Positions 1 to 64,000 of a stretch of 64,000 nt of DNA are shown here, in pieces (within the stretch, counting starts at the first letter, position 1; each line of letters opens with the position of its first letter). Both the position numbers and the translations under genes were made by a program. Under the pieces are notes generated by a model, which was given only the letters and a program-made list of their open reading frames with translations, did no database searches and was not told where the DNA came from. Source of the stretch: Larkinella humicola (GTDB lineage: Bacteria > Bacteroidota > Bacteroidia > Cytophagales > Spirosomataceae); contig NZ_VTWS01000007.1 of assembly GCF_008727875.1 (NCBI RefSeq), positions 62,001 to 126,000 of the forward strand, given 5' to 3'.

Positions 1-782
1 CGGGCATACCAGTCGAACGCAACGCAGGCGACTGCCAGCGCGACGGCAAACAACAGATCCTGTTCTTTAAAATTGAACAGCCCGGCCACCAGCGCAACCA
101 GCAGCAGGTTGCCTGCAAATGTCAAAGTGGTTAGGGTAAAATGCCGTTTGATCCGTTGCCGATCCAGCACCAGTGCCCCCGCCATGAGCACCAGACTCAG
201 CACGATGGCCGAAAGCAAAACCGTCAGGTCTCTCAGGTTGCCCCTGAAGTAAAACTCCAGCGGTCGAACCGTCACCCCAATCCACGAAATCAGGGCGGTG
301 AGTCCCATCGCCAGCACACCCCGGTGGTCGAACAGATACGCCAGCGTCAGAAACAGGATGGCGGGCAAAAAAGTTACCAAACCGTAGCGGGTTCCAAACA
401 GGTTATATTGGTATTGCAAATACCCTTCCAGCGTCAAAAAAAGCAGGCAACCCAGCAACAGGGCATAATCGCCAAACGGCGAACGACTGGGTGAGTGAGC
501 GGTGGTGAGTGGCCCCTTGAAACGAATGGCAAACGCAAAACAGGCCGCGCAAACTACCGCCAGCGCCAGAATCAGCAGGTTGTGGCCGATCTGGTCGATG
601 TATTTGTAAATCAGCCAGCCCGTTCCCGTCGTAAAAAGCAGAATACCGGCATAGAGCAACGACCGTAATTCCCAATGTACCGAAAACAGTTTCTGGTCTT
701 CAACCGATTGGATCACAACGCGTTGTTGCTCGTCAAGCAAGTGCTGATCGGCAAGTTCCTGCAATACCCTTTTCGGGGACAT
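1..782 (-). CDS. DUF2157-type multi-pass membrane protein (3' end outside window)
   Basis: An open frame runs leftward from an ATG at 782 without a stop to the window edge, giving at least 260 residues. The N-terminus (MSPKRVLQELADQHLLDEQQ) is a soluble helical segment. It is followed by repeated hydrophobic helices, including one around LLYAGILLFTTGTGWLIYKY and several more downstream. A short cytoplasmic N-terminal helix plus many membrane spans is the layout of DUF2157 membrane proteins, whose function is unknown. The start lies only some 60 bp from the likely start of the divergent nuclease gene, so the two probably share a promoter region. The C-terminus is missing because of the window edge, not because of a mutation. 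The assignment rests on layout and sequence feel, not on a catalytic motif. Confidence 0.7.
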   Translation of the reverse strand, partial: MSPKRVLQELADQHLLDEQQRVVIQSVEDQKLFSVHWELRSLLYAGILLFTTGTGWLIYKYIDQIGHNLLILALAVVCAACFAFAIRFKGPLTTAHSPSRSPFGDYALLLGCLLFLTLEGYLQYQYNLFGTRYGLVTFLPAILFLTLAYLFDHRGVLAMGLTALISWIGVTVRPLEFYFRGNLRDLTVLLSAIVLSLVLMAGALVLDRQRIKRHFTLTTLTFAGNLLLVALVAGLFNFKEQDLLFAVALAVACVAFDWYA

Positions 783-841
783 ATTAGCGAAAAATAGTGT
801 TACTAGTTATAACAGTAAAGATGGGCAAATGGATTGAAAAA

Positions 842-2533
842 ATGGCAACCAGACCGCAACAGATCGAACTTCCACCAAAATACTACCTGGATTATTTCCG
901 CTATCTGACCGGTTTTGTCCGTCGCATGTACGGCCATTTACTGAATGAAGCGGAGCAGGAATTCATTCGCCGGTTTGACGAGCTGACCGAAGATGCGCAG
1001 TGCCTCTACGTCCGGTTCAGCAACCGACGGGGAACGTTTTTTCGGGTGCAGAAACTTCAATACAAGGAAATTGATGACCTTCCTGCGGCCGTAGGCGAAC
1101 TCCTCATCAACGGTTTTATCGAACGGCTCAACCCGCACCACGAAGTGCTGGGCGATGAGGTGCTGAACACCTTTACCAAACCGGAGTTGCTGGAGTTGTT
1201 GCCGCTGGAACCGGAAGAAGTCAAACCGCTGGGGAAAGCGAAAAAGGAAAACATTGTCCGGTATGCCCTGCACGAGCTGGATTTTGCCCGGATTGTCGAA
1301 AGCCTGACCCGGCTGGAAACGGTGGTAAAACCGCATTTCGACGCGGAGGTGATGATGTTGAAATACCTGTTTTTCGGAAACCGTTCCGGCGACATGACCG
1401 AATTTGTGATTCGCGATCTGGGCATGGTGACTTTCGAACGCTACGACGAATCGAAGCTGACGGCCCGCTTTGTGAACCGTAAAGAGGTAGAAGACAAACT
1501 GCTGATTTCACTTACGAACGAAGAATTTCACGAACTGCGCGATTCGGTGACGCCACCGGAAGATGTGTTCAACTGGTTTATGAACTGGAACGAAACCCGG
1601 CCTGAACTCAGCGAGATTGCCAAACCGGGTTATGCCAAACTGGTGGCCCACGTCGGCGGTTTTCTGGAGCGTCAGAAAATGCCGGAACAGGCCATGCAGG
1701 TCTATTCCCTGACCGAACGGGTTCCGGCCCGCGAACGGCGCGCACGGCTGCTGTTCCGGTCGGGGCTGACAGACGAAGCGCTGGCCCTCTGCGACGAAAT
1801 CGCGCTGAATCCGCAGAACGCCGATGAACGGTATTTTGCCAACGACTTCCGGGAGAAAATTCTGAGTGCCGGGGAGAAAAAGCGCAGCCGAAAAGCCACC
1901 ACCCGGTTTTTATCCGATGCCGAGAGCGTCGGCATTCCGGCCATTTACCGGCACCACGTCGAAGCCGGGGTCATGAATCACTTTCTGGAAACCGGCTGGG
2001 AGGCTTCGTTTACAGAAAATTATCCGTGGCGTGGCCTGTTCGGGCTGGTGTTCTGGGACATCATTTACGACGCCAACGTGCAGGCCATTCACCACCCGCT
2101 GCAACGGACGCCTTCGGATTTTTACCTCCCCGATTTTTACGTAAAACGCGAAGAGTTGCTCAAAAAACGCCTGGCCGACCTCAAAACCCGTGACGATTGG
2201 AAGAAACACATCGAGACGGTTTTCTTCGAAAAATACGGAATCACGAATGTGCTGGTTGATTGGAATGAGGAACTATTGAGCCTGAATCTCCAGATGGTCG
2301 CGTTGCTGGAACCGGCGCAACTGGGTCTGATCATGCTCGAAATCTCGCGCAATCTCCGTGAAAACACCCGCGGTTTTCCCGACCTGCTGGTCTGGAACGA
2401 ACAGGGGGCGTATGAGTTCGTAGAAGTGAAATCGCCGACCGATCATCTCGGTGCGCAGCAACTGCACTGGCTGGAGTTTTTCCAGCTCATCGGCGTCCGG
2501 TCACGGGTGCTTCGGGTGATTTGGACCCAATAG
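842..2533 (+). CDS. FAN1-like VRR-NUC domain nuclease
   Basis: A protein of about 563 residues ending in a VRR-NUC (PD-(D/E)xK superfamily) nuclease domain. The visible catalytic core is GFPDLL with Asp about 514, then EFVEVKSPTD with Glu about 528 and Lys about 530, followed by QQLHWL. Those are the expected metal-binding and catalytic residues. The preceding 450 residues are helical and match the FAN1 architecture of a DNA-binding N-terminal part and a TPR-like middle (repeats around VYSLTERVPARERRARLLFRSG). FAN1 enzymes are structure-specific 5' flap nucleases and 5'-3' exonucleases acting on DNA interstrand cross-links; the same role here is inferred. Starts at 797, 821 and 842 are all in frame. 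I chose 842 because MATRPQQIELPPKYYLDYF begins the conserved-looking region and 797 would leave only 14 bp to the divergent gene. Confidence 0.85.
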   Translation: MATRPQQIELPPKYYLDYFRYLTGFVRRMYGHLLNEAEQEFIRRFDELTEDAQCLYVRFSNRRGTFFRVQKLQYKEIDDLPAAVGELLINGFIERLNPHHEVLGDEVLNTFTKPELLELLPLEPEEVKPLGKAKKENIVRYALHELDFARIVESLTRLETVVKPHFDAEVMMLKYLFFGNRSGDMTEFVIRDLGMVTFERYDESKLTARFVNRKEVEDKLLISLTNEEFHELRDSVTPPEDVFNWFMNWNETRPELSEIAKPGYAKLVAHVGGFLERQKMPEQAMQVYSLTERVPARERRARLLFRSGLTDEALALCDEIALNPQNADERYFANDFREKILSAGEKKRSRKATTRFLSDAESVGIPAIYRHHVEAGVMNHFLETGWEASFTENYPWRGLFGLVFWDIIYDANVQAIHHPLQRTPSDFYLPDFYVKREELLKKRLADLKTRDDWKKHIETVFFEKYGITNVLVDWNEELLSLNLQMVALLEPAQLGLIMLEISRNLRENTRGFPDLLVWNEQGAYEFVEVKSPTDHLGAQQLHWLEFFQLIGVRSRVLRVIWTQ

Positions 2534-2633
2534 AGTGAAGAGTTAAGAATTAAGAGTTAAAAAAATTGGCATTGAGCAGTTTAAAACAATGGCCCCTGCC
2601 TGAAATTCAACGCTTAACTCTTCACTCTTAATT
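2533..2633. repeat. Intergenic inverted repeat with tandem-unit arms
   Basis: In the spacer between two convergent genes, GAGTGAAGAGTTAAG (2533-2547) is the exact reverse complement of 2613-2627. A second unit, AATTAAGAGT (2549-2558), pairs with 2624-2633. The arms are made of a degenerate repeated unit (GAGTTAAG-like). The loop of about 65 bp is unremarkable. The repeat begins on the last base of the nuclease stop codon. It could act as a bidirectional terminator, but there is no clean U-tract. It belongs to the architecture class seen at about nine other spacers in this window. Confidence 0.7.
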
Positions 2634-2639
2634 CTGCAT

Positions 2640-3377
2640 TCACAATCTCCCCGCGCGCAGGAATACCGGAAACCGGATTTGCCGTTCGCCGGCGCCCCAC
2701 ACGGTTTTCAGTTGATCGGCCATCCACAGAACCGGATCGTTTCCATGCTGGCGGATGTATTTCTGAACACTCGACCACGTTCGGAGGTAGTTCAGAAAGC
2801 GATTCAAATCCCAGCTTCGCCAGATGGTAAAGTCCTGGTGGACCACCTCATCGAACGGAAAGGAAATACGGGCATAGCGGTCATCGACATGTTTTCGGTT
2901 TTCGTCCCAATACGGCCCAATGATGACCTCATAGAAATGGTAGAAAACCGGATCGATAACCGGGTCGATTTGCACGCTTCCATATCCCCACTCGGCCAGA
3001 ACCGCACCCGGTTTTGCGACCCGCCGAACCTCCCGGTGAAACGCGTCGGTATCGAACCAGTGCAAAGCCTGGGCGACGGTTATGATATCGAAAGACCGGT
3101 CTGCGAAAGGCGTTTGTTCGGCCGCACAGACGGTATAGGTAATGTTGGGTTTTTGAACAGCTTTTTCCAGTTGCTGCGCGCTAATGTCCGTGGCATCCAC
3201 GGTGTCAAAATGGGCCGACAACGCGCTGGCAACCTGTCCGTTCCCTGTAGCGCAATCCCATGCTTTCTGACGGTTACCGGTTATGGACAACAGAAAATCA
3301 TAGAGTTCTGGGGGGTAATCGATCCGGTATTGGGCGTACAGATCAGCGTGGCCGGAAAAGTTGTCAATAATTGCCAT
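2640..3377 (-). CDS. Class I SAM-dependent methyltransferase (Methyltransf_11 type)
   Basis: A 245-residue soluble protein. SAM-binding motif I is AWDCATGNGQVA (residues about 39-50). It is followed by the acidic ribose-binding region VDATDIS (about 60-66), motif IV SFDIITVAQALHWF and post-motif AKPGAVLAEWGYG. The order and spacing fit small-molecule methyltransferases of the UbiE/trans-aconitate methyltransferase kind. The substrate cannot be told from sequence. The AQALHWF motif, in which a His-Trp follows motif IV, is common in trans-aconitate-like and hypothetical relatives. The gene is convergent with the upstream nuclease and has no partner on its strand, so it is probably monocistronic. 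Confidence 0.85.
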   Translation of the reverse strand: MAIIDNFSGHADLYAQYRIDYPPELYDFLLSITGNRQKAWDCATGNGQVASALSAHFDTVDATDISAQQLEKAVQKPNITYTVCAAEQTPFADRSFDIITVAQALHWFDTDAFHREVRRVAKPGAVLAEWGYGSVQIDPVIDPVFYHFYEVIIGPYWDENRKHVDDRYARISFPFDEVVHQDFTIWRSWDLNRFLNYLRTWSSVQKYIRQHGNDPVLWMADQLKTVWGAGERQIRFPVFLRAGRL

Positions 3378-3505
3378 AAGGAAATTCAGCTAGTTGGAAT
3401 CTCATTTTCATGCTTCTTTTCATTCAATTTCAGCGACACCATTAAACTTTTGGTTTTCAGCCTTGTCAAATGAGCAAGATATTTATGGAAAAAGCCGGTG
3501 GAGTG

Positions 3506-3537
3506 TTGGCGTATATTAGCATTGCCGTATAACTTTG
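3506..3537 (+). promoter_or_regulatory. Bacteroidota-type promoter for the cytochrome c gene
   Basis: TTG at 3506-3508 is followed after 21 bp by TAACTTTG at 3530-3537. This matches the Bacteroidota -33 TTG / -7 TAnnTTTG consensus. Transcription would begin near 3544, giving a leader of about 48 nt before the cytochrome start at 3592. Confidence 0.6.
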
Positions 3538-3591
3538 TTGGCCCGATCACAGTTTTTAGTCTTAACTCATTAAGCTTTTAATCGAATTTAC

Positions 3592-3972
3592 ATGAAAAAA
3601 ACGTTTGGAATGCTCATTGCGGTTGCCCTGACCGCCCTTATTTCCGTCAGCAAAGCGCAAGCTCAGACCGTAATACCCGACGACGTTAAAGCTTTACTCC
3701 AGAAAAACATCTGTCTGGCTTGCCATAATCCGGACACGCGTCTGGTGGGCCCTCCTTATAAAGAGGTTGCAAAGAAGAAATATACCGATGCGCAGATTGT
3801 CGAATTGATTTACGAACCCAAGCCGGAACACTGGCCAGGTTACCCCCCGATGGCTGCGTTGAAAAACGTTCCGAAAGACGAAGCACTGAAAATTGCCGCC
3901 TGGATCAACTCCCTGGATGGTGGCGCGAAAAAAGCTCCGGCGAAAAAACCGGCTGCCAAGAAAAAGGCGTGA
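3592..3972 (+). CDS. Exported c-type cytochrome, single haem
   Basis: A 126-residue precursor. Residues 1-25 are a Sec signal peptide ending in AQAQ. The haem attachment motif CLACH lies at 41-45. A probable axial Met (YPPMAAL, Met about 87) lies some 42 residues later, the usual distance in small class I cytochromes c. Mature size and layout resemble cytochrome c551/c552 or the cytochrome domains fused to Bacteroidota dehydrogenases. It should act in the periplasm as an electron carrier. The last 15 residues are unusual, a lysine/alanine/proline tail (KKAPAKKPAAKKKA) that could bind an acidic partner or the membrane surface. The gene is flanked by its own promoter and a strong terminator, so it is a single-gene unit. 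Confidence 0.9.
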   Translation: MKKTFGMLIAVALTALISVSKAQAQTVIPDDVKALLQKNICLACHNPDTRLVGPPYKEVAKKKYTDAQIVELIYEPKPEHWPGYPPMAALKNVPKDEALKIAAWINSLDGGAKKAPAKKPAAKKKA

Positions 3973-3987
3973 TATTCGCTAATACGT

Positions 3988-4026
3988 AAAAAAATAGTCC
4001 TGCCAAAAAAGCAGGACTATTTTTTT
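3988..4026 (+). terminator. Rho-independent terminator after the cytochrome gene
   Basis: A perfect 16-bp stem (3988-4003 with 4011-4026) contains ATAGTCCTGC/GCAGGACTAT flanked by A7 and T7. The loop is 7 nt of CAAAAAA type. A-run and T-run symmetry lets it work in both directions, so it may also end the rlmB transcript arriving from the right. Confidence 0.9.
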
Positions 4027-4076
4027 ACACGGATGAAATTATTTAAAGTTCGCGATTTGTAAATCGCTAATTATGC

Positions 4077-4895
4077 TTAAACCCCTTCATCAACCGGTGG
4101 CTCGTTGTCACTGAAAATCCGTTGCCGGACCGCTTCGTACAACACCACACCCGTGGCCACCGACACGTTCAGCGACTCGACCTGCCCCACCAGCGGAATG
4201 CGAGCATGGTGGTCGGCCAGGCGCAACAGTTCATCCGAAATACCATCATCCTCCGAGCCCATAACAATGGCTGTGGGGCCGGACATGTCAATGTCGTACA
4301 GGTAGTTATCGGTTTTCTCAGTACAGGCCACGACCTTAATGCCTGACTCTTTCATGTATTTCAACGTCTCCTCGAGATTGACTTCGCGGCAAACCGGCAG
4401 GTGACTCAAGGCACCCGACGAGGTTTTCATGGCGTCGGAATTGATGAGTGCAGCCCCACGCGCCGGAATCACAATCCCCTGGGCACCCGCACACTCCGCC
4501 GTCCGGGCGATGGCCCCAAAGTTGCGCACGTCCGTAATCCGGTCGAGCACCAGTAATAGCGGCACCTGCCCTTTTTCGTAGACGCCCACAATCACGTTCG
4601 AGAGTTTGGCGTAAAAAATCGACGACACAAAGCAGATCGCTCCCTGGTGATTTTTCCGCGTAATGCGTTCCAGTTTCTCAACCGGCACGCGCTGAATGGT
4701 CACCCGACGTTCAAACGCGAGTTGCTGAATTTCGGGAAAGCTGCCTTCTTTGACCAGATACAGCCGGTCGATGTCCTTCCCGGAACGCAGAATTTCGGTA
4801 ACGGATTGAATGCCAAACACCATCTCATCGCTGGAGTACTGTTTGGGCTTTTTGGTATGAAACGTATTTACTCGCGAATTGCTCCGGTTCTCCAT
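4077..4895 (-). CDS. rlmB: 23S rRNA (guanosine-2'-O-) methyltransferase, RlmB/TrmH family
   Basis: A 272-residue SPOUT methyltransferase. An N-terminal substrate-binding domain (residues about 25-95, beginning EMVFGIQSVTEIL) precedes the SpoU domain. The three SPOUT motifs are all present: NFGAIARTAE (125-134, with the catalytic Arg), MGSEDDGIS (212-220) and SLNVSVATGVVLYE (241-254). RlmB methylates the 2'-OH of G2251 in the peptidyl-transferase loop of 23S rRNA; TrmH-like tRNA methylation is the main alternative, but the N-terminal domain favours RlmB. The start codon lies inside the 3' end of the upstream lipoprotein gene (28-bp overlap), suggesting translational coupling, unless a later in-frame start is used. 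A basic 20-residue N-terminal extension precedes the domain. Confidence 0.88.
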   Translation of the reverse strand: MENRSNSRVNTFHTKKPKQYSSDEMVFGIQSVTEILRSGKDIDRLYLVKEGSFPEIQQLAFERRVTIQRVPVEKLERITRKNHQGAICFVSSIFYAKLSNVIVGVYEKGQVPLLLVLDRITDVRNFGAIARTAECAGAQGIVIPARGAALINSDAMKTSSGALSHLPVCREVNLEETLKYMKESGIKVVACTEKTDNYLYDIDMSGPTAIVMGSEDDGISDELLRLADHHARIPLVGQVESLNVSVATGVVLYEAVRQRIFSDNEPPVDEGV

Positions 4896-6208
4896 GCTTC
4901 GACTACGGGATACCAGACGGGTTGATATTCGACATATCGCACCAGTTCATAGTGATCCTCAACAAATTGATTAGGTTTTCGATTAAAGGTAAAGTTAATT
5001 TCCGAGACATTCGCACGTTGGTTATATACCCACACCTCCCGGTCGCGGCTGCGCTGAACCCGGTCGGGTGGTCCCAGCACAATGTAGATCATCCCTTTGT
5101 CGGTTTTCCAGCCTTCCTTATACGTGGTAAAAAGACGGTTGGCTTCTTCTACGCGCCCATAGTAGGCCCGAATGGCGCCTTTTGCCAGATTCTGGTCACC
5201 GGCCATCAGCGTCAGCCAATACCGGTCGAGTGCTTTTTTATAATCCGCAGCCGTATTCAGGCTGTTGATTTCGGTATTGGTGCTGACGTATAAAATGGGT
5301 TTGATCAGTTTTTCGGGGCGAGTCATTTTCGGGAAGCGATTATCAGCCACAACCAGCCCCAGACCGAACGCATCGGCGGTATCTTCCACAAAATAATACA
5401 GGCCTTCGTCCGGTAGTGAGAACGGCTGGTTCGTCATCACCGTCATGGCCGAGTCGACGCCCATCACTTTGGTCGGCGGACGCGGTGTGGTATTCATCGG
5501 CGACTGCGCCGGATCGAAATCGTGCCGATACCGGAATAAATGCAGCGGTTTCGAAACCGCCCCCAATACATCCCGTACCACCACCGTATCGCCGGCATTG
5601 ACAAAATGGTGCTGCTGCGGCAGGTTGGTTTTCGGATCAAAAAAAGCAAAGCGGTCACTCAGCTTGACGGTTTTAAACCGGATGGGTAAATCGTTCAACA
5701 CCTTGCGACCCGTACTGATTTCGGTAATTTCAAGCAACATGACTCCGTTGACGGTATTGGCCGGTTTCTTCACATCAAACGCAACCGTCAGCACATCGCC
5801 CGCTTCAGGCGTGGCTTCCCGGATCACCGACTCGGCCGTCAGCGGAACGTTACCGTAAGCCAGTCGTTCGCGGCTGTTGTAGTCCGGATAAACGACATAA
5901 TTCAGCATGAACCGGGACGTAAAATCCTCAACCGTGGCATGTTCACTGCCCTTCCGAACCATCAGGTTCATGTACACCCGAATCGATGACGAATCTTTTC
6001 CCAGAAACCGTCCCTTGGTTGAAACCACCCGCCAACTGGTTTCCGTGGGTCTGGCCGGAGCCGAAGCACTAACCGGTGCCGACCTCGGCGCCGACCGATC
6101 CGCCGGTCGTTCGGTTTGGCTGGTGCTGCTTTCCGGATTTTTGGTACGCTTGCCGGAAGCACAGGCTCCCAGTAAGGCCGCACAGAGTATGATAATGGCT
6201 ATTCTCAT
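4868..6208 (-). CDS. GWxTD-domain lipoprotein
   Basis: A 446-residue lipoprotein. The signal peptide ends in the lipobox ALLGAC (Cys16), followed by a Ser/Pro/Ala-rich linker to about residue 55. The rest is a beta-rich body and a C-terminal GWxTD domain, with the signature EGWKTDKGMIYIVLGPPD at about 365-382. GWxTD-domain proteins are found in Bacteroidota and relatives; their role is not established as far as I know. Anchoring to the periplasmic side of the envelope is inferred from the lipobox. The 3' end overlaps the rlmB start by 28 bp, so the two form a small operon with this gene first. Confidence 0.85.
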   Translation of the reverse strand: MRIAIIILCAALLGACASGKRTKNPESSTSQTERPADRSAPRSAPVSASAPARPTETSWRVVSTKGRFLGKDSSSIRVYMNLMVRKGSEHATVEDFTSRFMLNYVVYPDYNSRERLAYGNVPLTAESVIREATPEAGDVLTVAFDVKKPANTVNGVMLLEITEISTGRKVLNDLPIRFKTVKLSDRFAFFDPKTNLPQQHHFVNAGDTVVVRDVLGAVSKPLHLFRYRHDFDPAQSPMNTTPRPPTKVMGVDSAMTVMTNQPFSLPDEGLYYFVEDTADAFGLGLVVADNRFPKMTRPEKLIKPILYVSTNTEINSLNTAADYKKALDRYWLTLMAGDQNLAKGAIRAYYGRVEEANRLFTTYKEGWKTDKGMIYIVLGPPDRVQRSRDREVWVYNQRANVSEINFTFNRKPNQFVEDHYELVRYVEYQPVWYPVVEAWRTGAIRE

Positions 6209-6417
6209 ATGGCTTAAATTCTATTCATACCTAAAACGAACAAAACGCCCAATCCCATCAATTCCAATTCGTTTTTTCAAAGCTACCGCAAATCAAGTAA
6301 CTTTACCGAAAAAAAGAACAATGGAGACCCGGTTTATTCGAAAGCTACGGCTTTAAGCACGCATTCGTTTTAGCCGAATCCTTCTTCCAACTACCCGAGT
6401 CACCGCTCAGGCATCCT

Positions 6418-7185
6418 ATGTATAAAACCACCGAAATTACCTCCGCCGAAATTGCATCCGACAATCCTGTTCACCAACGGCTGTTGTTTCCGTACGTCGA
6501 AGCCGCCAAAATCGTGCGCGGCAAGGTACTGGAAATCGGTTGCGGCTGGGGACGCGGACTCGAATTGCTAACCAAAGCGGCTGATCACTATACTGGCATC
6601 GACAAAAATGAGGAGTTGATTCAATCGCTTCGTCAGGAATACCCACAATCTACATTTATTCAGGCCAATATTCCTCCACTGAGTGGGTTAGCCGACAACA
6701 GCTTCGATTATATCGTCACATTTCAGGTCATCGAACACATTCAGAATGATGAACTGTTCATTAAAGAAGCGTTTCGGGTTCTGAAACCCGGTGGAACACT
6801 GCTGCTGACCACCGTCAACCGCCTGTTTTCGCTGACCCGCAATCCATGGCACGTGCGCGAGTACACCGCCGACGAGTTAAAAAGCCTGATGCTGCGGTAT
6901 TTTCCAAAAGTCGATACCCAAGGCATTCACGGCAACGGGAAAGTGATGACGTACTACGAGCAGAACAAGAAATCGGTCGAGAAAATTACGCGCTACGATG
7001 TGCTCAACCTGCAACACCGCCTGCCCCGCTGGATGCTTCAGGTGCCTTATGATTTGTTGAACCGCCTGAACCGCAATAAATTACTGGAACAGGACGGTTT
7101 GGCCGCCGAGATTCAGTACACGGATTATGAGCTGACCAACACGCCCGCCGGAAGTCTGGATTTCTTTTATCTGGCCCGGAAATAA
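6418..7185 (+). CDS. Class I SAM-dependent methyltransferase (UbiE/Methyltransf_11 type)
   Basis: A 255-residue protein with motif I VLEIGCGWGRG (about 37-47), acidic motif II YTGIDKNEE (about 60-68), motif IV SFDYIVTFQVIEHI and the downstream FRVLKPGGTLLLTTVN signature. These are hallmarks of the UbiE/BioC/Methyltransf_11 group. The C-terminal third (TDYELTNTPAGSLDFFYLARK) is family-specific. The product could methylate a quinone, lipid or glycan precursor; nothing in the sequence decides this. It is a stand-alone gene divergent from the GWxTD/rlmB pair and ends at a strong hairpin shared with the convergent SDR gene. Confidence 0.85.
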   Translation: MYKTTEITSAEIASDNPVHQRLLFPYVEAAKIVRGKVLEIGCGWGRGLELLTKAADHYTGIDKNEELIQSLRQEYPQSTFIQANIPPLSGLADNSFDYIVTFQVIEHIQNDELFIKEAFRVLKPGGTLLLTTVNRLFSLTRNPWHVREYTADELKSLMLRYFPKVDTQGIHGNGKVMTYYEQNKKSVEKITRYDVLNLQHRLPRWMLQVPYDLLNRLNRNKLLEQDGLAAEIQYTDYELTNTPAGSLDFFYLARK

Positions 7186-7189
7186 CTCG

Positions 7190-7239
7190 CTTGTGTGAAA
7201 CCCTGACAGGGCTTTATCGCTGTCAGGGTTTCACACAAG
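7190..7239. terminator. Perfect 20-bp hairpin between convergent genes
   Basis: CTTGTGTGAAACCCTGACAG (7190-7209) is the exact reverse complement of 7220-7239, with a 10-nt loop. No U-tract follows on either strand, so a terminator role is inferred from position between two convergent stops. The CCCTGACAG core recurs at 48032-48059. Confidence 0.7.
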
Positions 7240-7241
7240 AA

Positions 7242-8126
7242 CTACTCTTTCCCAACCCTATTAGACTCCTTGATCGCCTGCCCAATTTCGTCCCACTGCT
7301 CCGGGGTCACGTTTTCCAGGTGATTGAACTCCCCCGCCGACAGCACTTCACCGCCATCGATGGTGATGCACTCGCCGGTCATATACGCCGAGTAATCAGA
7401 CAGTAAATAAGCCGCCACGTTCGCCAGTTCCTGGTGTTCGCCAGCCCGTTTGAGCGGAATACGGCTAATGGGATCCATCATCTTCACCAGTGGTTCGGGA
7501 AAAAGCCGGTCCCAGGCACCCTTGGTAGGAAAAGGGCCGGGTGCAATCGCATTCAGGCGAATACCGTATTTCGCCCACTCGGCCGCCAGTGATTTGACCA
7601 GGATCAACGCTCCGCCTTTGGCGACGGCGGAGGGAACAACGTAACCGGAACCCGTTGTGGCATAGGTCGTTGAGATATTTAAAACCGTTCCCGGAATCTT
7701 ATTTTCAATCCAGTATTTCCCCACCGCCAGCGTGAAATAGTACGTCCCGCGCAACACGATATCGACCACCACGTCGAACGCTTTGTAGGATAACCGCTCG
7801 GTTGGGCTGATAAAATTTCCGGCGGAGTTATTCAACAGCGCGTCGATCCGCCCAAATCGTTCGACGGTTTGGGCAATCACCTGCTCGATTTCCAGCGGTT
7901 TACGCACATCACAGGCCAGCGGCAACACCTGCCCGCCCGTTTCGTCCATCAATTCAGCGGCAGCGGCTTCCAGAACGGGTAATTTTCGGCTGCAAATGAC
8001 CACATTGGCACCCAGTTGCAGAAAATACCGGGACATTGATTTCCCCAACCCCGTACCCCCACCCGTAACAATAATTGTTTTATCTTTCAACGCGCCTTCG
8101 CGCAGCATTCCTTCAGCTTTGATCAT
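7242..8126 (-). CDS. SDR oxidoreductase, 2,4-dienoyl-CoA reductase-like
   Basis: A 294-residue short-chain dehydrogenase. The cofactor motif TGGGTGLG lies at 21-28 and the structural NNSAGN motif at 99-104. The active-site region TTYATTGSGYVVPSAVAK has Lys170 preceded by Ser166 rather than the usual Tyr-x-x-x-Lys. That replacement, together with LLNNSAGNFISP, is typical of the 2,4-dienoyl-CoA reductase subfamily, which reduces dienoyl-CoA intermediates of unsaturated fatty acid degradation with NADPH. A second in-frame Met at residue 7 is a possible start. The gene is convergent with the methyltransferase and has no beta-oxidation neighbours here, so the substrate is inferred from family only. 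Confidence 0.8.
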   Translation of the reverse strand: MIKAEGMLREGALKDKTIIVTGGGTGLGKSMSRYFLQLGANVVICSRKLPVLEAAAAELMDETGGQVLPLACDVRKPLEIEQVIAQTVERFGRIDALLNNSAGNFISPTERLSYKAFDVVVDIVLRGTYYFTLAVGKYWIENKIPGTVLNISTTYATTGSGYVVPSAVAKGGALILVKSLAAEWAKYGIRLNAIAPGPFPTKGAWDRLFPEPLVKMMDPISRIPLKRAGEHQELANVAAYLLSDYSAYMTGECITIDGGEVLSAGEFNHLENVTPEQWDEIGQAIKESNRVGKE

Positions 8127-8268
8127 ATTCAGTTGGACAGTTTAAGGTCTATAGTGTCTGGTTTAGGGTTTCAAAAGGTATGCATCAGGAAATAGCGTCC
8201 TGGCCTACAAACCTACACGTTAAACTATAAACTAACATTACTTATTTTAGCGCGTAAACCAAAACCGT

Positions 8269-9396
8269 ATGCATCCCGAAACTCTCGCCATTTACCAAAG
8301 CCGTATGGCCGACGCCAACGCCGGAGCTGTCGTCCCGCCCATTTCGCTCAGCACCACCTTTGAACGGGAAGCCGATGGCTCGTTCCCACACGGGCATATC
8401 TATAGCCGGTCTAGCAACCCAAACCGCGATCTGCTCGAAACCGCCCTGGCTCAACTGGAAGGCGGTTTTGCCGGACTGGCCTTTAGCTCCGGGCAAGCCG
8501 CCACGATGACCCTGCTGCTGGCCCTCCGACCGGGGGATCACGTCATTCTCGGCGATGATGCCTATCACGGAACCCCGGCTTTGCTCGAAGAACTTTTTCA
8601 CCCTTGGGGATTGACTTACACCCGCGTCGATTTTACGGATCTGGAGGCCATTCGCAGTTCCATTCACGAAAATACCAGCCTGATCTGGATCGAAACCCCG
8701 TCCAATCCGCTGTTGAAAATAGCCGATATTCAGGCCATTGCCGATCTGGCGCACAACGCCGGCGCGTGGTGTGCCTGCGACAATACGTGGGCAACGCCGA
8801 TTCTGCAACGCCCGCTTGACTTAGGCTGCGATGTGGTGATGCACTCCACGACCAAGTACATCGGCGGCCACAGCGACGTGTTGAGTGGCGCGTTGATTTT
8901 CAGGGAAGACGGTGATTTCTACCAGCGGGTTCGGCGGTATCAGACGCTGGGTGGTGCCGTAGCAGCTCCGTTTGATTGCTGGATGCTGTTGCGCGGCACC
9001 AAAACCCTGACCACCCGGGTGAAGGCGCAATCGGCGACGGCTATGCAACTGGCGCAATTTCTGCACGAGCATCCTGCCGTCGAAGCGGTTCATTATCCGG
9101 GTCTGGAAAGTCATCCGGGACACGCCATTGCGCAAAAACAGATGACGCGGTTTGGGGCCATGCTGTCGGTTCAGATCAAAGGCGGTTCCGACGCAGCCAT
9201 GGCCGTTGCAGGTCGCGTCCAGCTCTTTACCCGGGCCACGAGCCTCGGCGGGATCGAAAGCCTGATCGAACACCGGGCTTCGGTGGAAGGCCCCAATACG
9301 ACGACACCCCAGAACTTACTACGGATTTCGGTTGGTCTTGAACACGCCGACGATCTGATCACTGATCTGGAACAAGCGTTAAATGCGCTGACTTAA
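8269..9396 (+). CDS. PLP-dependent trans-sulfuration enzyme (cystathionine gamma-lyase/synthase family)
   Basis: A 375-residue Cys/Met-metabolism PLP enzyme. Visible are the phosphate-binding YSRSSNPNRD (45-54), FSSGQAA (72-78), the ring-stacking DAYHGT (Tyr about 99), DNTW with Asp171 pairing to the PLP nitrogen, the Schiff-base lysine in HSTTKYIGGHSDV (Lys196) and the C-terminal SLGGIESLIEHRAS signature. Length is normal. Members include cystathionine gamma-synthase, gamma-lyase, beta-lyase and O-acetylhomoserine sulfhydrylase; the exact reaction cannot be fixed from these motifs. Its stop overlaps the convergent SDR stop by 3-4 bp, leaving no room for a separate terminator between them. 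Confidence 0.88.
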   Translation: MHPETLAIYQSRMADANAGAVVPPISLSTTFEREADGSFPHGHIYSRSSNPNRDLLETALAQLEGGFAGLAFSSGQAATMTLLLALRPGDHVILGDDAYHGTPALLEELFHPWGLTYTRVDFTDLEAIRSSIHENTSLIWIETPSNPLLKIADIQAIADLAHNAGAWCACDNTWATPILQRPLDLGCDVVMHSTTKYIGGHSDVLSGALIFREDGDFYQRVRRYQTLGGAVAAPFDCWMLLRGTKTLTTRVKAQSATAMQLAQFLHEHPAVEAVHYPGLESHPGHAIAQKQMTRFGAMLSVQIKGGSDAAMAVAGRVQLFTRATSLGGIESLIEHRASVEGPNTTTPQNLLRISVGLEHADDLITDLEQALNALT

Positions 9397-10253
9397 ACCG
9401 TTACCTGGTGTTTTTTCAGGTGGGTCAACTGCTCACTCAGCGTCCAGAGCTTCGTGGCATTGAACCGGCTTTGGGCGGCTTCGCTGGGCGGTTTAGGCCG
9501 GTTTTTGGCAAAATACAAACCCGTCACTTTGTCTACTTCGGGCGACGAGGCCAGGTAAATACCGGTTCTGGCGCCTTCTTCCGGGCTGATGAAAAAAGGA
9601 CGCGCTATGTTGAAGAGAAATCCTTTCAGATTGCTGTAGTCCTGGGCAAAATTGGTTTTCACCACGCCGGGGTGCAGGCTGTTGGACGTGATGCCATCAT
9701 CGGCCAGACGTTCAGCTAATTCGTTGGCAAACAAAATATTACACAACTTCGAGGCTCCGTAGGCTTTCATGCCTTCATACTGCCGTGGTTGGGCCAGTTC
9801 ATCGAATTTGAAACCCCGATCCCAACGGTGCGCTTCGGAGGAGACGGTAATGACGCGGGAATTGGTTCCTTTCCGAAGCAGGTCGATCAACAGATTTGTC
9901 AGCAGAAACGGCCCCAGGTGGTTGGTGGCAAAGGTTAGCTCGATGCCTTCGGGCGTATATTGTTCTTTTTCAATGTATAAACCGGCGTTGTTGATCAGCA
10001 CATCCAGCCGGTCGAAGCGGTCGATGACTTCCCGGGCGGCCTGAATTACCGACGACTGGCTGGCCAGATCACACCAGAGCAAATCGACATACCCGGTTTT
10101 GCTGACACTCTTGATCTCCTGACGAACGGGCCGGGCTTTTTCCAGATTCCGGCAAAGCATGATGATATTGAAACCTTTTTTGGCTAATTCTAAGGCAGTT
10201 ATTCGCCCGATGCCGGAATTGGCACCAGTAATCAGACACGTTCGGGACTGCAT
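9393..10253 (-). CDS. SDR oxidoreductase, retinol dehydrogenase-like
   Basis: A 286-residue classical SDR. The cofactor motif is TGANSGIG (9-16), followed by LINNAG and the catalytic Ser (TVSSEAH) with the YGASK motif at about 155-159. NATNHLGPFLLT is typical of retinol-dehydrogenase-like and WW-domain-oxidoreductase-like SDRs. An Arg after the glycine motif (CRNLEKA) suggests NADP(H) preference. The physiological substrate is unknown. The gene is convergent with the trans-sulfuration enzyme; two long inverted repeats separate it from the cysteine desulfurase upstream on the same strand. Confidence 0.85.
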   Translation of the reverse strand: MQSRTCLITGANSGIGRITALELAKKGFNIIMLCRNLEKARPVRQEIKSVSKTGYVDLLWCDLASQSSVIQAAREVIDRFDRLDVLINNAGLYIEKEQYTPEGIELTFATNHLGPFLLTNLLIDLLRKGTNSRVITVSSEAHRWDRGFKFDELAQPRQYEGMKAYGASKLCNILFANELAERLADDGITSNSLHPGVVKTNFAQDYSNLKGFLFNIARPFFISPEEGARTGIYLASSPEVDKVTGLYFAKNRPKPPSEAAQSRFNATKLWTLSEQLTHLKKHQVTV

Positions 10254-10320
10254 GGTGGTTTGTTTGGGTTACAGGAATGGTAACCCGCTGAGGAAGGAAG
10301 AAGTTTTGGGAATGGAGTAA

Positions 10321-10424
10321 TAACGAATATTGAATGCTGAATAACGAATAACGAAGTGATGCCTCCTCACTGATCAGCGCCCCTTCTTTCGATATTCAAT
10401 ATTCGTTATTCAGTGTTCGATATT
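10321..10424. repeat. Intergenic inverted repeat, GAATAACG-type tandem arms
   Basis: The left arm (10321-10356) is built from repeated units such as GAATATTG, GAATGCTG, GAATAACG, GAATAACG. The right arm (10383-10424) is their reverse complement with a one-unit shift and a few mismatches. The central loop is GC-richer (10357-10382). It lies immediately beside a second, unrelated-sequence hairpin. Confidence 0.75.
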
Positions 10425-10430
10425 TACTTG

Positions 10431-10522
10431 AATTATAAATGTAAAATGGTGAATATCAAATGTAAAAGTTAGAAGAACCAGCCACTTTTACATTTAATAT
10501 TCACCATTTTACATTTATAATT
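10431..10522. repeat. Intergenic inverted repeat, 38-bp arms with one mismatch
   Basis: The left arm 10431-10468 and right arm 10485-10522 are reverse complements over 38 bp with a single mismatch. Each arm carries the repeated piece AAATGTAAAA. The arm matches the arm of the element at 49269-49361 at about 32 of 38 positions, so these two belong to one sequence family. The right arm ends three bases before the cysteine desulfurase stop. Confidence 0.85.
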
Positions 10523-10524
10523 CC

Positions 10525-11694
10525 TTATTTCACAGCCGCTTGCTCGCGCTTGAACAGCTCGACCAGCGTATCGACGGCGTAATCCACTTCTTCGACAGTA
10601 TTGTATTTGCTGAATGAAAACCGGATGGCGCCCCGCTCGGCATCGTTGTGGGGCAAAGCTGAAAGCACGTGGGAGCCGAGGTTGGAACCACTGGTGCAGG
10701 CACTGCCGCCCGAGGCCGAGATGCCCGCAATGTCGAGGTTGAATAACAGCATGTCGCTCATTTCGGACGACGGCAGACCGACGTTCAAAACCGTATACAA
10801 ACTTTCGGAGAGATTAGCCGACAGCCCGTTGAACGATACGCCATCCAGCCGTTCGCACAGTTGACCAATCATCCGGCTTTTCAAACTTTCGATGTACTGC
10901 CGGTGGCTTTCCATTTTGGCATACGCTATTTCCAGCGCTTTGGCCAGGCCCACAATTCCATAGACATTTTCGGTTCCGCCCCGCATGTTGCGCTCCTGCG
11001 AACCGCCGTGAATAAACGGATGAATCGGGCCGCGACCGGATTTGGTATGTGCATTCACGTACAGAAAACCGACGCCTTTGGGGCCGTGGAATTTATGGGC
11101 AGCGCCGACGATAAAATCGACCGGAAGCTGCTGTAAATCATGCCGATAATGCCCCATTGTCTGTACCGTATCGGAGTGAAAAACCGCTTTGTATTCCTGA
11201 CAGAGACGGCCAACGGTTTCCAGATCGAGCAGGTTTCCGATCTCATTATTGCCGTGCATCAGCGACACGAGGGTGCCGGGATTCGCCCGGAGCAATTCTT
11301 CCAGATGCGCCAGATTGATGCGCCCCTCCTCATCCACTTCCACCAGATTCAGCGTAACCGCACCCTGCTTATGAAGGTGTTCGAGCGTGTGCAATACGGC
11401 ATGGTGTTCGAGCGGAGACGTGATGGCGTGCGTCAGGCCGTAGGTTTCGATGGAACTGCGGATGGCGGTGTTATCGGCTTCGGTTCCGCCGGAGGTAAAG
11501 AAAATTTCGGCCGGGGACGTGTTGAGCAGCGTAGCGACAGTTTTCCGGGCCCGTTCGATGGCCGTCCGGACTTTCCGTCCGTGGGAATGAATTGAAGAAG
11601 GATTGCCGAATTCCTCAGTCATGAGCGGAAGCATGGCTTCCAGCACCTCCGGGTCGAGTCGGGTGGTGGCGGCATTGTCAAAGTAAGCGCGCAT
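10525..11694 (-). CDS. Cysteine desulfurase (IscS/NifS family)
   Basis: A 389-residue aminotransferase-V-fold PLP enzyme. It has the N-terminal YFDNAATT, SGGTEADN (68-75), catalytic-base His97 in SPLEHHAV, the PLP lysine in GAAHKFHGPKGVGF (Lys201) and the active-site loop SGGSACTSGSN, whose Cys333 forms the persulfide. The loop length and SACTSGS signature fit the NifS/IscS class more than the SufS class. It supplies sulfur for Fe-S clusters and tRNA thiolation. No iscU or suf partner lies next to it here. A well-formed promoter sits just upstream, so it is transcribed on its own. Confidence 0.9.
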   Translation of the reverse strand: MRAYFDNAATTRLDPEVLEAMLPLMTEEFGNPSSIHSHGRKVRTAIERARKTVATLLNTSPAEIFFTSGGTEADNTAIRSSIETYGLTHAITSPLEHHAVLHTLEHLHKQGAVTLNLVEVDEEGRINLAHLEELLRANPGTLVSLMHGNNEIGNLLDLETVGRLCQEYKAVFHSDTVQTMGHYRHDLQQLPVDFIVGAAHKFHGPKGVGFLYVNAHTKSGRGPIHPFIHGGSQERNMRGGTENVYGIVGLAKALEIAYAKMESHRQYIESLKSRMIGQLCERLDGVSFNGLSANLSESLYTVLNVGLPSSEMSDMLLFNLDIAGISASGGSACTSGSNLGSHVLSALPHNDAERGAIRFSFSKYNTVEEVDYAVDTLVELFKREQAAVK

Positions 11695-11716
11695 TGTGAT
11701 GTTGTGTAATACACCA

Positions 11717-11746
11717 CAAAGGTACTAAATTAGAAATTGCCCCCAA
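11717..11746 (-). promoter_or_regulatory. Promoter for the cysteine desulfurase gene
   Basis: On the minus strand, TACCTTTG (11724-11717) is the -7 box and TTG (11746-11744) the -33 box, with a 19-bp spacer. Transcription would begin near 11710, leaving a leader of about 16 nt. The -33 triplet is the first three bases of the inverted repeat at 11744-11837. Confidence 0.6.
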
Positions 11747-11837
11747 CCTCAGAAATTGCCCCCAACCCCCTAAAGGGGGCTAAAACATCCGGGTTCCAAA
11801 GCCGCCTTTAGGGGGTTGGGGGCAATTTCTGAGGTTG
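11744..11837. repeat. Intergenic inverted repeat with perfect 33-bp GC-rich arms
   Basis: 11744-11776 is the exact reverse complement of 11805-11837. The arm reads CAACCTCAGAAATTGCCCCC and continues into CCCCCTAAAGG. A partial direct copy of AGAAATTGCCCCCAACC precedes the left arm at about 11732-11748, so the arm again carries tandem units. Short CCCCCTAAAGGGGG hairpins are common in Bacteroidota spacers in my recollection. The element fills the spacer between glmM and the cysteine desulfurase. Confidence 0.85.
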
Positions 11838-11850
11838 AGGGTAGTTTTGA

Positions 11851-13260
11851 TTATAACTTGGCGGCAATCACTTCTTTAATATCCGAAATGATTTTGTTGG
11901 CCAGGTAATCCGCCGTTGAAAGCGTATCGGATTCGGAGTAAATCCGGATAATGGGTTCGGTATTGGATTTGCGCAGGTGCACCCACTCTTTGTCGAATTC
12001 GATCTTGACGCCGTCGATGGTGTTGATGGGATTTTTGGCGTATTTGGCCTTGATCCGGTCCAGCACCGCGTCGACATTGATGTCGGGCGTCAGTTCAATT
12101 TTGTTTTTGGAAATGTAATAATTCGGGTACGTCCGGCGCAGCATCGATGCCGATTTGCCAAATTTGGCCAGGTGCGTCAGGAAAAGGGCAATGCCCACCA
12201 GCGCATCACGACCCAGATGCAAATCCGGATAGATAATCCCGCCGTTGCCTTCACCACCGATGGCCGCATCGACCTCCTTCATCATTTCCACCACATTGAC
12301 TTCGCCAACCGCCGAAGCCGAGTGTTTGCCACCGTATTTCTGCGTCACATCGCGCAGGGCCACCGTCGACGACAGGTTCGAAACCGTATTGCCCGGTTTT
12401 TGATCTGCCGACCGGTTTTTCAGCACATAATCCGCCACGGCTACCAGTGTGTATTCTTCGCCAAACGGAGAACCGTCTTCGCAGATGAGCGCCAGCCGGT
12501 CGACATCGGGATCAACCACAATGCCGAGATCGTATTCGTTTTTCTCTATTTCGACAATGATGTCGCGCAGATTTTCGGGCAGCGGTTCCGGATTGTGGGC
12601 AAACTGACCCGTGGGTTCACAATGCAGCCGCTGAATCGATTCCACGCCCAGGGCTTCCAGCAACATCGGAACGACAATACCGCCGGTTGAATTGACGGCG
12701 TCGACGATGAGCCTGAATTTTCGGGCCGCAATGGCTTCTTTGTCCACCAGCGGCAGGGCCAGAATGGCATCGATGTGCTTCTGAAGCCAGGTGTCGTCGG
12801 TTCGGTAAGAACCTAACTTCTTGACGTCCACAAAGTCGAACGCTTCCGATTCGGCCATTGCCAGCACATCGGTGCCGTTTTCTTCGGAAATAAATTCACC
12901 TTTCTCGTTTAGCAACTTAAGTGCATTCCACTGAATCGGATTGTGGCTGGCCGTCAGGATAATCCCCCCGGCGGCTTTCTCGCCCGTCACGGCCAGTTCA
13001 ACCGTTGGCGTAGTCGATAAACCCAGATCAATCACATTCAGCCCCAACCCCTGGAGGGTGGCAGCTACCAGTTTTGAAACCATTTCACCCGACAACCGAC
13101 CGTCCCGCCCAATCACGACCGTACGGTTATCGGGATGGCGTTGCCGTACCCACTGTCCGTACGCTGCTGAAAACTTCACTACATCCAGGGGTGTAAGGCC
13201 ATCGCCACTACGCCCACCAATGGTTCCACGAATTCCGGAAATCGACTTTATTAATGCCAC
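11851..13260 (-). CDS. glmM: Phosphoglucosamine mutase / phosphohexomutase
   Basis: A 469-residue alpha-D-phosphohexomutase. Signatures in order: SISGIRGTIG at the N-terminus, the phosphoserine loop TASHNP (103-108, Ser105), the metal-binding DPDVDR (250-255), the sugar-binding GEGNGG (336-341) and the C-terminal phosphate-binding RKSNTEPIIRIY. GlmM interconverts glucosamine-6-phosphate and glucosamine-1-phosphate for cell-wall precursors. The SISGIRGTIGG start and the overall length fit the GlmM-like enzymes of Bacteroidota, although a phosphoglucomutase/phosphomannomutase activity is possible. A candidate promoter lies upstream. Confidence 0.85.
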   Translation of the reverse strand: MALIKSISGIRGTIGGRSGDGLTPLDVVKFSAAYGQWVRQRHPDNRTVVIGRDGRLSGEMVSKLVAATLQGLGLNVIDLGLSTTPTVELAVTGEKAAGGIILTASHNPIQWNALKLLNEKGEFISEENGTDVLAMAESEAFDFVDVKKLGSYRTDDTWLQKHIDAILALPLVDKEAIAARKFRLIVDAVNSTGGIVVPMLLEALGVESIQRLHCEPTGQFAHNPEPLPENLRDIIVEIEKNEYDLGIVVDPDVDRLALICEDGSPFGEEYTLVAVADYVLKNRSADQKPGNTVSNLSSTVALRDVTQKYGGKHSASAVGEVNVVEMMKEVDAAIGGEGNGGIIYPDLHLGRDALVGIALFLTHLAKFGKSASMLRRTYPNYYISKNKIELTPDINVDAVLDRIKAKYAKNPINTIDGVKIEFDKEWVHLRKSNTEPIIRIYSESDTLSTADYLANKIISDIKEVIAAKL

Positions 13261-13407
13261 GTTGAAAGAAATAATGAATATACTGAATGGTTTACGTATA
13301 AATGGTTTTATTTATTGAACGGCTTGATTATTAAATGATTACTCAGTACAAACGAATGCATAATCCATTTAACCATCCGCCCATTTCCAACCACGCAGCC
13401 ATTGAAA

Positions 13408-13415
13408 CAAAGATA
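13408..13415 (-). promoter_or_regulatory. Candidate -7 box upstream of glmM
   Basis: On the minus strand this reads TATCTTTG, a perfect TAnnTTTG. No TTG occurs at the expected distance, and the leader would be about 140 nt, so this is a weak call. Confidence 0.3.
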
Positions 13416-13437
13416 ACTTCTTTTTCCGATCCTCGGT

Positions 13438-14280
13438 CTATTCCGTTCCGGTTATCGAAACGGTCGTCGTCATGGTCGAGCGGGCCTGCCCCCGAAACGC
13501 ACCGGCTAAAGGGGCCAGGCGATCATGAAAAAAGGAAGCTGCCAGAAAAACATGGTGATTGATGACCACCGAGCCTTCCGTCGGATCGAAACCGCGCCAG
13601 CCCGCACCGGGCAAATACACCTCAGCCCAGGCGTGGAGTTCGTGGTCCTGCTGCGGATTTCCGTACAGATACCCACTCACGAACCGGGCGGCCAGTCCAA
13701 TGCTCCGGCAGGCCGCAATGTACAGCACGGCATAATCGCGGCAGGAGCCTTTGCGTGAAATCAGCGTCATCTCGGCGGACGTTGCCGGTCCTTCATCGCG
13801 GGTTTCGTACACAAAATTATTGCAGATCGTCGTGCAGAGGTGCGACAGAAACGGTACGGTTTGCCATTTGGCTTCCGACGCGATCTGCCGCGCGTATTGC
13901 TCCACCAGCGTGGTGACGGCGGTTCGTTCGAGATACGGTTCCAGCATTTTCCGGTCGGCGTCCGAATAATTAAACGGGATGCGCTGGGTTTCGAACGGAA
14001 ACAGAAAAAAGTCGTAGGCATTGTACAGGTCCGATTCAATTTCTGTTTCGGCCCTGACAACCAGCGAATTGGTCTGGCTGGTGAAATAAATCACCTGCTG
14101 CGTGTTGCCTTCGATATCGACATTGCTAACCAGCTTGCTGGGTAGCGGGTCAATGTGCAGCGTGTAGTGGTTTAACCGTTGGTGCGGGTAAATTTTGGGG
14201 TACAAATACAGTGTGTGCGGTTCGAGAGATACCGCTGCTGAATAGTCATACCGGAGTTCATGCCTTACCCGAAGTTTCAT
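13438..14280 (-). CDS. Transglutaminase-like (COG1305 type) cysteine protease-fold protein
   Basis: A 280-residue protein. An N-terminal beta-sandwich (MKLRVRHELRYDYSAAV, residues 1-100) is typical of COG1305-type bacterial transglutaminase-like proteins. The catalytic core follows: Cys180 in RKGSCRDYA, His216 in DHELHAWAEVYLP and Asp232 in GWRGFDPTEG. All three triad residues are present. There is no signal peptide, so it is probably cytoplasmic. The gene follows the Anbu protease gene after 36 bp on the same strand. In other bacteria Anbu is often encoded with exactly this type of transglutaminase, plus an alpha-E protein and a circularly permuted ATP-grasp protein. The latter two are not in this window. 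Confidence 0.87.
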   Translation of the reverse strand: MKLRVRHELRYDYSAAVSLEPHTLYLYPKIYPHQRLNHYTLHIDPLPSKLVSNVDIEGNTQQVIYFTSQTNSLVVRAETEIESDLYNAYDFFLFPFETQRIPFNYSDADRKMLEPYLERTAVTTLVEQYARQIASEAKWQTVPFLSHLCTTICNNFVYETRDEGPATSAEMTLISRKGSCRDYAVLYIAACRSIGLAARFVSGYLYGNPQQDHELHAWAEVYLPGAGWRGFDPTEGSVVINHHVFLAASFFHDRLAPLAGAFRGQARSTMTTTVSITGTE

Positions 14281-14316
14281 TGGTGCGTAGAGGTGGTTAA
14301 CGCGTGGCTTTCCGAA

Positions 14317-15042
14317 TTAGAGTATTTTGTCAAATATGGGATTCATCCAGGCCGTTGGGAGTTTACGAACTGAATTGTTCAGTAACGCGCTCCACTGGTT
14401 CGACACGCCTTCCATATCTTCTTTTTCGAGTCGGTGCTCGGTCAAGTGAAAACTATCTTTCGCGTATACCACTACATCGAGTGGATAATCCACGTCGTTG
14501 GCGCTGACCCGCGTGGCATCAAACGCCAGAAAGCCCATCTTCAGAGCATCCTGCAGGGAGGATTCGTAGGTCAGATTCCGGTACAACAGCGGTTTTCCGT
14601 AGCCCGAATTGCCGATGATCTTGAACGGAGAACCGTGGTCCACTTCCACCCAGTTTCCTTCCGGATAGAGCAGAAAAAGTTTGTGTTCTTCGTCGTCTTC
14701 CAGTTGCCCGCCCACGATGGCGTTTAGGTTAAAGTGCATGCCGGACGCTTCCAGCGCGGCTTTATCCTCAATGGCTACGCGCCTGACCTGCTCACCGAAG
14801 GCATTCACCGCCTTGTACAGTTTGTTAAAGGATCGGTCTTTTTCCCCAATCACTTCCCGAAAGTACGTGATGGCCTTGTCGCGGACGGAGCGCAGACCGG
14901 AGGTCATGATGAACAGAGAGTGATTTTCCAGTTCGTGAACCGAAATCTTACGATTACTCGAAACTTCGGAGCCGGAGGTAAGTCGGGTGTCGGCAATGGC
15001 GACTAAGCCGGAGGCTACTTTGATACCTAAACAATACGTCAT
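14317..15042 (-). CDS. Anbu-type (ancestral beta subunit) proteasome-like peptidase
   Basis: A 241-residue Ntn-hydrolase of proteasome fold. The N-terminus MTYCLGIKVASGLVAIADTR places Thr2 at the mature N-terminus once Met is removed, followed by the Asp-Thr-Arg strand (ADTR, Asp18) and Lys32 in SNRKISVHE, giving the proteasomal Thr/Asp/Lys arrangement. The region FKIIGNSGYGKPLLYRNL and the overall length match the Anbu (COG3484) family, which forms open ring or helical assemblies and is proposed to be a protease related to HslV. It heads a two-gene operon with a transglutaminase-like protein. Regulation may involve the TATATTTG box 33 bp upstream. Confidence 0.88.
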   Translation of the reverse strand: MTYCLGIKVASGLVAIADTRLTSGSEVSSNRKISVHELENHSLFIMTSGLRSVRDKAITYFREVIGEKDRSFNKLYKAVNAFGEQVRRVAIEDKAALEASGMHFNLNAIVGGQLEDDEEHKLFLLYPEGNWVEVDHGSPFKIIGNSGYGKPLLYRNLTYESSLQDALKMGFLAFDATRVSANDVDYPLDVVVYAKDSFHLTEHRLEKEDMEGVSNQWSALLNNSVRKLPTAWMNPIFDKIL

Positions 15043-15074
15043 TGAATCTGTAAACTACAAGCTATGGCGAATGG

Positions 15075-15082
15075 CAAATATA
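15075..15082 (-). promoter_or_regulatory. Candidate -7 box for the Anbu/transglutaminase operon
   Basis: The minus strand reads TATATTTG, a perfect TAnnTTTG, about 33 bp upstream of the Anbu start. The -33 region has no exact TTG. Confidence 0.4.
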
Positions 15083-15294
15083 CACGTTTCCGAAATTTGA
15101 CCCCCGATTTAAACCGGTTTTTACAAAAACAACTCGTTTTTGTTTTGACAAGACAGTGGAAAACAGCAAAAAATCAGGTCTGAATTAAAATTTGCCGGAC
15201 TTTAAAAAAGGGTTTGTTACTTGCGTATCGGATGCGGTACGGGTTCTTTGCCGGGTCGCAATAACCGAAAACAATCCCTCCAAAACGAATAAAT

Positions 15295-15969
15295 ATGAAA
15301 AAAGAATCGCTGGCTGATGCGCCCAAATACCGGTTCTGGAAACAACAGGCCGAAACCAATGGACTGATCATCAATAAAATAGACGAGTTTTACATCCGCC
15401 GACGCCACAACGGCGAGGTGCTTTTCGCCATGCTGGAAGTGGATGCCAACACACCGGAAGGCGACAAAATACCGCCCGCGCTGTTTCTGAAAGGCCACGC
15501 AGCCTCGGTACTGGTGTGCCTGATCGACCAGGAAACGAAGGACAAATATGTGGTGCTGGTGCGCCAACGGCGGATCTGCGACGGCTCACACACCTATGAA
15601 CACCCGGCGGGCATGGTCGACGCGGCCGATGACCCGCAGGAAGTGGCCGCCCGCGAGGTGGGCGAAGAAATCGGTCTGAACGTAAAACCGGAGGAGTTGA
15701 CCAAACTCAACAACCGGCTGTGGTTTCCCAGCACCGGCACCAGCGACGAAGCCATGCACTATTTCTTCGTGGAGCGCGAACTGCCACGCCAGCAAATCAT
15801 GGATTTTCACCACAAGGACATGGGCGTAGCCTCCGAATTCGAACGCATCACCACCGCCGTGACGACCTTGCCCGAAGCCCACAAGCTCATCACCAACATC
15901 AACGGCTTGCTGATTCACTTTTTATACCTCCACGCGGTGGGTGATTACGACACCATGAAGTTGCTGTAA
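15295..15969 (+). CDS. Nudix hydrolase
   Basis: A 224-residue Nudix protein. The Nudix box lies at about 106-128: GMVDAADDPQEVAAREVGEEIGL. It keeps the REVGEE metal-binding core (120-125), but the first acidic position is Asp instead of Glu. The surrounding sequence (VVLVRQRRICDGSHTYEHPAG) resembles ADP-sugar pyrophosphatases, in which the box follows EXPAG. The N-terminal 60 residues form a separate beta region, as in dimeric ADP-ribose pyrophosphatases. A nucleotide-sugar or ADP-ribose substrate is likely but unproven. It is a single gene followed by the tRNA-Arg unit. Confidence 0.85.
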   Translation: MKKESLADAPKYRFWKQQAETNGLIINKIDEFYIRRRHNGEVLFAMLEVDANTPEGDKIPPALFLKGHAASVLVCLIDQETKDKYVVLVRQRRICDGSHTYEHPAGMVDAADDPQEVAAREVGEEIGLNVKPEELTKLNNRLWFPSTGTSDEAMHYFFVERELPRQQIMDFHHKDMGVASEFERITTAVTTLPEAHKLITNINGLLIHFLYLHAVGDYDTMKLL

Positions 15970-16035
15970 GTGAGGGAGAAAGGTGCCAACGCACCCGAAA
16001 AAAGGGGCAAATGAATAAAAAAGAAAAAGCCGGGC

Positions 16036-16067
16036 TTGCGAAAAAGGCGTAACAATCACTATATTTG
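16036..16067 (+). promoter_or_regulatory. Promoter of tRNA-Arg
   Basis: TTG (16036-16038), a 21-bp spacer, then TATATTTG (16060-16067). This is a textbook Bacteroidota promoter placed about 30 bp before the tRNA 5' end. Confidence 0.7.
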
Positions 16068-16096
16068 CAACCCGAAACGGGCAGTAGCCCGCGAAT

Positions 16097-16168
16097 GGAC
16101 CCGTAGTTCAATGGATAGAATTTCGGTTTCCGGTACCGACGATAGGGGTTCGAATCCCTTCGGGTTCA
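16097..16168 (+). tRNA. tRNA-Arg, anticodon CCG
   Basis: A complete cloverleaf can be drawn: acceptor GGACCCG/CGGGTTC, D-arm GTTC..GAAT, anticodon stem TCGGT/ACCGA with loop TTCCGGT (anticodon CCG), T-arm AGGGG-TTCGAAT-CCCTT and discriminator A. CCA is not encoded (the next bases are CGA). It reads CGG codons, which are common in this window. It has its own promoter and a strong terminator, so it is a single-tRNA transcript. Confidence 0.95.
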
Positions 16169-16179
16169 CGAACTAGTGC

Positions 16180-16214
16180 AAAAACCCCCTCTACGCTGCG
16201 TAGAGGGGGTTTTT
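16180..16214 (+). terminator. Rho-independent terminator after tRNA-Arg
   Basis: A perfect 16-bp stem AAAAACCCCCTCTACG/CGTAGAGGGGGTTTTT with a 3-nt loop, ending in a T-run 12 bp past the tRNA. Confidence 0.92.
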
Positions 16215-16292
16215 GTTTTCTGAGCCCTCTCCGAATTGTTTTTAAAAACAGTCTTCCCAGCGATAAAAGTTTGAGTTGATAAACAATCCACA

Positions 16293-16745
16293 TCACCGTC
16301 CAGCATATTTGTAAAAATGCCGGACGGTATCTGCTTGTTCGGTGTATGCCTTCATGAGATCACTGGTTTGCATTTCCCGGGTCACACGATAATCCCTTCC
16401 AATTAGAAAATACTTCATTTGATGGGTTCCGTAGTTTTCTAAAATGGTCCGTTGGTCTTTGTCTTCCTGATTAAAATTGCGGGATCGAACCAGCTTCAAA
16501 TACAAGGAATCATTTTGATAGAAAGCAACATAATCGACATTTCCATCATTTTCATGTTGAAGAATACGGCGATTTCCCATGGTTTGGGGAGTAATTACTT
16601 GAGTTGGTGTCACGGTTTTAATCCACTCCCACTTACCCATTAACTCTGAGCTTAAGGGAGGGGCACAACCACAGCCGGGTTTGTCACAAGCTTGTACCCC
16701 TAAGCAAAAAAGTAAAGTCAGGAATATAAAGATATTTCGTTTCAT
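16293..16745 (-). CDS. Small lipoprotein of unknown function
   Basis: A 150-residue precursor with a Sec/lipoprotein signal ending LGVQAC (Cys20). CGCAPPLSSELMGKWEWIKTVTPTQ follows, and the GKWEW start of a lipocalin-like beta-barrel is a familiar feature of small Bacteroidota lipoproteins. The remaining sequence alternates strands (VDYVAFYQNDSLYLKLV, GTHQMKYFLIGRDYRV) compatible with such a fold. The call of a lipocalin-like fold is my inference. The gene stands alone on the minus strand, divergent from the protease cassette beginning at 16.96 kb. Confidence 0.7.
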   Translation of the reverse strand: MKRNIFIFLTLLFCLGVQACDKPGCGCAPPLSSELMGKWEWIKTVTPTQVITPQTMGNRRILQHENDGNVDYVAFYQNDSLYLKLVRSRNFNQEDKDQRTILENYGTHQMKYFLIGRDYRVTREMQTSDLMKAYTEQADTVRHFYKYAGR

Positions 16746-16962
16746 GCCGCTTCCCGTCTTACATGATCAATTTCCATTTATCATCGAAGCGACTCCTCAT
16801 GAAGAGGGGTGTCGAATCGCCAGAATACAAATTTCACTTCAAATATCCCGAAGTTCCTATAAAAATCCGGGAAATTCCCCCTGATTTATAGGAGTATTTT
16901 CACCTTGAATGCGTGCGACTCAAGTGGCAATTTTGATCCACAAATAGCTACTTGTGTTTACA

Positions 16963-18906
16963 ATGAAAAGAGAATCCATTCCATTTAAACGGCCGGCTTA
17001 TCTTCAAAAAATGAATTCGTCGGTACGCTCTCATTTTGAAAGAGCAACCAGCCTGCCGGTTTTTCTCTCCTCTTCAAGCACACTCAACCTGGAAGATCGT
17101 AAGACGATTGTCCGGCAGGCTCTCCTCCTCATTGAACAAAATTACGCTCACCTGCCCCTGAAAAGGGCAATGCACGCAATTGATCCTGTCCAACGACTTA
17201 AACTACTTTTACAGACCCTTGAATTTGGTGAAGAAACGAGCATGCCGTCCGAAACCGAATTTCACCACGAAATGACCGACATATTTACGTCGCTTCGGGA
17301 TCTCCACACCAATTACCTTTTGCCAGATCCGTTCAGGAAAATGACGGCGTTTCTTCCATTTATGGTGGAAGACTATTTTGAGGGCAAAGAACGACGTTAC
17401 CTTGTCTCGCACGTCTCTCCAGGGTTCAGCCATCCAACCTTCGGTCCGGGGGTAGAGGTGGTCTACTGGAATGGAATGCCCATTGAAAAAGCGGTTTTGA
17501 ACAATGCAGCCCGTTATGCAGGCAGCAACCGGGAAGCACGTCTGGCCAGAGGGGTGCAAACTCTGACGACCAGGGCACTGATTATTGCCCCTGCACCGAG
17601 TGAGGAATGGGTTATTGTCGGCTACCGAACACTCGATGGCGAACTAAAGGAAATCCGATTCGACTGGATGGTGAATCCTCCATTACCGGATGCCGCTGAA
17701 GGAGACAGTCGCCAGCAAGATCTGGCGGACATGATGACAACAGGGCTGGATCTGGAACAGGATCTCATTCAGCAAATGCGAAAAGCCCTATTTGCACCGC
17801 AAGTTATAAAGGCCCAAAAGCAGGTTGCCGTTAAACTGGCCAGCGGAGCAACGCTTTCGGATCTTGATAGTACACTTCCCCATATATTCCAGGCACGAAC
17901 AGTAACGACACCATCCGGCACTTTCGGTTACCTGAGAATCTTTACGTTCAGTCACCAGGACGTACCGGGATTTATTAACGAGTTTATACGGCTGATTACG
18001 CTGTTGCCGGGAGAGGGTCTGATGCTGGATGTCCGGAGCAATGGTGGAGGCATTATTATGAATGGAGAATTTCTTCTCCAGTTACTGACGCCCCACCCGA
18101 TCGAGCCTGAACCCGTGCAATTCATTAATACCCCCCTGAATCTGCTGATATGCCGAAACGCGCCCCGCGAAGTGGCTTTAGACCCCTGGATTGAGTCCTT
18201 AAAACAAGCTCTCCAATCAGGAGCTTCCTTTTCGGCCGGTTTTCCCATCTCCGAAACCAGGGCCTGTAACCAAATAGGACAGCGGTACTTTGGCCCGGTA
18301 GTGCTCATCGTCGATTCACTCTGCTACAGTACGACTGACATTTTTGCGGCTGGGTTTCAAGACCACAGTATTGGCCCCGTGCTGGGGACAGACGGAACTA
18401 CGGGGGCAGGTGGGGCGAATGTTTGGACCCATGCTATTTTTTCACAGCTTCTGACGGAAGCAGACTCCCCCTATAAGCCATTGCCGAAAGGCACCAGCCT
18501 GCGGGTAGCGGTTCGTCGAACCTTACGTGTAGGTCGGCGGGCCGGAACACCGGTGGAAGATTTCGGTGTCATACCGGACGAACGTCACTTTCTGACCAGG
18601 AATGACTTACTCAATAAAAACCAGGATCTTATCAATCGGGCCGGGGCTATCCTGTCCACCCTGCCGGTGCGAAAACTGAAAATCAGATCCGGGAAGGTTG
18701 CCACAAACCAGGTCAGTTTCACCGTCGATGTCCAGGGAATCACACGGATTGATGTCTACGTGGCAGAGCGCCCGATTGAATCGATCGATATCAAACTAAA
18801 TCAAACGGCATTTACTCTATCAACGGCCGAAGAAACGCGCCGACCGTTGGAAATCAGGGCGTATGATGGCAATGAACTAGTAGGCCGTTATCGGGCAGAA
18901 ATCTAA
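16963..18906 (+). CDS. S41-family (tail-specific) protease-like protein without signal peptide
   Basis: A protein of about 647 residues. The C-terminal half contains a peptidase S41 core: GLMLDVRSNGGGI (substrate-binding strand), then GPVVLIVDSLCYSTTDIFAAGFQDHSIG with candidate nucleophile Ser456, and VLGTDGTTGAGGANVW. In CtpA-type enzymes a catalytic Lys follows about 25 residues after the Ser; here that position lies in a Gly/Thr loop with no Lys, so catalysis would need another base or the protein may be a pseudoenzyme. The N-terminal half has a helical domain and a possible PDZ-like stretch (SPGFSHPTFGPGVEVVYWNG). No signal peptide is visible. A GTG at 16954 is also in frame; I prefer the ATG at 16963. 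It is the first gene of a four-gene unit. Confidence 0.75.
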   Translation: MKRESIPFKRPAYLQKMNSSVRSHFERATSLPVFLSSSSTLNLEDRKTIVRQALLLIEQNYAHLPLKRAMHAIDPVQRLKLLLQTLEFGEETSMPSETEFHHEMTDIFTSLRDLHTNYLLPDPFRKMTAFLPFMVEDYFEGKERRYLVSHVSPGFSHPTFGPGVEVVYWNGMPIEKAVLNNAARYAGSNREARLARGVQTLTTRALIIAPAPSEEWVIVGYRTLDGELKEIRFDWMVNPPLPDAAEGDSRQQDLADMMTTGLDLEQDLIQQMRKALFAPQVIKAQKQVAVKLASGATLSDLDSTLPHIFQARTVTTPSGTFGYLRIFTFSHQDVPGFINEFIRLITLLPGEGLMLDVRSNGGGIIMNGEFLLQLLTPHPIEPEPVQFINTPLNLLICRNAPREVALDPWIESLKQALQSGASFSAGFPISETRACNQIGQRYFGPVVLIVDSLCYSTTDIFAAGFQDHSIGPVLGTDGTTGAGGANVWTHAIFSQLLTEADSPYKPLPKGTSLRVAVRRTLRVGRRAGTPVEDFGVIPDERHFLTRNDLLNKNQDLINRAGAILSTLPVRKLKIRSGKVATNQVSFTVDVQGITRIDVYVAERPIESIDIKLNQTAFTLSTAEETRRPLEIRAYDGNELVGRYRAEI

Positions 18907-18959
18907 TTTTCAGCCTTCCTGATCTTATCGATCCTCATAAATCCTAAAAACGCTATCCC

Positions 18960-19823
18960 ATGAAAAAGCAGAAAAAGAATGCGATCGAATCCTATTTTGC
19001 AAAAGCAGATGTAAACCTGGCGCAGGCATTAGCCAATTCAACCTCCCCATTTACTATTGAAGTACGGTTTTTAGGTGGGCTGACCGAAAACCAGAAAAGC
19101 GCCTTTAAAACCGCAGCCGACCGCTGGAGCAGTGTCATCGTCGGTGATTTACCGACAATTAAGGTAGACGGCGAGAACATCGATGATGTATTGATTTTGG
19201 CGGAGGGCTCTGATATTGACGGATCAGGTGGCATTCTGGGACAGGCAGGCCCAACCCACTTACGCCCCGCCAATGCAGGGGTTACCGCTTTTCTACCGGC
19301 TAAAGGCAGAATGACCTTTGATAAGGCCGATCTGGAAGACATGGAAAAAAACGGCAGCTTGACGCACGTAATTACGCATGAAATGGGGCACGTCCTTGGA
19401 ATCGGTACCATCTGGACTAGAAAAGGGCTCCTGAAAGGAGCTGGAACCACGAATCCAACCTTTACCGGTACCCTGGCCATGTTTGAGTACGGCCAACTGA
19501 AAGGCACCAGCCCCACTCCCGTTCCGGTCGAAAATCAACATGGTCCCGGCACACAAGACTCTCACTGGCGCGAGCCTATTTTCCGGAATGAGTTGATGAC
19601 CGGATTTATTGACGTGGGCAACAACCCGCTTAGCCGGGTCACCGTAGGCAGCCTAAAAGATATGGGGTATGTCGTGGATATGAATGCCGCCGAAGCCTAC
19701 ACACTGCCGAACCTACTCCAACTGGCCGAAAGTGGTGAATTGATTTCTGCGGAGGATTCCCTCGAGTTAGGCACCATGCTGTCTATTATTCCTACGGTAT
19801 TACCTGAAGACAGTTTACAGTAA
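18960..19823 (+). CDS. Leishmanolysin-like (M8-type) zinc metallopeptidase
   Basis: A 287-residue protein with the metzincin motif THEMGHVLGIGTIW (His140, Glu141, His144). The usual HExxHxxGxxH third His is absent and Gly-rich sequence follows, as in leishmanolysins, where the third ligand comes after an insertion. A candidate third His lies in QDSHWREPIF, followed by the Met-turn ELMTGFI. These are hallmarks of bacterial leishmanolysin-like peptidases. The N-terminal region (FTIEVRFLGGLTENQKSAFK) is the usual beta lead-in. No signal peptide is present: the protein starts with a basic soluble segment (MKKQKKNAIESYFAKAD). It lies 53 bp after the S41-like gene and 17 bp before a secreted protein gene, clearly one operon. 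Confidence 0.82.
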   Translation: MKKQKKNAIESYFAKADVNLAQALANSTSPFTIEVRFLGGLTENQKSAFKTAADRWSSVIVGDLPTIKVDGENIDDVLILAEGSDIDGSGGILGQAGPTHLRPANAGVTAFLPAKGRMTFDKADLEDMEKNGSLTHVITHEMGHVLGIGTIWTRKGLLKGAGTTNPTFTGTLAMFEYGQLKGTSPTPVPVENQHGPGTQDSHWREPIFRNELMTGFIDVGNNPLSRVTVGSLKDMGYVVDMNAAEAYTLPNLLQLAESGELISAEDSLELGTMLSIIPTVLPEDSLQ

Positions 19824-19840
19824 CAAAACCGCCTATTGCC

Positions 19841-22336
19841 ATGATTCGCTATGCCTGCCTGCTACTTACCCTCTTTCTTCATCACGCCCAACCGCTTTTT
19901 TCCCAGTGCATAGGGTGCAAAAATACTGATAGAGCAAAGCAACCTGACACGCTTGCTGTCAGCCGTGGGGGATTGCTCCTTTCCTTCTTACCTACTTTTA
20001 TACCCTGCAACTCAGCTTTGACGCTCGTTATTCAGGATGACAAAATAAAACGGGAGACGCAGCTACAAACCAAATTGAAGGGAAATAAGTGGGCAGACCT
20101 ACCGGCTTGTTTAGCAGAGATTTTCAAAGTTAAGGTAGGTTCCGCCGATACGGCTAAGATAAACAAAGCCATTCATCAGAAAAAAGATTCTACCTACTCG
20201 ATTAAAGTCGGTAACAATGAGCCGATTTTTCTCAAAGGACCAAGTTTTAATAGTGGTGAAATTGTGTTTTCAAAAGCCGGAAAAATCGCCGTTAAAATAA
20301 TTAAGCAAAACATTGATAACACTTTTTTTAAGATTCAATTCGACAAAAAACCTGCGTATGCGGATTGGAGTCAATACAAGCCTATTGTCAATGAACTTTA
20401 CCCCGTATACGCCCGGTACGAAGCCCGTATCCGCCAGTTGAATTTAACGATCGAGGCCCTGAAGGAAAAGAAGAAATGTTGCGGCCCCGAAAATACCGGG
20501 TTACTTGAAAAGTTAGAAAATGAACGCTGTCAGTACCTTGATTCGATTCAGCGGACCCAGATCCAACTCTGTTCGATCGCGTATCAGGTGATCAAATCAA
20601 ACGAAAAGTGGATAAATCACTGGCTTTGGTACACGGGGGGGGATCCAGTCCTGAATCCGTTCGGCGTCACCTCACCCACGGAAGCCAATGCCGAAATTGA
20701 CCGGCAACTGGCTTCGGCCGAAGCCACCCTCCGGCTTTATCAGGCCCTCATGGACAAATGCTGTGAATCAACCGTGATCAAGGACATGCTGGACACCCTG
20801 AAACCGGCTATTTCCGAACTGACGCTAGTTCTGGTAAAATTGCGCCAGGAGAAAGAGAAAGCGCCCGTGCGACAGAAAGCGTACGAAGACTGGTTAAAAT
20901 CAACCGCACAGACCGAAACCGTGTTGAACGAGATCGTACTGTATGCGTCCGACTGTCCACAAATCAACTGGATGACGCATTATGACGCCCAAAGCAATTA
21001 CGCCACCATGCAACCGGATGGTTTACTACCCGATCTGGTTTTTGAAAAAGATGCGCTCCGTGGCCTGGTTCACAACATCCCTTCGGGAAGAAAGGTATCG
21101 GCCAAAGAAGTCGTGAAAGAAGCGAAGCTTCGCACCGAGATCGACGTGCAGACGGATGACTTTGCCGGTGCATTCACCCAGGCACTCGTCAACAGCAACG
21201 CGATTTCCGCGCTGTTCAATCAGCTCAGCGGTATTTTAAATACGATCCGGGCGGTCGGAAACCTGGGCGACGGCACTCCTATAAAAGTTGATGACCAGGC
21301 TGGGGTCAGAGCACCAGTGGAAAATGCCCGCCTGGCGCTGATCGTCGAAAAGCTTCAGGAACTCCTGGCTCCCTTGCTGGATGGAAAGTCGGACGCACAG
21401 CAACTGGACGAACTGACGTGTATCCTGAAATATCCGCTGGAGAATAAAAATAAGTTAAATGCGGCCATCCGACTCGAAAACAATAAAGCAAAGCCCGTTT
21501 CGGACGCCGAATTTAATGAAGCGTTACAAATGCTGATAAATGAACGGAAAGACAAACTAAGAGTGGCTGAAGAAGCGAAAAATAGTTGTACTGATCAACT
21601 GGCCATATTCGATTCTTCCAGCACATTAATTCGCTGGTTGATGGAACAAACCGACCCCCCAATTGACGATTTACAGATCGCTTATACTGAATTCGCCCGG
21701 AAAAAAGCCAGTCAGGAGCCGGTCTTACGATCAGAAGATGTGCTTATTAACGAGAGCCGAACCGCAAAAGGCACCAATGACATAAGCTACGACATTTTTG
21801 AAGCCGGAAAAGAAAAACCCGTCGCTACCGGCAGTTATAAAACCTATCACACGGTTCGTTTCTGGCCATCGGTCAGCATTAACTACGTGTTCGGATCACG
21901 GACTGTGTCTGTTTTCGACAACGCCACCGGGCAGTTCCGCACGGACACCGGCATCGACAATTTTGAAGCGGTGGTGGGGGTAAAATGGTACCTGGGGCCA
22001 AGTAATCTGACCCGAACCGCTGCCCGAACCCGGTTTATCAAAAATACTGCCGATAAAGAGTATAATATCTCCCGGGGAAACAGTGTATTGGGTAAGCTCT
22101 TTCTGACCGGCGGACTAGGAGTTACCCACAAGTTCCTGAAAAACTATTTTCTGGGTGCGGGAATCGACATCGTACCGGGATTAAGCGTTCAGGGTGGCGG
22201 CAATCTGTTCTTTCGAAAAGGGTACGACCTGATGAATGGCCAGATCAGCCGCGAATATGATGTACCGACAGGCCGCTGGTTTTTTGGGTTGGCCATTGAT
22301 CCGAATGTAGTTACCAAATTGATTTCCATCTTTTAA
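19841..22336 (+). CDS. Large secreted/outer-membrane protein of unknown function
   Basis: An 831-residue protein with an N-terminal signal peptide (MIRYACLLLTLFLHHAQPLFSQ), cleavage likely after SQ. Residues about 25-170 are beta-rich. From about 185 to 620 there are long amphipathic helices with heptad-like spacing (RIRQLNLTIEALKEKKK, EIDRQLASAEATLRLYQALM), including Cys pairs (KKCCGP, DKCCES). The last 130 residues alternate strands (RFWPSVSINYVFGSR, FLTGGLGVTHKFLKNYFLGAG, WFFGLAIDPNV) and resemble an outer-membrane barrel segment. I do not recognise a family. The coiled-coil body plus beta C-terminus suggests an envelope-anchored stalk or scaffold. Its position after two leaderless peptidase genes is notable. 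Confidence 0.7.
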   Translation: MIRYACLLLTLFLHHAQPLFSQCIGCKNTDRAKQPDTLAVSRGGLLLSFLPTFIPCNSALTLVIQDDKIKRETQLQTKLKGNKWADLPACLAEIFKVKVGSADTAKINKAIHQKKDSTYSIKVGNNEPIFLKGPSFNSGEIVFSKAGKIAVKIIKQNIDNTFFKIQFDKKPAYADWSQYKPIVNELYPVYARYEARIRQLNLTIEALKEKKKCCGPENTGLLEKLENERCQYLDSIQRTQIQLCSIAYQVIKSNEKWINHWLWYTGGDPVLNPFGVTSPTEANAEIDRQLASAEATLRLYQALMDKCCESTVIKDMLDTLKPAISELTLVLVKLRQEKEKAPVRQKAYEDWLKSTAQTETVLNEIVLYASDCPQINWMTHYDAQSNYATMQPDGLLPDLVFEKDALRGLVHNIPSGRKVSAKEVVKEAKLRTEIDVQTDDFAGAFTQALVNSNAISALFNQLSGILNTIRAVGNLGDGTPIKVDDQAGVRAPVENARLALIVEKLQELLAPLLDGKSDAQQLDELTCILKYPLENKNKLNAAIRLENNKAKPVSDAEFNEALQMLINERKDKLRVAEEAKNSCTDQLAIFDSSSTLIRWLMEQTDPPIDDLQIAYTEFARKKASQEPVLRSEDVLINESRTAKGTNDISYDIFEAGKEKPVATGSYKTYHTVRFWPSVSINYVFGSRTVSVFDNATGQFRTDTGIDNFEAVVGVKWYLGPSNLTRTAARTRFIKNTADKEYNISRGNSVLGKLFLTGGLGVTHKFLKNYFLGAGIDIVPGLSVQGGGNLFFRKGYDLMNGQISREYDVPTGRWFFGLAIDPNVVTKLISIF

Positions 22337-22350
22337 TCCATTCAAAGGCC

Positions 22351-23346
22351 ATGCGTACCGGCATCTACCTCATTTTCTGCTTGTTATTGGGTCTTACTTT
22401 GGGATGTGAATCTAACTTTGAAGACGTCATAGACAGCGTTTATAAAGACGGGGAAATCAATGGCACCGTTTACCTCAATGATACGTTTACAGACGCGCCC
22501 GTTGTCATTGCACCGGAAGCAACCATTTACCTGACGGCGACCGGCAGTGCCACCACCTACCTAATCAGCACAACCGCGGTTTCAGACGGCAAGTTTACCT
22601 TTTCCCATAAGCCTGCCACCGAAAATTTTTACGTGGTCGGTCGGTTCAAAAATAAAGAGGGCATCCAGTTTGAAAAAGTAATGTCGTATACTGATTTCAA
22701 AAATGATCCTAAATTACTGCTGGAGCCGCAATACCCCGGCGGAAAAATCAAGGTAAAGGCCGTCAATTCTGCGAGTCAGCCACTCTTCGGAGCCGATATC
22801 CTGCTCTTTATCAACCAGGAACAAGCCGAATCGATTGCCGGAACCGCCCCCGCCGGGCAAATCCGGCAAAAGACAACCAACGAAAAAGGAAACGTTTTTT
22901 TCTATGATCTTCCAGCGGGTGACTATTACCTGGCCGGAAAAAAAGACCTTCTGGTTACCAGCCCAACGGCTGCGACCGTCAGTCAATCCAATGTAAATAG
23001 CTTCACAACTGTTCAAACAACACCGGCATCCCTAACGCTTACCATTCCGACGGAATTAACCGTCACCGTCAGGGATCTTAATTCTGACCCGGTGGCTGGT
23101 GCAACGGTTTACGTTTTCAGCAGCCGTACGCAGGCAGCTTCCATCACAACCACTTCGCCCGCTGCCATTGGGAGCAAAATCACCGATAAAAAGGGAGAGG
23201 CAAAGATCACTGGACTAACCGCCGGTACAACGTATTACATTAATGCCAAAGCGACATTTACGGTCAACAATACGGCTCAGGAACGAACCAACAGTACCGG
23301 CCCTGTCTCTGCAACCCTCTCTCAGCCCGTATCGCTTACGTTGTGA
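22351..23346 (+). CDS. Lipoprotein with tandem carboxypeptidase-regulatory-like domains
   Basis: A 331-residue lipoprotein with lipobox LTLGC (Cys19). At least three beta-sandwich repeats of the carboxypeptidase-regulatory-like/SpaA-like type follow, recognised by GKIKVKAVNSASQPLFGADI, NEKGNVFFYDLPAGDYYLAGKK, LTVTVRDLNSDPVAGATVYV and KKGEAKITGLTAGTTYYINAKA. Such domains are structural or adhesive and not enzymatic. The gene follows the large secreted protein after 14 bp and is the last in the four-gene unit. A surface or periplasmic scaffold role is inferred. Confidence 0.75.
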   Translation: MRTGIYLIFCLLLGLTLGCESNFEDVIDSVYKDGEINGTVYLNDTFTDAPVVIAPEATIYLTATGSATTYLISTTAVSDGKFTFSHKPATENFYVVGRFKNKEGIQFEKVMSYTDFKNDPKLLLEPQYPGGKIKVKAVNSASQPLFGADILLFINQEQAESIAGTAPAGQIRQKTTNEKGNVFFYDLPAGDYYLAGKKDLLVTSPTAATVSQSNVNSFTTVQTTPASLTLTIPTELTVTVRDLNSDPVAGATVYVFSSRTQAASITTTSPAAIGSKITDKKGEAKITGLTAGTTYYINAKATFTVNNTAQERTNSTGPVSATLSQPVSLTL

Positions 23347-23426
23347 AGATGAACAGAAGTTTATGGTAAAGTAGGCTTTACCCGATTAAACCAATCAACC
23401 CATTTGTGGGCAAGCAAGCGGCCACC

Positions 23427-26400
23427 TTATTGCACCCGAACCAACTCAACGCCCAGCACCGGACGCCCATCGGCCGTAATGCCTTGTATCACCACGCGTA
23501 CCGTTCGGACGACATCCGATAACGGAAACCGGAGCTGGCTGTGCCCCTGGCCATCAGTTTGCATCAAGGGTTTCCAGTACAAGACGTCCCGGTAATCGAC
23601 CGGGCCAGAAACAGCACCGGTTGCTGCTTCCGCATCATAGCGGGGTACATAAAATTCGCGCTGTACCGACGGATACCCCATGAATTGAATCGGCGTCATG
23701 CCCGCCTGGGGTTTGGCTTTCCCCTGCATCGAACGTTTGCTTTTGGAGTAAAAAGCAATTACGCCATTCCCGCCCCGAACCCCATAGATACCGGCGGTAC
23801 CCCCATTTTTCAGCAATTCGACCCGTTCAATATCCCCGGAATTGAATTGCATCAAAGCGGTTCCATCAGGGTCCTGAATGGGAATGCCATCGATCAAATA
23901 CAAGGGTTGCATTCCACTTTTGAAACTATTTACACCCCGTATAAAAACCTTGTAGCTACGCGCTTGCGCAGCTCCTTCCCGTGCAACCGTTACGCCCGCC
24001 AAACGCCCCTGAATCATTTCGTACAGATTTGAATAGGTTGGGGATTTCTCATCGAACACCAGAACAGCATCTGCCCCGTTGTGCAAACTACGCCGTTGAA
24101 TGTCCTCAGGCCTCTCCTCGTTTTTTTGCGCCCGAACCGTTACTTCTTCCAGCACTTTCGCCGTTTTATCCCGGTAAAAATCGGCATTTGCTCCCTGCCG
24201 AATGCGAACCGCTTCCAGGTGAGCGCGCAACATCGACCCGTTGGGCGTACTCGTTAGTTGACTGACTTCCCATTGTTGGCCGGGCCTTTCCTGAACCAGA
24301 AAGGCTTCTTTGGAAGAAAGAATATTTCTCTTACGATCAGCGAGTTGCGTCATTAATTGTACGGTATCCGTAAGGACCAGCCCCGCCAGTCGGAACCGCC
24401 CCTGTTCGTCCGCATCGGCTGCTTTGACGAACGATTGCCCGGCGGCTGTCGACACCACGGTAATTTGCGCGCCGGGTATGGGTTGCTTTTTCGCATTCAA
24501 AATGCGGCCCCTGAGTGATACTCCGCCCGGCAGGTCTGTTTGTGTGGTGCCGCTGACCCGTCGCCAACCCTGGGTCAGCAACAGGTCGTCCAGGGCCTTA
24601 CGGGTTTCAGGCGAATGCTTCACCACATACTGGTTGGGATTCTCGATCCGTCCCCTCAGCTCGCCCGTTAGAAGCAAATGGGCTTGCAGTGTAGCGTCGG
24701 CGGTATCATCCGGCATTTTGTCGGCATCGGTAATCGACGCCGACAAAGCGGCTATTGCCGGAACTCCGTTATCGGTCAGATTGATGCCCAGCGTGACCAG
24801 CTCGCGGGGCTGATACCGGTTTTTGTTGAAACCCAACCGCACCCGGACAGGCGCAATGAATTCGGGCACAAAAACCAGCCGCTCAGCCTGGGGCCGGGCA
24901 TTGGCATCGTAGAGGGTAATCTGCGCCAGACCCGGTAACCAGGTCATCATGGGTAAATTTACCTTCGCCACCCCATTTTGCAGGAGAATTTTTCGCTGAT
25001 CGACCACCCGGCCGTGTTGCTGGATCAGCACATACGCGGAGTCGCTGGCGGCCCGGTTAGCACTTAGCAGGGTCAACGCCAGACGGGTTGTGTCGCTGAT
25101 CGCATCGGCCGAGAGCAACAAACCGTCCGTTTCGGTTTTGGGCAGAGACATGCGTTGTGGTTGGTCGCTATACGCTACCTCGGCGTAATACGTCCGCTGC
25201 GGTTTGGGCTCCATCGACACGCTGGTCATGCCCTGCTGATTGGTTTTGAAACGAACGACTTCAGCTCCGAAATCATCCACAATACGTCCCGCGATGGGCC
25301 AGCCCTGACCATTTGGCTGGACAATTTTTACGCCCAGACGCGCTGGCAATCCTGCAATCCAGCGCCCCCCTTCCGGCAAAATCTGAACGTCTAATGGCTG
25401 ATAAACCGAATCACTACGGATAGATTCCCCGTTCCGAAGCAGATTATAGACCGCTACCGACCGCTCGAAAGCCGGGCGTCGCTGGGCATCATCTTCATTG
25501 GTATAGGCGCGCAGGCGATACGTTCCCGTCGTGAGGGTATCCGACAAGCGGAAATGACCCTGGCCACGTCCGTCCACGATCCGTACCCACTGGTGCTGCA
25601 CGCGTTTTCCGTCTGACGTAAGCAGGTCGACCTGCAGGGCTGTTTCGCCACTGGCTCGCTGGTGGCTAGCCGCGTCAAGTACATACGTACTCATCCAAAG
25701 CCAGTCTCCAGTGGCGTAAAAGGGCTTATCGATGTGCACAAACACACTGGGAGCCAGCAACTTGAATCGTTCATTGAAGGCCGCCGTGATCCGTCCCAAA
25801 GCCGTGTCGGGGGGCATGAATTTTCCCTGGGTGGCCAACGGGGCGTTTGTCAGGGACTCCTTTTCAGCACCGTCAGGTTTCCAGTCGGCGGGCAACATTG
25901 TCGATAACCGGTCATTCCCCATCGATCCTTTCGCTTCCATCCCTTCCGGCATCGTAATCACCCCATTGACGGTCATTTGCAGTTGACCGCCCGGTAGTTT
26001 CATTTCCGTATAAGCGTAACGGGCATCGGGATAGGGTGAGAAATTCGAAACCGCATTTGTATAGAATACGATCAGTTTCATGGGCGAAACCAACCGGCGT
26101 TCGGTTGGTAATCGGCCGGGTTGAATCAACGTAGAAACCTGAATGGGAATCAGACGCTTGTAGTCGCCAACCGCAGCAGCCAGTGTAATGGACCGACGTT
26201 CGGGGGGGATCAGCCTGGTAACATCTTCCTGATAAACCTTAAAGCCGGCCTGCTCGAACGTATTATCGATCAGGCTGGCCATCAAGTGCCTGATCGATCC
26301 CTGGTAAGCCAGCAGCCGGTTTCGGCGGAACCGGTTAGCCTGCCGTTCGTTCTCGGGTTTTACTTCTTCGAATCGCGCCGTACCCGCCGAAAAAACATTT

Positions 26401-26978
26401 CCTGACGGAGTGGCATCGAAATGCTGCAGTGCATAAATCAGCCGATAGCCCAGCGCCTGATTTTCAATAATCAACGGCTCACCCGCTGTCGCATACAGAT
26501 GCTCTTTATCTTCTTTGAAGTTGAGAACTTCGCTGTTTACCAGCAGACACTGTCCGCCAAAGGGCTCGCCGAAGAGTAGCTTTTTAAACTGACGCAGGTG
26601 CCGCTCCCAGCCCTTCGGATTGCCCCGTACGGTTACGGCATCCAGCATTTGCACACTGGGTTCCAGTCGAAAACTGGCTTTTTGCGGGGACGTATTATCA
26701 AATCGAATTTTTTGCGTGGCGGGCTGATACCCAACGAATGAAGCGGCTATTTCGACCGTACCCAGTGGCACACCAGCCAACGTATAAAAGCCCTTTTCGT
26801 CAGTGGTTGCCCCCCGCGTTGATCCATTCACATAAACGTTGGCAAATGGCATGGGTTTCCCCGTCGTAGCATCTGTTACATAGCCGGTCAGGACGGCTGT
26901 CGTTTGCCCTTGAACCAGAAGCGTTGATTCTAGAAGTAGAACGGCAGTGATCCAGCCGATGAAGAAAAAGCCACGCAT
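23427..26978 (-). CDS. TonB-plug-domain protein with CarboxypepD_reg and macroglobulin-like domains
   Basis: A protein of about 1183 residues from the ATG at 26978, where a clear signal peptide begins (MRGFFFIGWITAVLLLESTL). Domains: a CarboxypepD_reg-like beta-sandwich (about 25-105, TGYVTDATTGKPMPFANVYV), an alpha-2-macroglobulin MG2-like strand region in the middle (DKPFYATGDWLWMSTYV, TLTTGTYRLRAYT), a second regulatory-like domain (SLRGRILNAKKQPIPGAQIT) and, near residues 970-1080, a TonB-receptor plug (PLYLIDGIPI, VELLKNGGTAGIYGVRGGNG). Only about 105 residues follow the plug, so no 22-strand barrel is present. This domain set occurs in Bacteroidota envelope proteins of unknown role. It is convergent with the protease cassette. 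Confidence 0.8.
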   Translation of the reverse strand: MRGFFFIGWITAVLLLESTLLVQGQTTAVLTGYVTDATTGKPMPFANVYVNGSTRGATTDEKGFYTLAGVPLGTVEIAASFVGYQPATQKIRFDNTSPQKASFRLEPSVQMLDAVTVRGNPKGWERHLRQFKKLLFGEPFGGQCLLVNSEVLNFKEDKEHLYATAGEPLIIENQALGYRLIYALQHFDATPSGNVFSAGTARFEEVKPENERQANRFRRNRLLAYQGSIRHLMASLIDNTFEQAGFKVYQEDVTRLIPPERRSITLAAAVGDYKRLIPIQVSTLIQPGRLPTERRLVSPMKLIVFYTNAVSNFSPYPDARYAYTEMKLPGGQLQMTVNGVITMPEGMEAKGSMGNDRLSTMLPADWKPDGAEKESLTNAPLATQGKFMPPDTALGRITAAFNERFKLLAPSVFVHIDKPFYATGDWLWMSTYVLDAASHQRASGETALQVDLLTSDGKRVQHQWVRIVDGRGQGHFRLSDTLTTGTYRLRAYTNEDDAQRRPAFERSVAVYNLLRNGESIRSDSVYQPLDVQILPEGGRWIAGLPARLGVKIVQPNGQGWPIAGRIVDDFGAEVVRFKTNQQGMTSVSMEPKPQRTYYAEVAYSDQPQRMSLPKTETDGLLLSADAISDTTRLALTLLSANRAASDSAYVLIQQHGRVVDQRKILLQNGVAKVNLPMMTWLPGLAQITLYDANARPQAERLVFVPEFIAPVRVRLGFNKNRYQPRELVTLGINLTDNGVPAIAALSASITDADKMPDDTADATLQAHLLLTGELRGRIENPNQYVVKHSPETRKALDDLLLTQGWRRVSGTTQTDLPGGVSLRGRILNAKKQPIPGAQITVVSTAAGQSFVKAADADEQGRFRLAGLVLTDTVQLMTQLADRKRNILSSKEAFLVQERPGQQWEVSQLTSTPNGSMLRAHLEAVRIRQGANADFYRDKTAKVLEEVTVRAQKNEERPEDIQRRSLHNGADAVLVFDEKSPTYSNLYEMIQGRLAGVTVAREGAAQARSYKVFIRGVNSFKSGMQPLYLIDGIPIQDPDGTALMQFNSGDIERVELLKNGGTAGIYGVRGGNGVIAFYSKSKRSMQGKAKPQAGMTPIQFMGYPSVQREFYVPRYDAEAATGAVSGPVDYRDVLYWKPLMQTDGQGHSQLRFPLSDVVRTVRVVIQGITADGRPVLGVELVRVQ

Positions 26979-27265
26979 AGGTATTAAATTACCACTAAAA
27001 AAGAATTCCACCACCAAATTTTACTTATGTTTTTACAGATCTTACCGGTCGAAATACGAAAGCTTCGAATCAAATCCATCAGTCCAATTCTCCTTTTAAT
27101 CTACACGAAATCAGGGCAGGTTTGTCAATTAGGTATTCCCGTTTAAAATATTTCAGAAAGCGTGCATCGACGAAAAAGAAGAGTGGAGATCAGCCCTATT
27201 AAAAGGCGGTTTTCATTTTTATTTTGCCAGGATAAATTCAACCAACTTCCTTCACCCACACCGAT

Positions 27266-27865
27266 TCAAAAGTGAAAAGTAAGGCCCCCTCCCAGCATCG
27301 AACTAATGCCGGCCCGATTCAAATCAGCCAGCCGGACCCGCATATCGACGCTCCAGTGGGGGGCAAACAACCAGGCGTATTCAAGGGCGACATGCCCACC
27401 CATGTTCAGCTCGTGGCGTTTTTGCCGGTCAATAACCACCGCTTGCAGACCCGTTGGCGTGAACGCAGCTCTTGCGCCCCGATAAATATCGTCTCCCCGG
27501 TACCAGGCCGACCAGCCTGTTCCCAACCGCAGCGCGTGGCGGGGATGGCGCAGAAAATCATAAAATACCGTTAGATCGACCGTTAAGCGCTCCCGCTGGT
27601 TGGGCCCCGGATTCACTTCGTTAAAGAGCTGGTTGGAAGTCGTTTTACGCAGGTAACCGGCTTCGGCCGCCACGAGGAAACGATCGTGACCAAAATGACG
27701 GGCCAGCCGCGCCACGTAGCGGGGGCCTACGGCATCCGGCGCATCGAGCGACGTCCAATCGACACCCAACCGAATGGAGTTTCGGTTTTGGATGACTTGG
27801 GCATGGACGGATGTGGTCCAGAGCAGACCGATCAGCAACAGGGAAAATCGGGGCATCGCTGTCAT
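27266..27865 (-). CDS. Small outer-membrane beta-barrel-like protein
   Basis: A 199-residue precursor with a signal peptide ending VHAQ. The mature part alternates amphipathic strands (IRLGVDWTSLD, RYVARLARHFG, RFLVAAEAGYLRK, MGGHVALEYAWLF, HWSVDMRVRLAD) and ends MLGGGLTFHF, with the terminal Phe typical of outer-membrane barrels. An 8-strand barrel is plausible. I do not recognise a specific family. It lies nine bases after the neighbouring lipoprotein gene on the same strand, so the two are co-transcribed. Confidence 0.7.
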   Translation of the reverse strand: MTAMPRFSLLLIGLLWTTSVHAQVIQNRNSIRLGVDWTSLDAPDAVGPRYVARLARHFGHDRFLVAAEAGYLRKTTSNQLFNEVNPGPNQRERLTVDLTVFYDFLRHPRHALRLGTGWSAWYRGDDIYRGARAAFTPTGLQAVVIDRQKRHELNMGGHVALEYAWLFAPHWSVDMRVRLADLNRAGISSMLGGGLTFHF

Positions 27866-27874
27866 ACTAGTGGA

Positions 27875-28279
27875 TTATTGACGGTACCATTCAATGGTAA
27901 GGTTTCCTACCGTACCGGTAGCGCCCGTAACGGTCAGTTCGGTGGATTGATTGGAATAATAATCACCTCGAAGAAGTGTATCAGTGTGAGTGCCCGCCAT
28001 CAAGGTATCCCGGCGAACTGCCTGGCGCCCCTGACTTCCTCCAAACTGATCGACGGCTATTAAAACCGGTTTGCTAATGGTGCCGCTGATTCGAAGTGTG
28101 AGCGAATTCGGTACCCCATCGTAAGGCGGTAATACCGTGCGCAGTGGCTCCGAAAAATCCTGGATCATCAGGCGTTGGTAGGGTCGATCGACCAGACTGA
28201 CGTCTCGGCAGCCCGGTAGGGCAACCAGGAATACCAGGGCACTCATGGCGAACCCAAAACTGCCGTATTTTCTTTGCAT
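27875..28279 (-). CDS. Small lipoprotein of unknown function
   Basis: A 134-residue protein from the ATG at 28279; an upstream in-frame ATG at 28339 would put 20 charged residues before the signal peptide and is less likely. The signal segment FAMSALVFLVALPGC ends in a lipobox. The mature part is beta-rich (NSLTLRISGTISKPVLIAVDQFGG, GNLTIEWYRQ). No family is recognised. It is encoded just upstream of the small barrel protein. Confidence 0.6.
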   Translation of the reverse strand: MQRKYGSFGFAMSALVFLVALPGCRDVSLVDRPYQRLMIQDFSEPLRTVLPPYDGVPNSLTLRISGTISKPVLIAVDQFGGSQGRQAVRRDTLMAGTHTDTLLRGDYYSNQSTELTVTGATGTVGNLTIEWYRQ

Positions 28280-28454
28280 ACGTTGAAACCAATGAATTAA
28301 TACCGTACGTTTCAGTTGTCTACTGATTTCGTAACGCACCCGGGAAACGTTTACCTAACGACCCGAAAGCGGCCAAAAAGGTTGGAGTCCGTTCGCCTGT
28401 AGAAAGGTCAGAAGCGACAAGGGGGTAAAAACCAGAACAGGAAGTTAATGCAGT

Positions 28455-28494
28455 AAAAAACCGCTCCAAAAATGGTGGCCATTTTCAGAGCGGT
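28455..28494 (-). terminator. Terminator for the lipoprotein gene at 28551-28907
   Basis: Read on the minus strand, ACCGCTC/GAGCGGT arms (28494-28488 with 28466-28460) and an inner AAAATGG/CCATTTT stem are followed by T6 (28459-28454 region). Confidence 0.75.
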
Positions 28495-28550
28495 CTTGTT
28501 CTTTGCATCCAGGCTCAGTCGATACACGAAGATTGATCGAGCCAGCACTT

Positions 28551-28907
28551 TTATCTAGATGTAGAAGTGCATTTATATTGTTGCCAGTGGGTGGCGGTGG
28601 TAATCCGCAAACTGGTGTTATTTTCAAAGGTTTCGATCAGGTTTCCTTTGTAATAACAACCGTCTTCTCCACTCATAATATCACCCGGCGCAATCACCAG
28701 CGGGGTGCCCGAAGCGGAAGTGGCATTGCCTGTGGATTTAACAATTTCAGCGAATAACGTAAATCCGTTCGGACATCCTTCGATCAGCGAAGTTACGGCT
28801 AAACAATTATCCGGACGGTGGTCGGGCCGGGAACAACTTCCAAATAAACCGGTTAACAATACAACACCGAGGCTGGCACTGGCGACACGCGTAAAGGCTT
28901 TTTTCAT
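28551..28907 (-). CDS. Small lipoprotein of unknown function
   Basis: A 118-residue precursor with signal MKKAFTRVASASLGVVLLTGLFGSC (lipobox FGSC, Cys25). The mature 93 residues contain four more Cys (DNCLAV, EGCPNG, DGCYYK, YKCTST), suggesting two disulfides, and a short beta pattern. No family is recognised. It is a single gene with its own terminator. Confidence 0.65.
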   Translation of the reverse strand: MKKAFTRVASASLGVVLLTGLFGSCSRPDHRPDNCLAVTSLIEGCPNGFTLFAEIVKSTGNATSASGTPLVIAPGDIMSGEDGCYYKGNLIETFENNTSLRITTATHWQQYKCTSTSR

Positions 28908-29163
28908 TTTGATACGGAAAAGGAGTTTAGTGATGGAAATAAAAACAAGTTCCAGCCACTAAAGTACTTATTTTTATATACCAAATACTAAATATGTTAA
29001 CTTCGTACTTAATAAATGCATAAGGAGCCGCTAAATTCGTTTTCTTCATTTTTACCACAACGATTTCGGGCTCCTCTCTGAAAAAAAAATCCGTATTTTG
29101 AGTATCTTAAGGACCGGAATTAAAACTACTTCGGTTGTTCCTGTGACTTTTTCGGCTATCTCC

Positions 29164-29883
29164 ATGCGGTATCGTTCTCTCCTGCTGATTGGTTTTCTGG
29201 GTATGCTGTGCCTGGCCGGTTACAGCCAGTGTATCGTCACGCAGGATGCGCAAAAACGGGTGATCACCACCTGCCGGTATTATGACCCCAAAGGCGGCTT
29301 TCTCATGAACCGGCCGGATCGCAGTCAGAGCGTAACGCAGGTGACGTACCTGGGCAGTGAGTATTTAACCTATCCCGTCTGGCAACCCGGTACGCTGGAA
29401 ACCGGTGATTCGAAAAAGCCTATCCCCTGCCTGATTGCCTTTAACATCGCCACCAACGTTGTCAAATGCCGGTTTGAGGGCGATGAGCAGGAATACGAGG
29501 TTCAGCCGGATGCATTCACGGTAAATGGCATATCGTTTATCAGTCAGGTCAGCGTGAAGGGCGGCCAGACCAGCCGGGCCTATTACCACGTGCTGTACGC
29601 CGGTAAAACCCGGGTACTCAAACAGTTCCGTTGCAACCTGATTGCCGCCAAAAAAGAAGCGTATAGCCTCGACGATCCGTTTGACGGGACATTCCGGCAC
29701 CAGAAAACCTATTTCATTCAGCGGAATAATGAGAAACTACGCGCCGTGAACTTGTCCCGCAAATCCGTCCTAAACGTTCTGGACGATCCGACCAGCCGAC
29801 TCAATCAGTACCTCACCCAACGGAAACTGGATGTCTTTCAACTCGTCAATGCGGTCGCGTATTATGACGGGTTTCAGGAATAG
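29164..29883 (+). CDS. Secreted protein of unknown function
   Basis: A 239-residue protein from the ATG at 29164, where a clear signal peptide begins (MRYRSLLLIGFLGMLCLAGYSQ); the frame is open further upstream from a TTG, but that extension is not signal-like. The mature protein is beta-rich, with a Cys pair near the N-terminus and the stretches QEYEVQPDAFTVNGISFISQ and YYHVLYAGKTRVLKQFRCNL. The overall pattern resembles Bacteroidota periplasmic proteins of unknown function. No enzymatic motif is visible. The gene is flanked on both sides by minus-strand genes. Confidence 0.65.
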   Translation: MRYRSLLLIGFLGMLCLAGYSQCIVTQDAQKRVITTCRYYDPKGGFLMNRPDRSQSVTQVTYLGSEYLTYPVWQPGTLETGDSKKPIPCLIAFNIATNVVKCRFEGDEQEYEVQPDAFTVNGISFISQVSVKGGQTSRAYYHVLYAGKTRVLKQFRCNLIAAKKEAYSLDDPFDGTFRHQKTYFIQRNNEKLRAVNLSRKSVLNVLDDPTSRLNQYLTQRKLDVFQLVNAVAYYDGFQE

Positions 29884-29924
29884 ATCAAAGAAGTGAGACA
29901 AGGGATAAAAGCCGGAGATTGATT

Positions 29925-30245
29925 TTACACTGCTCCTTCAAATAACTCCACATCGGTCACTGCCCATTCGCCCGCGATCATGGGCATGCCCCGCAGAACC
30001 CCCCGGTTATTCGTACAAATCAGGTAGAGATCGCCGGATTGAAAAATGGCCACAATTGTCTCGCCGGAGGTCTCCGACGGTTTACCCACGGTTTCCGTAA
30101 TTCGCATGCCGTTGTCGTCAAACGTGATGGAATAAATGCGTAAATCGGTGGTGTCATAGCGGTGTTTTAACATAGCCTTCCGCAAAATGCCATGCACTTT
30201 TTCAGCTTCTTCGGTATTCTTGGTAGCGGGAACAAAAAATTTCAT
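29925..30245 (-). CDS. Conserved-looking hypothetical cytoplasmic protein
   Basis: A 106-residue protein from the ATG at 30245 (MKFFVPATKNTEEAEKVH). The longer frame up to 30320 runs through an intergenic inverted repeat, so the upstream start is rejected. The sequence is a small alpha/beta unit: VHGILRKAMLKHRYDT, LRIYSITFDDNGMRITETVG, ETIVAIFQSGDLYLICTNNRG. No signal peptide or catalytic motif. It lies downstream of the GNAT gene on the same strand; the hairpin element lies between. Confidence 0.6.
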   Translation of the reverse strand: MKFFVPATKNTEEAEKVHGILRKAMLKHRYDTTDLRIYSITFDDNGMRITETVGKPSETSGETIVAIFQSGDLYLICTNNRGVLRGMPMIAGEWAVTDVELFEGAV

Positions 30246-30260
30246 TGTTTGAAATAAGTC

Positions 30261-30338
30261 TATGGTTTTCAGGATACGGTTTTCGGTAGGCTGGCGCCCG
30301 AGGGCTAACGAGTCAGCCACTGAAAACCGTAAACCTTA
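30261..30338. repeat. Intergenic inverted repeat, GTTTTC/TTACGG-type arms
   Basis: The left arm (30261-30294, containing GGTTTTC and ACGGTTTTC units) pairs imperfectly with the right arm (30314-30338, CAGCCACTGAAAACCGTAAACC). The centre carries GGCTAACGAGTCAGCCA. The same GGCTxACG/GTCAGCCAC core and TTACGG units occur at 31703-31802 and 60159-60290, so these three are likely one family. Confidence 0.6.
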
Positions 30339-30809
30339 ATCAGGTTTCTTCCACGTCAGCGTACTCCGCTCCTGATCGACAAAACCGGCGGATTCGTACA
30401 ACTGTTTGGCGCGGGGGTTGTATTTCTCGGTTTGCAAATGAATAACCGACACACCGAGTTCGTCTGCGGCTTTTTGCAGGCTCTGTAAAATCCGTCGGCC
30501 CAGCCCAGCTCCCCGGTAGTCTTCTTCAATAAACAGTTCATCGACCAACGCGGTTTTTCCGCCAAATTCGTAAGCAAAACCGTAGGTCAGGGCCGCGTAG
30601 CCCACCGGTTTATTCTCCAACTCAACCAGCCAGAGCGAGCCCAGTGACGGATTTTCCAGGACTTGCCGAATGAGCATCTGGCGCAGCGGCTGGTCGAACG
30701 GGTAGTTGAAAAGCCCGCAAAACGTTTCCATCATCCGCAGGACAGCATCGGCGTCGGCGGGTGTTCGGGCAAGTCGGATCAGGTCCGGAATGGGTGCGTG
30801 GGTTTCCAA
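30336..30809 (-). CDS. GNAT-family N-acetyltransferase
   Basis: A 157-residue single-domain GNAT. The acetyl-CoA-binding motif A is DELFIEEDYRGAGLGRRIL (R-G-x-G-L-G), preceded by the motif D strand PVGYAALTYGF and followed by VIHLQTEKYNPRAKQLYESAGF, the motif B region. Length and order are standard. The substrate is unknown; the NPRAKQLYESAGF end is typical of Rim-like and antibiotic/polyamine-type GNATs alike. It is divergent from the MerR/TipA-like regulator gene, which is about 118 bp away, so coregulation is possible. Confidence 0.85.
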   Translation of the reverse strand: METHAPIPDLIRLARTPADADAVLRMMETFCGLFNYPFDQPLRQMLIRQVLENPSLGSLWLVELENKPVGYAALTYGFAYEFGGKTALVDELFIEEDYRGAGLGRRILQSLQKAADELGVSVIHLQTEKYNPRAKQLYESAGFVDQERSTLTWKKPD

Positions 30810-30866
30810 GGGAGTCGATAACTTCGGTAAAATACGGTAAAGTTTAAAAAATACTTCATTTTTTTC

Positions 30867-30899
30867 TTGACTCTCCCCTTACGTCATAGCCTACCTTTA
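30867..30899 (+). promoter_or_regulatory. Candidate MerR-type promoter of the TipA-like regulator gene
   Basis: TTGAC (30867-30871) and TACCTTTA (30892-30899) are separated by a long spacer (22 bp from TTG to the -7 box), with CTCTCCCCTTACGTCATAGC between. Overlong spacers are typical of promoters that MerR proteins untwist. The dyad in the spacer is poor. Confidence 0.4.
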
Positions 30900-30927
30900 C
30901 AACGTCAACATCGGCAACGTCCTGAAA

Positions 30928-31695
30928 ATGAAAACGTATTCGGTCAAAAAACTGGCGAATCTGGCGGGGGTCAGCGTGCGCACGCTCCACCATTACGACC
31001 GCCTGGGCCTTCTCAAACCGTCCGTTCGCACGGAAGCCCGGTACCGGCTTTACGGCGAAAAAGAGCTCATCCAACTGCAGCAGATTCTCTTTTACAAGGA
31101 ACTGGATTTTCCGTTGCTGGAAATCCGGCAGGTGCTGGAAGACCCCGACTTCGATCTCGTCACCGCGTTAAAAAGTCACCAAAACGCGCTGAAAGACCGA
31201 CGTGACCGACTCACGACCTTGCTGAGTACGATTGACAAAACCATTTCAAAACTAAAAGGAGAATCCATTATGCTAACAGACGAAGAATTATACGAAGGCT
31301 TCCCGAAAGAAAAAGCGGAAGCCTACCGACAGGAAGCTGTCGACACCTACGGCGCCAAAGTCGTGGACGAATCGGAGAACAACATCCGTCAACTCAGCAA
31401 AACCGAGTGGGCCACTGCCAAAGCCGAGGGCGAGGAAATTGCCCGAAAGTTGGGCGAGCTCATGCACAAAGACCCGGCGGATACGGAGGTTCAGCAACAA
31501 GTCGCCCGTCATTATGCCTTCATCCAACGGATGTGGGGCGATTCGGTTTGCAACGGCGACAGGCTGGCGGCTTACCGCGGTCTCGCCCTATTGTATGTCG
31601 ATGACCTCCGTTACACCAGCCACAACGGCGTCACCAACCCCGACTACGCCCAGTTTATAAGCAAAGCGATGACACATTTTGTGGACGGGAAGTAG
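30928..31695 (+). CDS. MerR-family regulator with TipAS ligand-binding domain
   Basis: A 255-residue protein. Residues 1-70 are a MerR winged-helix DNA-binding domain (YSVKKLANLAGVSVRTLHHYDRLGLLKP, then RYRLYGEKELIQLQQILFYKELDF). Residues about 75-115 form the dimerising coiled coil. From about 125 the sequence (YEGFPKEKAEAYRQEAVDTYG... LGELMHKDP... YFxQ-like HYAFIQRMWG) matches the TipAS antibiotic/ligand-binding domain. TipA-like regulators activate their own promoter on binding hydrophobic drugs or peptides. Autoregulation is suggested by the long-spacer promoter upstream. The divergent GNAT gene is a plausible second target. Confidence 0.9.
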   Translation: MKTYSVKKLANLAGVSVRTLHHYDRLGLLKPSVRTEARYRLYGEKELIQLQQILFYKELDFPLLEIRQVLEDPDFDLVTALKSHQNALKDRRDRLTTLLSTIDKTISKLKGESIMLTDEELYEGFPKEKAEAYRQEAVDTYGAKVVDESENNIRQLSKTEWATAKAEGEEIARKLGELMHKDPADTEVQQQVARHYAFIQRMWGDSVCNGDRLAAYRGLALLYVDDLRYTSHNGVTNPDYAQFISKAMTHFVDGK

Positions 31696-31702
31696 GTAAC
31701 AG

Positions 31703-31802
31703 TTTACGGTATACAGTTTACGGTATTTGGTTTTCAGTGGCCGACGTATTAGCTAGCTTGCGAAGGATAATGCGTCAGCTACCGTAAACTGTATACCGTA
31801 AA
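31703..31802. repeat. Intergenic inverted repeat, TTTACGGTA-type arms
   Basis: TTTACGGTATACAGTTTACG plus GTA (31703-31725) is the exact reverse complement of 31780-31802. Each arm is itself a tandem of CAGTTTACGGTA units. It fills the spacer between the convergent regulator and esterase genes. Confidence 0.85.
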
Positions 31803-31809
31803 CCGTAAA

Positions 31810-32634
31810 CTATCCCTTCCGGTCAAAATACATCCGCATGAACAGAAACTGGTAATGAACGGCGTTGTTCCAGTAATTCCAGTTGTGTGCGCCGGGGCGG
31901 GTGATGTAGTCATGGGCAATGTTCATGTCCAGCATTTTCTGGTGCAGGTTGGTATTGACCCGAAAGAAAAAATCGTCGGTTCCACAGTCGATAATCAAAG
32001 CCTGCGAGCCGGGCGTCAGCAAATGAAGCAGGTTAATGACGGTATGTTGCTCCCAGCGTTCCGGGTTTTGGGCGTAGGTTCCCAGCCACTTCGCCATATC
32101 CCAGTTGTTCGGAAACGGCCGGATGTCCACGCCCCCGCTCATGCTGCCCGCAGCGCCAAACACATCCTGATGTTTGAACGCGAGGTATAACGCGCCGTGT
32201 CCGCCCATGCTCAGCCCCGTGATGGCCCGGCCCGTGCGGTTCTTGATGGTTTTATAATGACTGTCTACCCAGGCCACCAACTCTTTTGAAACGTAGGTTT
32301 CGTATTTGGAAGAAAGATCGACCGGGCTGTCAAAATACCAACTGGATGCATTGCCATCGGGACAAACGATAATGGCCTGATAGGTGTCGGCCAGGTTGCG
32401 GGTAGCCGGTGCTTTTTTGACCCAATCGCCGTAAAAACCGCCGTGCCCGTGCAGCAGATACACCACCGGAAATTCCTTGCCAGCCGCGTACGAATCCGGT
32501 GTAAGCACCACCGCTTTGATGGTTTTCTTCATGGAAGGGCTGTAGGTTTCGACGGTATCGATTTTAGTTGCCCAAGCCGATTGTTGGAGACAAAGTAAAC
32601 TGGTCAGAAGGAACAAAAAACGGGAAACGGTCAT
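31810..32634 (-). CDS. Exported esterase-D-like alpha/beta hydrolase
   Basis: A 274-residue precursor with signal peptide MTVSRFLFLLTSLLCLQQSAWA. The mature part is a PF00756-type esterase: oxyanion-hole loop VVYLLHGHGG (57-66), nucleophile elbow TGLSMGGHGA (Ser142) with RAITG before it, acidic residue likely in IIDCGTDDFF and the catalytic His in RPGAHNWNYW. The family includes feruloyl esterases, S-formylglutathione hydrolases and mycolyltransferases; periplasmic location and the GAHNW end favour an esterase acting on carbohydrate esters. It is divergent from the S9 peptidase gene. Confidence 0.87.
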   Translation of the reverse strand: MTVSRFLFLLTSLLCLQQSAWATKIDTVETYSPSMKKTIKAVVLTPDSYAAGKEFPVVYLLHGHGGFYGDWVKKAPATRNLADTYQAIIVCPDGNASSWYFDSPVDLSSKYETYVSKELVAWVDSHYKTIKNRTGRAITGLSMGGHGALYLAFKHQDVFGAAGSMSGGVDIRPFPNNWDMAKWLGTYAQNPERWEQHTVINLLHLLTPGSQALIIDCGTDDFFFRVNTNLHQKMLDMNIAHDYITRPGAHNWNYWNNAVHYQFLFMRMYFDRKG

Positions 32635-32745
32635 GTTGTAGCTGGTTCAATATGGGAGTAGTTTCATTTGTTAAAAGGCTGCAAAATAAAACCATTTCCA
32701 AACTTTTTGTATCTTCATGGGCTGATTCCTCTTCAAAACAAACGC

Positions 32746-34746
32746 ATGAAGTCCATTTTCTTTCTTTGCCTGCTAACCGGCACCGTCCTGGCCCAGTCGC
32801 CCGCCAAACGTCCCATTGTTCCTTCCGACATCCTGAGATTGCAGAACATCACCGACCCGCAGGTTTCGCCCGACGGCCAGTGGGTGGCTTATTCCCTGTC
32901 GTCGGTGGACAAGGATAAAGACAAACGCAACTCGGACATCTGGATGATTAGCTGGGACGGCAAACAGTCGGTCCAACTGACGAGCAGCCCCGACGGCGAA
33001 TCATCCCCCCGCTGGAGCCCCGACGGGCGGTTTATCTCGTTTGTCGCTACCCGCAACGGCGACAAAGACAGCCAGTTGTGGCTCCTCGACCGACGGGGTG
33101 GCGAAGGCAAAAAACTCACCGACCTGAAAGGAGAACTGGAAGAATACGAATGGGCTCCCAACGGCAAAACCGTTGCGCTGGTCATTCGCGACAAGGACTA
33201 TTCCGATTCGGCGAAGACCAAAATCCGTACCCCCTACGTCATCGACCGCCATCATTTCAAAGAAGATCGGAAGGGTTACCTCGACCGTCGGGCCGCACAC
33301 CTCTATGCGTTCCATATTGAATCCAAAAAACTCGATACACTGACGGCAGGCACCTACGACGAAACCGCCCCGGTTTGGTCGCCCGACAGCAAGCAGATTG
33401 CCTTCGTCAGCAACCGCACTACCGATCCTGACAAAAACGAAAATACCGACCTGTTCGTGATCGAGGCCCGGTCCAAGGCCCCGATGAAGCAACTGACGAA
33501 CTGGCCCGGAGTAGACAACAGCCCGGTCTGGAGCCCCGACGGGGGGCAAATTGCGTACCTGCGCTCGACGGCTTCGACCAATTTCATCATGTACGATCAG
33601 CCGGTTTTAGCGGTTATTTCGGCCGACGGCGGAGAACCCAAACTGGTTTCGGCGGCCCTGGATCGCCCGGTTCGCAATCCGCGCTGGTCGGTGGATGGCA
33701 AATCCATTGCGGTTTTGGTGGATGACGACCGCCGAACCTACGTCGGCGCCTATGAACTGGCGTCCGGCAAACTCAACCGCGTGGCCCACGACGATTGCGC
33801 CTATGCCGATCTGGAGCAAAATCCGAAAGGCGGCTGGGCAACGCTGATGAGCAAACCGCAACTGCCCGCGGAACTCTACGTCGTTGAAAACGGGAACGTT
33901 CGGCGGCTCACTACCCTCCAGGATGCGTTTGTCGCTCCGCTCCAACTGGCTACGGTTGAAGGATTTACATCGCGCAGCAAAGACGGAACCCAGGTCGAAA
34001 ACATGCTTTTCAAGCCCGCCAACGCGTCGGCGGGTCAGAAAATGCCGACGATTCTCTTCATTCACGGTGGCCCGGTGGGTCAGGACAATTTTGGGTTCGA
34101 CCTTTCGCGGCAAATCCTGGCGGGGGGCGGTTACGTGGTCGCGGGGGTCAATTACCGGGGCAGCAGCGGGCGCGGACTCGCGTTTTGCAAAGCCATTTAC
34201 GGCGACTGGGGCAACAAAGAAGTAGCGGATATTCTGGGCGCCACCGATTACCTCGTTGCCAAAGGCATCGCCGATCCGGCTAAACTGGGAATTGGCGGCT
34301 GGAGCTACGGCGGTATTCTGACCAACTACACCATCGCCACCGACCAACGGTTCAAGGCAGCCGCCAGCGGGGCCGGGAGTTCGTTGCAGATGACGATGTA
34401 CGGTTCCGACCAGTACATCAATCAGTACGAAAACGAGTTGGGAACGCCCTGGAAAAATACCGACAAGTGGCTGAAAGCCTCCTACCCGTTCCTGAAAGCC
34501 GACCGCATCAAAACGCCGACGCAGTTTATGGGGGGTGAAAAAGATTTCAACGTGCCGATTGCCGGCAGCGAGCAGATGTACCAGGCCCTCAAGTCGTTGG
34601 GTGTGCCGACGCAGCTCATTATTTATCCCGGCCAGTTCCACGGCCTTTCGGTTCCGAGCTACCAAACCGACCGTTTCGACCGGTATTTGAAATGGTTCAA
34701 CCAGTATTTGAAGACATCGGTAGCGGTTTTAGGAACCGGCAAATGA
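32746..34746 (+). CDS. Exported S9 (prolyl oligopeptidase family) serine peptidase
   Basis: A protein of about 666 residues from the ATG at 32746, where a signal peptide starts (MKSIFFLCLLTGTVLAQ); the frame extends upstream to 32668 without signal-like sequence. Residues about 30-390 are a beta-propeller with WD40-like PD40 repeats (SSPRWSPDGRFISF, APVWSPDSKQIAFVS, NSPVWSPDGGQIAY). The C-terminal hydrolase domain carries HGGP, the nucleophile in GGWSYGG (Ser520), an Asp in GGEKDFNVP and His in GQFHGLS. This is the acylaminoacyl-peptidase/DPP-like layout. It would trim peptides in the periplasm. Divergent from the esterase gene. Confidence 0.9.
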   Translation: MKSIFFLCLLTGTVLAQSPAKRPIVPSDILRLQNITDPQVSPDGQWVAYSLSSVDKDKDKRNSDIWMISWDGKQSVQLTSSPDGESSPRWSPDGRFISFVATRNGDKDSQLWLLDRRGGEGKKLTDLKGELEEYEWAPNGKTVALVIRDKDYSDSAKTKIRTPYVIDRHHFKEDRKGYLDRRAAHLYAFHIESKKLDTLTAGTYDETAPVWSPDSKQIAFVSNRTTDPDKNENTDLFVIEARSKAPMKQLTNWPGVDNSPVWSPDGGQIAYLRSTASTNFIMYDQPVLAVISADGGEPKLVSAALDRPVRNPRWSVDGKSIAVLVDDDRRTYVGAYELASGKLNRVAHDDCAYADLEQNPKGGWATLMSKPQLPAELYVVENGNVRRLTTLQDAFVAPLQLATVEGFTSRSKDGTQVENMLFKPANASAGQKMPTILFIHGGPVGQDNFGFDLSRQILAGGGYVVAGVNYRGSSGRGLAFCKAIYGDWGNKEVADILGATDYLVAKGIADPAKLGIGGWSYGGILTNYTIATDQRFKAAASGAGSSLQMTMYGSDQYINQYENELGTPWKNTDKWLKASYPFLKADRIKTPTQFMGGEKDFNVPIAGSEQMYQALKSLGVPTQLIIYPGQFHGLSVPSYQTDRFDRYLKWFNQYLKTSVAVLGTGK

Positions 34747-34819
34747 TGGGCACAGGTGTTGTTTTTGCCCTGAATTCGATTTATAAGCACGTCAAGTAAT
34801 TTGCATAAGTGTTGTCTTT

Positions 34820-34998
34820 GCTCCGTTTGAGAGCATCACAGCGTAGCGTCGGTAGCCAAAAATAATCATTCCACCGCCCACGCGTGCCTTTAGGTACGCA
34901 ACAGTGCGGGGAATCGTCGCGTGCCTGACGGCACGCTGTCGTTAGGTAGGGGCGTGATTATGCTACCGACGCTGCGCTGTGATGCCCTCAAACGGGGC
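34820..34998. repeat. Long composite inverted-repeat element (BIME/MITE-like)
   Basis: Outer arms 34820-34856 and 34962-34998 are reverse complements at 34 of 37 positions. Between them are two independent small hairpins of one design: GCGTGCCTTTAGGTACGC (34882-34899) and GCGTGCCTGACGGCACGC (34919-34936). The element covers most of the 439-bp spacer between the S9 peptidase and pgk. Its layout recalls REP pairs (BIMEs) mobilised by RAYT transposases, but no transposase gene is in the window. The rest of the spacer (34999-35185) is AT-rich leader for pgk. Confidence 0.8.
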
Positions 34999-35185
34999 AA
35001 AAAAACCGTTTTGGCACAAAAAACTAAACGAAGAGTAAGGGTAGCATTTGAATAACATCACAGAAAAATTGCAACTAAACTTTTATAATTATAACAAATT
35101 CAATAAGCTACCTTTCAAATTGCTACGTTTAAGCAAAAACCCCTAAGTTCGGGCGGATTTTGCTAACTAACAGGAAATCTGTCGT

Positions 35186-36373
35186 ATGAAAACTTTAGAC
35201 TCTTACAATTTTTCCGGTAAACGCGCCCTGATTCGGGTTGATTTTAACGTTCCGCTGAACAGTAAATTCGAAATTACGGACGATACCCGGATGAAGGCTA
35301 CGTTGCCGACCATCTCTAAAATCCTGAAAGACGGCGGTTCGTGCGTGCTGATGTCGCACTTAGGCCGGCCCAAAGGCGGCCCTGAAGATAAATATTCGCT
35401 GAAACACCTGGTGGGACCATTGTCCATCATGCTGGGCGTATCCGTAAAGTTTGCCAACGATTGCATTGGCGAATCGGCCAAAGAAATGGCGGATTCGCTG
35501 CAACCCGGTGAGGTGCTGCTGCTGGAAAATCTGCGGTTTTACAAGGAAGAAGAAAAAGGAGACGTTGCTTTTGCCGAGAAACTGTCGAAACTGGGCGACG
35601 TTTATGTGAATGATGCCTTCGGAACGGCCCACCGCGCCCACGCTTCCACGGCGGTGATTGCCCAGTTTTTCACAGACAAAGTCTGCGGTTATGTCATGCA
35701 GGCCGAACTCGACAATGCCCAGCGGGTGCTCGACAACGCCGAACGGCCCTTCACGGCCATCATGGGTGGAGCCAAGATTTCGGATAAAATCCTGATCATC
35801 GAGAAACTCCTCGACAGTGTCGATAACCTGATCATTGGCGGAGGAATGTCGTATACGTTTACCAAAGCCCAGGGTGGCAAAATCGGCAAATCACTGCTCG
35901 AAGCTGATAAGCAGGAACTGGCGCTGGAACTGCTTGAAAAAGCAAAAGCAAAAGGTGTTCAGGTGTATTTACCCGTCGATAATGTCATTGCCGACGGTTT
36001 TTCGAACGATGCCAACCGCCAAATCGTTGCAACCGGCGAAATCCCGGATGATTGGGAAGGTTTGGACATCGGCCCTGACACCATTGCCCTCTTCAGCGAT
36101 ATCTTGTCCAAGTCAAAAACCATCCTTTGGAACGGCCCGATGGGCGTATTCGAATTCCCCAACTTCGCCATTGGCACCAACGCCATTGCGGATGTGGTCG
36201 TGAAAGCCACGGAAGACAACGGCGCGTTCTCGCTCATCGGCGGGGGCGACTCGGCTTCGGCCGTCAACAACGCCGGGTATGGCGACCGGGTGAGCTACGT
36301 TTCTACGGGTGGAGGGGCTTTGCTGGAGTATATGGAAGGCAAAGTATTACCGGGTGTGGCGGCTCTGGACTGA
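35186..36373 (+). CDS. pgk: Phosphoglycerate kinase
   Basis: A 395-residue enzyme of normal length. The N-terminal lobe begins [11 protein letters not shown], followed by the substrate Arg/His region [23 protein letters not shown] and [14 protein letters not shown]. The C-terminal nucleotide lobe has [14 protein letters not shown], the ATP-binding [14 protein letters not shown] and the final [13 protein letters not shown]. It transfers phosphate between 1,3-bisphosphoglycerate and ADP in glycolysis, in the cytoplasm. It stands alone, preceded by an AT-rich leader and followed by a clean terminator. Confidence 0.97.
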
Positions 36374-36417
36374 GAAACTGCAATTAATTGATTAGTAATT
36401 ATCATTTAGGAAATCAC

Positions 36418-36446
36418 AAAAAAGGTCACCGAAAGTGACCTTTTTT
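36418..36446 (+). terminator. Rho-independent terminator after pgk
   Basis: A perfect 12-bp stem AAAAAAGGTCAC/GTGACCTTTTTT with a 5-nt loop and T7. The A-run makes it usable in both directions. The remaining spacer to 36678 holds a weaker AAAGCCA/TGGCTTT hairpin (36562-36591) preceded by A6, probably a backup terminator for the minus-strand receptor gene. Confidence 0.9.
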
Positions 36447-36627
36447 TACGACATTTAAATTAAAAAACCGCATATGATGCAAATATATTAAATGTATATA
36501 CATCATGTCACCAAATGAAATTTTGAAATGGGTGAAGGTTACCGTACTTTTAAAAATCAAAAAAGCCACTCCTCAAGGTGGGAATGGCTTTCTGCTTTCT
36601 TAACCTAAACTAATTATCTATTAAAGT

Positions 36628-36659
36628 AACGGCGGACGGACCAAATACCGTCCGCCGTT
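36628..36659 (-). terminator. Hairpin after the outer-membrane receptor gene
   Basis: AACGGCGGACGG (36628-36639) pairs perfectly with 36648-36659 around an 8-nt loop. It lies 20 bp past the stop of the minus-strand gene. The following minus-strand sequence is ACTTTAAT, a poor U-tract. Confidence 0.65.
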
Positions 36660-36678
36660 TGCTTTATTTAACTTTTAT

Positions 36679-39129
36679 TTAATTATTACCCCCACCGGCC
36701 CGGTTGCGTTCGGCTTCCGTGCTGGTGCTGCGCTGACGGGCCGCTTTCACATTCTGGTTGCCAAACCGGTACGTAAACGTCAGACGGGCAATGCGGCTTT
36801 CCCACCGGGCCCGCACCCGAAAATTAATATCCTGGTATACGGCTCTCCCTTCAAACTTATTCAGCCAGAACGGATCGTTCACATTCAGTTTCAGCGTGGC
36901 TTTCCGATTCATCAGCGTTTTTTGTACCCCGATGCTGAAGGCACCCATTTGTTTAGCCTCGTAAAAACCGTACAGATTTTTCGAGTTATACCAGCCGGCA
37001 ATTTCGGCGCTGAACCCCTTGGGCATTACAAAATTCTGGGACGTATAGATGTTGTACGACACAAAACTCACGTTGTACTGCGCTCCCAGGTAAGGCGAAT
37101 CGTACTGGTTGTAATTCACGCCGATGTTGTTCTGCATGTTCCACCACTTGGTCACCGCCACCGGGAAGCTCGCCGTCAGGTTGACGTTGTTTTGCGTGGC
37201 CAGGTTGTCGGTGGTAACATACGTAATATTCTCTTCGGCAATCTGACCCGGTACTTCATTGACAATCACGTCCGTTGTCCGGCTATAGCCCAGCGTCGTC
37301 GAAAACTTGCCCTTGTAGACATGCGTCAACTGGAATGAATTCGTAAACTGGGGTTTCAGGTACGGATTCCCCTGCTGATACGTGTACGGGTCCAGATAGA
37401 ACCGGAACGGGTTCAGGTTCTGGTAGTTCGGACGGTCGATCCGGCGGCTGAACGAAAGATTCAGGACGTTGTTGGTATCGATCTGTCGGGAAATAAACAT
37501 CGTTGGAAACAAATTCGTGTAATTCCGGTCGACAATTTTATTCAGCGTAACGGAATTGCCCCGGGATTGGGTGTTCTCCAGCCGTAAACCCGCCTGAATG
37601 CTGGTTTTGCTGTTCAATTTGCCCGCGAAATTGACGTAAGCCGCATTGATGTTTTCAGTGTATTTGAACTGGTTACTTTGCTTGGCGTTAAACACCCAGC
37701 GACCATCGACATAATCTTCGTATGTCAGGTTGTTGTCCGAGTTCACAAAGCTGGTTTTCACCCCGGTTTCCCACTTGCCGATTTTGGAAGGATGTACGTA
37801 ATCCGACTTGAACGCCCAGATTTCGATAGTCGATGGCATGTCGTTGCGAACCTTGGCTGTGGGCTGAACAATGCTGTCGTTGGCGTTGGTGTAGGTCGTG
37901 CTGAGGTTGTTATACGAATCACCGTTGAAGCGGGAATAGTCGAGGTCGGTCGTCAATTCGCGGCCTTTGCCGTCGAAATCGTACTTGTAGTTCAGGTTAC
38001 CCGTCAGGTTCGACCACTTGTTTTTTACCGAAACATCGGTAGTCGGTTTCAGCGTGATCTGACCCAGTTCATTCCGGATAATCGAGTTGTTGATCCCGTT
38101 GTCCTGCCGCCAGTCGTTGATAAAACCGGTCGCCAGCACGCCAATCGTGCTTTTCTTATTGATGAAATAATCGACGCCCGTCCGGAATGTATGCCCGTCG
38201 AAGCGGTTGGGGCGGAAAGAAGACTGGTCGAAATAGGTGATTTTGCCGTTGTAGGGAATAACCCGGTCCAGGCTATTTTCCTGAAACCGCCGGTTGTGAA
38301 AGTAGCTGTAGTTACCAAAGGCGTTGATTTTGCCGACGCGGTGGTTCAGGTTCAGGCTGGCGTTGGCTTTCTCATACCGACCGTAGCCCACCCCGGCGAT
38401 GGCCGTTCCGTTGGTGCCGAAATTCTTGTTTTTCTTCATCCGGATGTTGATGATCCCCACGTTGCCGGCGGCATCGTATTTGGAAGAAGGATTGGTAATG
38501 ATCTCGATTTTTTCGATGTTATCGCTCGGCGTATTTTTCAGCAAATTGGCCACTTCCTGACCCGACAGGTACGTCTGTTTGCCATCGATCATGACGATAA
38601 CGCCCGCTTTTCCTTTTAACTGGATGTTGTCATTCTGGCGGTCGATGGTGACACCCGGTGCTTTTTCCAACACTTCCAGGGCCGTGCTGCCACTAGCCAC
38701 AATGCTGTTTTCCACGTTGACCACCGTCCGGTCGATCTCCTGTTCGATGAACGGTTTCTTGGCTACAACCTTTACTTCGTTCAGGCTTTTGGCTTCTTCC
38801 ACCATCGTCAGCGTCTTCACCTGCACCTCCGGATTGGCGGCATCGATCACGAACGGTTCTGAATATACTTTCTTGAAACCGACCAGTGACGTGGCCACCC
38901 GGTAGCCACCATCGGCCACATTGTCGAAATCGTACTGCCCTTTGTCGTTGGTAATCACGCCTTTCACCAGCGTCGAGTCTTTAGCCTTTACCAGCAGGAT
39001 GGTGACGAATTCGGACGGTTTTTGAGTGGGGTCAATAACGAGCCCGCGAACTTTGCCTTTCGTCGGAGTCTGGGCGATTGCCGCCGTCATAACCAGCCAT
39101 GTACACACAGCGGTGATAAACGTTTTCAT
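36679..39129 (-). CDS. Outer-membrane beta-barrel receptor (CarboxypepD_reg + plug + OMP_b-brl_3 type)
   Basis: An 816-residue protein with signal peptide MKTFITAVCTWLVMTAAIAQ. A CarboxypepD_reg-like domain (about 25-110, VRGLVIDPTQKPSEFVTILL) is followed by a TonB plug-like domain (GSTALEVLEKAPGVTIDRQND, IEKIEIITNPSSKYDAAGNVGIINI) and a long barrel of amphipathic strands ending in TFTYRFGNQN and a short Arg/Asn-rich tail. This is the layout of the PF14905 outer-membrane barrel group, related to TonB receptors but not SusC. No SusD partner is adjacent. The ligand is unknown. A perfect -7 box lies about 82 bp upstream. Confidence 0.88.
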   Translation of the reverse strand: MKTFITAVCTWLVMTAAIAQTPTKGKVRGLVIDPTQKPSEFVTILLVKAKDSTLVKGVITNDKGQYDFDNVADGGYRVATSLVGFKKVYSEPFVIDAANPEVQVKTLTMVEEAKSLNEVKVVAKKPFIEQEIDRTVVNVENSIVASGSTALEVLEKAPGVTIDRQNDNIQLKGKAGVIVMIDGKQTYLSGQEVANLLKNTPSDNIEKIEIITNPSSKYDAAGNVGIINIRMKKNKNFGTNGTAIAGVGYGRYEKANASLNLNHRVGKINAFGNYSYFHNRRFQENSLDRVIPYNGKITYFDQSSFRPNRFDGHTFRTGVDYFINKKSTIGVLATGFINDWRQDNGINNSIIRNELGQITLKPTTDVSVKNKWSNLTGNLNYKYDFDGKGRELTTDLDYSRFNGDSYNNLSTTYTNANDSIVQPTAKVRNDMPSTIEIWAFKSDYVHPSKIGKWETGVKTSFVNSDNNLTYEDYVDGRWVFNAKQSNQFKYTENINAAYVNFAGKLNSKTSIQAGLRLENTQSRGNSVTLNKIVDRNYTNLFPTMFISRQIDTNNVLNLSFSRRIDRPNYQNLNPFRFYLDPYTYQQGNPYLKPQFTNSFQLTHVYKGKFSTTLGYSRTTDVIVNEVPGQIAEENITYVTTDNLATQNNVNLTASFPVAVTKWWNMQNNIGVNYNQYDSPYLGAQYNVSFVSYNIYTSQNFVMPKGFSAEIAGWYNSKNLYGFYEAKQMGAFSIGVQKTLMNRKATLKLNVNDPFWLNKFEGRAVYQDINFRVRARWESRIARLTFTYRFGNQNVKAARQRSTSTEAERNRAGGGNN

Positions 39130-39210
39130 AGTGATGTATTAGTAGGTTGTTGTTTACGTAGTATGCTTCAAAGTGTTGTTTACTGTTCGGATCAGATCCG
39201 GGGTACGTGG

Positions 39211-39218
39211 CAAAGTTA
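39211..39218 (-). promoter_or_regulatory. Candidate -7 box for the outer-membrane receptor gene
   Basis: The minus strand reads TAACTTTG, the same sequence as the cytochrome promoter's -7 box. There is no exact TTG at -33. The leader would be about 75 nt. Confidence 0.4.
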
Positions 39219-39566
39219 AGTAGTAGGTATTACATAGAACCTTATCTTACATAGATGGTTATTTTTTGATGATGACTGGTTCGGGGAGCCCTTGTATGTT
39301 ACCGGCTTTGATTGACTGATGCAAAGATGAGCCGGAAGGTTGCATTCCCCAATCAAAAAGGTGTCAACGGGTGGTATGACGGTTTAAACGGGTGTATAGT
39401 GTCACACATGCCTGGGGACAGTCCGTTATTCCAACACCCGATCAGAGTGCGGTTTTGTCCTCTGGTGCACGCATTCTTAAAAATTGAAGACTGAGAGTGA
39501 CCTGACAATGGGTTCTGCGTCAAAATGGAATAAATGGTTACATGCGTCCTCCCGGCGCCTACTGAT

Positions 39567-39734
39567 ATGGCTCTAAACAGTTCCCGAAACAAAATGCACC
39601 CCCTGGGTGTGTCGGCGGTCGTAGCCTTTCTTGCCTTCGTTGGGTCAATGTTTTTCAATTATGTCCAGCAGAAAGCCCTTGTTCAAAAAGAGATGAACAG
39701 AGCGAAAGTAGAAGCGGATTCTCTACGGCGGTAA
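39567..39734 (+). CDS. Possible small single-pass membrane protein
   Basis: A 55-residue frame from the ATG at 39567. Residues about 10-30 (HPLGVSAVVAFLAFVGSMFF) form one convincing transmembrane helix. A basic/acidic helical tail follows (NYVQQKALVQKEMNRAKVEA), as in many short envelope proteins. Composition looks protein-like. No ribosome-binding site or promoter decides the matter, and nothing nearby is co-transcribed. It could be spurious. Confidence 0.35.
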   Translation: MALNSSRNKMHPLGVSAVVAFLAFVGSMFFNYVQQKALVQKEMNRAKVEADSLRR

Positions 39735-40057
39735 AACCCCTTTCCTCCGTCTCAGGGCGACCACACCGGTGGTTGCGCTCACTCCTTTCAGCGTTCTATT
39801 TCTTCCAAACTGGCCGACCGACGTACTTCGTCGGCCCAAAGCAGCCGGATTACCGGGTATGGCTGCCATCATCCGATCCGGAAAGCGCTCACCTCTGCTT
39901 TGCTGAATTGGACCATTCCCCTTAATTTGCGGTTCTACGCCAAAATCACGACAACTTAAGTGCAACGCAAAGTGTTCATTTAATAGCTTACTACCCCAAG
40001 CGGACAAGTCGCCGGGTATCGAATGACGTATGATTCGCTAAACAGAAAATCCCATTC

Positions 40058-42082
40058 ATGAAACTGATAAAAGTTGCTGCTGGTGTTGTCAACCAGATCC
40101 CAATGGCCTGGGAACACAACCGCCGGAACATCATCGACGCCATTGAAGAAGCGAAAAGCCAGAAAGTCAGCATTTTATGCCTCCCTGAGTTGTGCATCAC
40201 GGGCTATGGCTGCGAAGACATGTTCTTCTCCCACGAGCTGCTCGAACAGGCCAAACAAAGTTTGCTGGAGATTGTGCCGCACACCGACGGGATCATCGTG
40301 GCCGTCAGTCTACCATTGCGACTGGCCAATAACCGCACCTACGACACGGCCTGTCTGATCGCCAACAAGCGCATTCTGGGTTTCGTCTGCAAGCAGGTGT
40401 TGGCCAACAACGGCATTCACTACGAAACCCGCTGGTTTCAGCCCTGGACGCCCGGCGTGCGCGACGAAATTCAGATTGGCGAATTTTCGTATCCGGTGGG
40501 CGACTTGTTATTTGATGTTTCGGGCGTAAAGATCGGCTTCGAAATTTGCGAAGATGCCTGGATTTCAAACCGGCCGGGCCGTAGCCTCCACGAACGGGGC
40601 GTCGATATCATCCTGAATCCCAGCGCGAGCCACTTTGCCTTCTACAAATCACACGTCCGGGAACGGTTTGTGATCGACGGATCACGGGCGTTTGGCGTCA
40701 GTTACATTTACTGCAATCTGGTGGGCAACGAATCGGGCCGCGCCATTTTCGACGGCGACTCCATGATTGCCTCCAACGGCCAGTTGCTGGTGTCGGGAAC
40801 GCGTTTCAGCTACGCCGACCACCTGATCGTTACCGCCGTCATCGACGTGGACGACACGCGACTCAGTCAGGCCCAGAACAAGGTCAACCTGGCTTATCTG
40901 TTTCCCAACCTGCGGGTGGCGGCTCAGTTCGATTTTCCGTTCGTAAAACCGGTGGTTCAGAAAGCCGAACTGGAATACTGGGAGCACGGCAATCATTTGA
41001 AAGAAGAAGAATTTGCGCGGGCCGTGGCACTGGCCCTGTTCGATTATTTGCGCAAAAGCCGCTCCCACGGTTTTGTGCTTTCGCTCAGCGGTGGGGCCGA
41101 TTCGTCGGCCATTGCGGCCCTGGTGTCGCTCATGATCCGGATGGCCGACGAAAGCATCGGTCTGGACGCTTTTAAAAAGAAATTGGGGTACATCAAAAGC
41201 ATCCAGAAGCTAAAAACCGTCGAAGAAATCTGCGGGGCCTTGCTGACGACCATGTATCAGGGAACCCAAAACAGCTCGACAGATACCTATGAGTCGGCGG
41301 AATCGCTGGCAAAGTCGGTGGGCGCCACGTTCTACAACATCAACATCAATGGGCTGGTCGAAACGTATACGAAGCTGATTGAAGACCAGTTGGGCCGTCC
41401 GCTGACCTGGGAAACCGACGATGTGGCCCTGCAAAACATTCAGGCACGGGTGCGCGCTCCGAGTGCGTGGCTGCTCGCCAACATCCAGAACGCGCTGCTG
41501 CTCTCGACCTCCAACCGCTCGGAAGCGTCGGTCGGTTACGCCACGATGGACGGCGACACGGCGGGCAGCATCTCCCCCATCGCCGGCATCGACAAACACT
41601 ACCTCCGCGGCTGGCTGCGCTGGCTCGAAACCACCGGTGTGGGCGGCAAAATCAAAGTGGAAGGCTTGCAGAAAGTGAACAACCTGCAACCCACCGCCGA
41701 ACTCCGCCCGCTCGACAAGAAGCAAACCGACGAAGAAGACCTGATGCCGTACGACGTGCTGAATGCGATCGAAAAATTCGGAATCCGGGATAAATTGTCG
41801 CCGAAAGAAGTGATGCAGCAGGTGGAAGTGGTGTTCGAAGGCCAGTATGACCGCGATAAACTGTACACCTCCGTCGACCGGTTTTTCCGGCTCTGGAGCC
41901 GCAACCAGTGGAAACGCGAGCGGTATGCGCCCTCCTTCCACGTCGACGACGAGAACGTAGACCCCAAAACCTGGTGCCGCTTCCCGATCCTGAGCAGCGG
42001 TTTCGAAAAAGAACTAGCCGAGTTGAAGGAATACGTCGAGGGCAACGAAGGACGGGGTCGGAAGGGGAAAATTGGGTTTTAG
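40058..42082 (+). CDS. nadE: Glutamine-dependent NAD+ synthetase
   Basis: A 674-residue two-domain enzyme. The N-terminal nitrilase-type amidase (1-280) has the Glu-Lys-Cys triad: Glu44 in LPELCITGYG, Lys112 in GFVCKQVL and Cys164 in FEICEDAW. The C-terminal synthetase has the PP-loop LSLSGGADSSA (Ser344-Ser350), the NAAD-binding region QNIQARVRAPSAWLLAN and STSNRSEASVGYATMDGD. It amidates nicotinic acid adenine dinucleotide to NAD+ with glutamine as the ammonia source and ATP. Length is as expected for the long glutamine-dependent form. Single gene; about 180 bp separates it from the next operon. Confidence 0.95.
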   Translation: MKLIKVAAGVVNQIPMAWEHNRRNIIDAIEEAKSQKVSILCLPELCITGYGCEDMFFSHELLEQAKQSLLEIVPHTDGIIVAVSLPLRLANNRTYDTACLIANKRILGFVCKQVLANNGIHYETRWFQPWTPGVRDEIQIGEFSYPVGDLLFDVSGVKIGFEICEDAWISNRPGRSLHERGVDIILNPSASHFAFYKSHVRERFVIDGSRAFGVSYIYCNLVGNESGRAIFDGDSMIASNGQLLVSGTRFSYADHLIVTAVIDVDDTRLSQAQNKVNLAYLFPNLRVAAQFDFPFVKPVVQKAELEYWEHGNHLKEEEFARAVALALFDYLRKSRSHGFVLSLSGGADSSAIAALVSLMIRMADESIGLDAFKKKLGYIKSIQKLKTVEEICGALLTTMYQGTQNSSTDTYESAESLAKSVGATFYNININGLVETYTKLIEDQLGRPLTWETDDVALQNIQARVRAPSAWLLANIQNALLLSTSNRSEASVGYATMDGDTAGSISPIAGIDKHYLRGWLRWLETTGVGGKIKVEGLQKVNNLQPTAELRPLDKKQTDEEDLMPYDVLNAIEKFGIRDKLSPKEVMQQVEVVFEGQYDRDKLYTSVDRFFRLWSRNQWKRERYAPSFHVDDENVDPKTWCRFPILSSGFEKELAELKEYVEGNEGRGRKGKIGF

Positions 42083-42266
42083 AAGCCCGTATCTGAATCA
42101 ACCAGCATTTTTATACTTGTTTTTCCATTGTCTAATCAAAAAGGCCAACACGCAAACATTCCACTTAAACAGAATGTAAAACAAATAGCTGGCTCAACCG
42201 TGTTACGTGTTCAGCGGTAAGGATCGGTCACGGTTCCTACAGGAGCGCTTCATTTAACCCGTTGGT

Positions 42267-43664
42267 ATGAATTCAAATACGGTTGCGCATTTTGATGCGG
42301 TTGTGATTGGGGTTGGACAGGCCGGAAATCCGCTGGCGACCGCCCTGGCCGAAAAAGGCTGGAAAACCGCCGTCATTGAACGGAATCACGTGGGCGGCAC
42401 CTGCGTCAACGACGGTTGCACACCCACCAAAACCCTGATTGCTTCCGCCCAGATGGCCTACCAGGCCCGTCGTTCGGCCGAATTCGGGATCGAAACCGGC
42501 GACGTTCGGGTTGATCTGAAAAAGGTGATGGCGCGCAAAAACCGCATGGTGGAAACTTCCCGCAAAAACATCGAAACGCATTTTGCGGAGACCGAAAACC
42601 TGACGCTTCTTTTCGGAGAGGCCCGGTTTAGTGGCAAGAAACAAATCGAACTTTCACGGCTCGATGGAACCCGGCAGACCCTGACAGCCGACACTATTTT
42701 TATCAATGCCGGTTGCAGCCCGACAAAACCGGATCTGGCGGGCCTGGATACGGTTCCGTGGCTGACCTCGACGTCAATCATGGAGTTGGAGGAGGTTCCC
42801 GAACACCTGCTGATCCTCGGGGGCGGTTACATCAGTCTGGAATTTGGGCAGATGTTCCGGCGGTTTGGCAGTGAGGTCACGATCATCGAACAGGGTCGGC
42901 AACTCCTGAGCCGCGAAGACGCCGATGTGTCCGACGAAATGGCCAAAATCCTGGAAAAGGAAGGCATTACCATTCTTCTGGATACGGAAGTGCATCAGGT
43001 GAGCCGGGCAGAAAACAGCCTCATCGAATTGCAGGTATCAACGAATAAACTGGCCAGCCGACTCCGGGGTACGCACCTGCTGGTGGCCGTCGGCCGAACG
43101 CCCAATACCGAAGCACTTCATTTGGAGGTGGCCGGAATTGAAACGGACGAAAAAGGGTTTATCCAGGTAAATGACCGGCTGGAAACCAGCCAACCCGGTG
43201 TGTATGCGCTGGGCGACATCAAAGGCGGGCCGGAATTCACCCACATTTCGTACGACGATTACCGGATCGTGAACCAAAATTTACTGGAAAAGGGCAACAC
43301 CAGCAAAGCCGACCGCCCGGTTCCGTATACCGTTTTTACCGATCCGCAACTGGGACGCATTGGGTTGAGCGAAAAAGAAGCCCGGCGGCAGGGAAAAACG
43401 ATTAAAATTGCCAACATACCGATGTCGCTGGTGGCCCGCGCCCAGCAAATGAGCCAATGCGAAGGTCTGATGAAAGTCGTCATCGACGCTCCCACCAGCC
43501 AGATCCTCGGTGCGGCCATTCTAGGTTCGGAAGGCGGTGAAATCATGACCATTCTCCAGGTTGCCATGATGGGTCACCTACCCTATCAACAACTCCGGGA
43601 TGCCATTTTTGCCCACCCAACGCTGGCCGAAGGACTCAATACGTTATTCACGAGGATGGACTAA
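42267..43664 (+). CDS. FAD/NAD(P)-dependent disulfide oxidoreductase (mercuric reductase/lipoamide dehydrogenase-like)
   Basis: A 465-residue class I pyridine nucleotide-disulfide oxidoreductase. FAD motif VVIGVGQAGNPLA (12-24), the redox-active pair in GGTCVNDGCTPTK (Cys46, Cys51), the NAD(P) motif LILGGGYISLEFG, the second FAD motif VYALGDIKGG and the catalytic His-Glu pair near the end (FAHPTLAEGL). The CVNDGC and TPTK spelling is closer to mercuric-reductase-like and uncharacterised members than to lipoamide dehydrogenase (CLNVGC). Its stop codon abuts the egtB start (TAA then ATG), so it is translated with egtB and egtD. A role as a low-molecular-weight thiol disulfide reductase is inferred from that neighbourhood. 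Confidence 0.88.
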   Translation: MNSNTVAHFDAVVIGVGQAGNPLATALAEKGWKTAVIERNHVGGTCVNDGCTPTKTLIASAQMAYQARRSAEFGIETGDVRVDLKKVMARKNRMVETSRKNIETHFAETENLTLLFGEARFSGKKQIELSRLDGTRQTLTADTIFINAGCSPTKPDLAGLDTVPWLTSTSIMELEEVPEHLLILGGGYISLEFGQMFRRFGSEVTIIEQGRQLLSREDADVSDEMAKILEKEGITILLDTEVHQVSRAENSLIELQVSTNKLASRLRGTHLLVAVGRTPNTEALHLEVAGIETDEKGFIQVNDRLETSQPGVYALGDIKGGPEFTHISYDDYRIVNQNLLEKGNTSKADRPVPYTVFTDPQLGRIGLSEKEARRQGKTIKIANIPMSLVARAQQMSQCEGLMKVVIDAPTSQILGAAILGSEGGEIMTILQVAMMGHLPYQQLRDAIFAHPTLAEGLNTLFTRMD

Positions 43665-44870
43665 ATGATGCTACAAAATCCCGTTTTACCCAAAAACGCA
43701 ACCTTGTCGGATGCTTACCAACGCGTTCGAAACTGGACGGAGCGGCTCTGTGCCTCGCTGGAAACGGAGGATTATGTCGTTCAGCCCACGGCCGACGTCA
43801 GCCCGCCTAAGTGGCATCTGGGCCACACCACCTGGTTTTGGGAGCATTTCATCCTGACACCACACGCCCCCGGTTACCGCATTTTTCACGATGATTTCAG
43901 CTTTGTTTTCAATAGCTACTACGAATCGGTGGGTCGGCGGGTGCTGCGGACCCAGCGCGGGAACCTGAGTCGCCCAACGGTGGCCGAAGTTTATCGCTAC
44001 CGGGCCTACGTCGATGAAGCCATGAACCGGTTTTTAGCTAACCGTTCTGCAAGCGCTGAACTCGAAAACCTGATTGAACTGGGCCTGAACCACGAGCAGC
44101 AACACCAGGAATTGCTCATCACCGACATCAAATACATTCTGGGACACAATCCGCTTTTTCCGGCCATCGACATGCCAGTCAATGAGCAGCTTGCAGATTT
44201 ACCAATTCCGACTATTGAAATACCAGAGGGAATCTATTCCATTGGTTTTCAGCCGGAAGCGGGCGGTTTTTGTTTTGATAATGAGCTGGGGTTTCACCGG
44301 GTTTACCTGCATGAAACCACCCTCGACGGCCAATTGGTTACCAACGCCGACTACCTGGAATTTATCGAAGCGGGCGGCTACCGTCAGTTTCAGCACTGGT
44401 TGTCGGATGGCTGGGCCTGGGTGAAGGCCAACGGGATCGAAGCACCTCTGTACTGGCACCGAGTTGAAGACCAATGGAATACCTACACGTTTTCCGGCCT
44501 TCAACCCATCGATCTGACTTTGCCGGTTTGCCACGTCAGCTATTACGAAGCCGATGCGTACGCCCGCTGGCGCGGTCGGCGTTTGCCGACCGAAGCGGAG
44601 TGGGAAACGGCCGCCCTCCTACCCGCCAATCACCGCCTGGCCTGGGGCCTGCGCTGGGAGTGGACGGGATCGGCTTACCTGCCCTACCCCGGTTTTAAAA
44701 CCGCCGAAGGTGCGGTGGGTGAATACAATGGCAAATTCATGAGTGGCCAGATGGTCCTTCGCGGAGGGTCCGTTGCTACGCCGGAAGGACACAGCCGCCC
44801 CACGTACCGAAATTTTTTCCAACCCGACAAACGATGGCAATTCACCGGCATTCGGCTGGCAGCCCTCTGA
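43665..44870 (+). CDS. egtB: Ergothioneine-type sulfoxide synthase EgtB
   Basis: A 401-residue protein with an N-terminal DinB-like four-helix domain and a C-terminal formylglycine-generating-enzyme-like domain. Probable iron ligands are His51 in PPKWHLGHTTWFWE and His143/His147 in LNHEQQHQELL, matching the His-Xn-His-x3-His pattern of EgtB. The FGE-like half has RLPTEAEWETAA, LRWEWTGSAYLPYPGF and LRGGSVATPEGHSRPTYRNFF. EgtB joins hercynine to a thiol (gamma-glutamylcysteine or cysteine) with O2. Because no egtA or egtC is present here, a cysteine-using type is possible. Two adjacent Met codons compete as start. It lies between the disulfide reductase and egtD in one operon. Confidence 0.9.
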   Translation: MMLQNPVLPKNATLSDAYQRVRNWTERLCASLETEDYVVQPTADVSPPKWHLGHTTWFWEHFILTPHAPGYRIFHDDFSFVFNSYYESVGRRVLRTQRGNLSRPTVAEVYRYRAYVDEAMNRFLANRSASAELENLIELGLNHEQQHQELLITDIKYILGHNPLFPAIDMPVNEQLADLPIPTIEIPEGIYSIGFQPEAGGFCFDNELGFHRVYLHETTLDGQLVTNADYLEFIEAGGYRQFQHWLSDGWAWVKANGIEAPLYWHRVEDQWNTYTFSGLQPIDLTLPVCHVSYYEADAYARWRGRRLPTEAEWETAALLPANHRLAWGLRWEWTGSAYLPYPGFKTAEGAVGEYNGKFMSGQMVLRGGSVATPEGHSRPTYRNFFQPDKRWQFTGIRLAAL

Positions 44871-44884
44871 ATGCTGACCTCTCC

Positions 44885-45883
44885 ATGACAAAAATAGATT
44901 CATCGTTGAATGACTCGCTGGTGCTGCAAAGCGACTTCGCGAATGAAGTGGGCACCGGCCTGACCAAAACGCCGAAGCGGTTGCCGTCGCGCTTCTTTTA
45001 TGATGACGAAGGAAGCCGCCTGTTTGCGGAAATCATGCACCTGCCCGAATACTACCTGACCCGCTCCGAATACGAGATTCTGGATACCAATCAGGAAGAA
45101 CTGCTCCGGCTCTTTGCCTCCGACGGCCGGCCTTTCGAGTTGATCGAACTGGGAGCTGGCGATGGCCTGAAAACCAAAATCCTGTTGAATCATTTCTGGT
45201 CGGAACAGGCGGATTTCACGTACGTTCCCGTCGATATTTCCCAGGCTGCCATCGATAACCTGACGGCGGATATTCGGAAAAAGTGGCCTCAAATGCCGAT
45301 TCAGCCCCGGCACGACAATTATTTTAACGCCATCGAACAGTTATCGAACCGCACGGAAACTGTCCAGAACCGTCCCCGGCTGGTGGTGCTCTTTCTGGGA
45401 TCGAACATCGGCAACTTCTCTCCCACCGAAGCCCGCGATTTTTTCCGGCAAATCAGCCAGTCGCTGCAACCGGGTGATCTGGTGCTGACGGGGTTTGATC
45501 TGCAAAAACATCCGGCGGTCATTCATGCAGCTTACAACGACCGGCAGGGTTTAACGAGGGCTTTCAACCTGAATCTGCTTCGGCGAATCAACCGCGAACT
45601 GAACGCCAATTTCGACCTCTCCGCCTTCGATCACTACGAAATGTATCATCCCGAAACCGGTGAGGCCCGGAGTTATCTCGTCAGCCAGAAAGAACAAACC
45701 GTAACAATTCGGGATCTGAACCTGACCGTGCCGTTTGGATACGGCGAGATCATTCACACCGAAATTTCACGCAAATTTACCCGGGAGGGCATTGCCCAAC
45801 TGGCCGAGCAAAGCGGTTTCGAACTGACCAACTGGTTTACGGATTGCAAACATTACTTTGCCGATGTTATTTTTCGGAAATAA
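44885..45883 (+). CDS. egtD: L-histidine N-alpha-methyltransferase EgtD
   Basis: A protein of about 332 residues from the ATG at 44885, 14 bp after egtB; the frame is open further upstream inside egtB, but that part (MAIHRHSAGSPLN) is not family-like. SAM motif ELGAGDGLKTKILL, the characteristic FFYDDEGSRLFAEIMHLPEYYLTRSEYEIL start, LFLGSNIGNF and the C-terminal EISRKFTREGIAQLAEQSGF are all hallmarks of the DUF2260/EgtD family. It trimethylates histidine to hercynine. With EgtB this gives the route to hercynyl-cysteine sulfoxide; the C-S lyase must be encoded elsewhere or replaced by a generic PLP lyase. Confidence 0.92.
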   Translation: MTKIDSSLNDSLVLQSDFANEVGTGLTKTPKRLPSRFFYDDEGSRLFAEIMHLPEYYLTRSEYEILDTNQEELLRLFASDGRPFELIELGAGDGLKTKILLNHFWSEQADFTYVPVDISQAAIDNLTADIRKKWPQMPIQPRHDNYFNAIEQLSNRTETVQNRPRLVVLFLGSNIGNFSPTEARDFFRQISQSLQPGDLVLTGFDLQKHPAVIHAAYNDRQGLTRAFNLNLLRRINRELNANFDLSAFDHYEMYHPETGEARSYLVSQKEQTVTIRDLNLTVPFGYGEIIHTEISRKFTREGIAQLAEQSGFELTNWFTDCKHYFADVIFRK

Positions 45884-45886
45884 AAC

Positions 45887-45924
45887 ACCCCTGGAAACGC
45901 CGGTTTGCAATCGTTTCCGGGGGT
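45887..45924 (+). terminator. Hairpin after egtD
   Basis: ACCCCTGGAAACG (45887-45899) pairs with CGTTTCCGGGGGT (45912-45924), with one G-T wobble and a 12-nt loop. It lies four bases after the egtD stop. No U-tract; the convergent NmrA-like gene ends at 45952. Confidence 0.6.
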
Positions 45925-45951
45925 ATTACGGGATTCATTATACGCAGCTCA

Positions 45952-46830
45952 TCAGACCAGTTCAGCCGCACGACGGAACGCGCCCGCGTGCTCTTTGACG
46001 AAATCACCATACGAACGGGGTACTCTTCCCAGCAGTTTCGTCAACACCTCAAGTTGATCCGCAGATGCCTTCAGACCCTGCGTCTGGAAAAGATCGTACA
46101 TCTGAACCCAATCGTCTACCAACCACCCCGGTAGCCATTGTTTTGCCTGGGTAGCCCACGCCTGAAGATCGTTACCGGCATACCGGACATCATATCCGAG
46201 GTGTTCCGTCAGAATCCGGGCGGTGGATTCTCCTGTTAAAATTTCAGGACCCACCAACGGAATCCGCTGGCCGTCGTATTCATCCGTCAGCAGCACCCGG
46301 ACGGCGGCCTCCGCAATGTCGCGCACATCGACCCGGCTCAATCCACCACTGCCGTAGGGCTGGGTATATAATCCGTAGTTCGTGATGCCGTCTTTGAAAA
46401 AGAAATCGTTCTGGAAAAAATTATTGGGGCAAATGAAAACGTAATTCAAACCTGACCCCAGAATGGCTTTTTCAATGGCAATTTTCGTATGAAAGTGGGG
46501 AATATGCGCGCCTTCGTGAACGTTGTGAATGCTTTGGTACACGATTTTTTTTACCCCCGCCCGCCGGGCTGCTGCCACGGCATACGAGCCCTGTGCGATT
46601 TCGGTATGCCCCTGCCGGTTGAGCAAAAAGACGCGGTCGATGCCGTCAAACGCTTTGGGTAAAGTGGCGGGTTCGTCCAGATTACCGATGGCGGCTTCTA
46701 CCCCTTCGGGCAACAAAACGGCTTTTTCGGCGGAGGTGACCAGCACGCGGACGGCTTGCCGGTGGCGCAGAAGTTCGCTGACAATCGGGCTTCCGACGGT
46801 GCCCGTTCCGCCGATGACTAAAGTTTTCAT
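45952..46830 (-). CDS. NmrA-like atypical SDR (NAD(P)-binding protein)
   Basis: A 292-residue protein with the N-terminal nucleotide-binding motif LVIGGTGTVGSPIVSELL and the strands GVEAAIGNLDEPATLPKAFDGIDRVFLLN, which mark the NmrA/HSCARG atypical SDR group. The active-site Tyr-Lys pair of classical SDRs is absent or displaced (KKIVYQSIHN, HFHTKIAIEKAILGSGLNY). Members act as redox sensors, quinone reductases or epimerase-like enzymes. Nothing here fixes the substrate. It is divergent from the DMT transporter gene and convergent with egtD. Confidence 0.85.
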   Translation of the reverse strand: MKTLVIGGTGTVGSPIVSELLRHRQAVRVLVTSAEKAVLLPEGVEAAIGNLDEPATLPKAFDGIDRVFLLNRQGHTEIAQGSYAVAAARRAGVKKIVYQSIHNVHEGAHIPHFHTKIAIEKAILGSGLNYVFICPNNFFQNDFFFKDGITNYGLYTQPYGSGGLSRVDVRDIAEAAVRVLLTDEYDGQRIPLVGPEILTGESTARILTEHLGYDVRYAGNDLQAWATQAKQWLPGWLVDDWVQMYDLFQTQGLKASADQLEVLTKLLGRVPRSYGDFVKEHAGAFRRAAELV

Positions 46831-47015
46831 GGTGTTTGGTTTGTGTTGTTTACGGTTTCAAAGGTGGGCGGTTTTGCCCACCATCCCAATAAGCAAACCC
46901 ACGAAACGGAAAAAGCCGGGGTTGAAGTGTCTCCTCTCCCGGCTCGTTATCCCAAATACATCCCCTGTCAGATCGAAATTAAAAAGGTTAGCTGGCACAA
47001 GCAGATGCTTCACCG

Positions 47016-47023
47016 TACCTTTG
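47016..47023 (+). promoter_or_regulatory. Candidate -7 box directly upstream of the DMT transporter start
   Basis: TACCTTTG, a perfect TAnnTTTG, ends only four bases before the ATG at 47028. If used, transcription would start at or within the start codon, giving a leaderless mRNA. The -33 region lacks a clear TTG. Confidence 0.35.
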
Positions 47024-47027
47024 CGGC

Positions 47028-47894
47028 ATGAAATTTCTCCTGCCCGGCCTGCTGTTTGCCGCTTTGTGGGCCTCCGCTTCGGCGGCCACTAAATTTGGTG
47101 TCCTGTCGGCCGATCCGCTCATCCTGGCCAACGTCCGATTCCTGATTGCCGGGCCGCTGATGCTCCTCGTAGCCCACGGTCTACAGCGCAAATCGCTCCC
47201 CAACCGCACCGAATTCGGGCGTTTGACGGTCTTTGCCCTCTTGAATACCACCATCTACCTCGGTGCCTTCGTTCTGGCCATCAAACAGGTTTCTGCCGGG
47301 ATTGGCAGCCTGTCGACGGCCACCAGCCCGCTGTTTATCACACTGCTTTCTGCCATCTGGCTAAGTCGCCCCATCCGCTGGTACGAAGCTGCGGGCATTG
47401 TGTTCGGCATGGCGGGGGTTTGGGTGGTCACCTATCCGCTTCTCCAGAACAGTTTTGCCACGATTCCGGGTTTATTGATTCTGCTGGGCGGTATGGTTTC
47501 GGTATCGGCGGCAACGGTCTATTACGCCCGTTTTACCTGGAAGCTCCCGAGTCTGGTCATCAATGGCTGGCAGGTGCTGATTGGTGGTCTGTTGCTGTTG
47601 CCTTTCACGCTTCTATTTGCCGATTTTGAACCGTCGCATTTCGACGCCCGGTTCTGGTGGTCCATTTTCTGGCTGATCATTCCGGTTTCCGTCGTTGCCC
47701 TCCAACTCTGGTTCTATCTGGTCCGGCAGGATGCCGTTCAGGCGTCGCTCTGGCTGTTCCTTTGCCCGATTTTTGGTTTCGGGTATGCCGCCGTTCTCCT
47801 GGACGAACCCCTCTCAATTTACACCTTAATCGGCACGGTACTGGTATTGATGGGCCTGTATCTGGGGCAACGCGACAAGTTCAAGCGGCCCTGA
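47028..47894 (+). CDS. DMT-superfamily (EamA) transporter
   Basis: A 288-residue polytopic protein with ten predicted hydrophobic helices in two EamA repeats: LFAALWASASAATKFG...YLGAFVLAIKQVSAGIGSLSTATSPLFITLLSAIWL in the first half and VSVSAATVYYARFTW...LWLFLCPIFGFGYAAVLLDEPLS in the second. The substrate is unknown; EamA carriers export amino acids, metabolites or sugars across the inner membrane. The start at 47028 gives a proper first helix. It is divergent from the NmrA-like gene by about 200 bp, with no co-transcribed partner. Confidence 0.88.
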   Translation: MKFLLPGLLFAALWASASAATKFGVLSADPLILANVRFLIAGPLMLLVAHGLQRKSLPNRTEFGRLTVFALLNTTIYLGAFVLAIKQVSAGIGSLSTATSPLFITLLSAIWLSRPIRWYEAAGIVFGMAGVWVVTYPLLQNSFATIPGLLILLGGMVSVSAATVYYARFTWKLPSLVINGWQVLIGGLLLLPFTLLFADFEPSHFDARFWWSIFWLIIPVSVVALQLWFYLVRQDAVQASLWLFLCPIFGFGYAAVLLDEPLSIYTLIGTVLVLMGLYLGQRDKFKRP

Positions 47895-48205
47895 CAGTGC
47901 CGGGCCGTCGTACGGTCGAAGCCCCGGTCAGCGGCTAAACCCGGTCAGTTACAATGACCCAGTATGCAGCCAAAATCTCTATTACAGTTCCACAGTTTTT
48001 GCATGCGCTAAGGAGCCTAAAAATAGGCAACCCTGTCAGGGTCTCCGACCGCTGACAGGATTCTTCTCCCCGCTTTTTTCAAAAAAACCGGGTTCAAAAA
48101 AACACTCCTTCTGTCCACCAAAATACCCCTGATAATCAACTAATTAATACCCTAAAATAATTGTAAAATCCGGAACACCAAACCGTCTTTTTATGTTCTT
48201 ATTAT
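47895..48205. other. 311-bp spacer with a CCTGTCAG hairpin
   Basis: The only structure I see is a hairpin at 48032-48059: CCTGTCAG/CTGACAGG arms with an inner GGTC/GACC stem. It is a likely terminator for the DMT transporter transcript (no U-tract) and shares its core with the hairpin at 7190-7239. The final 80 bp before 48206 are AT-rich and probably hold the promoter of the next gene, but no clear TAnnTTTG is visible. Confidence 0.55.
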
Positions 48206-49258
48206 ATGAACGAGAACACAGAAAAATTGACGACTCAAGAGGGCAAACTGGTGTCGTTTGTGCCAGCCCAGCCCGTGGACGAAACCTGGCGGAAATCCAT
48301 TCCGGCGCAGGTGTTTCTAAACCACTTCTTCGCGATTGATTTTCACATTCAACGACAAAACGATCTATTCGATCTCCGTCGTTTTCCCCTCTTTCAGGAC
48401 TTTGCACCCGCCGTTTCCGACGAACAGCGCAAGGCTTTGGAAAAGTTGCTACTCAATAGCTGGAGTGCCGAATATGCCCTCCGGATTACGCCGGTGGTGA
48501 ATGACAACCAGTATCTGCAAAGCTCGCTGCACTGGACGTTCCCGCAGGCCTATTACAGCGTTTTGTTCAGCGTACGCGCTTTCCTGCACACGATGGGAGA
48601 ACCGGTCAGCAATGAGGAGATCATTCGCCGGCGCATCGGAAACATGGTTGTCCGGGGCTATTACCCGGCTTCGGTGGGTTTCTATGCATCCGGCCCGTTG
48701 AATGGCTACCGGACGATGCGGTTGCCACTGGCGAAGTTCGATATTGCGAAACCGGACCTAACGCTGCCTTCGCGCGAGTCGGCCGCCCAGATTGAGATTG
48801 CCCAGTTTCTGAAAACCTCCCGCGACCGGCGCATCAAAGCCCTGCGGCAGGCGATTCAGAACAATCCCAAAACCGCATTACGGAGTGCACGGACAGGCAA
48901 GGTTCTGCAAAAATTTGGCGTTGATCAATACAAGCAGTTGGGGAAACAGATTGGCTACACGACGTATTTCGACGCGCTGAGCCGACTGCGGATTTCGTCG
49001 AGTAACCGCGAAATCGAGCGGTTTGTCGAATCGGAAATCGATGTTCGGTTGTTTCACGAAAGCCTAGTCAACATCGTGTCGCATATCAATGCCGTTCACG
49101 AAGCCTACATTGCCAAAGCACTCGGTATTCAGGGGTATAAAAATCTGATTGCCAAACTGCCCTCCTACCTTCAGGAAGGATTCCTGCGCGATCGGCTGAA
49201 CACGGTGATCGAACCGATGCTGCGGCCTGAACAACAGGAACTGCGCATTGCAGCGTAA
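48206..49258 (+). CDS. Hypothetical cytoplasmic protein
   Basis: A 350-residue protein with no signal peptide or membrane span. It contains helical sequence throughout, with LHWTFPQAYYSVLFSVRAFLHTMGEPVSNEEIIRRRIG in the middle and a long basic helical region (FLKTSRDRRIKALRQAIQNNPKTALRSARTG). The first half loosely recalls HEPN-like helical proteins (tyrosine-rich AYYSVLFSVRAFL), but no RxxxxH motif is evident, so I do not make that call. No neighbour suggests a role. The ATG at 48206 is the first in frame. Confidence 0.6.
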   Translation: MNENTEKLTTQEGKLVSFVPAQPVDETWRKSIPAQVFLNHFFAIDFHIQRQNDLFDLRRFPLFQDFAPAVSDEQRKALEKLLLNSWSAEYALRITPVVNDNQYLQSSLHWTFPQAYYSVLFSVRAFLHTMGEPVSNEEIIRRRIGNMVVRGYYPASVGFYASGPLNGYRTMRLPLAKFDIAKPDLTLPSRESAAQIEIAQFLKTSRDRRIKALRQAIQNNPKTALRSARTGKVLQKFGVDQYKQLGKQIGYTTYFDALSRLRISSSNREIERFVESEIDVRLFHESLVNIVSHINAVHEAYIAKALGIQGYKNLIAKLPSYLQEGFLRDRLNTVIEPMLRPEQQELRIAA

Positions 49259-49268
49259 AATTTCAGAT

Positions 49269-49361
49269 AATCATAAATGTAAAATGATGAATGATAAATG
49301 TAAACGTGTTGGCTTCACATCCCTTTTTACATTTATCATTCATCATTTTACATTTATGATT
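49269..49361. repeat. Intergenic inverted repeat with perfect 36-bp arms
   Basis: 49269-49304 is the exact reverse complement of 49326-49361, with a 21-bp loop. The arm contains ATAAATGTAAAATGATGAAT and a further TAAATGTAAA unit. It is about 84% identical to the arm of the element at 10431-10522. It fills the spacer between two convergent genes, from 10 bp after one stop to 8 bp before the other. Confidence 0.9.
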
Positions 49362-49369
49362 GCTTTCTT

Positions 49370-49933
49370 TTATTTCTCTTCCAGATACAATCGGCATTTT
49401 TCCAGATATTGACCAACGGGCGGCATTTCAACCTCCGTTTCCTTGGCCAGTTCATCCCAGCCGCGAACCTGCAAAATGCCCCGGAAATACGGATTGGCTT
49501 CAAACGCCTGGGCTTCCTCCGCCGACATCGGCCCACCCTGAAATTCCAGCGTTTTCAGGCTGGCTTCCGAGAGTTTGTTGAAATAAGCGGGATTCTTATA
49601 CGTCAGATACCGCTTCGCATTGACGTGGTGCTCAATCAGTTGGGCGACTTTCTCCGAAAAACCGCGTTCCCGCAGCCAGTCCGCGCCCAGCTTTTCATGA
49701 TCAACGCGACCGTATTCATCCATATGATCTTCCGCCAGATCCGACGGCAGCAGATGACCAATATCGTGCAGAAAAGCCGCAATGATCGTTTCATCGTCAG
49801 CCCCGGCCCGCTCGGCCAGCATCGCCGATTGCAACATGTGTTCCAGTTGCGAAACGGGCTCCCCGTAATAATCATCCGATCCATGCTGATCAAACAGCTC
49901 GGTGATTTCAGTAATTGTCTGCTCGGTGTTCAT
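49370..49933 (-). CDS. HD-domain mixed-valent diiron oxygenase, PhnZ-like
   Basis: A 187-residue HD-fold protein. Putative metal ligands His32, His56-Asp57, His79, His102 or His103 and Asp160 match in order and spacing the six ligands of PhnZ (phosphonate-cleaving oxygenase). The substrate-gating Tyr/Glu pair of PhnZ also appears, in DYYGEPVSQLEHMLQSA (Tyr22, Glu25), and the terminal RGWDELAKE is typical of this group. Such enzymes use an Fe(II)/Fe(III) pair and O2 to break C-P or C-C bonds. No PhnY-like dioxygenase or phosphonate transporter is in the window, so the substrate is uncertain. Single gene between two inverted repeats. Confidence 0.82.
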   Translation of the reverse strand: MNTEQTITEITELFDQHGSDDYYGEPVSQLEHMLQSAMLAERAGADDETIIAAFLHDIGHLLPSDLAEDHMDEYGRVDHEKLGADWLRERGFSEKVAQLIEHHVNAKRYLTYKNPAYFNKLSEASLKTLEFQGGPMSAEEAQAFEANPYFRGILQVRGWDELAKETEVEMPPVGQYLEKCRLYLEEK

Positions 49934-49944
49934 TTTTTGAATGA

Positions 49945-50028
49945 GTGATTGAGTGATTGGGCGATTGAGTGAATAGGGTGCCAGGAATCCGGCAGGTTAT
50001 TCACTCAATCGCCCAATCACTCAATCAC
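49945..50028. repeat. Intergenic inverted repeat with perfect 31-bp arms of GTGATTGA units
   Basis: 49945-49975 is the exact reverse complement of 49998-50028. The arm is four degenerate 8-mers: GTGATTGA, GTGATTGG, GCGATTGA, GTGAATA. It lies between the susD stop and the HD-protein start on the same strand. Confidence 0.9.
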
Positions 50029-50034
50029 AATTGG

Positions 50035-51516
50035 TTATTTGTCCCACCACACGGCGGTGTTGATATCGTTAACTCCCTGGCGGGCGATGGCTGCTTCGAC
50101 TGACGCTTTGTTCAGGCTCAGTTCCGAACTGGGATATGGGAACCGGATTGGAACCTTGTTGCCGTTCAGATTCGACGGACCCGGTTTGATGGCGGGGAAA
50201 CCCGTCCGGCGCCAGTCGAACCACCCCTCCAAACCGCTGTAAAATAACGCAATCCATTTCTGAGTTCCAATCAATTCGAGGGCTTTTGCATCGGTGAAGG
50301 CCACATCCGCCTGGGCCAGATAACCCGCCGGAACGTCCAGACCGTAATAGCCGAAGGACGCTGCAATGCCTTTTTCGTAATAGCTTTTGGCATCGCCGGT
50401 AATCAGTTTCTTCTGGGCAGCTTCGGCCAGAATGAACTGCAATTCTGCGTAGGTCATGATGATGCCTTTGGCAATGTTCAGATTAGCTTCGGTTGGCGTA
50501 CCAAAACCGTCGATGTAATACGTGGCTCCCACCCGCGAAACGTTCTGAGCCCCCCCATTGTAGGTCAGCGCCGAGTTATCGTCCAGACCATTCGGCACAC
50601 CAACATAGGCCGGTTTTCCAGCGGCTACCGACGCCACCGTCGGACGGGCAAAAACCGCCAGACGCGAATCATTCAATTGGGTCAGTTTGTCGCCCAGCGT
50701 TTTGCTCAACCGAAACTCATCGAACGAACCCACCCGCGCAGTGTAAAGCGGGAACTGGTTCGGAACCGTCGGCAGATACCGCAAAGCCGCATTGTCGGAA
50801 TTGCTCGTAAAAACCGGCGTCGTCGTCGGGTTGCTCACAATCGCCTGCAAATCCGCCTTGATGTCGCGTTTGTTCGAAATCCGCATCAGATACCGCACCC
50901 GGAGCGAATTGGCCATTTTCTTCCATTTCGTCACATCACCCCCGAACAGAATATCCCCGTTGACAACGCCGTTTTCCGGGGCCAGCAACGCACTGGCATC
51001 GGCCAGATCTTTCAGAATCCCGTTGTAAATGACTTCCTGCGTATCGTATTTGGGGAAATAAGCTGCGTCTTTACCTTTGGTGGCTTCCGTATAAGGCGCA
51101 TCCCCGTAGGCATCCGTCACCAGCGACATCATCCACGCCTTCATCACCAGCGCAACGGCCTGGTAGTTTTTCTGAACCGGTGTCGTGCTCGACGCGATGT
51201 TGTACATGTTCTGCACTTCCCGAAGCGTCGAATACGTCGTGTTCCAGATTCCGTTCTGTTCACCCCACAGATACCGGTCTTCGTTTACAAACTGAATTTT
51301 AGCCGTATACTGCATCACGCTGTTGCCGATGCCCCAGGCGGTTCCCATGTTCTCGTTGACCGTCGACCGGATGATGTTCGGCAGGAGCAGATCCGCCGTG
51401 ACGGTATTCGGAACGTTGGGGTTGGTATTGATCTCTTCAAACTCGTTGTCGCAGGACGTGCCGACAGCAATCAGCAGCGTCAGGCAGGCGACTAATTTTA
51501 GATATGTTTTTTTCAT
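50035..51516 (-). CDS. SusD/RagB-family outer-membrane lipoprotein
   Basis: A 493-residue lipoprotein with signal and lipobox IAVGTSC (Cys22), then DNEFEEINTNPN, the usual SusD lead-in. The TPR-like helical core has MKAWMMSLVTDAYGDAPYTEA, WKKMANSLRVRYLMRISNK and the C-terminal LIGTQKWIALFYSGLEGWFDWRRTGFP, all diagnostic of the SusD-like_2 group. It caps the SusC-like transporter encoded upstream and captures glycans or peptides at the cell surface. It is the second gene of a SusC/SusD operon; no glycoside hydrolase or regulator accompanies the pair in this window, so the ligand is unknown. Confidence 0.93.
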   Translation of the reverse strand: MKKTYLKLVACLTLLIAVGTSCDNEFEEINTNPNVPNTVTADLLLPNIIRSTVNENMGTAWGIGNSVMQYTAKIQFVNEDRYLWGEQNGIWNTTYSTLREVQNMYNIASSTTPVQKNYQAVALVMKAWMMSLVTDAYGDAPYTEATKGKDAAYFPKYDTQEVIYNGILKDLADASALLAPENGVVNGDILFGGDVTKWKKMANSLRVRYLMRISNKRDIKADLQAIVSNPTTTPVFTSNSDNAALRYLPTVPNQFPLYTARVGSFDEFRLSKTLGDKLTQLNDSRLAVFARPTVASVAAGKPAYVGVPNGLDDNSALTYNGGAQNVSRVGATYYIDGFGTPTEANLNIAKGIIMTYAELQFILAEAAQKKLITGDAKSYYEKGIAASFGYYGLDVPAGYLAQADVAFTDAKALELIGTQKWIALFYSGLEGWFDWRRTGFPAIKPGPSNLNGNKVPIRFPYPSSELSLNKASVEAAIARQGVNDINTAVWWDK

Positions 51517-51519
51517 AAG

Positions 51520-51662
51520 AATGTTGTGGTTGAATGGCTGAATGATTTTAATGGCTGGATGGTCAAATGGTTAGAATGGTTAAATGGCTACCGGAATCGT
51601 AAACTATCCAACCATTTTTAACAATCTTAACCATCTAACCATTTTTAACCATCTAACCTTGA
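51520..51662. repeat. Intergenic imperfect inverted repeat of AATGGCT/AATGGTT units
   Basis: The left part (about 51520-51587) is a run of degenerate units such as GAATGGCTG, AATGGCTGG, AAATGGTTAG, GAATGGTTAAATGGC. The right part (about 51601-51660) is rich in AACCATT and AACCATCT, their reverse complement, with a unit shift. It lies between susC and susD on the same strand, so a hairpin would form inside the operon transcript and could tune the SusC:SusD ratio. Confidence 0.7.
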
Positions 51663-51667
51663 ACAGC

Positions 51668-54600
51668 TTACAGGTTGAAAGATAAGTTTACACCGTAGTT
51701 ACGCGCCGACGGGATGGCGACCGATTCAGAACCCGGAATGATGGTTCCGCCCGATACCGAAGCGGTTTCCGGATCGATGTGCGGCACTTTGGTCCACAAG
51801 AACAGGTTGCGGCCCACCAGCGATAGCGTCACGTTCCGGAACGGCAGTTTTTTGCCCAGAATCGAGTTCGGCAGCGAATAGCCCAGTTTCACTTCACGCA
51901 ACTTGGTGAACGACGCATCGAAAATGGCGTCTTCCAGCACCCGGCGACCGAGTGTAAAGGCCGTGTGCCACTCGCGGGCCGAAATCCGGCGGGCATTGGC
52001 GGCAAACTGGCCTTCCCCGGTTTTCACGACGCCCGGCACCACATAGTACGTTCCGGCCGGGGCATTGGTAAACGTCTTGTCAACCGAGTTGTCGTAATAG
52101 CCATTCTCGCGACCCTGCAAGGTTTCAACCAACTGACCCGCTTCACGACCCACGACGTAGGTGTGGGAATAGACCTCTCCGCCTTTGCGGATATCGAACA
52201 GGAAGCTCAGGTTGAACCCTTTGTATTTGAACGAGTTGTTGATTCCCGCCAGCCAGTCCGGGTTGTAATTCCCCAGCTTTTGCAGGGTCGTCGTTGAAAT
52301 CGGCCGACCGTCGGCAGTGATCACCATCTGACCCACATTCTGGCCGGTTGGGTCGTAATACGGGCTTTTCGGATCGCTGCTAACGCGCTCGTAGGCGTAT
52401 CCGTACATGTCACCCATGCGCTCGTTGACGCGGGCCTGCACCGAGAAATACCGGTTGGCCAGTTCATAGGTCGAAACGCCGTTGGCCAGTTCGAGGACTT
52501 TGCTGCGGTTGCGCGAGAAATTGACGTTCATGTCCCAGCGGAAACCAATGTTGTCCATCCGGATCGGTGTCAGGTTCAGCATCACCTCAATCCCGTTGTT
52601 CTGAATCCGGCCCGCGTTCTGCACAATCTGGCTGTAACCCGTGGTGCCCGAAAGCGGCAGGAAGATGATCTGGTTTTTACTGATCGTGTTGTAATACGTG
52701 AAGTCCAGCCCCACCCGGTTTTTCAGGAACCGCAGATCAAAACCGTATTCCTGCGAACTGCTGATTTCCGGTTTCAGACTCAGGTTCGGAATCCGCGTCG
52801 ATTCGCTGAAGGTTGGCGTCGTTCCCCAGGGTGTTCCCGGATTGAAGGGCTGCGAAAACTGGTAGGGTTCGGTGTCATTTCCAACCTGCGCATAGCCCGC
52901 CCGAACTTTGGCGAACGATACCCATTCCGGCAGTTTCACCCAGTCGCTTACCACCGCACTGAGCGTTCCCGACCAGTAGAAATACGAATTATCGGCCATA
53001 CCGACCACGCCCTGCGGCAGCGTCAGCGTGCTCGACCAGTCGTTCCGGCCCGTCATTTCCAGCGTTAATTTATCGAGGTACGTCAATTGCGCCGACGCAA
53101 ACATACTGTTGATCCGGCGATCGGAGCGGTTTTGCGAGTATTCGAGCGGAACCCGGCTGTTGTTCAGGCTATACACGCCCGGAACCGTCAACTGGGGGGC
53201 GAAATTGTCGATGTAGTCGTATTTGTTCAGCCGTTGATTTCCACCCAATGTGCCGCTGAGCGTAAAGGCGTCGTTGAGTCGTTTGTCTACCAGGAACAAC
53301 AGGTCGGTGTTGCGCTCCATCGTTTTCACGGCTTCGCGCCGGTACGAACCATACGGATACCGCTGCGTACTGAAGGCCCGCTGCCGAACCCGCAGTTCAT
53401 CCTGGTAATCGACCTGTGTCCGGCCCTGCACCGACAGCCAATCCGTCAGTTGATACGACAGCGTGACGTTCCCGATCACGCGGTTGATGTCCTGACCGTT
53501 GGTATTTTCGTACATGTTAAAGTACGGGTTGTCGTGGTAGTTGTAGTTGAAGTTGAACTGCTGGATGCCTTCCAGACCTGGTTGCCAGTAGTTCCGCATC
53601 GACGCCATGTCGATGTGACGGCCCCACCAGCAGTTGAGCAGATACATGATGTTTTCCGTCCCGTAGCTCAGGTTCGGGCGGTTGTCGCTGTGGTTGCGGA
53701 TGTAACTCACGTTCGTCCGCGCCGTGAAGCGATCAGTCAGTTTGTAACCGGCATTGACGTTGAAGGTGTTCCGCGTCAAATCCGTGTTGGGAACAAAGCC
53801 TTTCTGATCCAGGTTGGTAAACGACATCCGGAAATCGCCCTTGTCGTTGCTGCCCGTTACGGCAACGTTATTCGTTACGATGCGACCGGTTTCGAAGAAA
53901 TCGCGGATGCTGTTCGGGTGCGCAATGAACGGCGTGGGTGTTGCCACGCCCGGCCCACCCGGCACTTTGGTATCACCGGCCCGGTAGCCTTTATCGGTGG
54001 GCGAATCGTGCTGAACGATCAGCCGACCGTCCATTTTTGGGCCCCAGCTTTCGTCGACACCGTCGCGCAAACCTCCCCCGGAACCGTCTTTAAAGGCAAA
54101 TTCGCCGTTCAATCCCTGGCCGTAAACATTCTGGTAATCAGGCAGTCGCAGCACAGATTCAAACGTCACGTTGGAGTTGACACTAACGCCGATGCCCTTG
54201 GTGCCCTTGCCGGTTTTGGTCGTGATCACCACCACACCGTTGGCCGCCCGCGAACCGTAGAGTGCCGTGGCGCTGGCTCCTTTTAAAACCGTCATCGTTT
54301 CGACGTCATCCGGATTGATAAAACCGGCCCCGTTTCCGTAGTCGGCGTCCTGGTTATTCCGCCCCGATGAACCGACGAAGTTGTTATTGATCGGCAAGCC
54401 GTCGATCACAAACAGCGGCTGGTTGGCGTTGATGTTCAGCGACTTTTCGCCCCGGATCGTGATCCGCGACGAGCCCCCGATCCCGGATGGGCTGTTGACG
54501 ACGGTCACCCCCGCAATTTTCCCCGCCAACTGGCTGACCAGGTTGGTTTCGCGGGCCTGCGAAAGCGCCGAATTGTCGATTTTCTGGGTCACGTAGCCGA

Positions 54601-54991
54601 GGTTACGCTGCTGTTTGGAAATCCCCAACGCCGTCACGACCACTTCGTTCAGGGCTTGTGTGGAAACCGTCAGCGTAACATTGATCGTCGTTTTGGAACC
54701 GACCGGCACTTCCTGCGCTTCAAATCCGATAAAAGAATAAATTAAAACCGATGACGGATTCGGAACGTTCAGTGTATACGTTCCGTCGGTGCGGGTGGTC
54801 GTACCGGACGTAGTGCCTTTCACCAGAATCGAAACGCCCGGCAGCGCCTGCCCGCCTTCCGACGATACAACCTTGCCGGTAATGGTCTGGGCCAGCAAAG
54901 GCAAGCCCATCAATAAAATAGCCAGAGTCAGGACGGCCCGACGAAAACTGACCCTTCCTGCCCGAATCGAAGAAGGTAGCTTTTGTGTCAT
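51668..54991 (-). CDS. SusC/RagA-family TonB-linked outer-membrane transporter
   Basis: A protein of about 1107 residues from the ATG at 54991, giving a long basic signal peptide (MTQKLPSSIRAGRVSFRRAV...LLAQ). The upstream in-frame ATG at 55069 would add 26 non-signal residues. A CarboxypepD_reg domain (TITGKVVSSEGGQALPGVSI) is followed by the plug (NLGYVTQKIDNS, IRGEKSLNINANQPLFVIDG, GASATALYGSRAANGVVVITTKTG) and the SusC barrel ending SARNYGVNLSFNL with terminal aromatic/Leu residues. This is the SusC-type TonB-dependent importer that works with the SusD lipoprotein downstream. The operon is divergent from the injection-system cluster. Confidence 0.93.
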   Translation of the reverse strand: MTQKLPSSIRAGRVSFRRAVLTLAILLMGLPLLAQTITGKVVSSEGGQALPGVSILVKGTTSGTTTRTDGTYTLNVPNPSSVLIYSFIGFEAQEVPVGSKTTINVTLTVSTQALNEVVVTALGISKQQRNLGYVTQKIDNSALSQARETNLVSQLAGKIAGVTVVNSPSGIGGSSRITIRGEKSLNINANQPLFVIDGLPINNNFVGSSGRNNQDADYGNGAGFINPDDVETMTVLKGASATALYGSRAANGVVVITTKTGKGTKGIGVSVNSNVTFESVLRLPDYQNVYGQGLNGEFAFKDGSGGGLRDGVDESWGPKMDGRLIVQHDSPTDKGYRAGDTKVPGGPGVATPTPFIAHPNSIRDFFETGRIVTNNVAVTGSNDKGDFRMSFTNLDQKGFVPNTDLTRNTFNVNAGYKLTDRFTARTNVSYIRNHSDNRPNLSYGTENIMYLLNCWWGRHIDMASMRNYWQPGLEGIQQFNFNYNYHDNPYFNMYENTNGQDINRVIGNVTLSYQLTDWLSVQGRTQVDYQDELRVRQRAFSTQRYPYGSYRREAVKTMERNTDLLFLVDKRLNDAFTLSGTLGGNQRLNKYDYIDNFAPQLTVPGVYSLNNSRVPLEYSQNRSDRRINSMFASAQLTYLDKLTLEMTGRNDWSSTLTLPQGVVGMADNSYFYWSGTLSAVVSDWVKLPEWVSFAKVRAGYAQVGNDTEPYQFSQPFNPGTPWGTTPTFSESTRIPNLSLKPEISSSQEYGFDLRFLKNRVGLDFTYYNTISKNQIIFLPLSGTTGYSQIVQNAGRIQNNGIEVMLNLTPIRMDNIGFRWDMNVNFSRNRSKVLELANGVSTYELANRYFSVQARVNERMGDMYGYAYERVSSDPKSPYYDPTGQNVGQMVITADGRPISTTTLQKLGNYNPDWLAGINNSFKYKGFNLSFLFDIRKGGEVYSHTYVVGREAGQLVETLQGRENGYYDNSVDKTFTNAPAGTYYVVPGVVKTGEGQFAANARRISAREWHTAFTLGRRVLEDAIFDASFTKLREVKLGYSLPNSILGKKLPFRNVTLSLVGRNLFLWTKVPHIDPETASVSGGTIIPGSESVAIPSARNYGVNLSFNL

Positions 54992-55360
54992 AGTGTAGTT
55001 TGGATGTTCCGGTTTTACGGAAAGTTGAACGATGGATACGAAACGATGGATGCTTTTACGAAACCGCAAAAGTACCCGGCACTTGTGTCGGAATTATTAC
55101 CGAATTATGAACTTTATACTACCGAGGGAAAGAATAATACAAAATTTGCTTTATACCCTGATTAGCAGCATAAATAAGGGGTTATGTTTTAAAATTAAAA
55201 ATAGTATATCGAATAACTTAAAAAAATATTTGAATAATTCGGAACAGGTTTTGGCGCAAAATGACCGCTTAATTAACGGTTTGCCGTTAAATAAATGCTT
55301 CATGGGTTCTAAGCAGCAGGATGAATACCTTTCTGCCCGGTCCTAAACCTCTGTCGTGCT
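54992..55360. other. 369-bp AT-rich divergent control region between susC and the injection-system operon
   Basis: Base composition drops sharply to AT-rich between about 55080 and 55310, unlike the flanking genes. On the minus strand a TAnnTTTG box, TACTTTTG (55074-55067), could serve susC. On the plus strand I see no exact TAnnTTTG for the injection-system operon; AATATTTG near 55.23 kb is one mismatch away. The inverted GTTTGCC/AACGG-like stretch around 55275-55290 is short. No gene is evident. Confidence 0.5.
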
Positions 55361-55960
55361 ATGGTCTATGAAGCGTTGGAATTGATCCGCTCCGAACTGG
55401 AGACGTATGTGAAACCGTTCGCGGATGGCATCACGGTCAATCTGGGCAGCATTGCCGCGGTTGCCGGCACGCAGGCCAACACGATTCTAATCGGTTTGGT
55501 CCATCTGGAAGAAGAAGCAACCCTCAAAAATACCAGCCCCTACCAGCGCAACAGCATCACCGGCGGTTTCGACGTCCGGAATCCGCCCGTTTTCCTGAAT
55601 CTCTACGTGTTGATCAGTGCCAATTATTCGGGAAGCGGTGATTACGAAACCGCTCTGAAACTGCTCTCGCGAACGGTTCAGTGTTTTCAGCAAAAAAACC
55701 AGTTCACGGTTGCCAACACCCTCACGGATAAGATCTTCGACGACCCGCAAGCCCTGATGCTGCGCATGACCGTCGAGTTGCATAGCCTCTCGTTCGAGAA
55801 ACTGAATCAGCTCTGGGGAACCCTCGGCGGCAAGCAGGTGCCATCGGTCGTGTATAAAGTCCGGGTCGTGGAAGAACAGGCCGAAGGGCAGTTCGGCGCC
55901 GGAACGCCGATTCTGTCGTTTGAAGGCATTCGAAAACCGGTCCCGATTTCTTCGGAGTGA
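55361..55960 (+). CDS. eCIS tail-terminator/cap protein, DUF4255 (Pvc16/Afp16-like)
   Basis: A 199-residue protein matching the DUF4255 family: MVYEALELIRSELETYV start, NTILIGLVHLEEEATLKN, PPVFLNLYVLISANYS, ALKLLSRTVQCFQQ, LRMTVELHSLSFEKLNQLWGTLGGKQVPSVVYKVRV. In phage-tail-like injection systems DUF4255 proteins (Afp16/Pvc16) terminate tube growth and fix tail length. The protein follows the AT-rich control region and is the first gene of the cluster, which runs without strand change to the window end. The C-terminus carries a short variable tail. Confidence 0.9.
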   Translation: MVYEALELIRSELETYVKPFADGITVNLGSIAAVAGTQANTILIGLVHLEEEATLKNTSPYQRNSITGGFDVRNPPVFLNLYVLISANYSGSGDYETALKLLSRTVQCFQQKNQFTVANTLTDKIFDDPQALMLRMTVELHSLSFEKLNQLWGTLGGKQVPSVVYKVRVVEEQAEGQFGAGTPILSFEGIRKPVPISSE

Positions 55961-56014
55961 AAGTCCTTCGCATCCTGACCCCCTTCCATCCTCACCTCTT
56001 TCCGTTGTTTCCCG

Positions 56015-56845
56015 ATGAAACCGCTTCTTCCCGAATCGTTTGGCATCAGCTACCAGATTCTGTTCACCGTCCGGGTGCAGCACCGGTATTTCCTGGATTT
56101 TGGGAGCACGCCTTTCGATACGGCTGCGCCATCGGCTGAAGCACGAAAGAAAATCGGGCTGATCCGGCGGGTGTATGACGTCTCCCAATTCCTGGCGTTT
56201 CTGCCCGATGCCCCGACCCACCAGCTCCTGAAAAACCAGCGGATGCTCTTCAAAAAACAGGCTGACGGTTTTGTGGTGCTGGCAGCTACCGAAAATCCCC
56301 GCAGTCCAACGCCCTTCCTGCCCCTTGCTGCAGGTCTGAAGTTCGTCTTCGCTGTGTATCCAACCGATCCGTTTTTCATGCTTTATACAAACCTGACGCC
56401 CGAAGTCATGAACGAGCTGAAACGACCGGGTCGTGGTTTCCGGCTCAAAAACCGCAACTCATCTGCCAATCCGTTGGAAAACCGTTTGAATACCGGAGAA
56501 ACGATCCGGATGGCCGATCTGGAAGACCAGCCACCGGAACACGCGGTGACCGGACGGCTGGAGCGGCCCCTGGGCTTCATCGAAATTGAACACGCCCCCC
56601 CGACCCGCAGCCTGCTGACGGCGGAGGATGCGCTTCAGCCCACGCTCACTTACACGCTGACGTTGCAAAACCGCACGACCCGCTGGCGGCTGAAAAACGA
56701 TGCGCCCGGTGACTTTGCGGGCGAACACCAACTGGTAAAAAACGGACTGATTCCCGCGGTGAACGGCACGACCAAACTCGCCAATCCGACACCCGCGACC
56801 ACCACCTTCGAAAACGACGGACACTTTTATTCCACAATTTATTAA
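56015..56845 (+). CDS. Unknown eCIS-associated protein
   Basis: A 276-residue protein with no signal peptide. It begins MKPLLPESFGISYQILFTVRVQHRYFLDF, followed by a helical part (RRVYDVSQFLAFLPDAPTHQLL) and beta stretches (LKFVFAVYPTDPFFMLYTNL, LTYTLTLQNRTTRWRLKND). The C-terminal part, from FIEIEHAPP to DGHFYSTIY, looks like a compact beta domain. I do not recognise a family. It is encoded between the cap protein and the sheath (54 and 24 bp gaps), so it is almost certainly a structural or assembly component, perhaps a collar or sheath-initiator piece; that role is inference only. Confidence 0.7.
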   Translation: MKPLLPESFGISYQILFTVRVQHRYFLDFGSTPFDTAAPSAEARKKIGLIRRVYDVSQFLAFLPDAPTHQLLKNQRMLFKKQADGFVVLAATENPRSPTPFLPLAAGLKFVFAVYPTDPFFMLYTNLTPEVMNELKRPGRGFRLKNRNSSANPLENRLNTGETIRMADLEDQPPEHAVTGRLERPLGFIEIEHAPPTRSLLTAEDALQPTLTYTLTLQNRTTRWRLKNDAPGDFAGEHQLVKNGLIPAVNGTTKLANPTPATTTFENDGHFYSTIY

Positions 56846-56869
56846 ACCCCAGTCAAACCTCTTCTGCTC

Positions 56870-59086
56870 ATGGCAAGTACACTCAATTTAGCGACGCTGA
56901 AAACTCCGGGCGTCTACATCGACGAGGTGTCGCTGTTCCCGCCATCCGTGGCCCAGGTCGAAACCGCCATTCCGGCCTTTATCGGTTACACCCGGTTTGC
57001 CGAAAAAGATGGCAAGGACATTACCGGGAAAGCGTTAAAAATCAAGTCGATGGTCGATTACCGGACGTATTTCGGCGGAGGGCCGGATCGGGAAATCACG
57101 GTCAGTCTGGGCCCAACCAACGCCGTAAAAAATGTCGACATGCAACCGGCCTGGTACCTGCACGACAGCCTGATGCTGTTTTTTGCCAACGGCGGGGAGA
57201 AATGTTACATCCTTTCAGTGGGCGGATACGACACCAACCCGGTTTCCCAGACCCATTTTACGGACGCCATCGACGAACTGAAAAAACACGACGAACCCAC
57301 CCTGCTCGTGATGCCCGACCTGATGCTGCTGACCAACCCGGCTCACATTGCTGCGGTTCAACAGGCGGCCATCGACCATTGCAACAAATTGCAGGATCGC
57401 TTCGCCATTCTGGATGTCAAGGTAAATGATCTGACCAAAACCGCCGTTGACGATGCCGACATTACCGCCTTCCGGGGCAGCGTTTCCAACTTTCTGAAAT
57501 ACGGAGCGGCCTATTATCCCTGGCTCAAAACCTCCCTGCCGTTTGACATGAGCTTCGCCGGTTTGACGATCACCAAAGGCGGAAATCCAACCACGCTGGG
57601 TGCGCTTCTGGACCCGGGGGCTCCCAACAACGCCCTGCTGACCGAAGCGGACACCCTGGCGACCGATGGGTTTGCCGACACAAAAGCCATTCAGAATGTG
57701 GCCGTTCCGGCGGTCGTGGACTACCAGGCTTCGGCGGATAAAGAAGCGAAAAAGACGTTCATCTCGGCCGCCATTACCGCCTTTGATGGAATTGACCCGG
57801 ACACGGTTTTCAAAAACAAACCCGTTCAGGATGTGCTGAAAGCCTTTACCGATGCGGGAAATGCCGAATGGCTGGCGATCCAGAGCGATAACACGGCGCT
57901 GGTGGTTACGGGTGATCCGGGCACCCATTCAACGGATGCCGCCATCGACGCGGTTTTTAACCGGCTGGTTGCCTTCATCACGCGATTCAAAACCGAAGCC
58001 AAAACCGCACTCCCGGCTTTGCTGACGGCCAAGCAGCTCGAAATCCAGCAGAAAATTCCGCTGTTTGCACTGGTTCGCAAAGCCGAAACCCTCGTCGCCG
58101 ATCAAACGATCGTCAATGACCTGGTGGAAAGCAGCACGACGGCGTATGAAGCGGCTGGTACAACGGCCACCAAAAAAACGGAGTTGCTGAAGGCGCTCAA
58201 TGCGTTTAACGGCTCCCCCGCTGCACTGGCGTTTACAAATACCGATGTTCGGCTGAGCTACCAGGACTATACGGACCAGGCCACACCTTCGGCCGCCGGA
58301 AAAAAACTGACCGATCTTCTGGCCAGTGCAACGGCCCTGTCGGGTTCCAATGCGTCGGCTTACGACGACAAGTTTGCGGAAGTGACCGGTTACATCGCCG
58401 AATTTCAGGCGCTCCTGACCGCGCGTCTGAAATCGCTGGAACTGGAAATGAAGTCAAAAATTCCGGTGTATGCCGCCATCGTTTCGGCCACCGAAGCGCA
58501 GGGCATCATCCTGCCGCCCAGTGGTGCCGTAGCCGGGGTGTACGCCAGCGTCGACGAAAACCGGGGTGTCTGGAAAGCACCGGCCAACGTGGGCATCTCC
58601 AACGTCGTCGGGCCAACGGTTTTGATTACCGATTCCGATCAGGAAAGCCTGAATGTCGATGTCGATGCCGGTAAATCCATCAACGCCATCCGGTATTTTA
58701 CGGGCAAGGGAACGCTCGTTTGGGGTGCACGAACACTGGCGGGCAACGACAACGAATGGCGCTATATCTCGGTTCGGCGATTTTTCATCATGGTGGAAGA
58801 GTCGGTTAAGAAAGCCTCCGGCCAGTTTGTTTTTGAACCCAACGACGCCAATACCTGGGTGAAAGTGCGGGCCATGATCGAGAATTTCCTGACGCTGCAA
58901 TGGCGGGCCGGGGCACTGGCGGGGGTTAAACCCGAACACGCGTTCTACGTCCGCGTCGGCCTGGGCCAGACCATGACCGCCCAGGACATCCTGAACGGTT
59001 TTCTGATTGTCGAAATCGGGATGGCGGTGGTTCGTCCGGCCGAATTCATTGTCTTACGCTTCTCCCACAAAATGCAGGAATCTTAA
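56870..59086 (+). CDS. eCIS contractile sheath protein with large internal insertion
   Basis: A 738-residue sheath protein. The N-terminal part (LKTPGVYIDEVSLFPPSVAQVETAIPAFIGYT) and C-terminal part (ILPPSGAVAGVYASVDENRG, VWKAPANVG, RRFFIMVEESVKKASGQFVFEPND, FIVLRFSHKMQES) are canonical for phage-like/PVC sheath subunits. Typical PVC/AFP sheath proteins are roughly 350-480 residues; here residues about 210-515 are an Ala/Thr-rich helical insertion. The helix LLTAKQLEIQQKIPLFALV near residue 383 resembles LLTARLKSLELEMKSKIPVY near 513, suggesting partial duplication. The sheath contracts to drive the tube. Only one sheath gene is present in the window, whereas PVC/AFP have several. Confidence 0.92.
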   Translation: MASTLNLATLKTPGVYIDEVSLFPPSVAQVETAIPAFIGYTRFAEKDGKDITGKALKIKSMVDYRTYFGGGPDREITVSLGPTNAVKNVDMQPAWYLHDSLMLFFANGGEKCYILSVGGYDTNPVSQTHFTDAIDELKKHDEPTLLVMPDLMLLTNPAHIAAVQQAAIDHCNKLQDRFAILDVKVNDLTKTAVDDADITAFRGSVSNFLKYGAAYYPWLKTSLPFDMSFAGLTITKGGNPTTLGALLDPGAPNNALLTEADTLATDGFADTKAIQNVAVPAVVDYQASADKEAKKTFISAAITAFDGIDPDTVFKNKPVQDVLKAFTDAGNAEWLAIQSDNTALVVTGDPGTHSTDAAIDAVFNRLVAFITRFKTEAKTALPALLTAKQLEIQQKIPLFALVRKAETLVADQTIVNDLVESSTTAYEAAGTTATKKTELLKALNAFNGSPAALAFTNTDVRLSYQDYTDQATPSAAGKKLTDLLASATALSGSNASAYDDKFAEVTGYIAEFQALLTARLKSLELEMKSKIPVYAAIVSATEAQGIILPPSGAVAGVYASVDENRGVWKAPANVGISNVVGPTVLITDSDQESLNVDVDAGKSINAIRYFTGKGTLVWGARTLAGNDNEWRYISVRRFFIMVEESVKKASGQFVFEPNDANTWVKVRAMIENFLTLQWRAGALAGVKPEHAFYVRVGLGQTMTAQDILNGFLIVEIGMAVVRPAEFIVLRFSHKMQES

Positions 59087-59099
59087 CTCATAACCGATC

Positions 59100-59534
59100 A
59101 TGGCAGCAGTCTATCCATTACCCAAATTTCATTTTCAGGTTGAGTGGGGCGGAGTCCGCCTGGGATTCTCGGAAGTGACCGGTCTAAACGTCGAAACCGA
59201 TGTGATCGAATACCGCGAGGGCGCATCGCCCGAGTATCACAAAATCAAAATGCCCGGTTTGCAGAAGTTCCCCAACATCACCCTGAAACGCGGGACGTTC
59301 AAAGCCGACAACGAATTTTTCAACTGGTGGAATACCGTGGCCCTGAACACCATCGAACGTCGCAACCTGATTATCAGCCTGCTCAACGAAAATCACGAGC
59401 CGGTGGTGGTCTGGAAAGTCAAGCAGGCCTGGCCGTCGAAAGTGATGTCGGGCGATTTGAAAGCCGACGCCAACGAGGTGCTGATCGAGAGCATCGAGCT
59501 GGTGCACGAAGGGTTGACCATCCAGAACGAATAA
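59100..59534 (+). CDS. eCIS inner tube protein (gp19/Pvc1-like), copy 1
   Basis: A 144-residue tube subunit of the T4 gp19-like family: KFHFQVEWGGVRLGFSEVTGLNVETDVIEYREGASPEYHKIKMPG, NITLKRGTF, WWNTV and the final EVLIESIELVHEGLTI. These subunits stack as hexameric rings forming the needle inside the sheath. It lies 13 bp after the sheath gene. It is similar in design to the next gene but diverged (VTGLNVE is shared). Confidence 0.92.
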   Translation: MAAVYPLPKFHFQVEWGGVRLGFSEVTGLNVETDVIEYREGASPEYHKIKMPGLQKFPNITLKRGTFKADNEFFNWWNTVALNTIERRNLIISLLNENHEPVVVWKVKQAWPSKVMSGDLKADANEVLIESIELVHEGLTIQNE

Positions 59535-59537
59535 TGT

Positions 59538-59987
59538 ATGGCGGGGCTAGTCTATCCACCGGTTGGCTTTCATTTTGTGGTAGAATTCGAACTCTTTCCG
59601 CAGACGGCTCAGGACACCCGGTTTCAGGAAGTCACGGGGCTGAATGTCGAAATGCAGATGGAAAGCATCCGGGAAGGGGGCGAAAACCGCTTTGAACACC
59701 AGTTGCCGGTTCGCACCAAATACAGCGACCTGGTGCTGAAACGGGGTCTTTTCGTGGGGTCAGACGTGTACCGATGGGCAAAAGACGCGTTCGAAAACTT
59801 TCAGTTTCAACCCGTTAACCTGTTGGTAACGCTGCTCAACGATCAACACGCTCCGCTGGTCTCGTGGCATGTGGTCCATGCGTTGCCGAAAAAGTGGGAC
59901 ATCTCCGCTTTCAATGCCGAACAGAACACCATTGCCATCGAAACGTTGACGCTCACGTACCGCTATTACACCACCATCCGGATCTGA
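59538..59987 (+). CDS. eCIS inner tube protein (gp19/Pvc5-like), copy 2
   Basis: A 149-residue paralogue of the preceding tube protein: GFHFVVEFELFPQTAQDTRFQEVTGLNVEMQMESIREGGENRFEHQLPVRTKYSDLVLKRGLF and NTIAIETLTLTYRYYT. In PVC/AFP systems one tube paralogue forms the main needle and another the baseplate-proximal layer; the longer N-terminal loop here suits the latter, but this is inference. Three bases separate it from the previous stop, so the two are translationally linked. Confidence 0.9.
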   Translation: MAGLVYPPVGFHFVVEFELFPQTAQDTRFQEVTGLNVEMQMESIREGGENRFEHQLPVRTKYSDLVLKRGLFVGSDVYRWAKDAFENFQFQPVNLLVTLLNDQHAPLVSWHVVHALPKKWDISAFNAEQNTIAIETLTLTYRYYTTIRI

Positions 59988-59990
59988 ACC

Positions 59991-60155
59991 ATGCCCATTA
60001 TTATTCGCGAACTGGTCATCACGGCCACGGTCGACGGCAATGCCGCCCGACAGGTCACCTCAGCCGCTACCCCGCCCGCCGACGCGCAGAAGCAACTCGT
60101 CCGCCAGTGTGTCGAGCAGGTGCTGGCCATTTTAAGGGAGAAAACCGAACGGTAA
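59991..60155 (+). CDS. Small DUF5908-like eCIS protein
   Basis: A 54-residue frame (MPIIIRELVITATVDGN start, ending QKQLVRQCVEQVLAILREKT) with its ATG three bases after the tube gene stop. The MPIxIRELVIxATV start followed by a short linker and a C-terminal amphipathic helix is what I remember of the DUF5908 family found between tube and LysM genes of injection-system clusters. Function is not known to me; a small baseplate or tube-tip adaptor is a reasonable guess. It is short enough to be missed by automatic annotation. Immediately downstream is a large inverted repeat. Confidence 0.75.
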   Translation: MPIIIRELVITATVDGNAARQVTSAATPPADAQKQLVRQCVEQVLAILREKTER

Positions 60156-60158
60156 GAC

Positions 60159-60290
60159 GGTTTACGGTTTTCAGTTTATGGTTTACGGTGGCTAACGCAT
60201 ACTTAGGACGCGTCAGCCACCGTAAACCGTAAACCATAAACCGAAAACTGAAAACTGAAAACCATAAACCATAAACCATAAAACCGCTTA
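60159..60290. repeat. Inverted repeat inside the eCIS operon, TTTACGG-type tandem arms
   Basis: GTTTACGGTGGCT (60181-60193) pairs exactly with AGCCACCGTAAAC (60215-60227) and the pairing extends outward through GGTTTACGGTTTTCAGTTTA on the left and a longer run of AAACCGT, AAACCAT and GAAAACT units on the right (to about 60290). The loop is about 20 nt. It fills the only sizeable gap in the cluster, 138 bp between the DUF5908-like gene and the LysM gene. Core and units match the elements at 30261-30338 and 31703-31802. Confidence 0.85.
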
Positions 60291-60293
60291 CAC

Positions 60294-61013
60294 ATGCTGG
60301 GCGAACTGGTTAAAATGAAGCTGACGGGTTATCACGATGTTGGTTTTAAAGAACGAACGGGTGAGGAATACACGGCGGTGGTCAACCCCGAAACTTACAC
60401 GCTGAACTACGAAATTCAGGCGAATCAGGAAAGTGCAGGCGGCACGAGCGCGAACCAATCGACGTTCAACAAAATCGCTCCGCGCAAGCTGGAGTTTGAA
60501 TTTCTGTTCGATTCCACGGGTGCCCTCACGCAGACGGGAACCGCCCCGCCCCGGTCGGTCGGCACCAGCCAGGGCGTTTGGGAGCAAGTGGAGCAGTTGA
60601 AGAAAACGTCGTTCGATTTCATCGGTGAAACCCACCAGCCGCCGTACGTTGAACTGGCGTGGGGCAAGCTGATTTTCAAGTGCAAAACCGAGAAAATCAA
60701 CATTACCTACAAGCTGTTCAAACCCGATGGAACGCCCGTCCGCGCCATCGCCAAGGTCAGTTTTGTAGAGGTCATCAACGACGAGCTTCGCACCAAAAAA
60801 GAAAAAACTGCGTCGCCGGATCTGACCCACCTTCGCACCGTTCAGGAAGGCGACACGCTGCCGCTGATGTGCCACCGGATCTACGGCGATTCGACGCTCT
60901 ACCGGGAAGTCGCCCGCGTGAACAAGCTGGTGAATTTCAGAAAGCTACCGACCGGGATGCGACTCTTTTTTCCGCCCATTGACAAGCAGCAAACCGTAAA
61001 CCGTAAACCGTAA
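60294..61013 (+). CDS. eCIS tube/baseplate adaptor with LysM domain (Pvc7-like)
   Basis: A 239-residue protein. Residues about 1-170 match the contractile-injection tube-like domain that precedes LysM in these clusters (MKLTGYHDVGFKERTGEEYTAVVNPETYTLNYE, RKLEFEFLFDSTG, YVELAWGKLIFKCKTEKINITYKLF, PVRAIAKVSFVEV). Residues about 179-228 are a LysM domain (RTVQEGDTLPLMCHRIYGDSTLYREVARVN, LPTGMRLFFPP). It corresponds to Pvc7/Afp7 or T4 gp53-like adaptors joining tube and baseplate. The last residues (TVNRKP) are encoded by a 7-bp tandem repeat that runs past the stop. Confidence 0.9.
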   Translation: MLGELVKMKLTGYHDVGFKERTGEEYTAVVNPETYTLNYEIQANQESAGGTSANQSTFNKIAPRKLEFEFLFDSTGALTQTGTAPPRSVGTSQGVWEQVEQLKKTSFDFIGETHQPPYVELAWGKLIFKCKTEKINITYKLFKPDGTPVRAIAKVSFVEVINDELRTKKEKTASPDLTHLRTVQEGDTLPLMCHRIYGDSTLYREVARVNKLVNFRKLPTGMRLFFPPIDKQQTVNRKP

Positions 61014-61018
61014 ACCGT
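60991..61018 (+). repeat. Four tandem copies of AAACCGT spanning a stop codon
   Basis: Perfect heptamers at 60991-60997, 60998-61004, 61005-61011 and 61012-61018. They encode the last six residues and stop of the LysM protein and end five bases before the VgrG-like start. The unit is the same as in the inverted repeat 700 bp upstream. Confidence 0.9.
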
Positions 61019-61022
61019 CCCC

Positions 61023-62780
61023 ATGCCCGAGAATCCGCGCATACTCGAAACCCCCGCCCCCCGCGACCTGCCCACCTACACCCTCTTTCTGGAAGAGCAG
61101 GCGCTGGAAACGATGTTTCAGGTGTTGTCGATCCGGGTTCAGAAGGAGGTCAACCGGATTCCGACTGCCTACCTCACGCTGAAAGACGGCGATCCGGCGT
61201 CCGGGAATTTTCCGGCCAGCAACGACAGCCGGTTTGTTCCCGGAAAAAAGCTGGAAATCAAGGCGGGGTATCACCAAACGGAGAAAACGATTTTCAAAGG
61301 CATCCTGGTTCGGCAGGGAATCGAAGCCCAGTCGACCGGAACCACCCGGCTGAACCTGCTCGCCAAAGACGTCTGGGTGAAGACGACGCTCGTGCCGAAA
61401 CGCCGGTATTTCACCGAAAAGAAGGATTCGGAAGCCGCCGAAGAAATCGCGCAGACGTATCGCGGTTTGGAAATCGACGCCGAAGACACCGGTTTTCAGC
61501 ACGAAGAATTGATTCAGTATGACGCCACGGACTGGGATTACCTCGTGATGCGGGCCGAAATCAACGGCAGGTTGTGCCTGACCGACGATGGAAAGCTGAC
61601 GATTCAAAAACCGGATTTTGACCAGGAACCGGTGGTCGAATTGCAATTCGGAGCCACCATGCTGGATTTCGACGCCGAAATGGACGCCCGCGATCAGGTC
61701 ACGACGCTGAAAACCACCACCTGGAATTATGCCGACCAGGAACTGGCCGAAGCCGAAGCCGCCGAGCCAGCCGGGATCGAATCGGGAAACCTCTCGGCGC
61801 AGGATCTGGCCGAAGCGTTGACCGCCGAAGCGGTTTTTCAGCACGGCGGAAAACTCGAAACGGAGGAGTTGCAAACCTGGGCCGATGCCGCGCTGCTCAA
61901 ACGCCGGATGGCCAAAATCCGGGGTCGGGTGCGGTTTTACGGCCATGCCGACGTCAAGCCGGGTCTGATGATCAGCCTCGGCGGGCTGGGTGACCGCTAC
62001 AATGGCAAGGTGTTCGTAACGGGCGTCAGTCACCAGTTGGCGGAAGGCAGTTGGGAAACGAACGTGCAGTTTGGCCTGAGTCCACAGTGGTTTGTGTCGG
62101 AAATGAACGTCGGCCAGACGCCAGCCGCCGGGTTGTTGCCCGCTATGGGCGGTTTGCAGATTGGCGTGGTGACCGGTCTGGAAGGCGATGCAACGGGCGA
62201 GGAGCGGATTCTGGTACGACTGCCGGTGATCGATCCGGCGGCCGAAGGCACCCGCGCCCGCGTCGCCAGCCTGGATGCCGGCCAGGAACGGGGCTTCTTT
62301 TTCCGGCCCGAAATCGGTGATGAAGTGGTGGTCGGTTTTCTGAACAACGACCCGCGCGAGGCCGTGGTGCTGGGCGGTTTGCACAGTAGCCAGAAAAACC
62401 TGCCGGAACCGTTTACCACCACCGACGACAACCACCGGAAAGGCTACGTTTCGCGCAGCAAACTGAAACTGGTTTTTGATGACGAGAAGAAAATTCTGAC
62501 CATCGAAACCCCGGCGGGGAATCTGTTCAAACTGGACGAGGACGCCAAAAGCATTACGCTACAGGATCAGAATGGTAACAAACTGATTCTAAACGACCAG
62601 GGTATTCAACTGGAAAGCAGCAAAGACCTGACGCTGAAAGCCGCCGGTAACGTCAAAATCGAAGGCGTTGGCGTGGAAGCGAAGGCTTCCGCCCAGTTTA
62701 AAGCGACCGGTTCGGCAGGTGTGGAAATGAGCAGTTCCGCCACGGCGGTTTTGAAAGGGTCAATCGTACAGATCAATTAA
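61023..62780 (+). CDS. eCIS spike protein, VgrG/Pvc8-like
   Basis: A 585-residue protein. Residues about 1-350 form the gp27-like hub (YTLFLEEQALETMFQVLSIRVQKEVNRIPTAYLTLKDGD, KLEIKAGYHQTEKTIFKGILVRQ, TLKTTTWNYADQELAEAEA). Residues about 379-455 form the gp5 OB-fold (IGVVTGLEGDATGEERILVRLPVIDP, RGFFFRPEIGDEVVVGFLNNDPREAVVLGG). The C-terminus is a short beta-helix needle rich in ITLQDQNGNKLILNDQGIQL repeats and ends KGSIVQIN. It is the central spike under the tube. No effector domain is fused. A PAAR tip gene does not follow directly. Confidence 0.92.
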   Translation: MPENPRILETPAPRDLPTYTLFLEEQALETMFQVLSIRVQKEVNRIPTAYLTLKDGDPASGNFPASNDSRFVPGKKLEIKAGYHQTEKTIFKGILVRQGIEAQSTGTTRLNLLAKDVWVKTTLVPKRRYFTEKKDSEAAEEIAQTYRGLEIDAEDTGFQHEELIQYDATDWDYLVMRAEINGRLCLTDDGKLTIQKPDFDQEPVVELQFGATMLDFDAEMDARDQVTTLKTTTWNYADQELAEAEAAEPAGIESGNLSAQDLAEALTAEAVFQHGGKLETEELQTWADAALLKRRMAKIRGRVRFYGHADVKPGLMISLGGLGDRYNGKVFVTGVSHQLAEGSWETNVQFGLSPQWFVSEMNVGQTPAAGLLPAMGGLQIGVVTGLEGDATGEERILVRLPVIDPAAEGTRARVASLDAGQERGFFFRPEIGDEVVVGFLNNDPREAVVLGGLHSSQKNLPEPFTTTDDNHRKGYVSRSKLKLVFDDEKKILTIETPAGNLFKLDEDAKSITLQDQNGNKLILNDQGIQLESSKDLTLKAAGNVKIEGVGVEAKASAQFKATGSAGVEMSSSATAVLKGSIVQIN

Positions 62781-62787
62781 CGAAACG

Positions 62788-63246
62788 ATGGTATCGGAAA
62801 ACGATTTTTTAGGCCGTGGCTGGAGCTTTCCACCAGCATTCAACCCGCAGTCGTCGCCCAAAAGCGTGGCGATGACGGCGGGGCTGGCCGACATCGAGCG
62901 CAGTTTGCACATCCTGCTGACCACCCAGCCCGGCGAACGGCTGATGGTGCCCGATTTTGGTTGCGACCTGCAGGATATTCTGTTCGAACCGATCAGTACG
63001 GCTTTGCAGGCGCGGGTGAAAGACCGCGTCGAAACGGCCATTCTGTATTTCGAACCCCGCATCGACCCGCTTGATGTCACGATTGAAGAACCGCCCGAAC
63101 AGCCTGGCTTGCTGCTAATTACGGTCAACTACCGCGTTCGCAGCACCAACACCCGGTACAATTTTGTGTATCCGTTTTACAAAAACGAAGGAACCGAAAT
63201 CTCGAATTCAGCCGACCCATCCAGCCTGCCATCCTTTAGCCGTTAA
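62788..63246 (+). CDS. eCIS baseplate protein, GPW/gp25 family (Pvc9-like)
   Basis: A 152-residue protein with the gp25 core: GWSFPPAFNPQSSPKSVAMTAGLADIERSLHILLTTQPGERLMVPDFGCDLQDILFEPIST and RVETAILYFEPRIDPLDVTIE. The PGERLMxPDFGC signature is diagnostic. gp25-like proteins nucleate sheath assembly at the baseplate wedge. It starts seven bases after the spike stop. The last 15 residues form a Ser-rich tail. Confidence 0.93.
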   Translation: MVSENDFLGRGWSFPPAFNPQSSPKSVAMTAGLADIERSLHILLTTQPGERLMVPDFGCDLQDILFEPISTALQARVKDRVETAILYFEPRIDPLDVTIEEPPEQPGLLLITVNYRVRSTNTRYNFVYPFYKNEGTEISNSADPSSLPSFSR

Positions 63247-63258
63247 CCAACCGCACCC

Positions 63259-64000
63259 ATGTCGCAGCCGTGTCCCGACAAAAATCCGCTCCAACGCGAT
63301 GGACTCAGTCAGCCCCAGCGCCGACTCCCCGCGTTGCAACCGGAAAACACGCTCCTCGATGAGCGCAAGCCGAAAGACTTGCTGCGGTTTCTGGCTTTGT
63401 ATGCCCAGGAAGCCCGAATCCGGTTTTTCGACGCCACCAATACGCCCGACAACGGTGCCCTCTGGGCCGACCTGATGAACTTTGAGCGGTATTTTTCGCT
63501 GGATGAGCTAAAGACCCGCAGCGACATCGAACCCCATTTTGCACTGATTCTCAGCTTTTTGCACCTGTTTGAAAAGCTCCAGGCCCACCAGAATACCTTA
63601 ACCAAACGACACCTCGATTTTTACTACCGGGACGTATTGCAACTGAGTCCGCTGGCCCCGGTTCCCGACCGCGTCCACGTTTTGTTCGAGTTGGCGAAAA
63701 ACGCAACAGAGCAGATCATTGCGGCAAAAACCGAACTGGACGCGGGGAAAGATGGTCAGAAACAGCCGCTGATCTACCAAACCGCCCACAACCTGATCGC
63801 CAACCGGGCGAAAATCAGCCATCTCCGGACGGTTTTTCGGTCGGGTGCGAAAGTCTATTGTGCGCCGGTTGCCAATACGGCCGATGGCGTCGCCGAAACC
63901 CTCACGCCCGAAAATCCGGGCTGGAACGGATTTGGCCCCAAGGGCGGTGCCAGCAAAAACCGGTTTCCCGAGGCACGGCTGGGGTTCGCACTGGCGTCGC
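63259..64000 (+). CDS. eCIS large baseplate component, N-terminal part (gpJ/Pvc11-like), cut by window end
   Basis: An open frame from the ATG at 63259 continues past the window end (at least 247 residues). The start is a Pro/Gln-rich linker (MSQPCPDKNPLQRDGLSQPQ), then helical sequence (PKDLLRFLALYAQEARIRFFDATN, ALILSFLHLFEKLQAHQNTLTKRHLDFYYRDVLQL) and PVPDRVHVLFELAKNATEQIIAAKTELDAGKD, in which TELDAGKD resembles the GTxLDAGTD loop of baseplate-J proteins. Position after gp25 and this motif support a wedge protein of the gpJ/gp6 type. Length in related clusters is often over 1000 residues; the truncation is due only to the window edge. Confidence 0.8.
   Translation, partial: MSQPCPDKNPLQRDGLSQPQRRLPALQPENTLLDERKPKDLLRFLALYAQEARIRFFDATNTPDNGALWADLMNFERYFSLDELKTRSDIEPHFALILSFLHLFEKLQAHQNTLTKRHLDFYYRDVLQLSPLAPVPDRVHVLFELAKNATEQIIAAKTELDAGKDGQKQPLIYQTAHNLIANRAKISHLRTVFRSGAKVYCAPVANTADGVAETLTPENPGWNGFGPKGGASKNRFPEARLGFALAS

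Follow-up and report, generated by a model that had tools for sequence, protein, structure and literature searches.

Gene content of the locus

The window, the whole 64,000-nucleotide stretch of Larkinella humicola DNA that was analysed (C18:62001-126000), ends inside an operon of 16 genes on a single strand, which spans positions 55361-79009 on the window axis; cut through by the window end at 64000, it was followed through the next 15 kb to its right-hand end (Table 1). The ten genes listed in the original prediction, and their order, are borne out, with all of them on the + strand, supported by Pfam matches, and the tenth leaving the window; g02, at first called unknown, has no Pfam match and now resembles the cap adaptor of AlgoCIS. 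The genes expected further to the right, namely a fibre, a CIS_TMP tape measure, an eCIS_core effector and an AAA ATPase, likewise appeared on extension. We regard the gene identities as real because such a run of matches is beyond chance.

Two TonB-receptor- and SusD-like genes flank the operon on the left and a LacI-type regulator on the right, and the whole genome holds one sheath-profile and one eCIS_core match. A promoter and terminator scan upstream of g01 and an Rfam scan of L003 found none.

Table 1. Genes of the operon, in order, with the matches on which their assignments rest.
Gene	Assignment	Position (window axis)	Strand	Matches and remarks
g01	Cap, single-domain, like Alg16A	55361..55960	+	Pfam Pvc16_N (formerly DUF4255) 3e-34 over 178/199 aa
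g02	Cap adaptor, Alg16B-like	56015..56845	+	PDB 7adz_1A "cap adaptor protein" E 2.1e-5; All3326 1.6e-5
g03	Sheath, 738 aa	56870..59086	+	Pfam sheath 3.7e-13 and 2.6e-9; 7adz_2A (AlgoCIS entry) 1.5e-141
g04	Inner tube	59100..59534	+	Phage_T4_gp19 3.9e-49
g05	Inner tube / tube initiator	59538..59987	+	Phage_T4_gp19 7.3e-42; role suggested by gene order
g06	Plug, Alg6-like	59991..60155	+	DUF5908 4.1e-18; PDB 7aef_t "inner protein (Algo6)" 2.9e-6; Asl3322 1.2e-7
g07	Tube protein, LysM-like end, Alg7-like by domain order	60294..61013	+	CIS_tube 5.8e-48; Phage_tail_X 8.6e-4 (below cut-off)
g08	VgrG-like spike, Alg8-like	61023..62780	+	7aef_q 1.3e-187, residues 4-585; Phage_base_V 3e-17; TIGR01646 9.4e-69
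g09	gp25 sheath initiator	62788..63246	+	GPW_gp25 6.2e-27
g10	Baseplate J, Alg11-like	63259-66216 (in window 63259..64000)	+	Baseplate_J 1.1e-6; 7aeb_G 2.2e-137
g11	Alg12-like wedge, 899 aa	right of 64 kb	+	AlgoCIS chain
g12	Alg19-like fibre, 998 aa	right of 64 kb	+	AlgoCIS chain
g13	Tape measure	right of 64 kb	+	CIS_TMP 4.3e-105
g14	Effector	right of 64 kb	+	eCIS_core 6.5e-32
g15	WD40 propeller	right of 64 kb, between g14 and g16	+	WD40 repeats
g16	AAA ATPase	right of 64 kb, operon right end	+	AAA 8.4e-29

The operon encodes an AlgoCIS-type injection system

Cap, sheath, tube, spike, gp25, baseplate J, AAA ATPase and eCIS_core together constitute the hallmark set of an extracellular contractile injection system (eCIS) in one operon. 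Judged by its predicted proteins, the locus is an AlgoCIS-type eCIS whose genes make up a full set for a nanosyringe resembling a headless phage tail, a further member of a kind of machine that is already known. AlgoCIS, from Algoriphagus machipongonensis, is described as subtype Ib in the excerpts of PMC8894135 and PMC13314943 used here, the former also giving Alg16A as a 197-aa single-domain cap. Sheath, cap adaptor, plug, spike, baseplate J, wedge and fibre match chains of the solved AlgoCIS structures; by best matches, not by a tree, the sheath (1.5e-141, versus 2.1e-59 for Afp3 and 1.4e-58 for Pvc2) and the spike (1.3e-187, versus 2.4e-39 for Afp8 and 3.3e-31 for Pvc8) are closest to this system. 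Thus, of the initial assignment to a PVC/AFP-type eCIS, the class stands and the PVC/AFP affiliation gives way to AlgoCIS as the nearest solved relative. The chain matched by g08, 7aef_q, carries the PDB label "SerB".

The single-domain cap, the cap adaptor and the plug are further AlgoCIS-like traits, to which the Alg11 match adds a putative spike cage: the cage region is probably present in g10, because the match to 7aeb_G is one near-full-length stretch (86-983 aligned to 107-1034). The wedge is 899 aa long compared to 933 aa in Alg12, and AlgoCIS differs in its longer fibre (1443 aa, versus 998 aa here) and in the position of the PAAR gene, which here lies outside the operon on another contig. 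No PAAR match was found in the operon, and the only one over the cut-off in the genome is on C11; since PAAR is, by coordinates, remote from the locus in 6 of the 20 eCIS genomes of the family, we read this as a split locus and not as disqualifying.

Second closest for sheath, wedge, baseplate and spike, and ahead of AlgoCIS by a small margin in plug and cap adaptor, is the Anabaena CIS, whose thylakoid anchor is ascribed, in an excerpt of PMC8894136, to an extra domain of the baseplate protein Cis12 and to fibre extensions. Compared to the Anabaena proteins, the wedge lacks the long extension (899 versus 1335 aa in All3315) and the fibre is shorter (998 versus 1476 aa in All3314). Taking All3315 to be Cis12 of Anabaena, the extra domain is missing and thylakoid anchoring was rejected; of the two fates first proposed for the particle, release or anchoring to thylakoid or envelope, these lengths favour release over an anchor of the thylakoid type.

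A defective prophage or a type VI secretion system (T6SS) in place of an eCIS would share the VgrG-like spike and the contractile parts, which are common to those systems, but is extremely improbable. The nearest relatives of sheath, wedge, baseplate and spike are those of AlgoCIS, and no head or packaging gene was found among the proteins of the 16 operon genes (genes beyond the nearest neighbours having been seen as ORFs only). The original judgement against a T6SS holds with respect to TssN, the T6SS profile searched: its best match in the whole genome (E 0.0059) scores 17.8 bits, below the 30.3 required.

A conserved carrier with an exchangeable tip

The effector g14 is a polymorphic toxin, with a constant N-terminal part and a C-terminal toxin that varies in close relatives. 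Its carrier consists of the eCIS_core metallopeptidase-like domain followed, directly before the tip, by a conserved and partly hydrophobic domain of ~273 residues. Residues 1-813 of the carrier in this genome (G000) are identical at 780/813 positions in the sister species G091 and at 785/813 in G108, after which the three proteins bear three different tips. Compared to the two sisters, G000 has one large differing block, made of the toxin tip, the next gene and the first ~67 codons of the ATPase gene, and both joints of the swap could be located at the DNA level; the toxin end was replaced as a block, probably by recombination. In G091 and G108 effector and ATPase follow each other with no gene between, and the G091 tip belongs to an HNH-linked group, whereas that of G108 is assigned to none.

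The same variability extends to a wider set of 80 loci, the best among 555 matches confirmed after a tblastn search whose query contained the 273-residue domain: given that query, they do not measure how frequent the domain is, whereas the diversity of the tips is unselected. The 69 tips fall into 45 tail clusters, and only 2 of the 25 pairs with at least 90% carrier identity share a tail, a comparison resting on few independent cases because seven Flavobacterium loci supply 21 of the pairs. The 273-residue domain itself, which carries no Pfam or NCBIfam name and none in the titles and abstract openings listed by searches of the open-licence PMC literature, was recovered in 70 copies that each cover more than 200 of its 273 positions. 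They lie in 68 ORFs, before different tips, and 68 of the 101 sources scanned contain them. Among 150 genomes of the family it occurs in 9, all within the 20 with a CIS_TMP locus.

An N-terminal PVC-metallopeptidase (eCIS_core) joined to a variable C-terminal toxin, the layout of g14, is described for PVC-type polymorphic toxins in the excerpted text of Zhang et al. 2012 (PMC3482391); relative to that excerpt, the present locus adds the 273-residue domain, a swap within one genus with both joints and the propeller as candidate immunity protein. Another comparison, by description, is with Tme of Streptomyces davawensis, which an excerpt of PMC11126660 presents as DUF4157, a tape-measure-like part and a nuclease, and which resembles g14 in its N-terminal DUF4157, hydrophobic middle and nuclease C-terminus. 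The 273-residue domain might accordingly be what is left of a phage tape measure protein, as in Tme, and a single PHROG tape-measure profile picks up 48 of 56 members at E <=1, the best tape-measure E being 1.1e-9; we nevertheless find this origin unlikely. When sequences were reversed, 10/10 members still gave at least one tape-measure match at E <=1 (best 1.3e-5), so the similarity may be compositional, the tape-measure likeness is weakened and the PHROG matches were dropped as evidence of homology. The control weakens the idea only, the best forward match being stronger than any reversed one.

The tip of G000 has GmrSD_C as its best Pfam match (E 0.13, not significant), but profile comparison ties it (96.8%) to five tips that form a group; within this group one tip matches GH-E at 5.1e-8 and a second one at 0.0054, which is below the cut-off. 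The tip, which is basic (pI 9.46) and has a DVDH motif, is thus probably an HNH-type nuclease, perhaps GH-E/EndoVII-like.

A WD40 propeller as candidate immunity protein

The position right after the effector gene behaves like a slot for immunity genes. Across the loci, next genes are related in 7/11 pairs with related tips versus 9/655 others, and 0/10000 shuffles did as well, in a test that rests on few independent cases because one Ntox15 cluster contributes 5 of the 7 matching pairs. All four tips of the Ntox15 cluster have a GAD-like/Tdi1_C neighbour; this is the family pair of Tde1/Tdi1, a T6SS Ntox15 toxin with GAD-like immunity (PMC10470768), which here occupies the corresponding slot beside four related eCIS effectors; the pair in the present genome is another one.

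In G000 the slot is occupied by g15, whose propeller (pI 5.89) is opposite in charge to the tip and whose N-terminus shows, by eye, no hydrophobic leader. A cyanobacterial (Oscillatoria) plasmid eCIS carries the same pair of tip and propeller; g15 and its Oscillatoria counterpart are alike mostly within the WD40 repeats. At locus L122, an Oscillatoria-like propeller (7e-63) stands in a gene row that also comprises a SUKH/SUFU protein and, twice, a gene that adjoins related tips. Relatives of g15 are otherwise scarce: the 150 family genomes yielded g15 itself and one partial WD match, and plasmids one partial match.

On this evidence g15 is most likely an immunity protein guarding the producer against its own toxin. 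In the titles and abstract openings listed by searches of the open-licence PMC literature, no eCIS toxin is described with an immunity protein of WD40 or beta-propeller type. With the same eCIS and the same swapped tip, g15 could instead be an additional cargo, an adaptor for loading or a passenger acquired with the block, which we consider somewhat unlikely. WD40 repeats occur widely and proteins built from them are often scaffolds, both sister loci do without a gene in the slot, and a further full-length tip relative, the third, in the cyanobacterium G827 (L194, E 5.2e-26), has no propeller beside it, the next ORF of at least 150 aa being CIS_tube-like (2.7e-5, just under the cut-off). Such roles are, however, at odds with the recurrence of the tip-propeller neighbourhood in another phylum, with the known immunity family that fills the slot where the tip is Ntox15, and with the leaderless N-terminus and opposite charge of g15.

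Proposed mode of action and target

Overall it is fairly probable that the locus specifies an AlgoCIS-type eCIS with an exchangeable HNH-type tip, g15 as its most likely immunity protein and bacterial targets. By analogy with AlgoCIS, sheath, tube, caged spike and fibres would be assembled into particles in the cytoplasm, the AAA ATPase would load the effector, lysis would free the particles, and binding of the fibres to a target would trigger firing. The tip would then act as a nuclease, from which g15, encoded inside the block that is replaced, probably by recombination (from the carrier end to ATPase codon ~67), would protect the producer.

With g15 as the most likely immunity protein of the tip, other bacteria are suggested as targets, and AlgoCIS particles bind a bacterium through their fibres, as stated in an excerpt of PMC13314943. 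An effector directed at eukaryotic cells, be they of protists, algae, plants or animals, or one acting within the population of its own producer, as happens in Streptomyces, does not seem likely to us: against eukaryotes an immunity-like neighbour would serve no purpose. Precedents for it nonetheless appear in excerpts of the literature, with four eCISs known between bacteria and invertebrate hosts (PMC8213781), Tme acting inside its producer (PMC11126660) and a notable share of PVC toxins without an adjacent immunity gene (PMC3482391).

Many eCIS toxins, including bacteria-killing ones, come without an obvious immunity gene in the excerpts of PMC3482391 and PMC8213781. If the propeller neutralises the tip, this would be an antibacterial eCIS with a new immunity fold; the conserved domain preceding the tip offers a handle for finding tips and their partners systematically, and, because the ATPase N-terminus is exchanged along with the tip, recognition of the cargo by the ATPase that loads it can be put to the test. 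It is quite doubtful that, in eCISs of many phyla, the 273-residue domain is a standard socket for inter-phylum toxin-immunity cassettes, with the WD40 propeller as a new immunity class and an ATPase N-terminus that travels because it recognises the new tip.

Distribution of tip relatives

No relatives of the tip were confirmed in genome_contigs and viral_contigs and none were found in phages, while 1 of 72,556 plasmid records, that of Oscillatoria, contains one. Within Bacteroidota, matches occur in 5/296 phylum genomes and 3/395 class genomes and are convincing in G000 only; in cyanobacteria they number 1/386 (G827). A partial match in 1 of 19 cyanobacteria turned out to be an L122-type tip. 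Weak partial matches to the tip are also present in G200, G342, G365, G216, G008 and G753.

Identity and organization of the injection machine

The 16 genes of the operon, which lies in a 7.86-Mb genome on contig C18 (window = C18:62001-126000), all read from the + strand between 55361 and 79009 on the window axis, carried on past 64000 into the flanking contig. Genes overlap or are separated by at most 54 bases, the sole exception being a 138-base gap; the ATG of the effector gene g14 shares a 4-base overlap with the stop of g13, and the 3′ end of the operon is overlapped by a LacI-type regulator gene on the opposite strand. The gap (60156-60293), which is ~100-120 bases longer than in the sister species G091 and G108, is rich in partly palindromic AAACCGTAAACC repeats, short matches to which also occur at 30319, 31795 and 60991-61019. 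The left flank (50035-55069, − strand) carries a TonB-dependent-receptor-like gene and its SusD-like partner.

Pfam names the cap, sheath, two tubes, DUF5908, CIS_tube, spike OB domain, gp25, baseplate J, CIS tape measure, eCIS_core and AAA ATPase, and solved structures identify the cap adaptor (2.1e-5) and an Alg12-like wedge. The best stretch of the fibre g12 aligns with residues 15-520 of a 1443-residue PKD protein of solved structure, which we take to be Alg19 because this AlgoCIS fibre is given as 1443 residues long (PMC13314943). The machine is a further, new representative of a known kind of system. AlgoCIS is its closest relative for sheath, baseplate J, wedge and spike, whereas the plug and cap adaptor chains of the Anabaena system score slightly above those of AlgoCIS. 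Unlike the 1335-residue Anabaena wedge, whose extension is described as the anchor of that system (PMC8894136), the 899-residue wedge encoded here lacks the extension, and no TssN match reaches the cut-off anywhere in the genome; together these features favour a released rather than an anchored particle.

Positions of operon genes, effector parts and related features (window axis unless a locus or contig is named)
Feature	Position	Strand	Match or size
g10 baseplate J	ends at 66216	+	
g11 wedge	66233-68932	+	7aeb_A 7.4e-146
g12 fibre	68937-71933	+	9wt0_a 6.9e-63, best stretch 28-533; All3314 1.4e-41
g13 tape measure	71957-73417	+	CIS_TMP 4.3e-105, profile positions 1-463 of 463
g14 effector	73414-76740	+	eCIS_core 6.5e-32; HELTH motif at 74080
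g14 carrier ("pretoxin") domain	75034-75852	+	1.5e-112 (profile partly seeded from g14); 8.6e-110 (other-species-only profile)
g14 tip	75853-76740	+	DVDH at 76483
g15 propeller	76750-77658	+	WD40 5.7e-6 (27.1 bits, cut-off 27)
g16 ATPase	77651-79009	+	AAA 8.4e-29; CDC48-like 5.9e-41
Exchanged block	75852-77852	+	
Giant effector ORF, L113	5212-15249		3345 aa
Giant effector ORF, L149	3904-11847		2647 aa
Immunity-like genes after cyanobacterial eCIS effector	L122 6896-11596		
Lone PAAR gene	G000:C11:760146-760355 (L031 8113-8406)	−	97 residues

Cassette exchange at the cargo end of sister loci

What is new lies at the cargo end: a cassette exchange within one genus, of which both joints could be placed, a standard domain without a Pfam or NCBIfam name, and a propeller as candidate immunity protein. 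The constant-plus-variable principle itself is not new, since PVC toxins have been described as a constant peptidase followed by a variable toxin (Zhang et al. 2012, PMC3482391).

The tape measure was found in 20 of 150 family genomes, and the clusters of all 20, including the window's own, were inspected. The loci of G091 and G108 are collinear with that of the present genome (G000), to which their effectors are identical at 780 and 785 of residues 1-813, respectively; past residue 813, the three sequences do not align convincingly. At the DNA level, the long aligned pieces share 91-94% identity as far as region base 20851-20854, and identity resumes at 22853-22872 (window position = region + 55000); the left joint falls on the GRRLVG codons and the right joint on LLLALAPHLQP of the ATPase. 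The block therefore comprises the tip and ~67 ATPase codons, with the propeller gene between them in G000 alone; its GC content is 0.506 in G000, 0.496 in G091 and 0.439 in G108, and that of the preceding part of the G000 operon is 0.561. The exchange of ATPase codons 1-~67 (77651-77852) along with the toxin tip may reflect cargo recognition, or may merely mark where homology for recombination resumes.

These loci also differ outside the block: both relatives are missing about 100 bases of the 138-base gap. The fibre gene of G108 is partly unalignable with that of G000, and because the alignment breaks within this longer gene, at 71256-71972 (fibre C-terminus), the receptor-binding end of the fibre seems to vary as well.

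A widespread carrier domain

Starting from four seeds, an iterated profile was run against 101 sources (80 loci that were the best of 555 confirmed tblastn matches to a query containing the domain, the clusters of 19 relatives, that of the window, and Oscillatoria). It recovered 70 carrier domains, each covering over 200 of the 273 positions; they lie in 68 ORFs belonging to 68 sources. By record titles, these include alpha-, beta- and gammaproteobacteria, cyanobacteria, actinobacteria, Bacteroidetes, Chlorobi, Desulfobulbaceae, Geobacter, a Binataceae and a Brocadia, some groups being presumed from genus names. Among 56 members scanned, no convincing Pfam or NCBIfam model was found (best matches 9.9e-4, to a family matched by three members, and 1.2e-3, respectively). 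All nine of the 150 family genomes with the domain belong to the 20 eCIS genomes. A 19-residue window with mean hydropathy of at least 1.6 occurs in 55 of 69 domains, most only a little above this value (median 1.78), and the domain could possibly take part in membrane crossing. The giant single effector ORFs of L113 and L149 each contain two copies.

Diversity of the toxin tips

The 69 tips of at least 60 residues form 45 tail clusters. There are 25 pairs whose carriers are at least 90% identical, 21 of them derived from seven Flavobacterium loci; 2 of the 25 share a tail, as do 21 of 1728 pairs at 20-40%. A Pfam scan of 53 of the 69 tips (closed tips from named loci, 60 to 620 aa, a single tip per ORF) returned 15 Endonuclea_NS_2, two Ntox15 and a few deaminases or Tox-REase-7, many tips remaining without a family name; by these families, the named tips would largely be directed at nucleic acids. 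Kinship crosses phyla, linking the G000 tip to Oscillatoria, that of G091 to a cyanobacterium and Flavobacterium, and that of G108 to Rhodococcus. The G000 tip aligns with a group from L192, L122, L156, L174 and G091 (96.8% probability), one member of which matches GH-E (5.1e-8), indirectly suggesting an HNH type.

The following gene as a candidate immunity slot

A same-strand ORF starts within 60 bases after 43 of 64 effector ORFs; six resembling a core gene or another effector were dropped. Among the remaining 37, called mechanically so that some may not be genes, neighbours are related in 7 of 11 tip-related pairs versus 9 of 655 others; none of 10000 shuffles reached seven matches (maximum six). 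By clusters, three of four have at least one neighbour match; one is the known Ntox15/GAD-like-Tdi1_C pair, confirmed by Pfam in 4/4 members, which serves as positive control.

The G000 tip matches the C-terminus of an Oscillatoria plasmid DUF4157 protein (26% identity, 98% of the query, 2e-16), whose gene sits in a CIS cluster and is followed after 12 bases by one for a WD40-like protein similar to g15 (3e-10). The cyanobacterium UBA11372 (L122) encodes a propeller closely related to that of Oscillatoria (7e-63), flanked on both sides by copies of one other gene (48% identity, 249 aa), whose family also adjoins related tips; next in the row is a SUKH/SUFU gene, SUKH and SUFU both being listed as immunity families (PMC3482391). 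A tip of the G000/Oscillatoria type is absent from L122, save for a weak match (0.004) to the locus's own effector tip. Other polymorphic toxin loci show a comparable arrangement of orphan immunity genes. Against a tip-propeller pairing, G827 has a related tip without a propeller, and the propeller slot is empty in both G091 and G108.

A probable spike tip encoded elsewhere

A profile search found no PAAR gene in the operon; the only one above cut-off in the genome lies on contig C11, well away from the eCIS operon, with a DUF255/thioredoxin-like gene on one side and ruvC on the other, and probably encodes the spike tip in trans. Among 24 genomes checked, PAAR is present in each of the 20 that have an eCIS tape measure and in one of four congeners without it. 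By coordinates, it is remote from the cluster in six of the 20 (G000, G091, G108, G058, G123 and G120).
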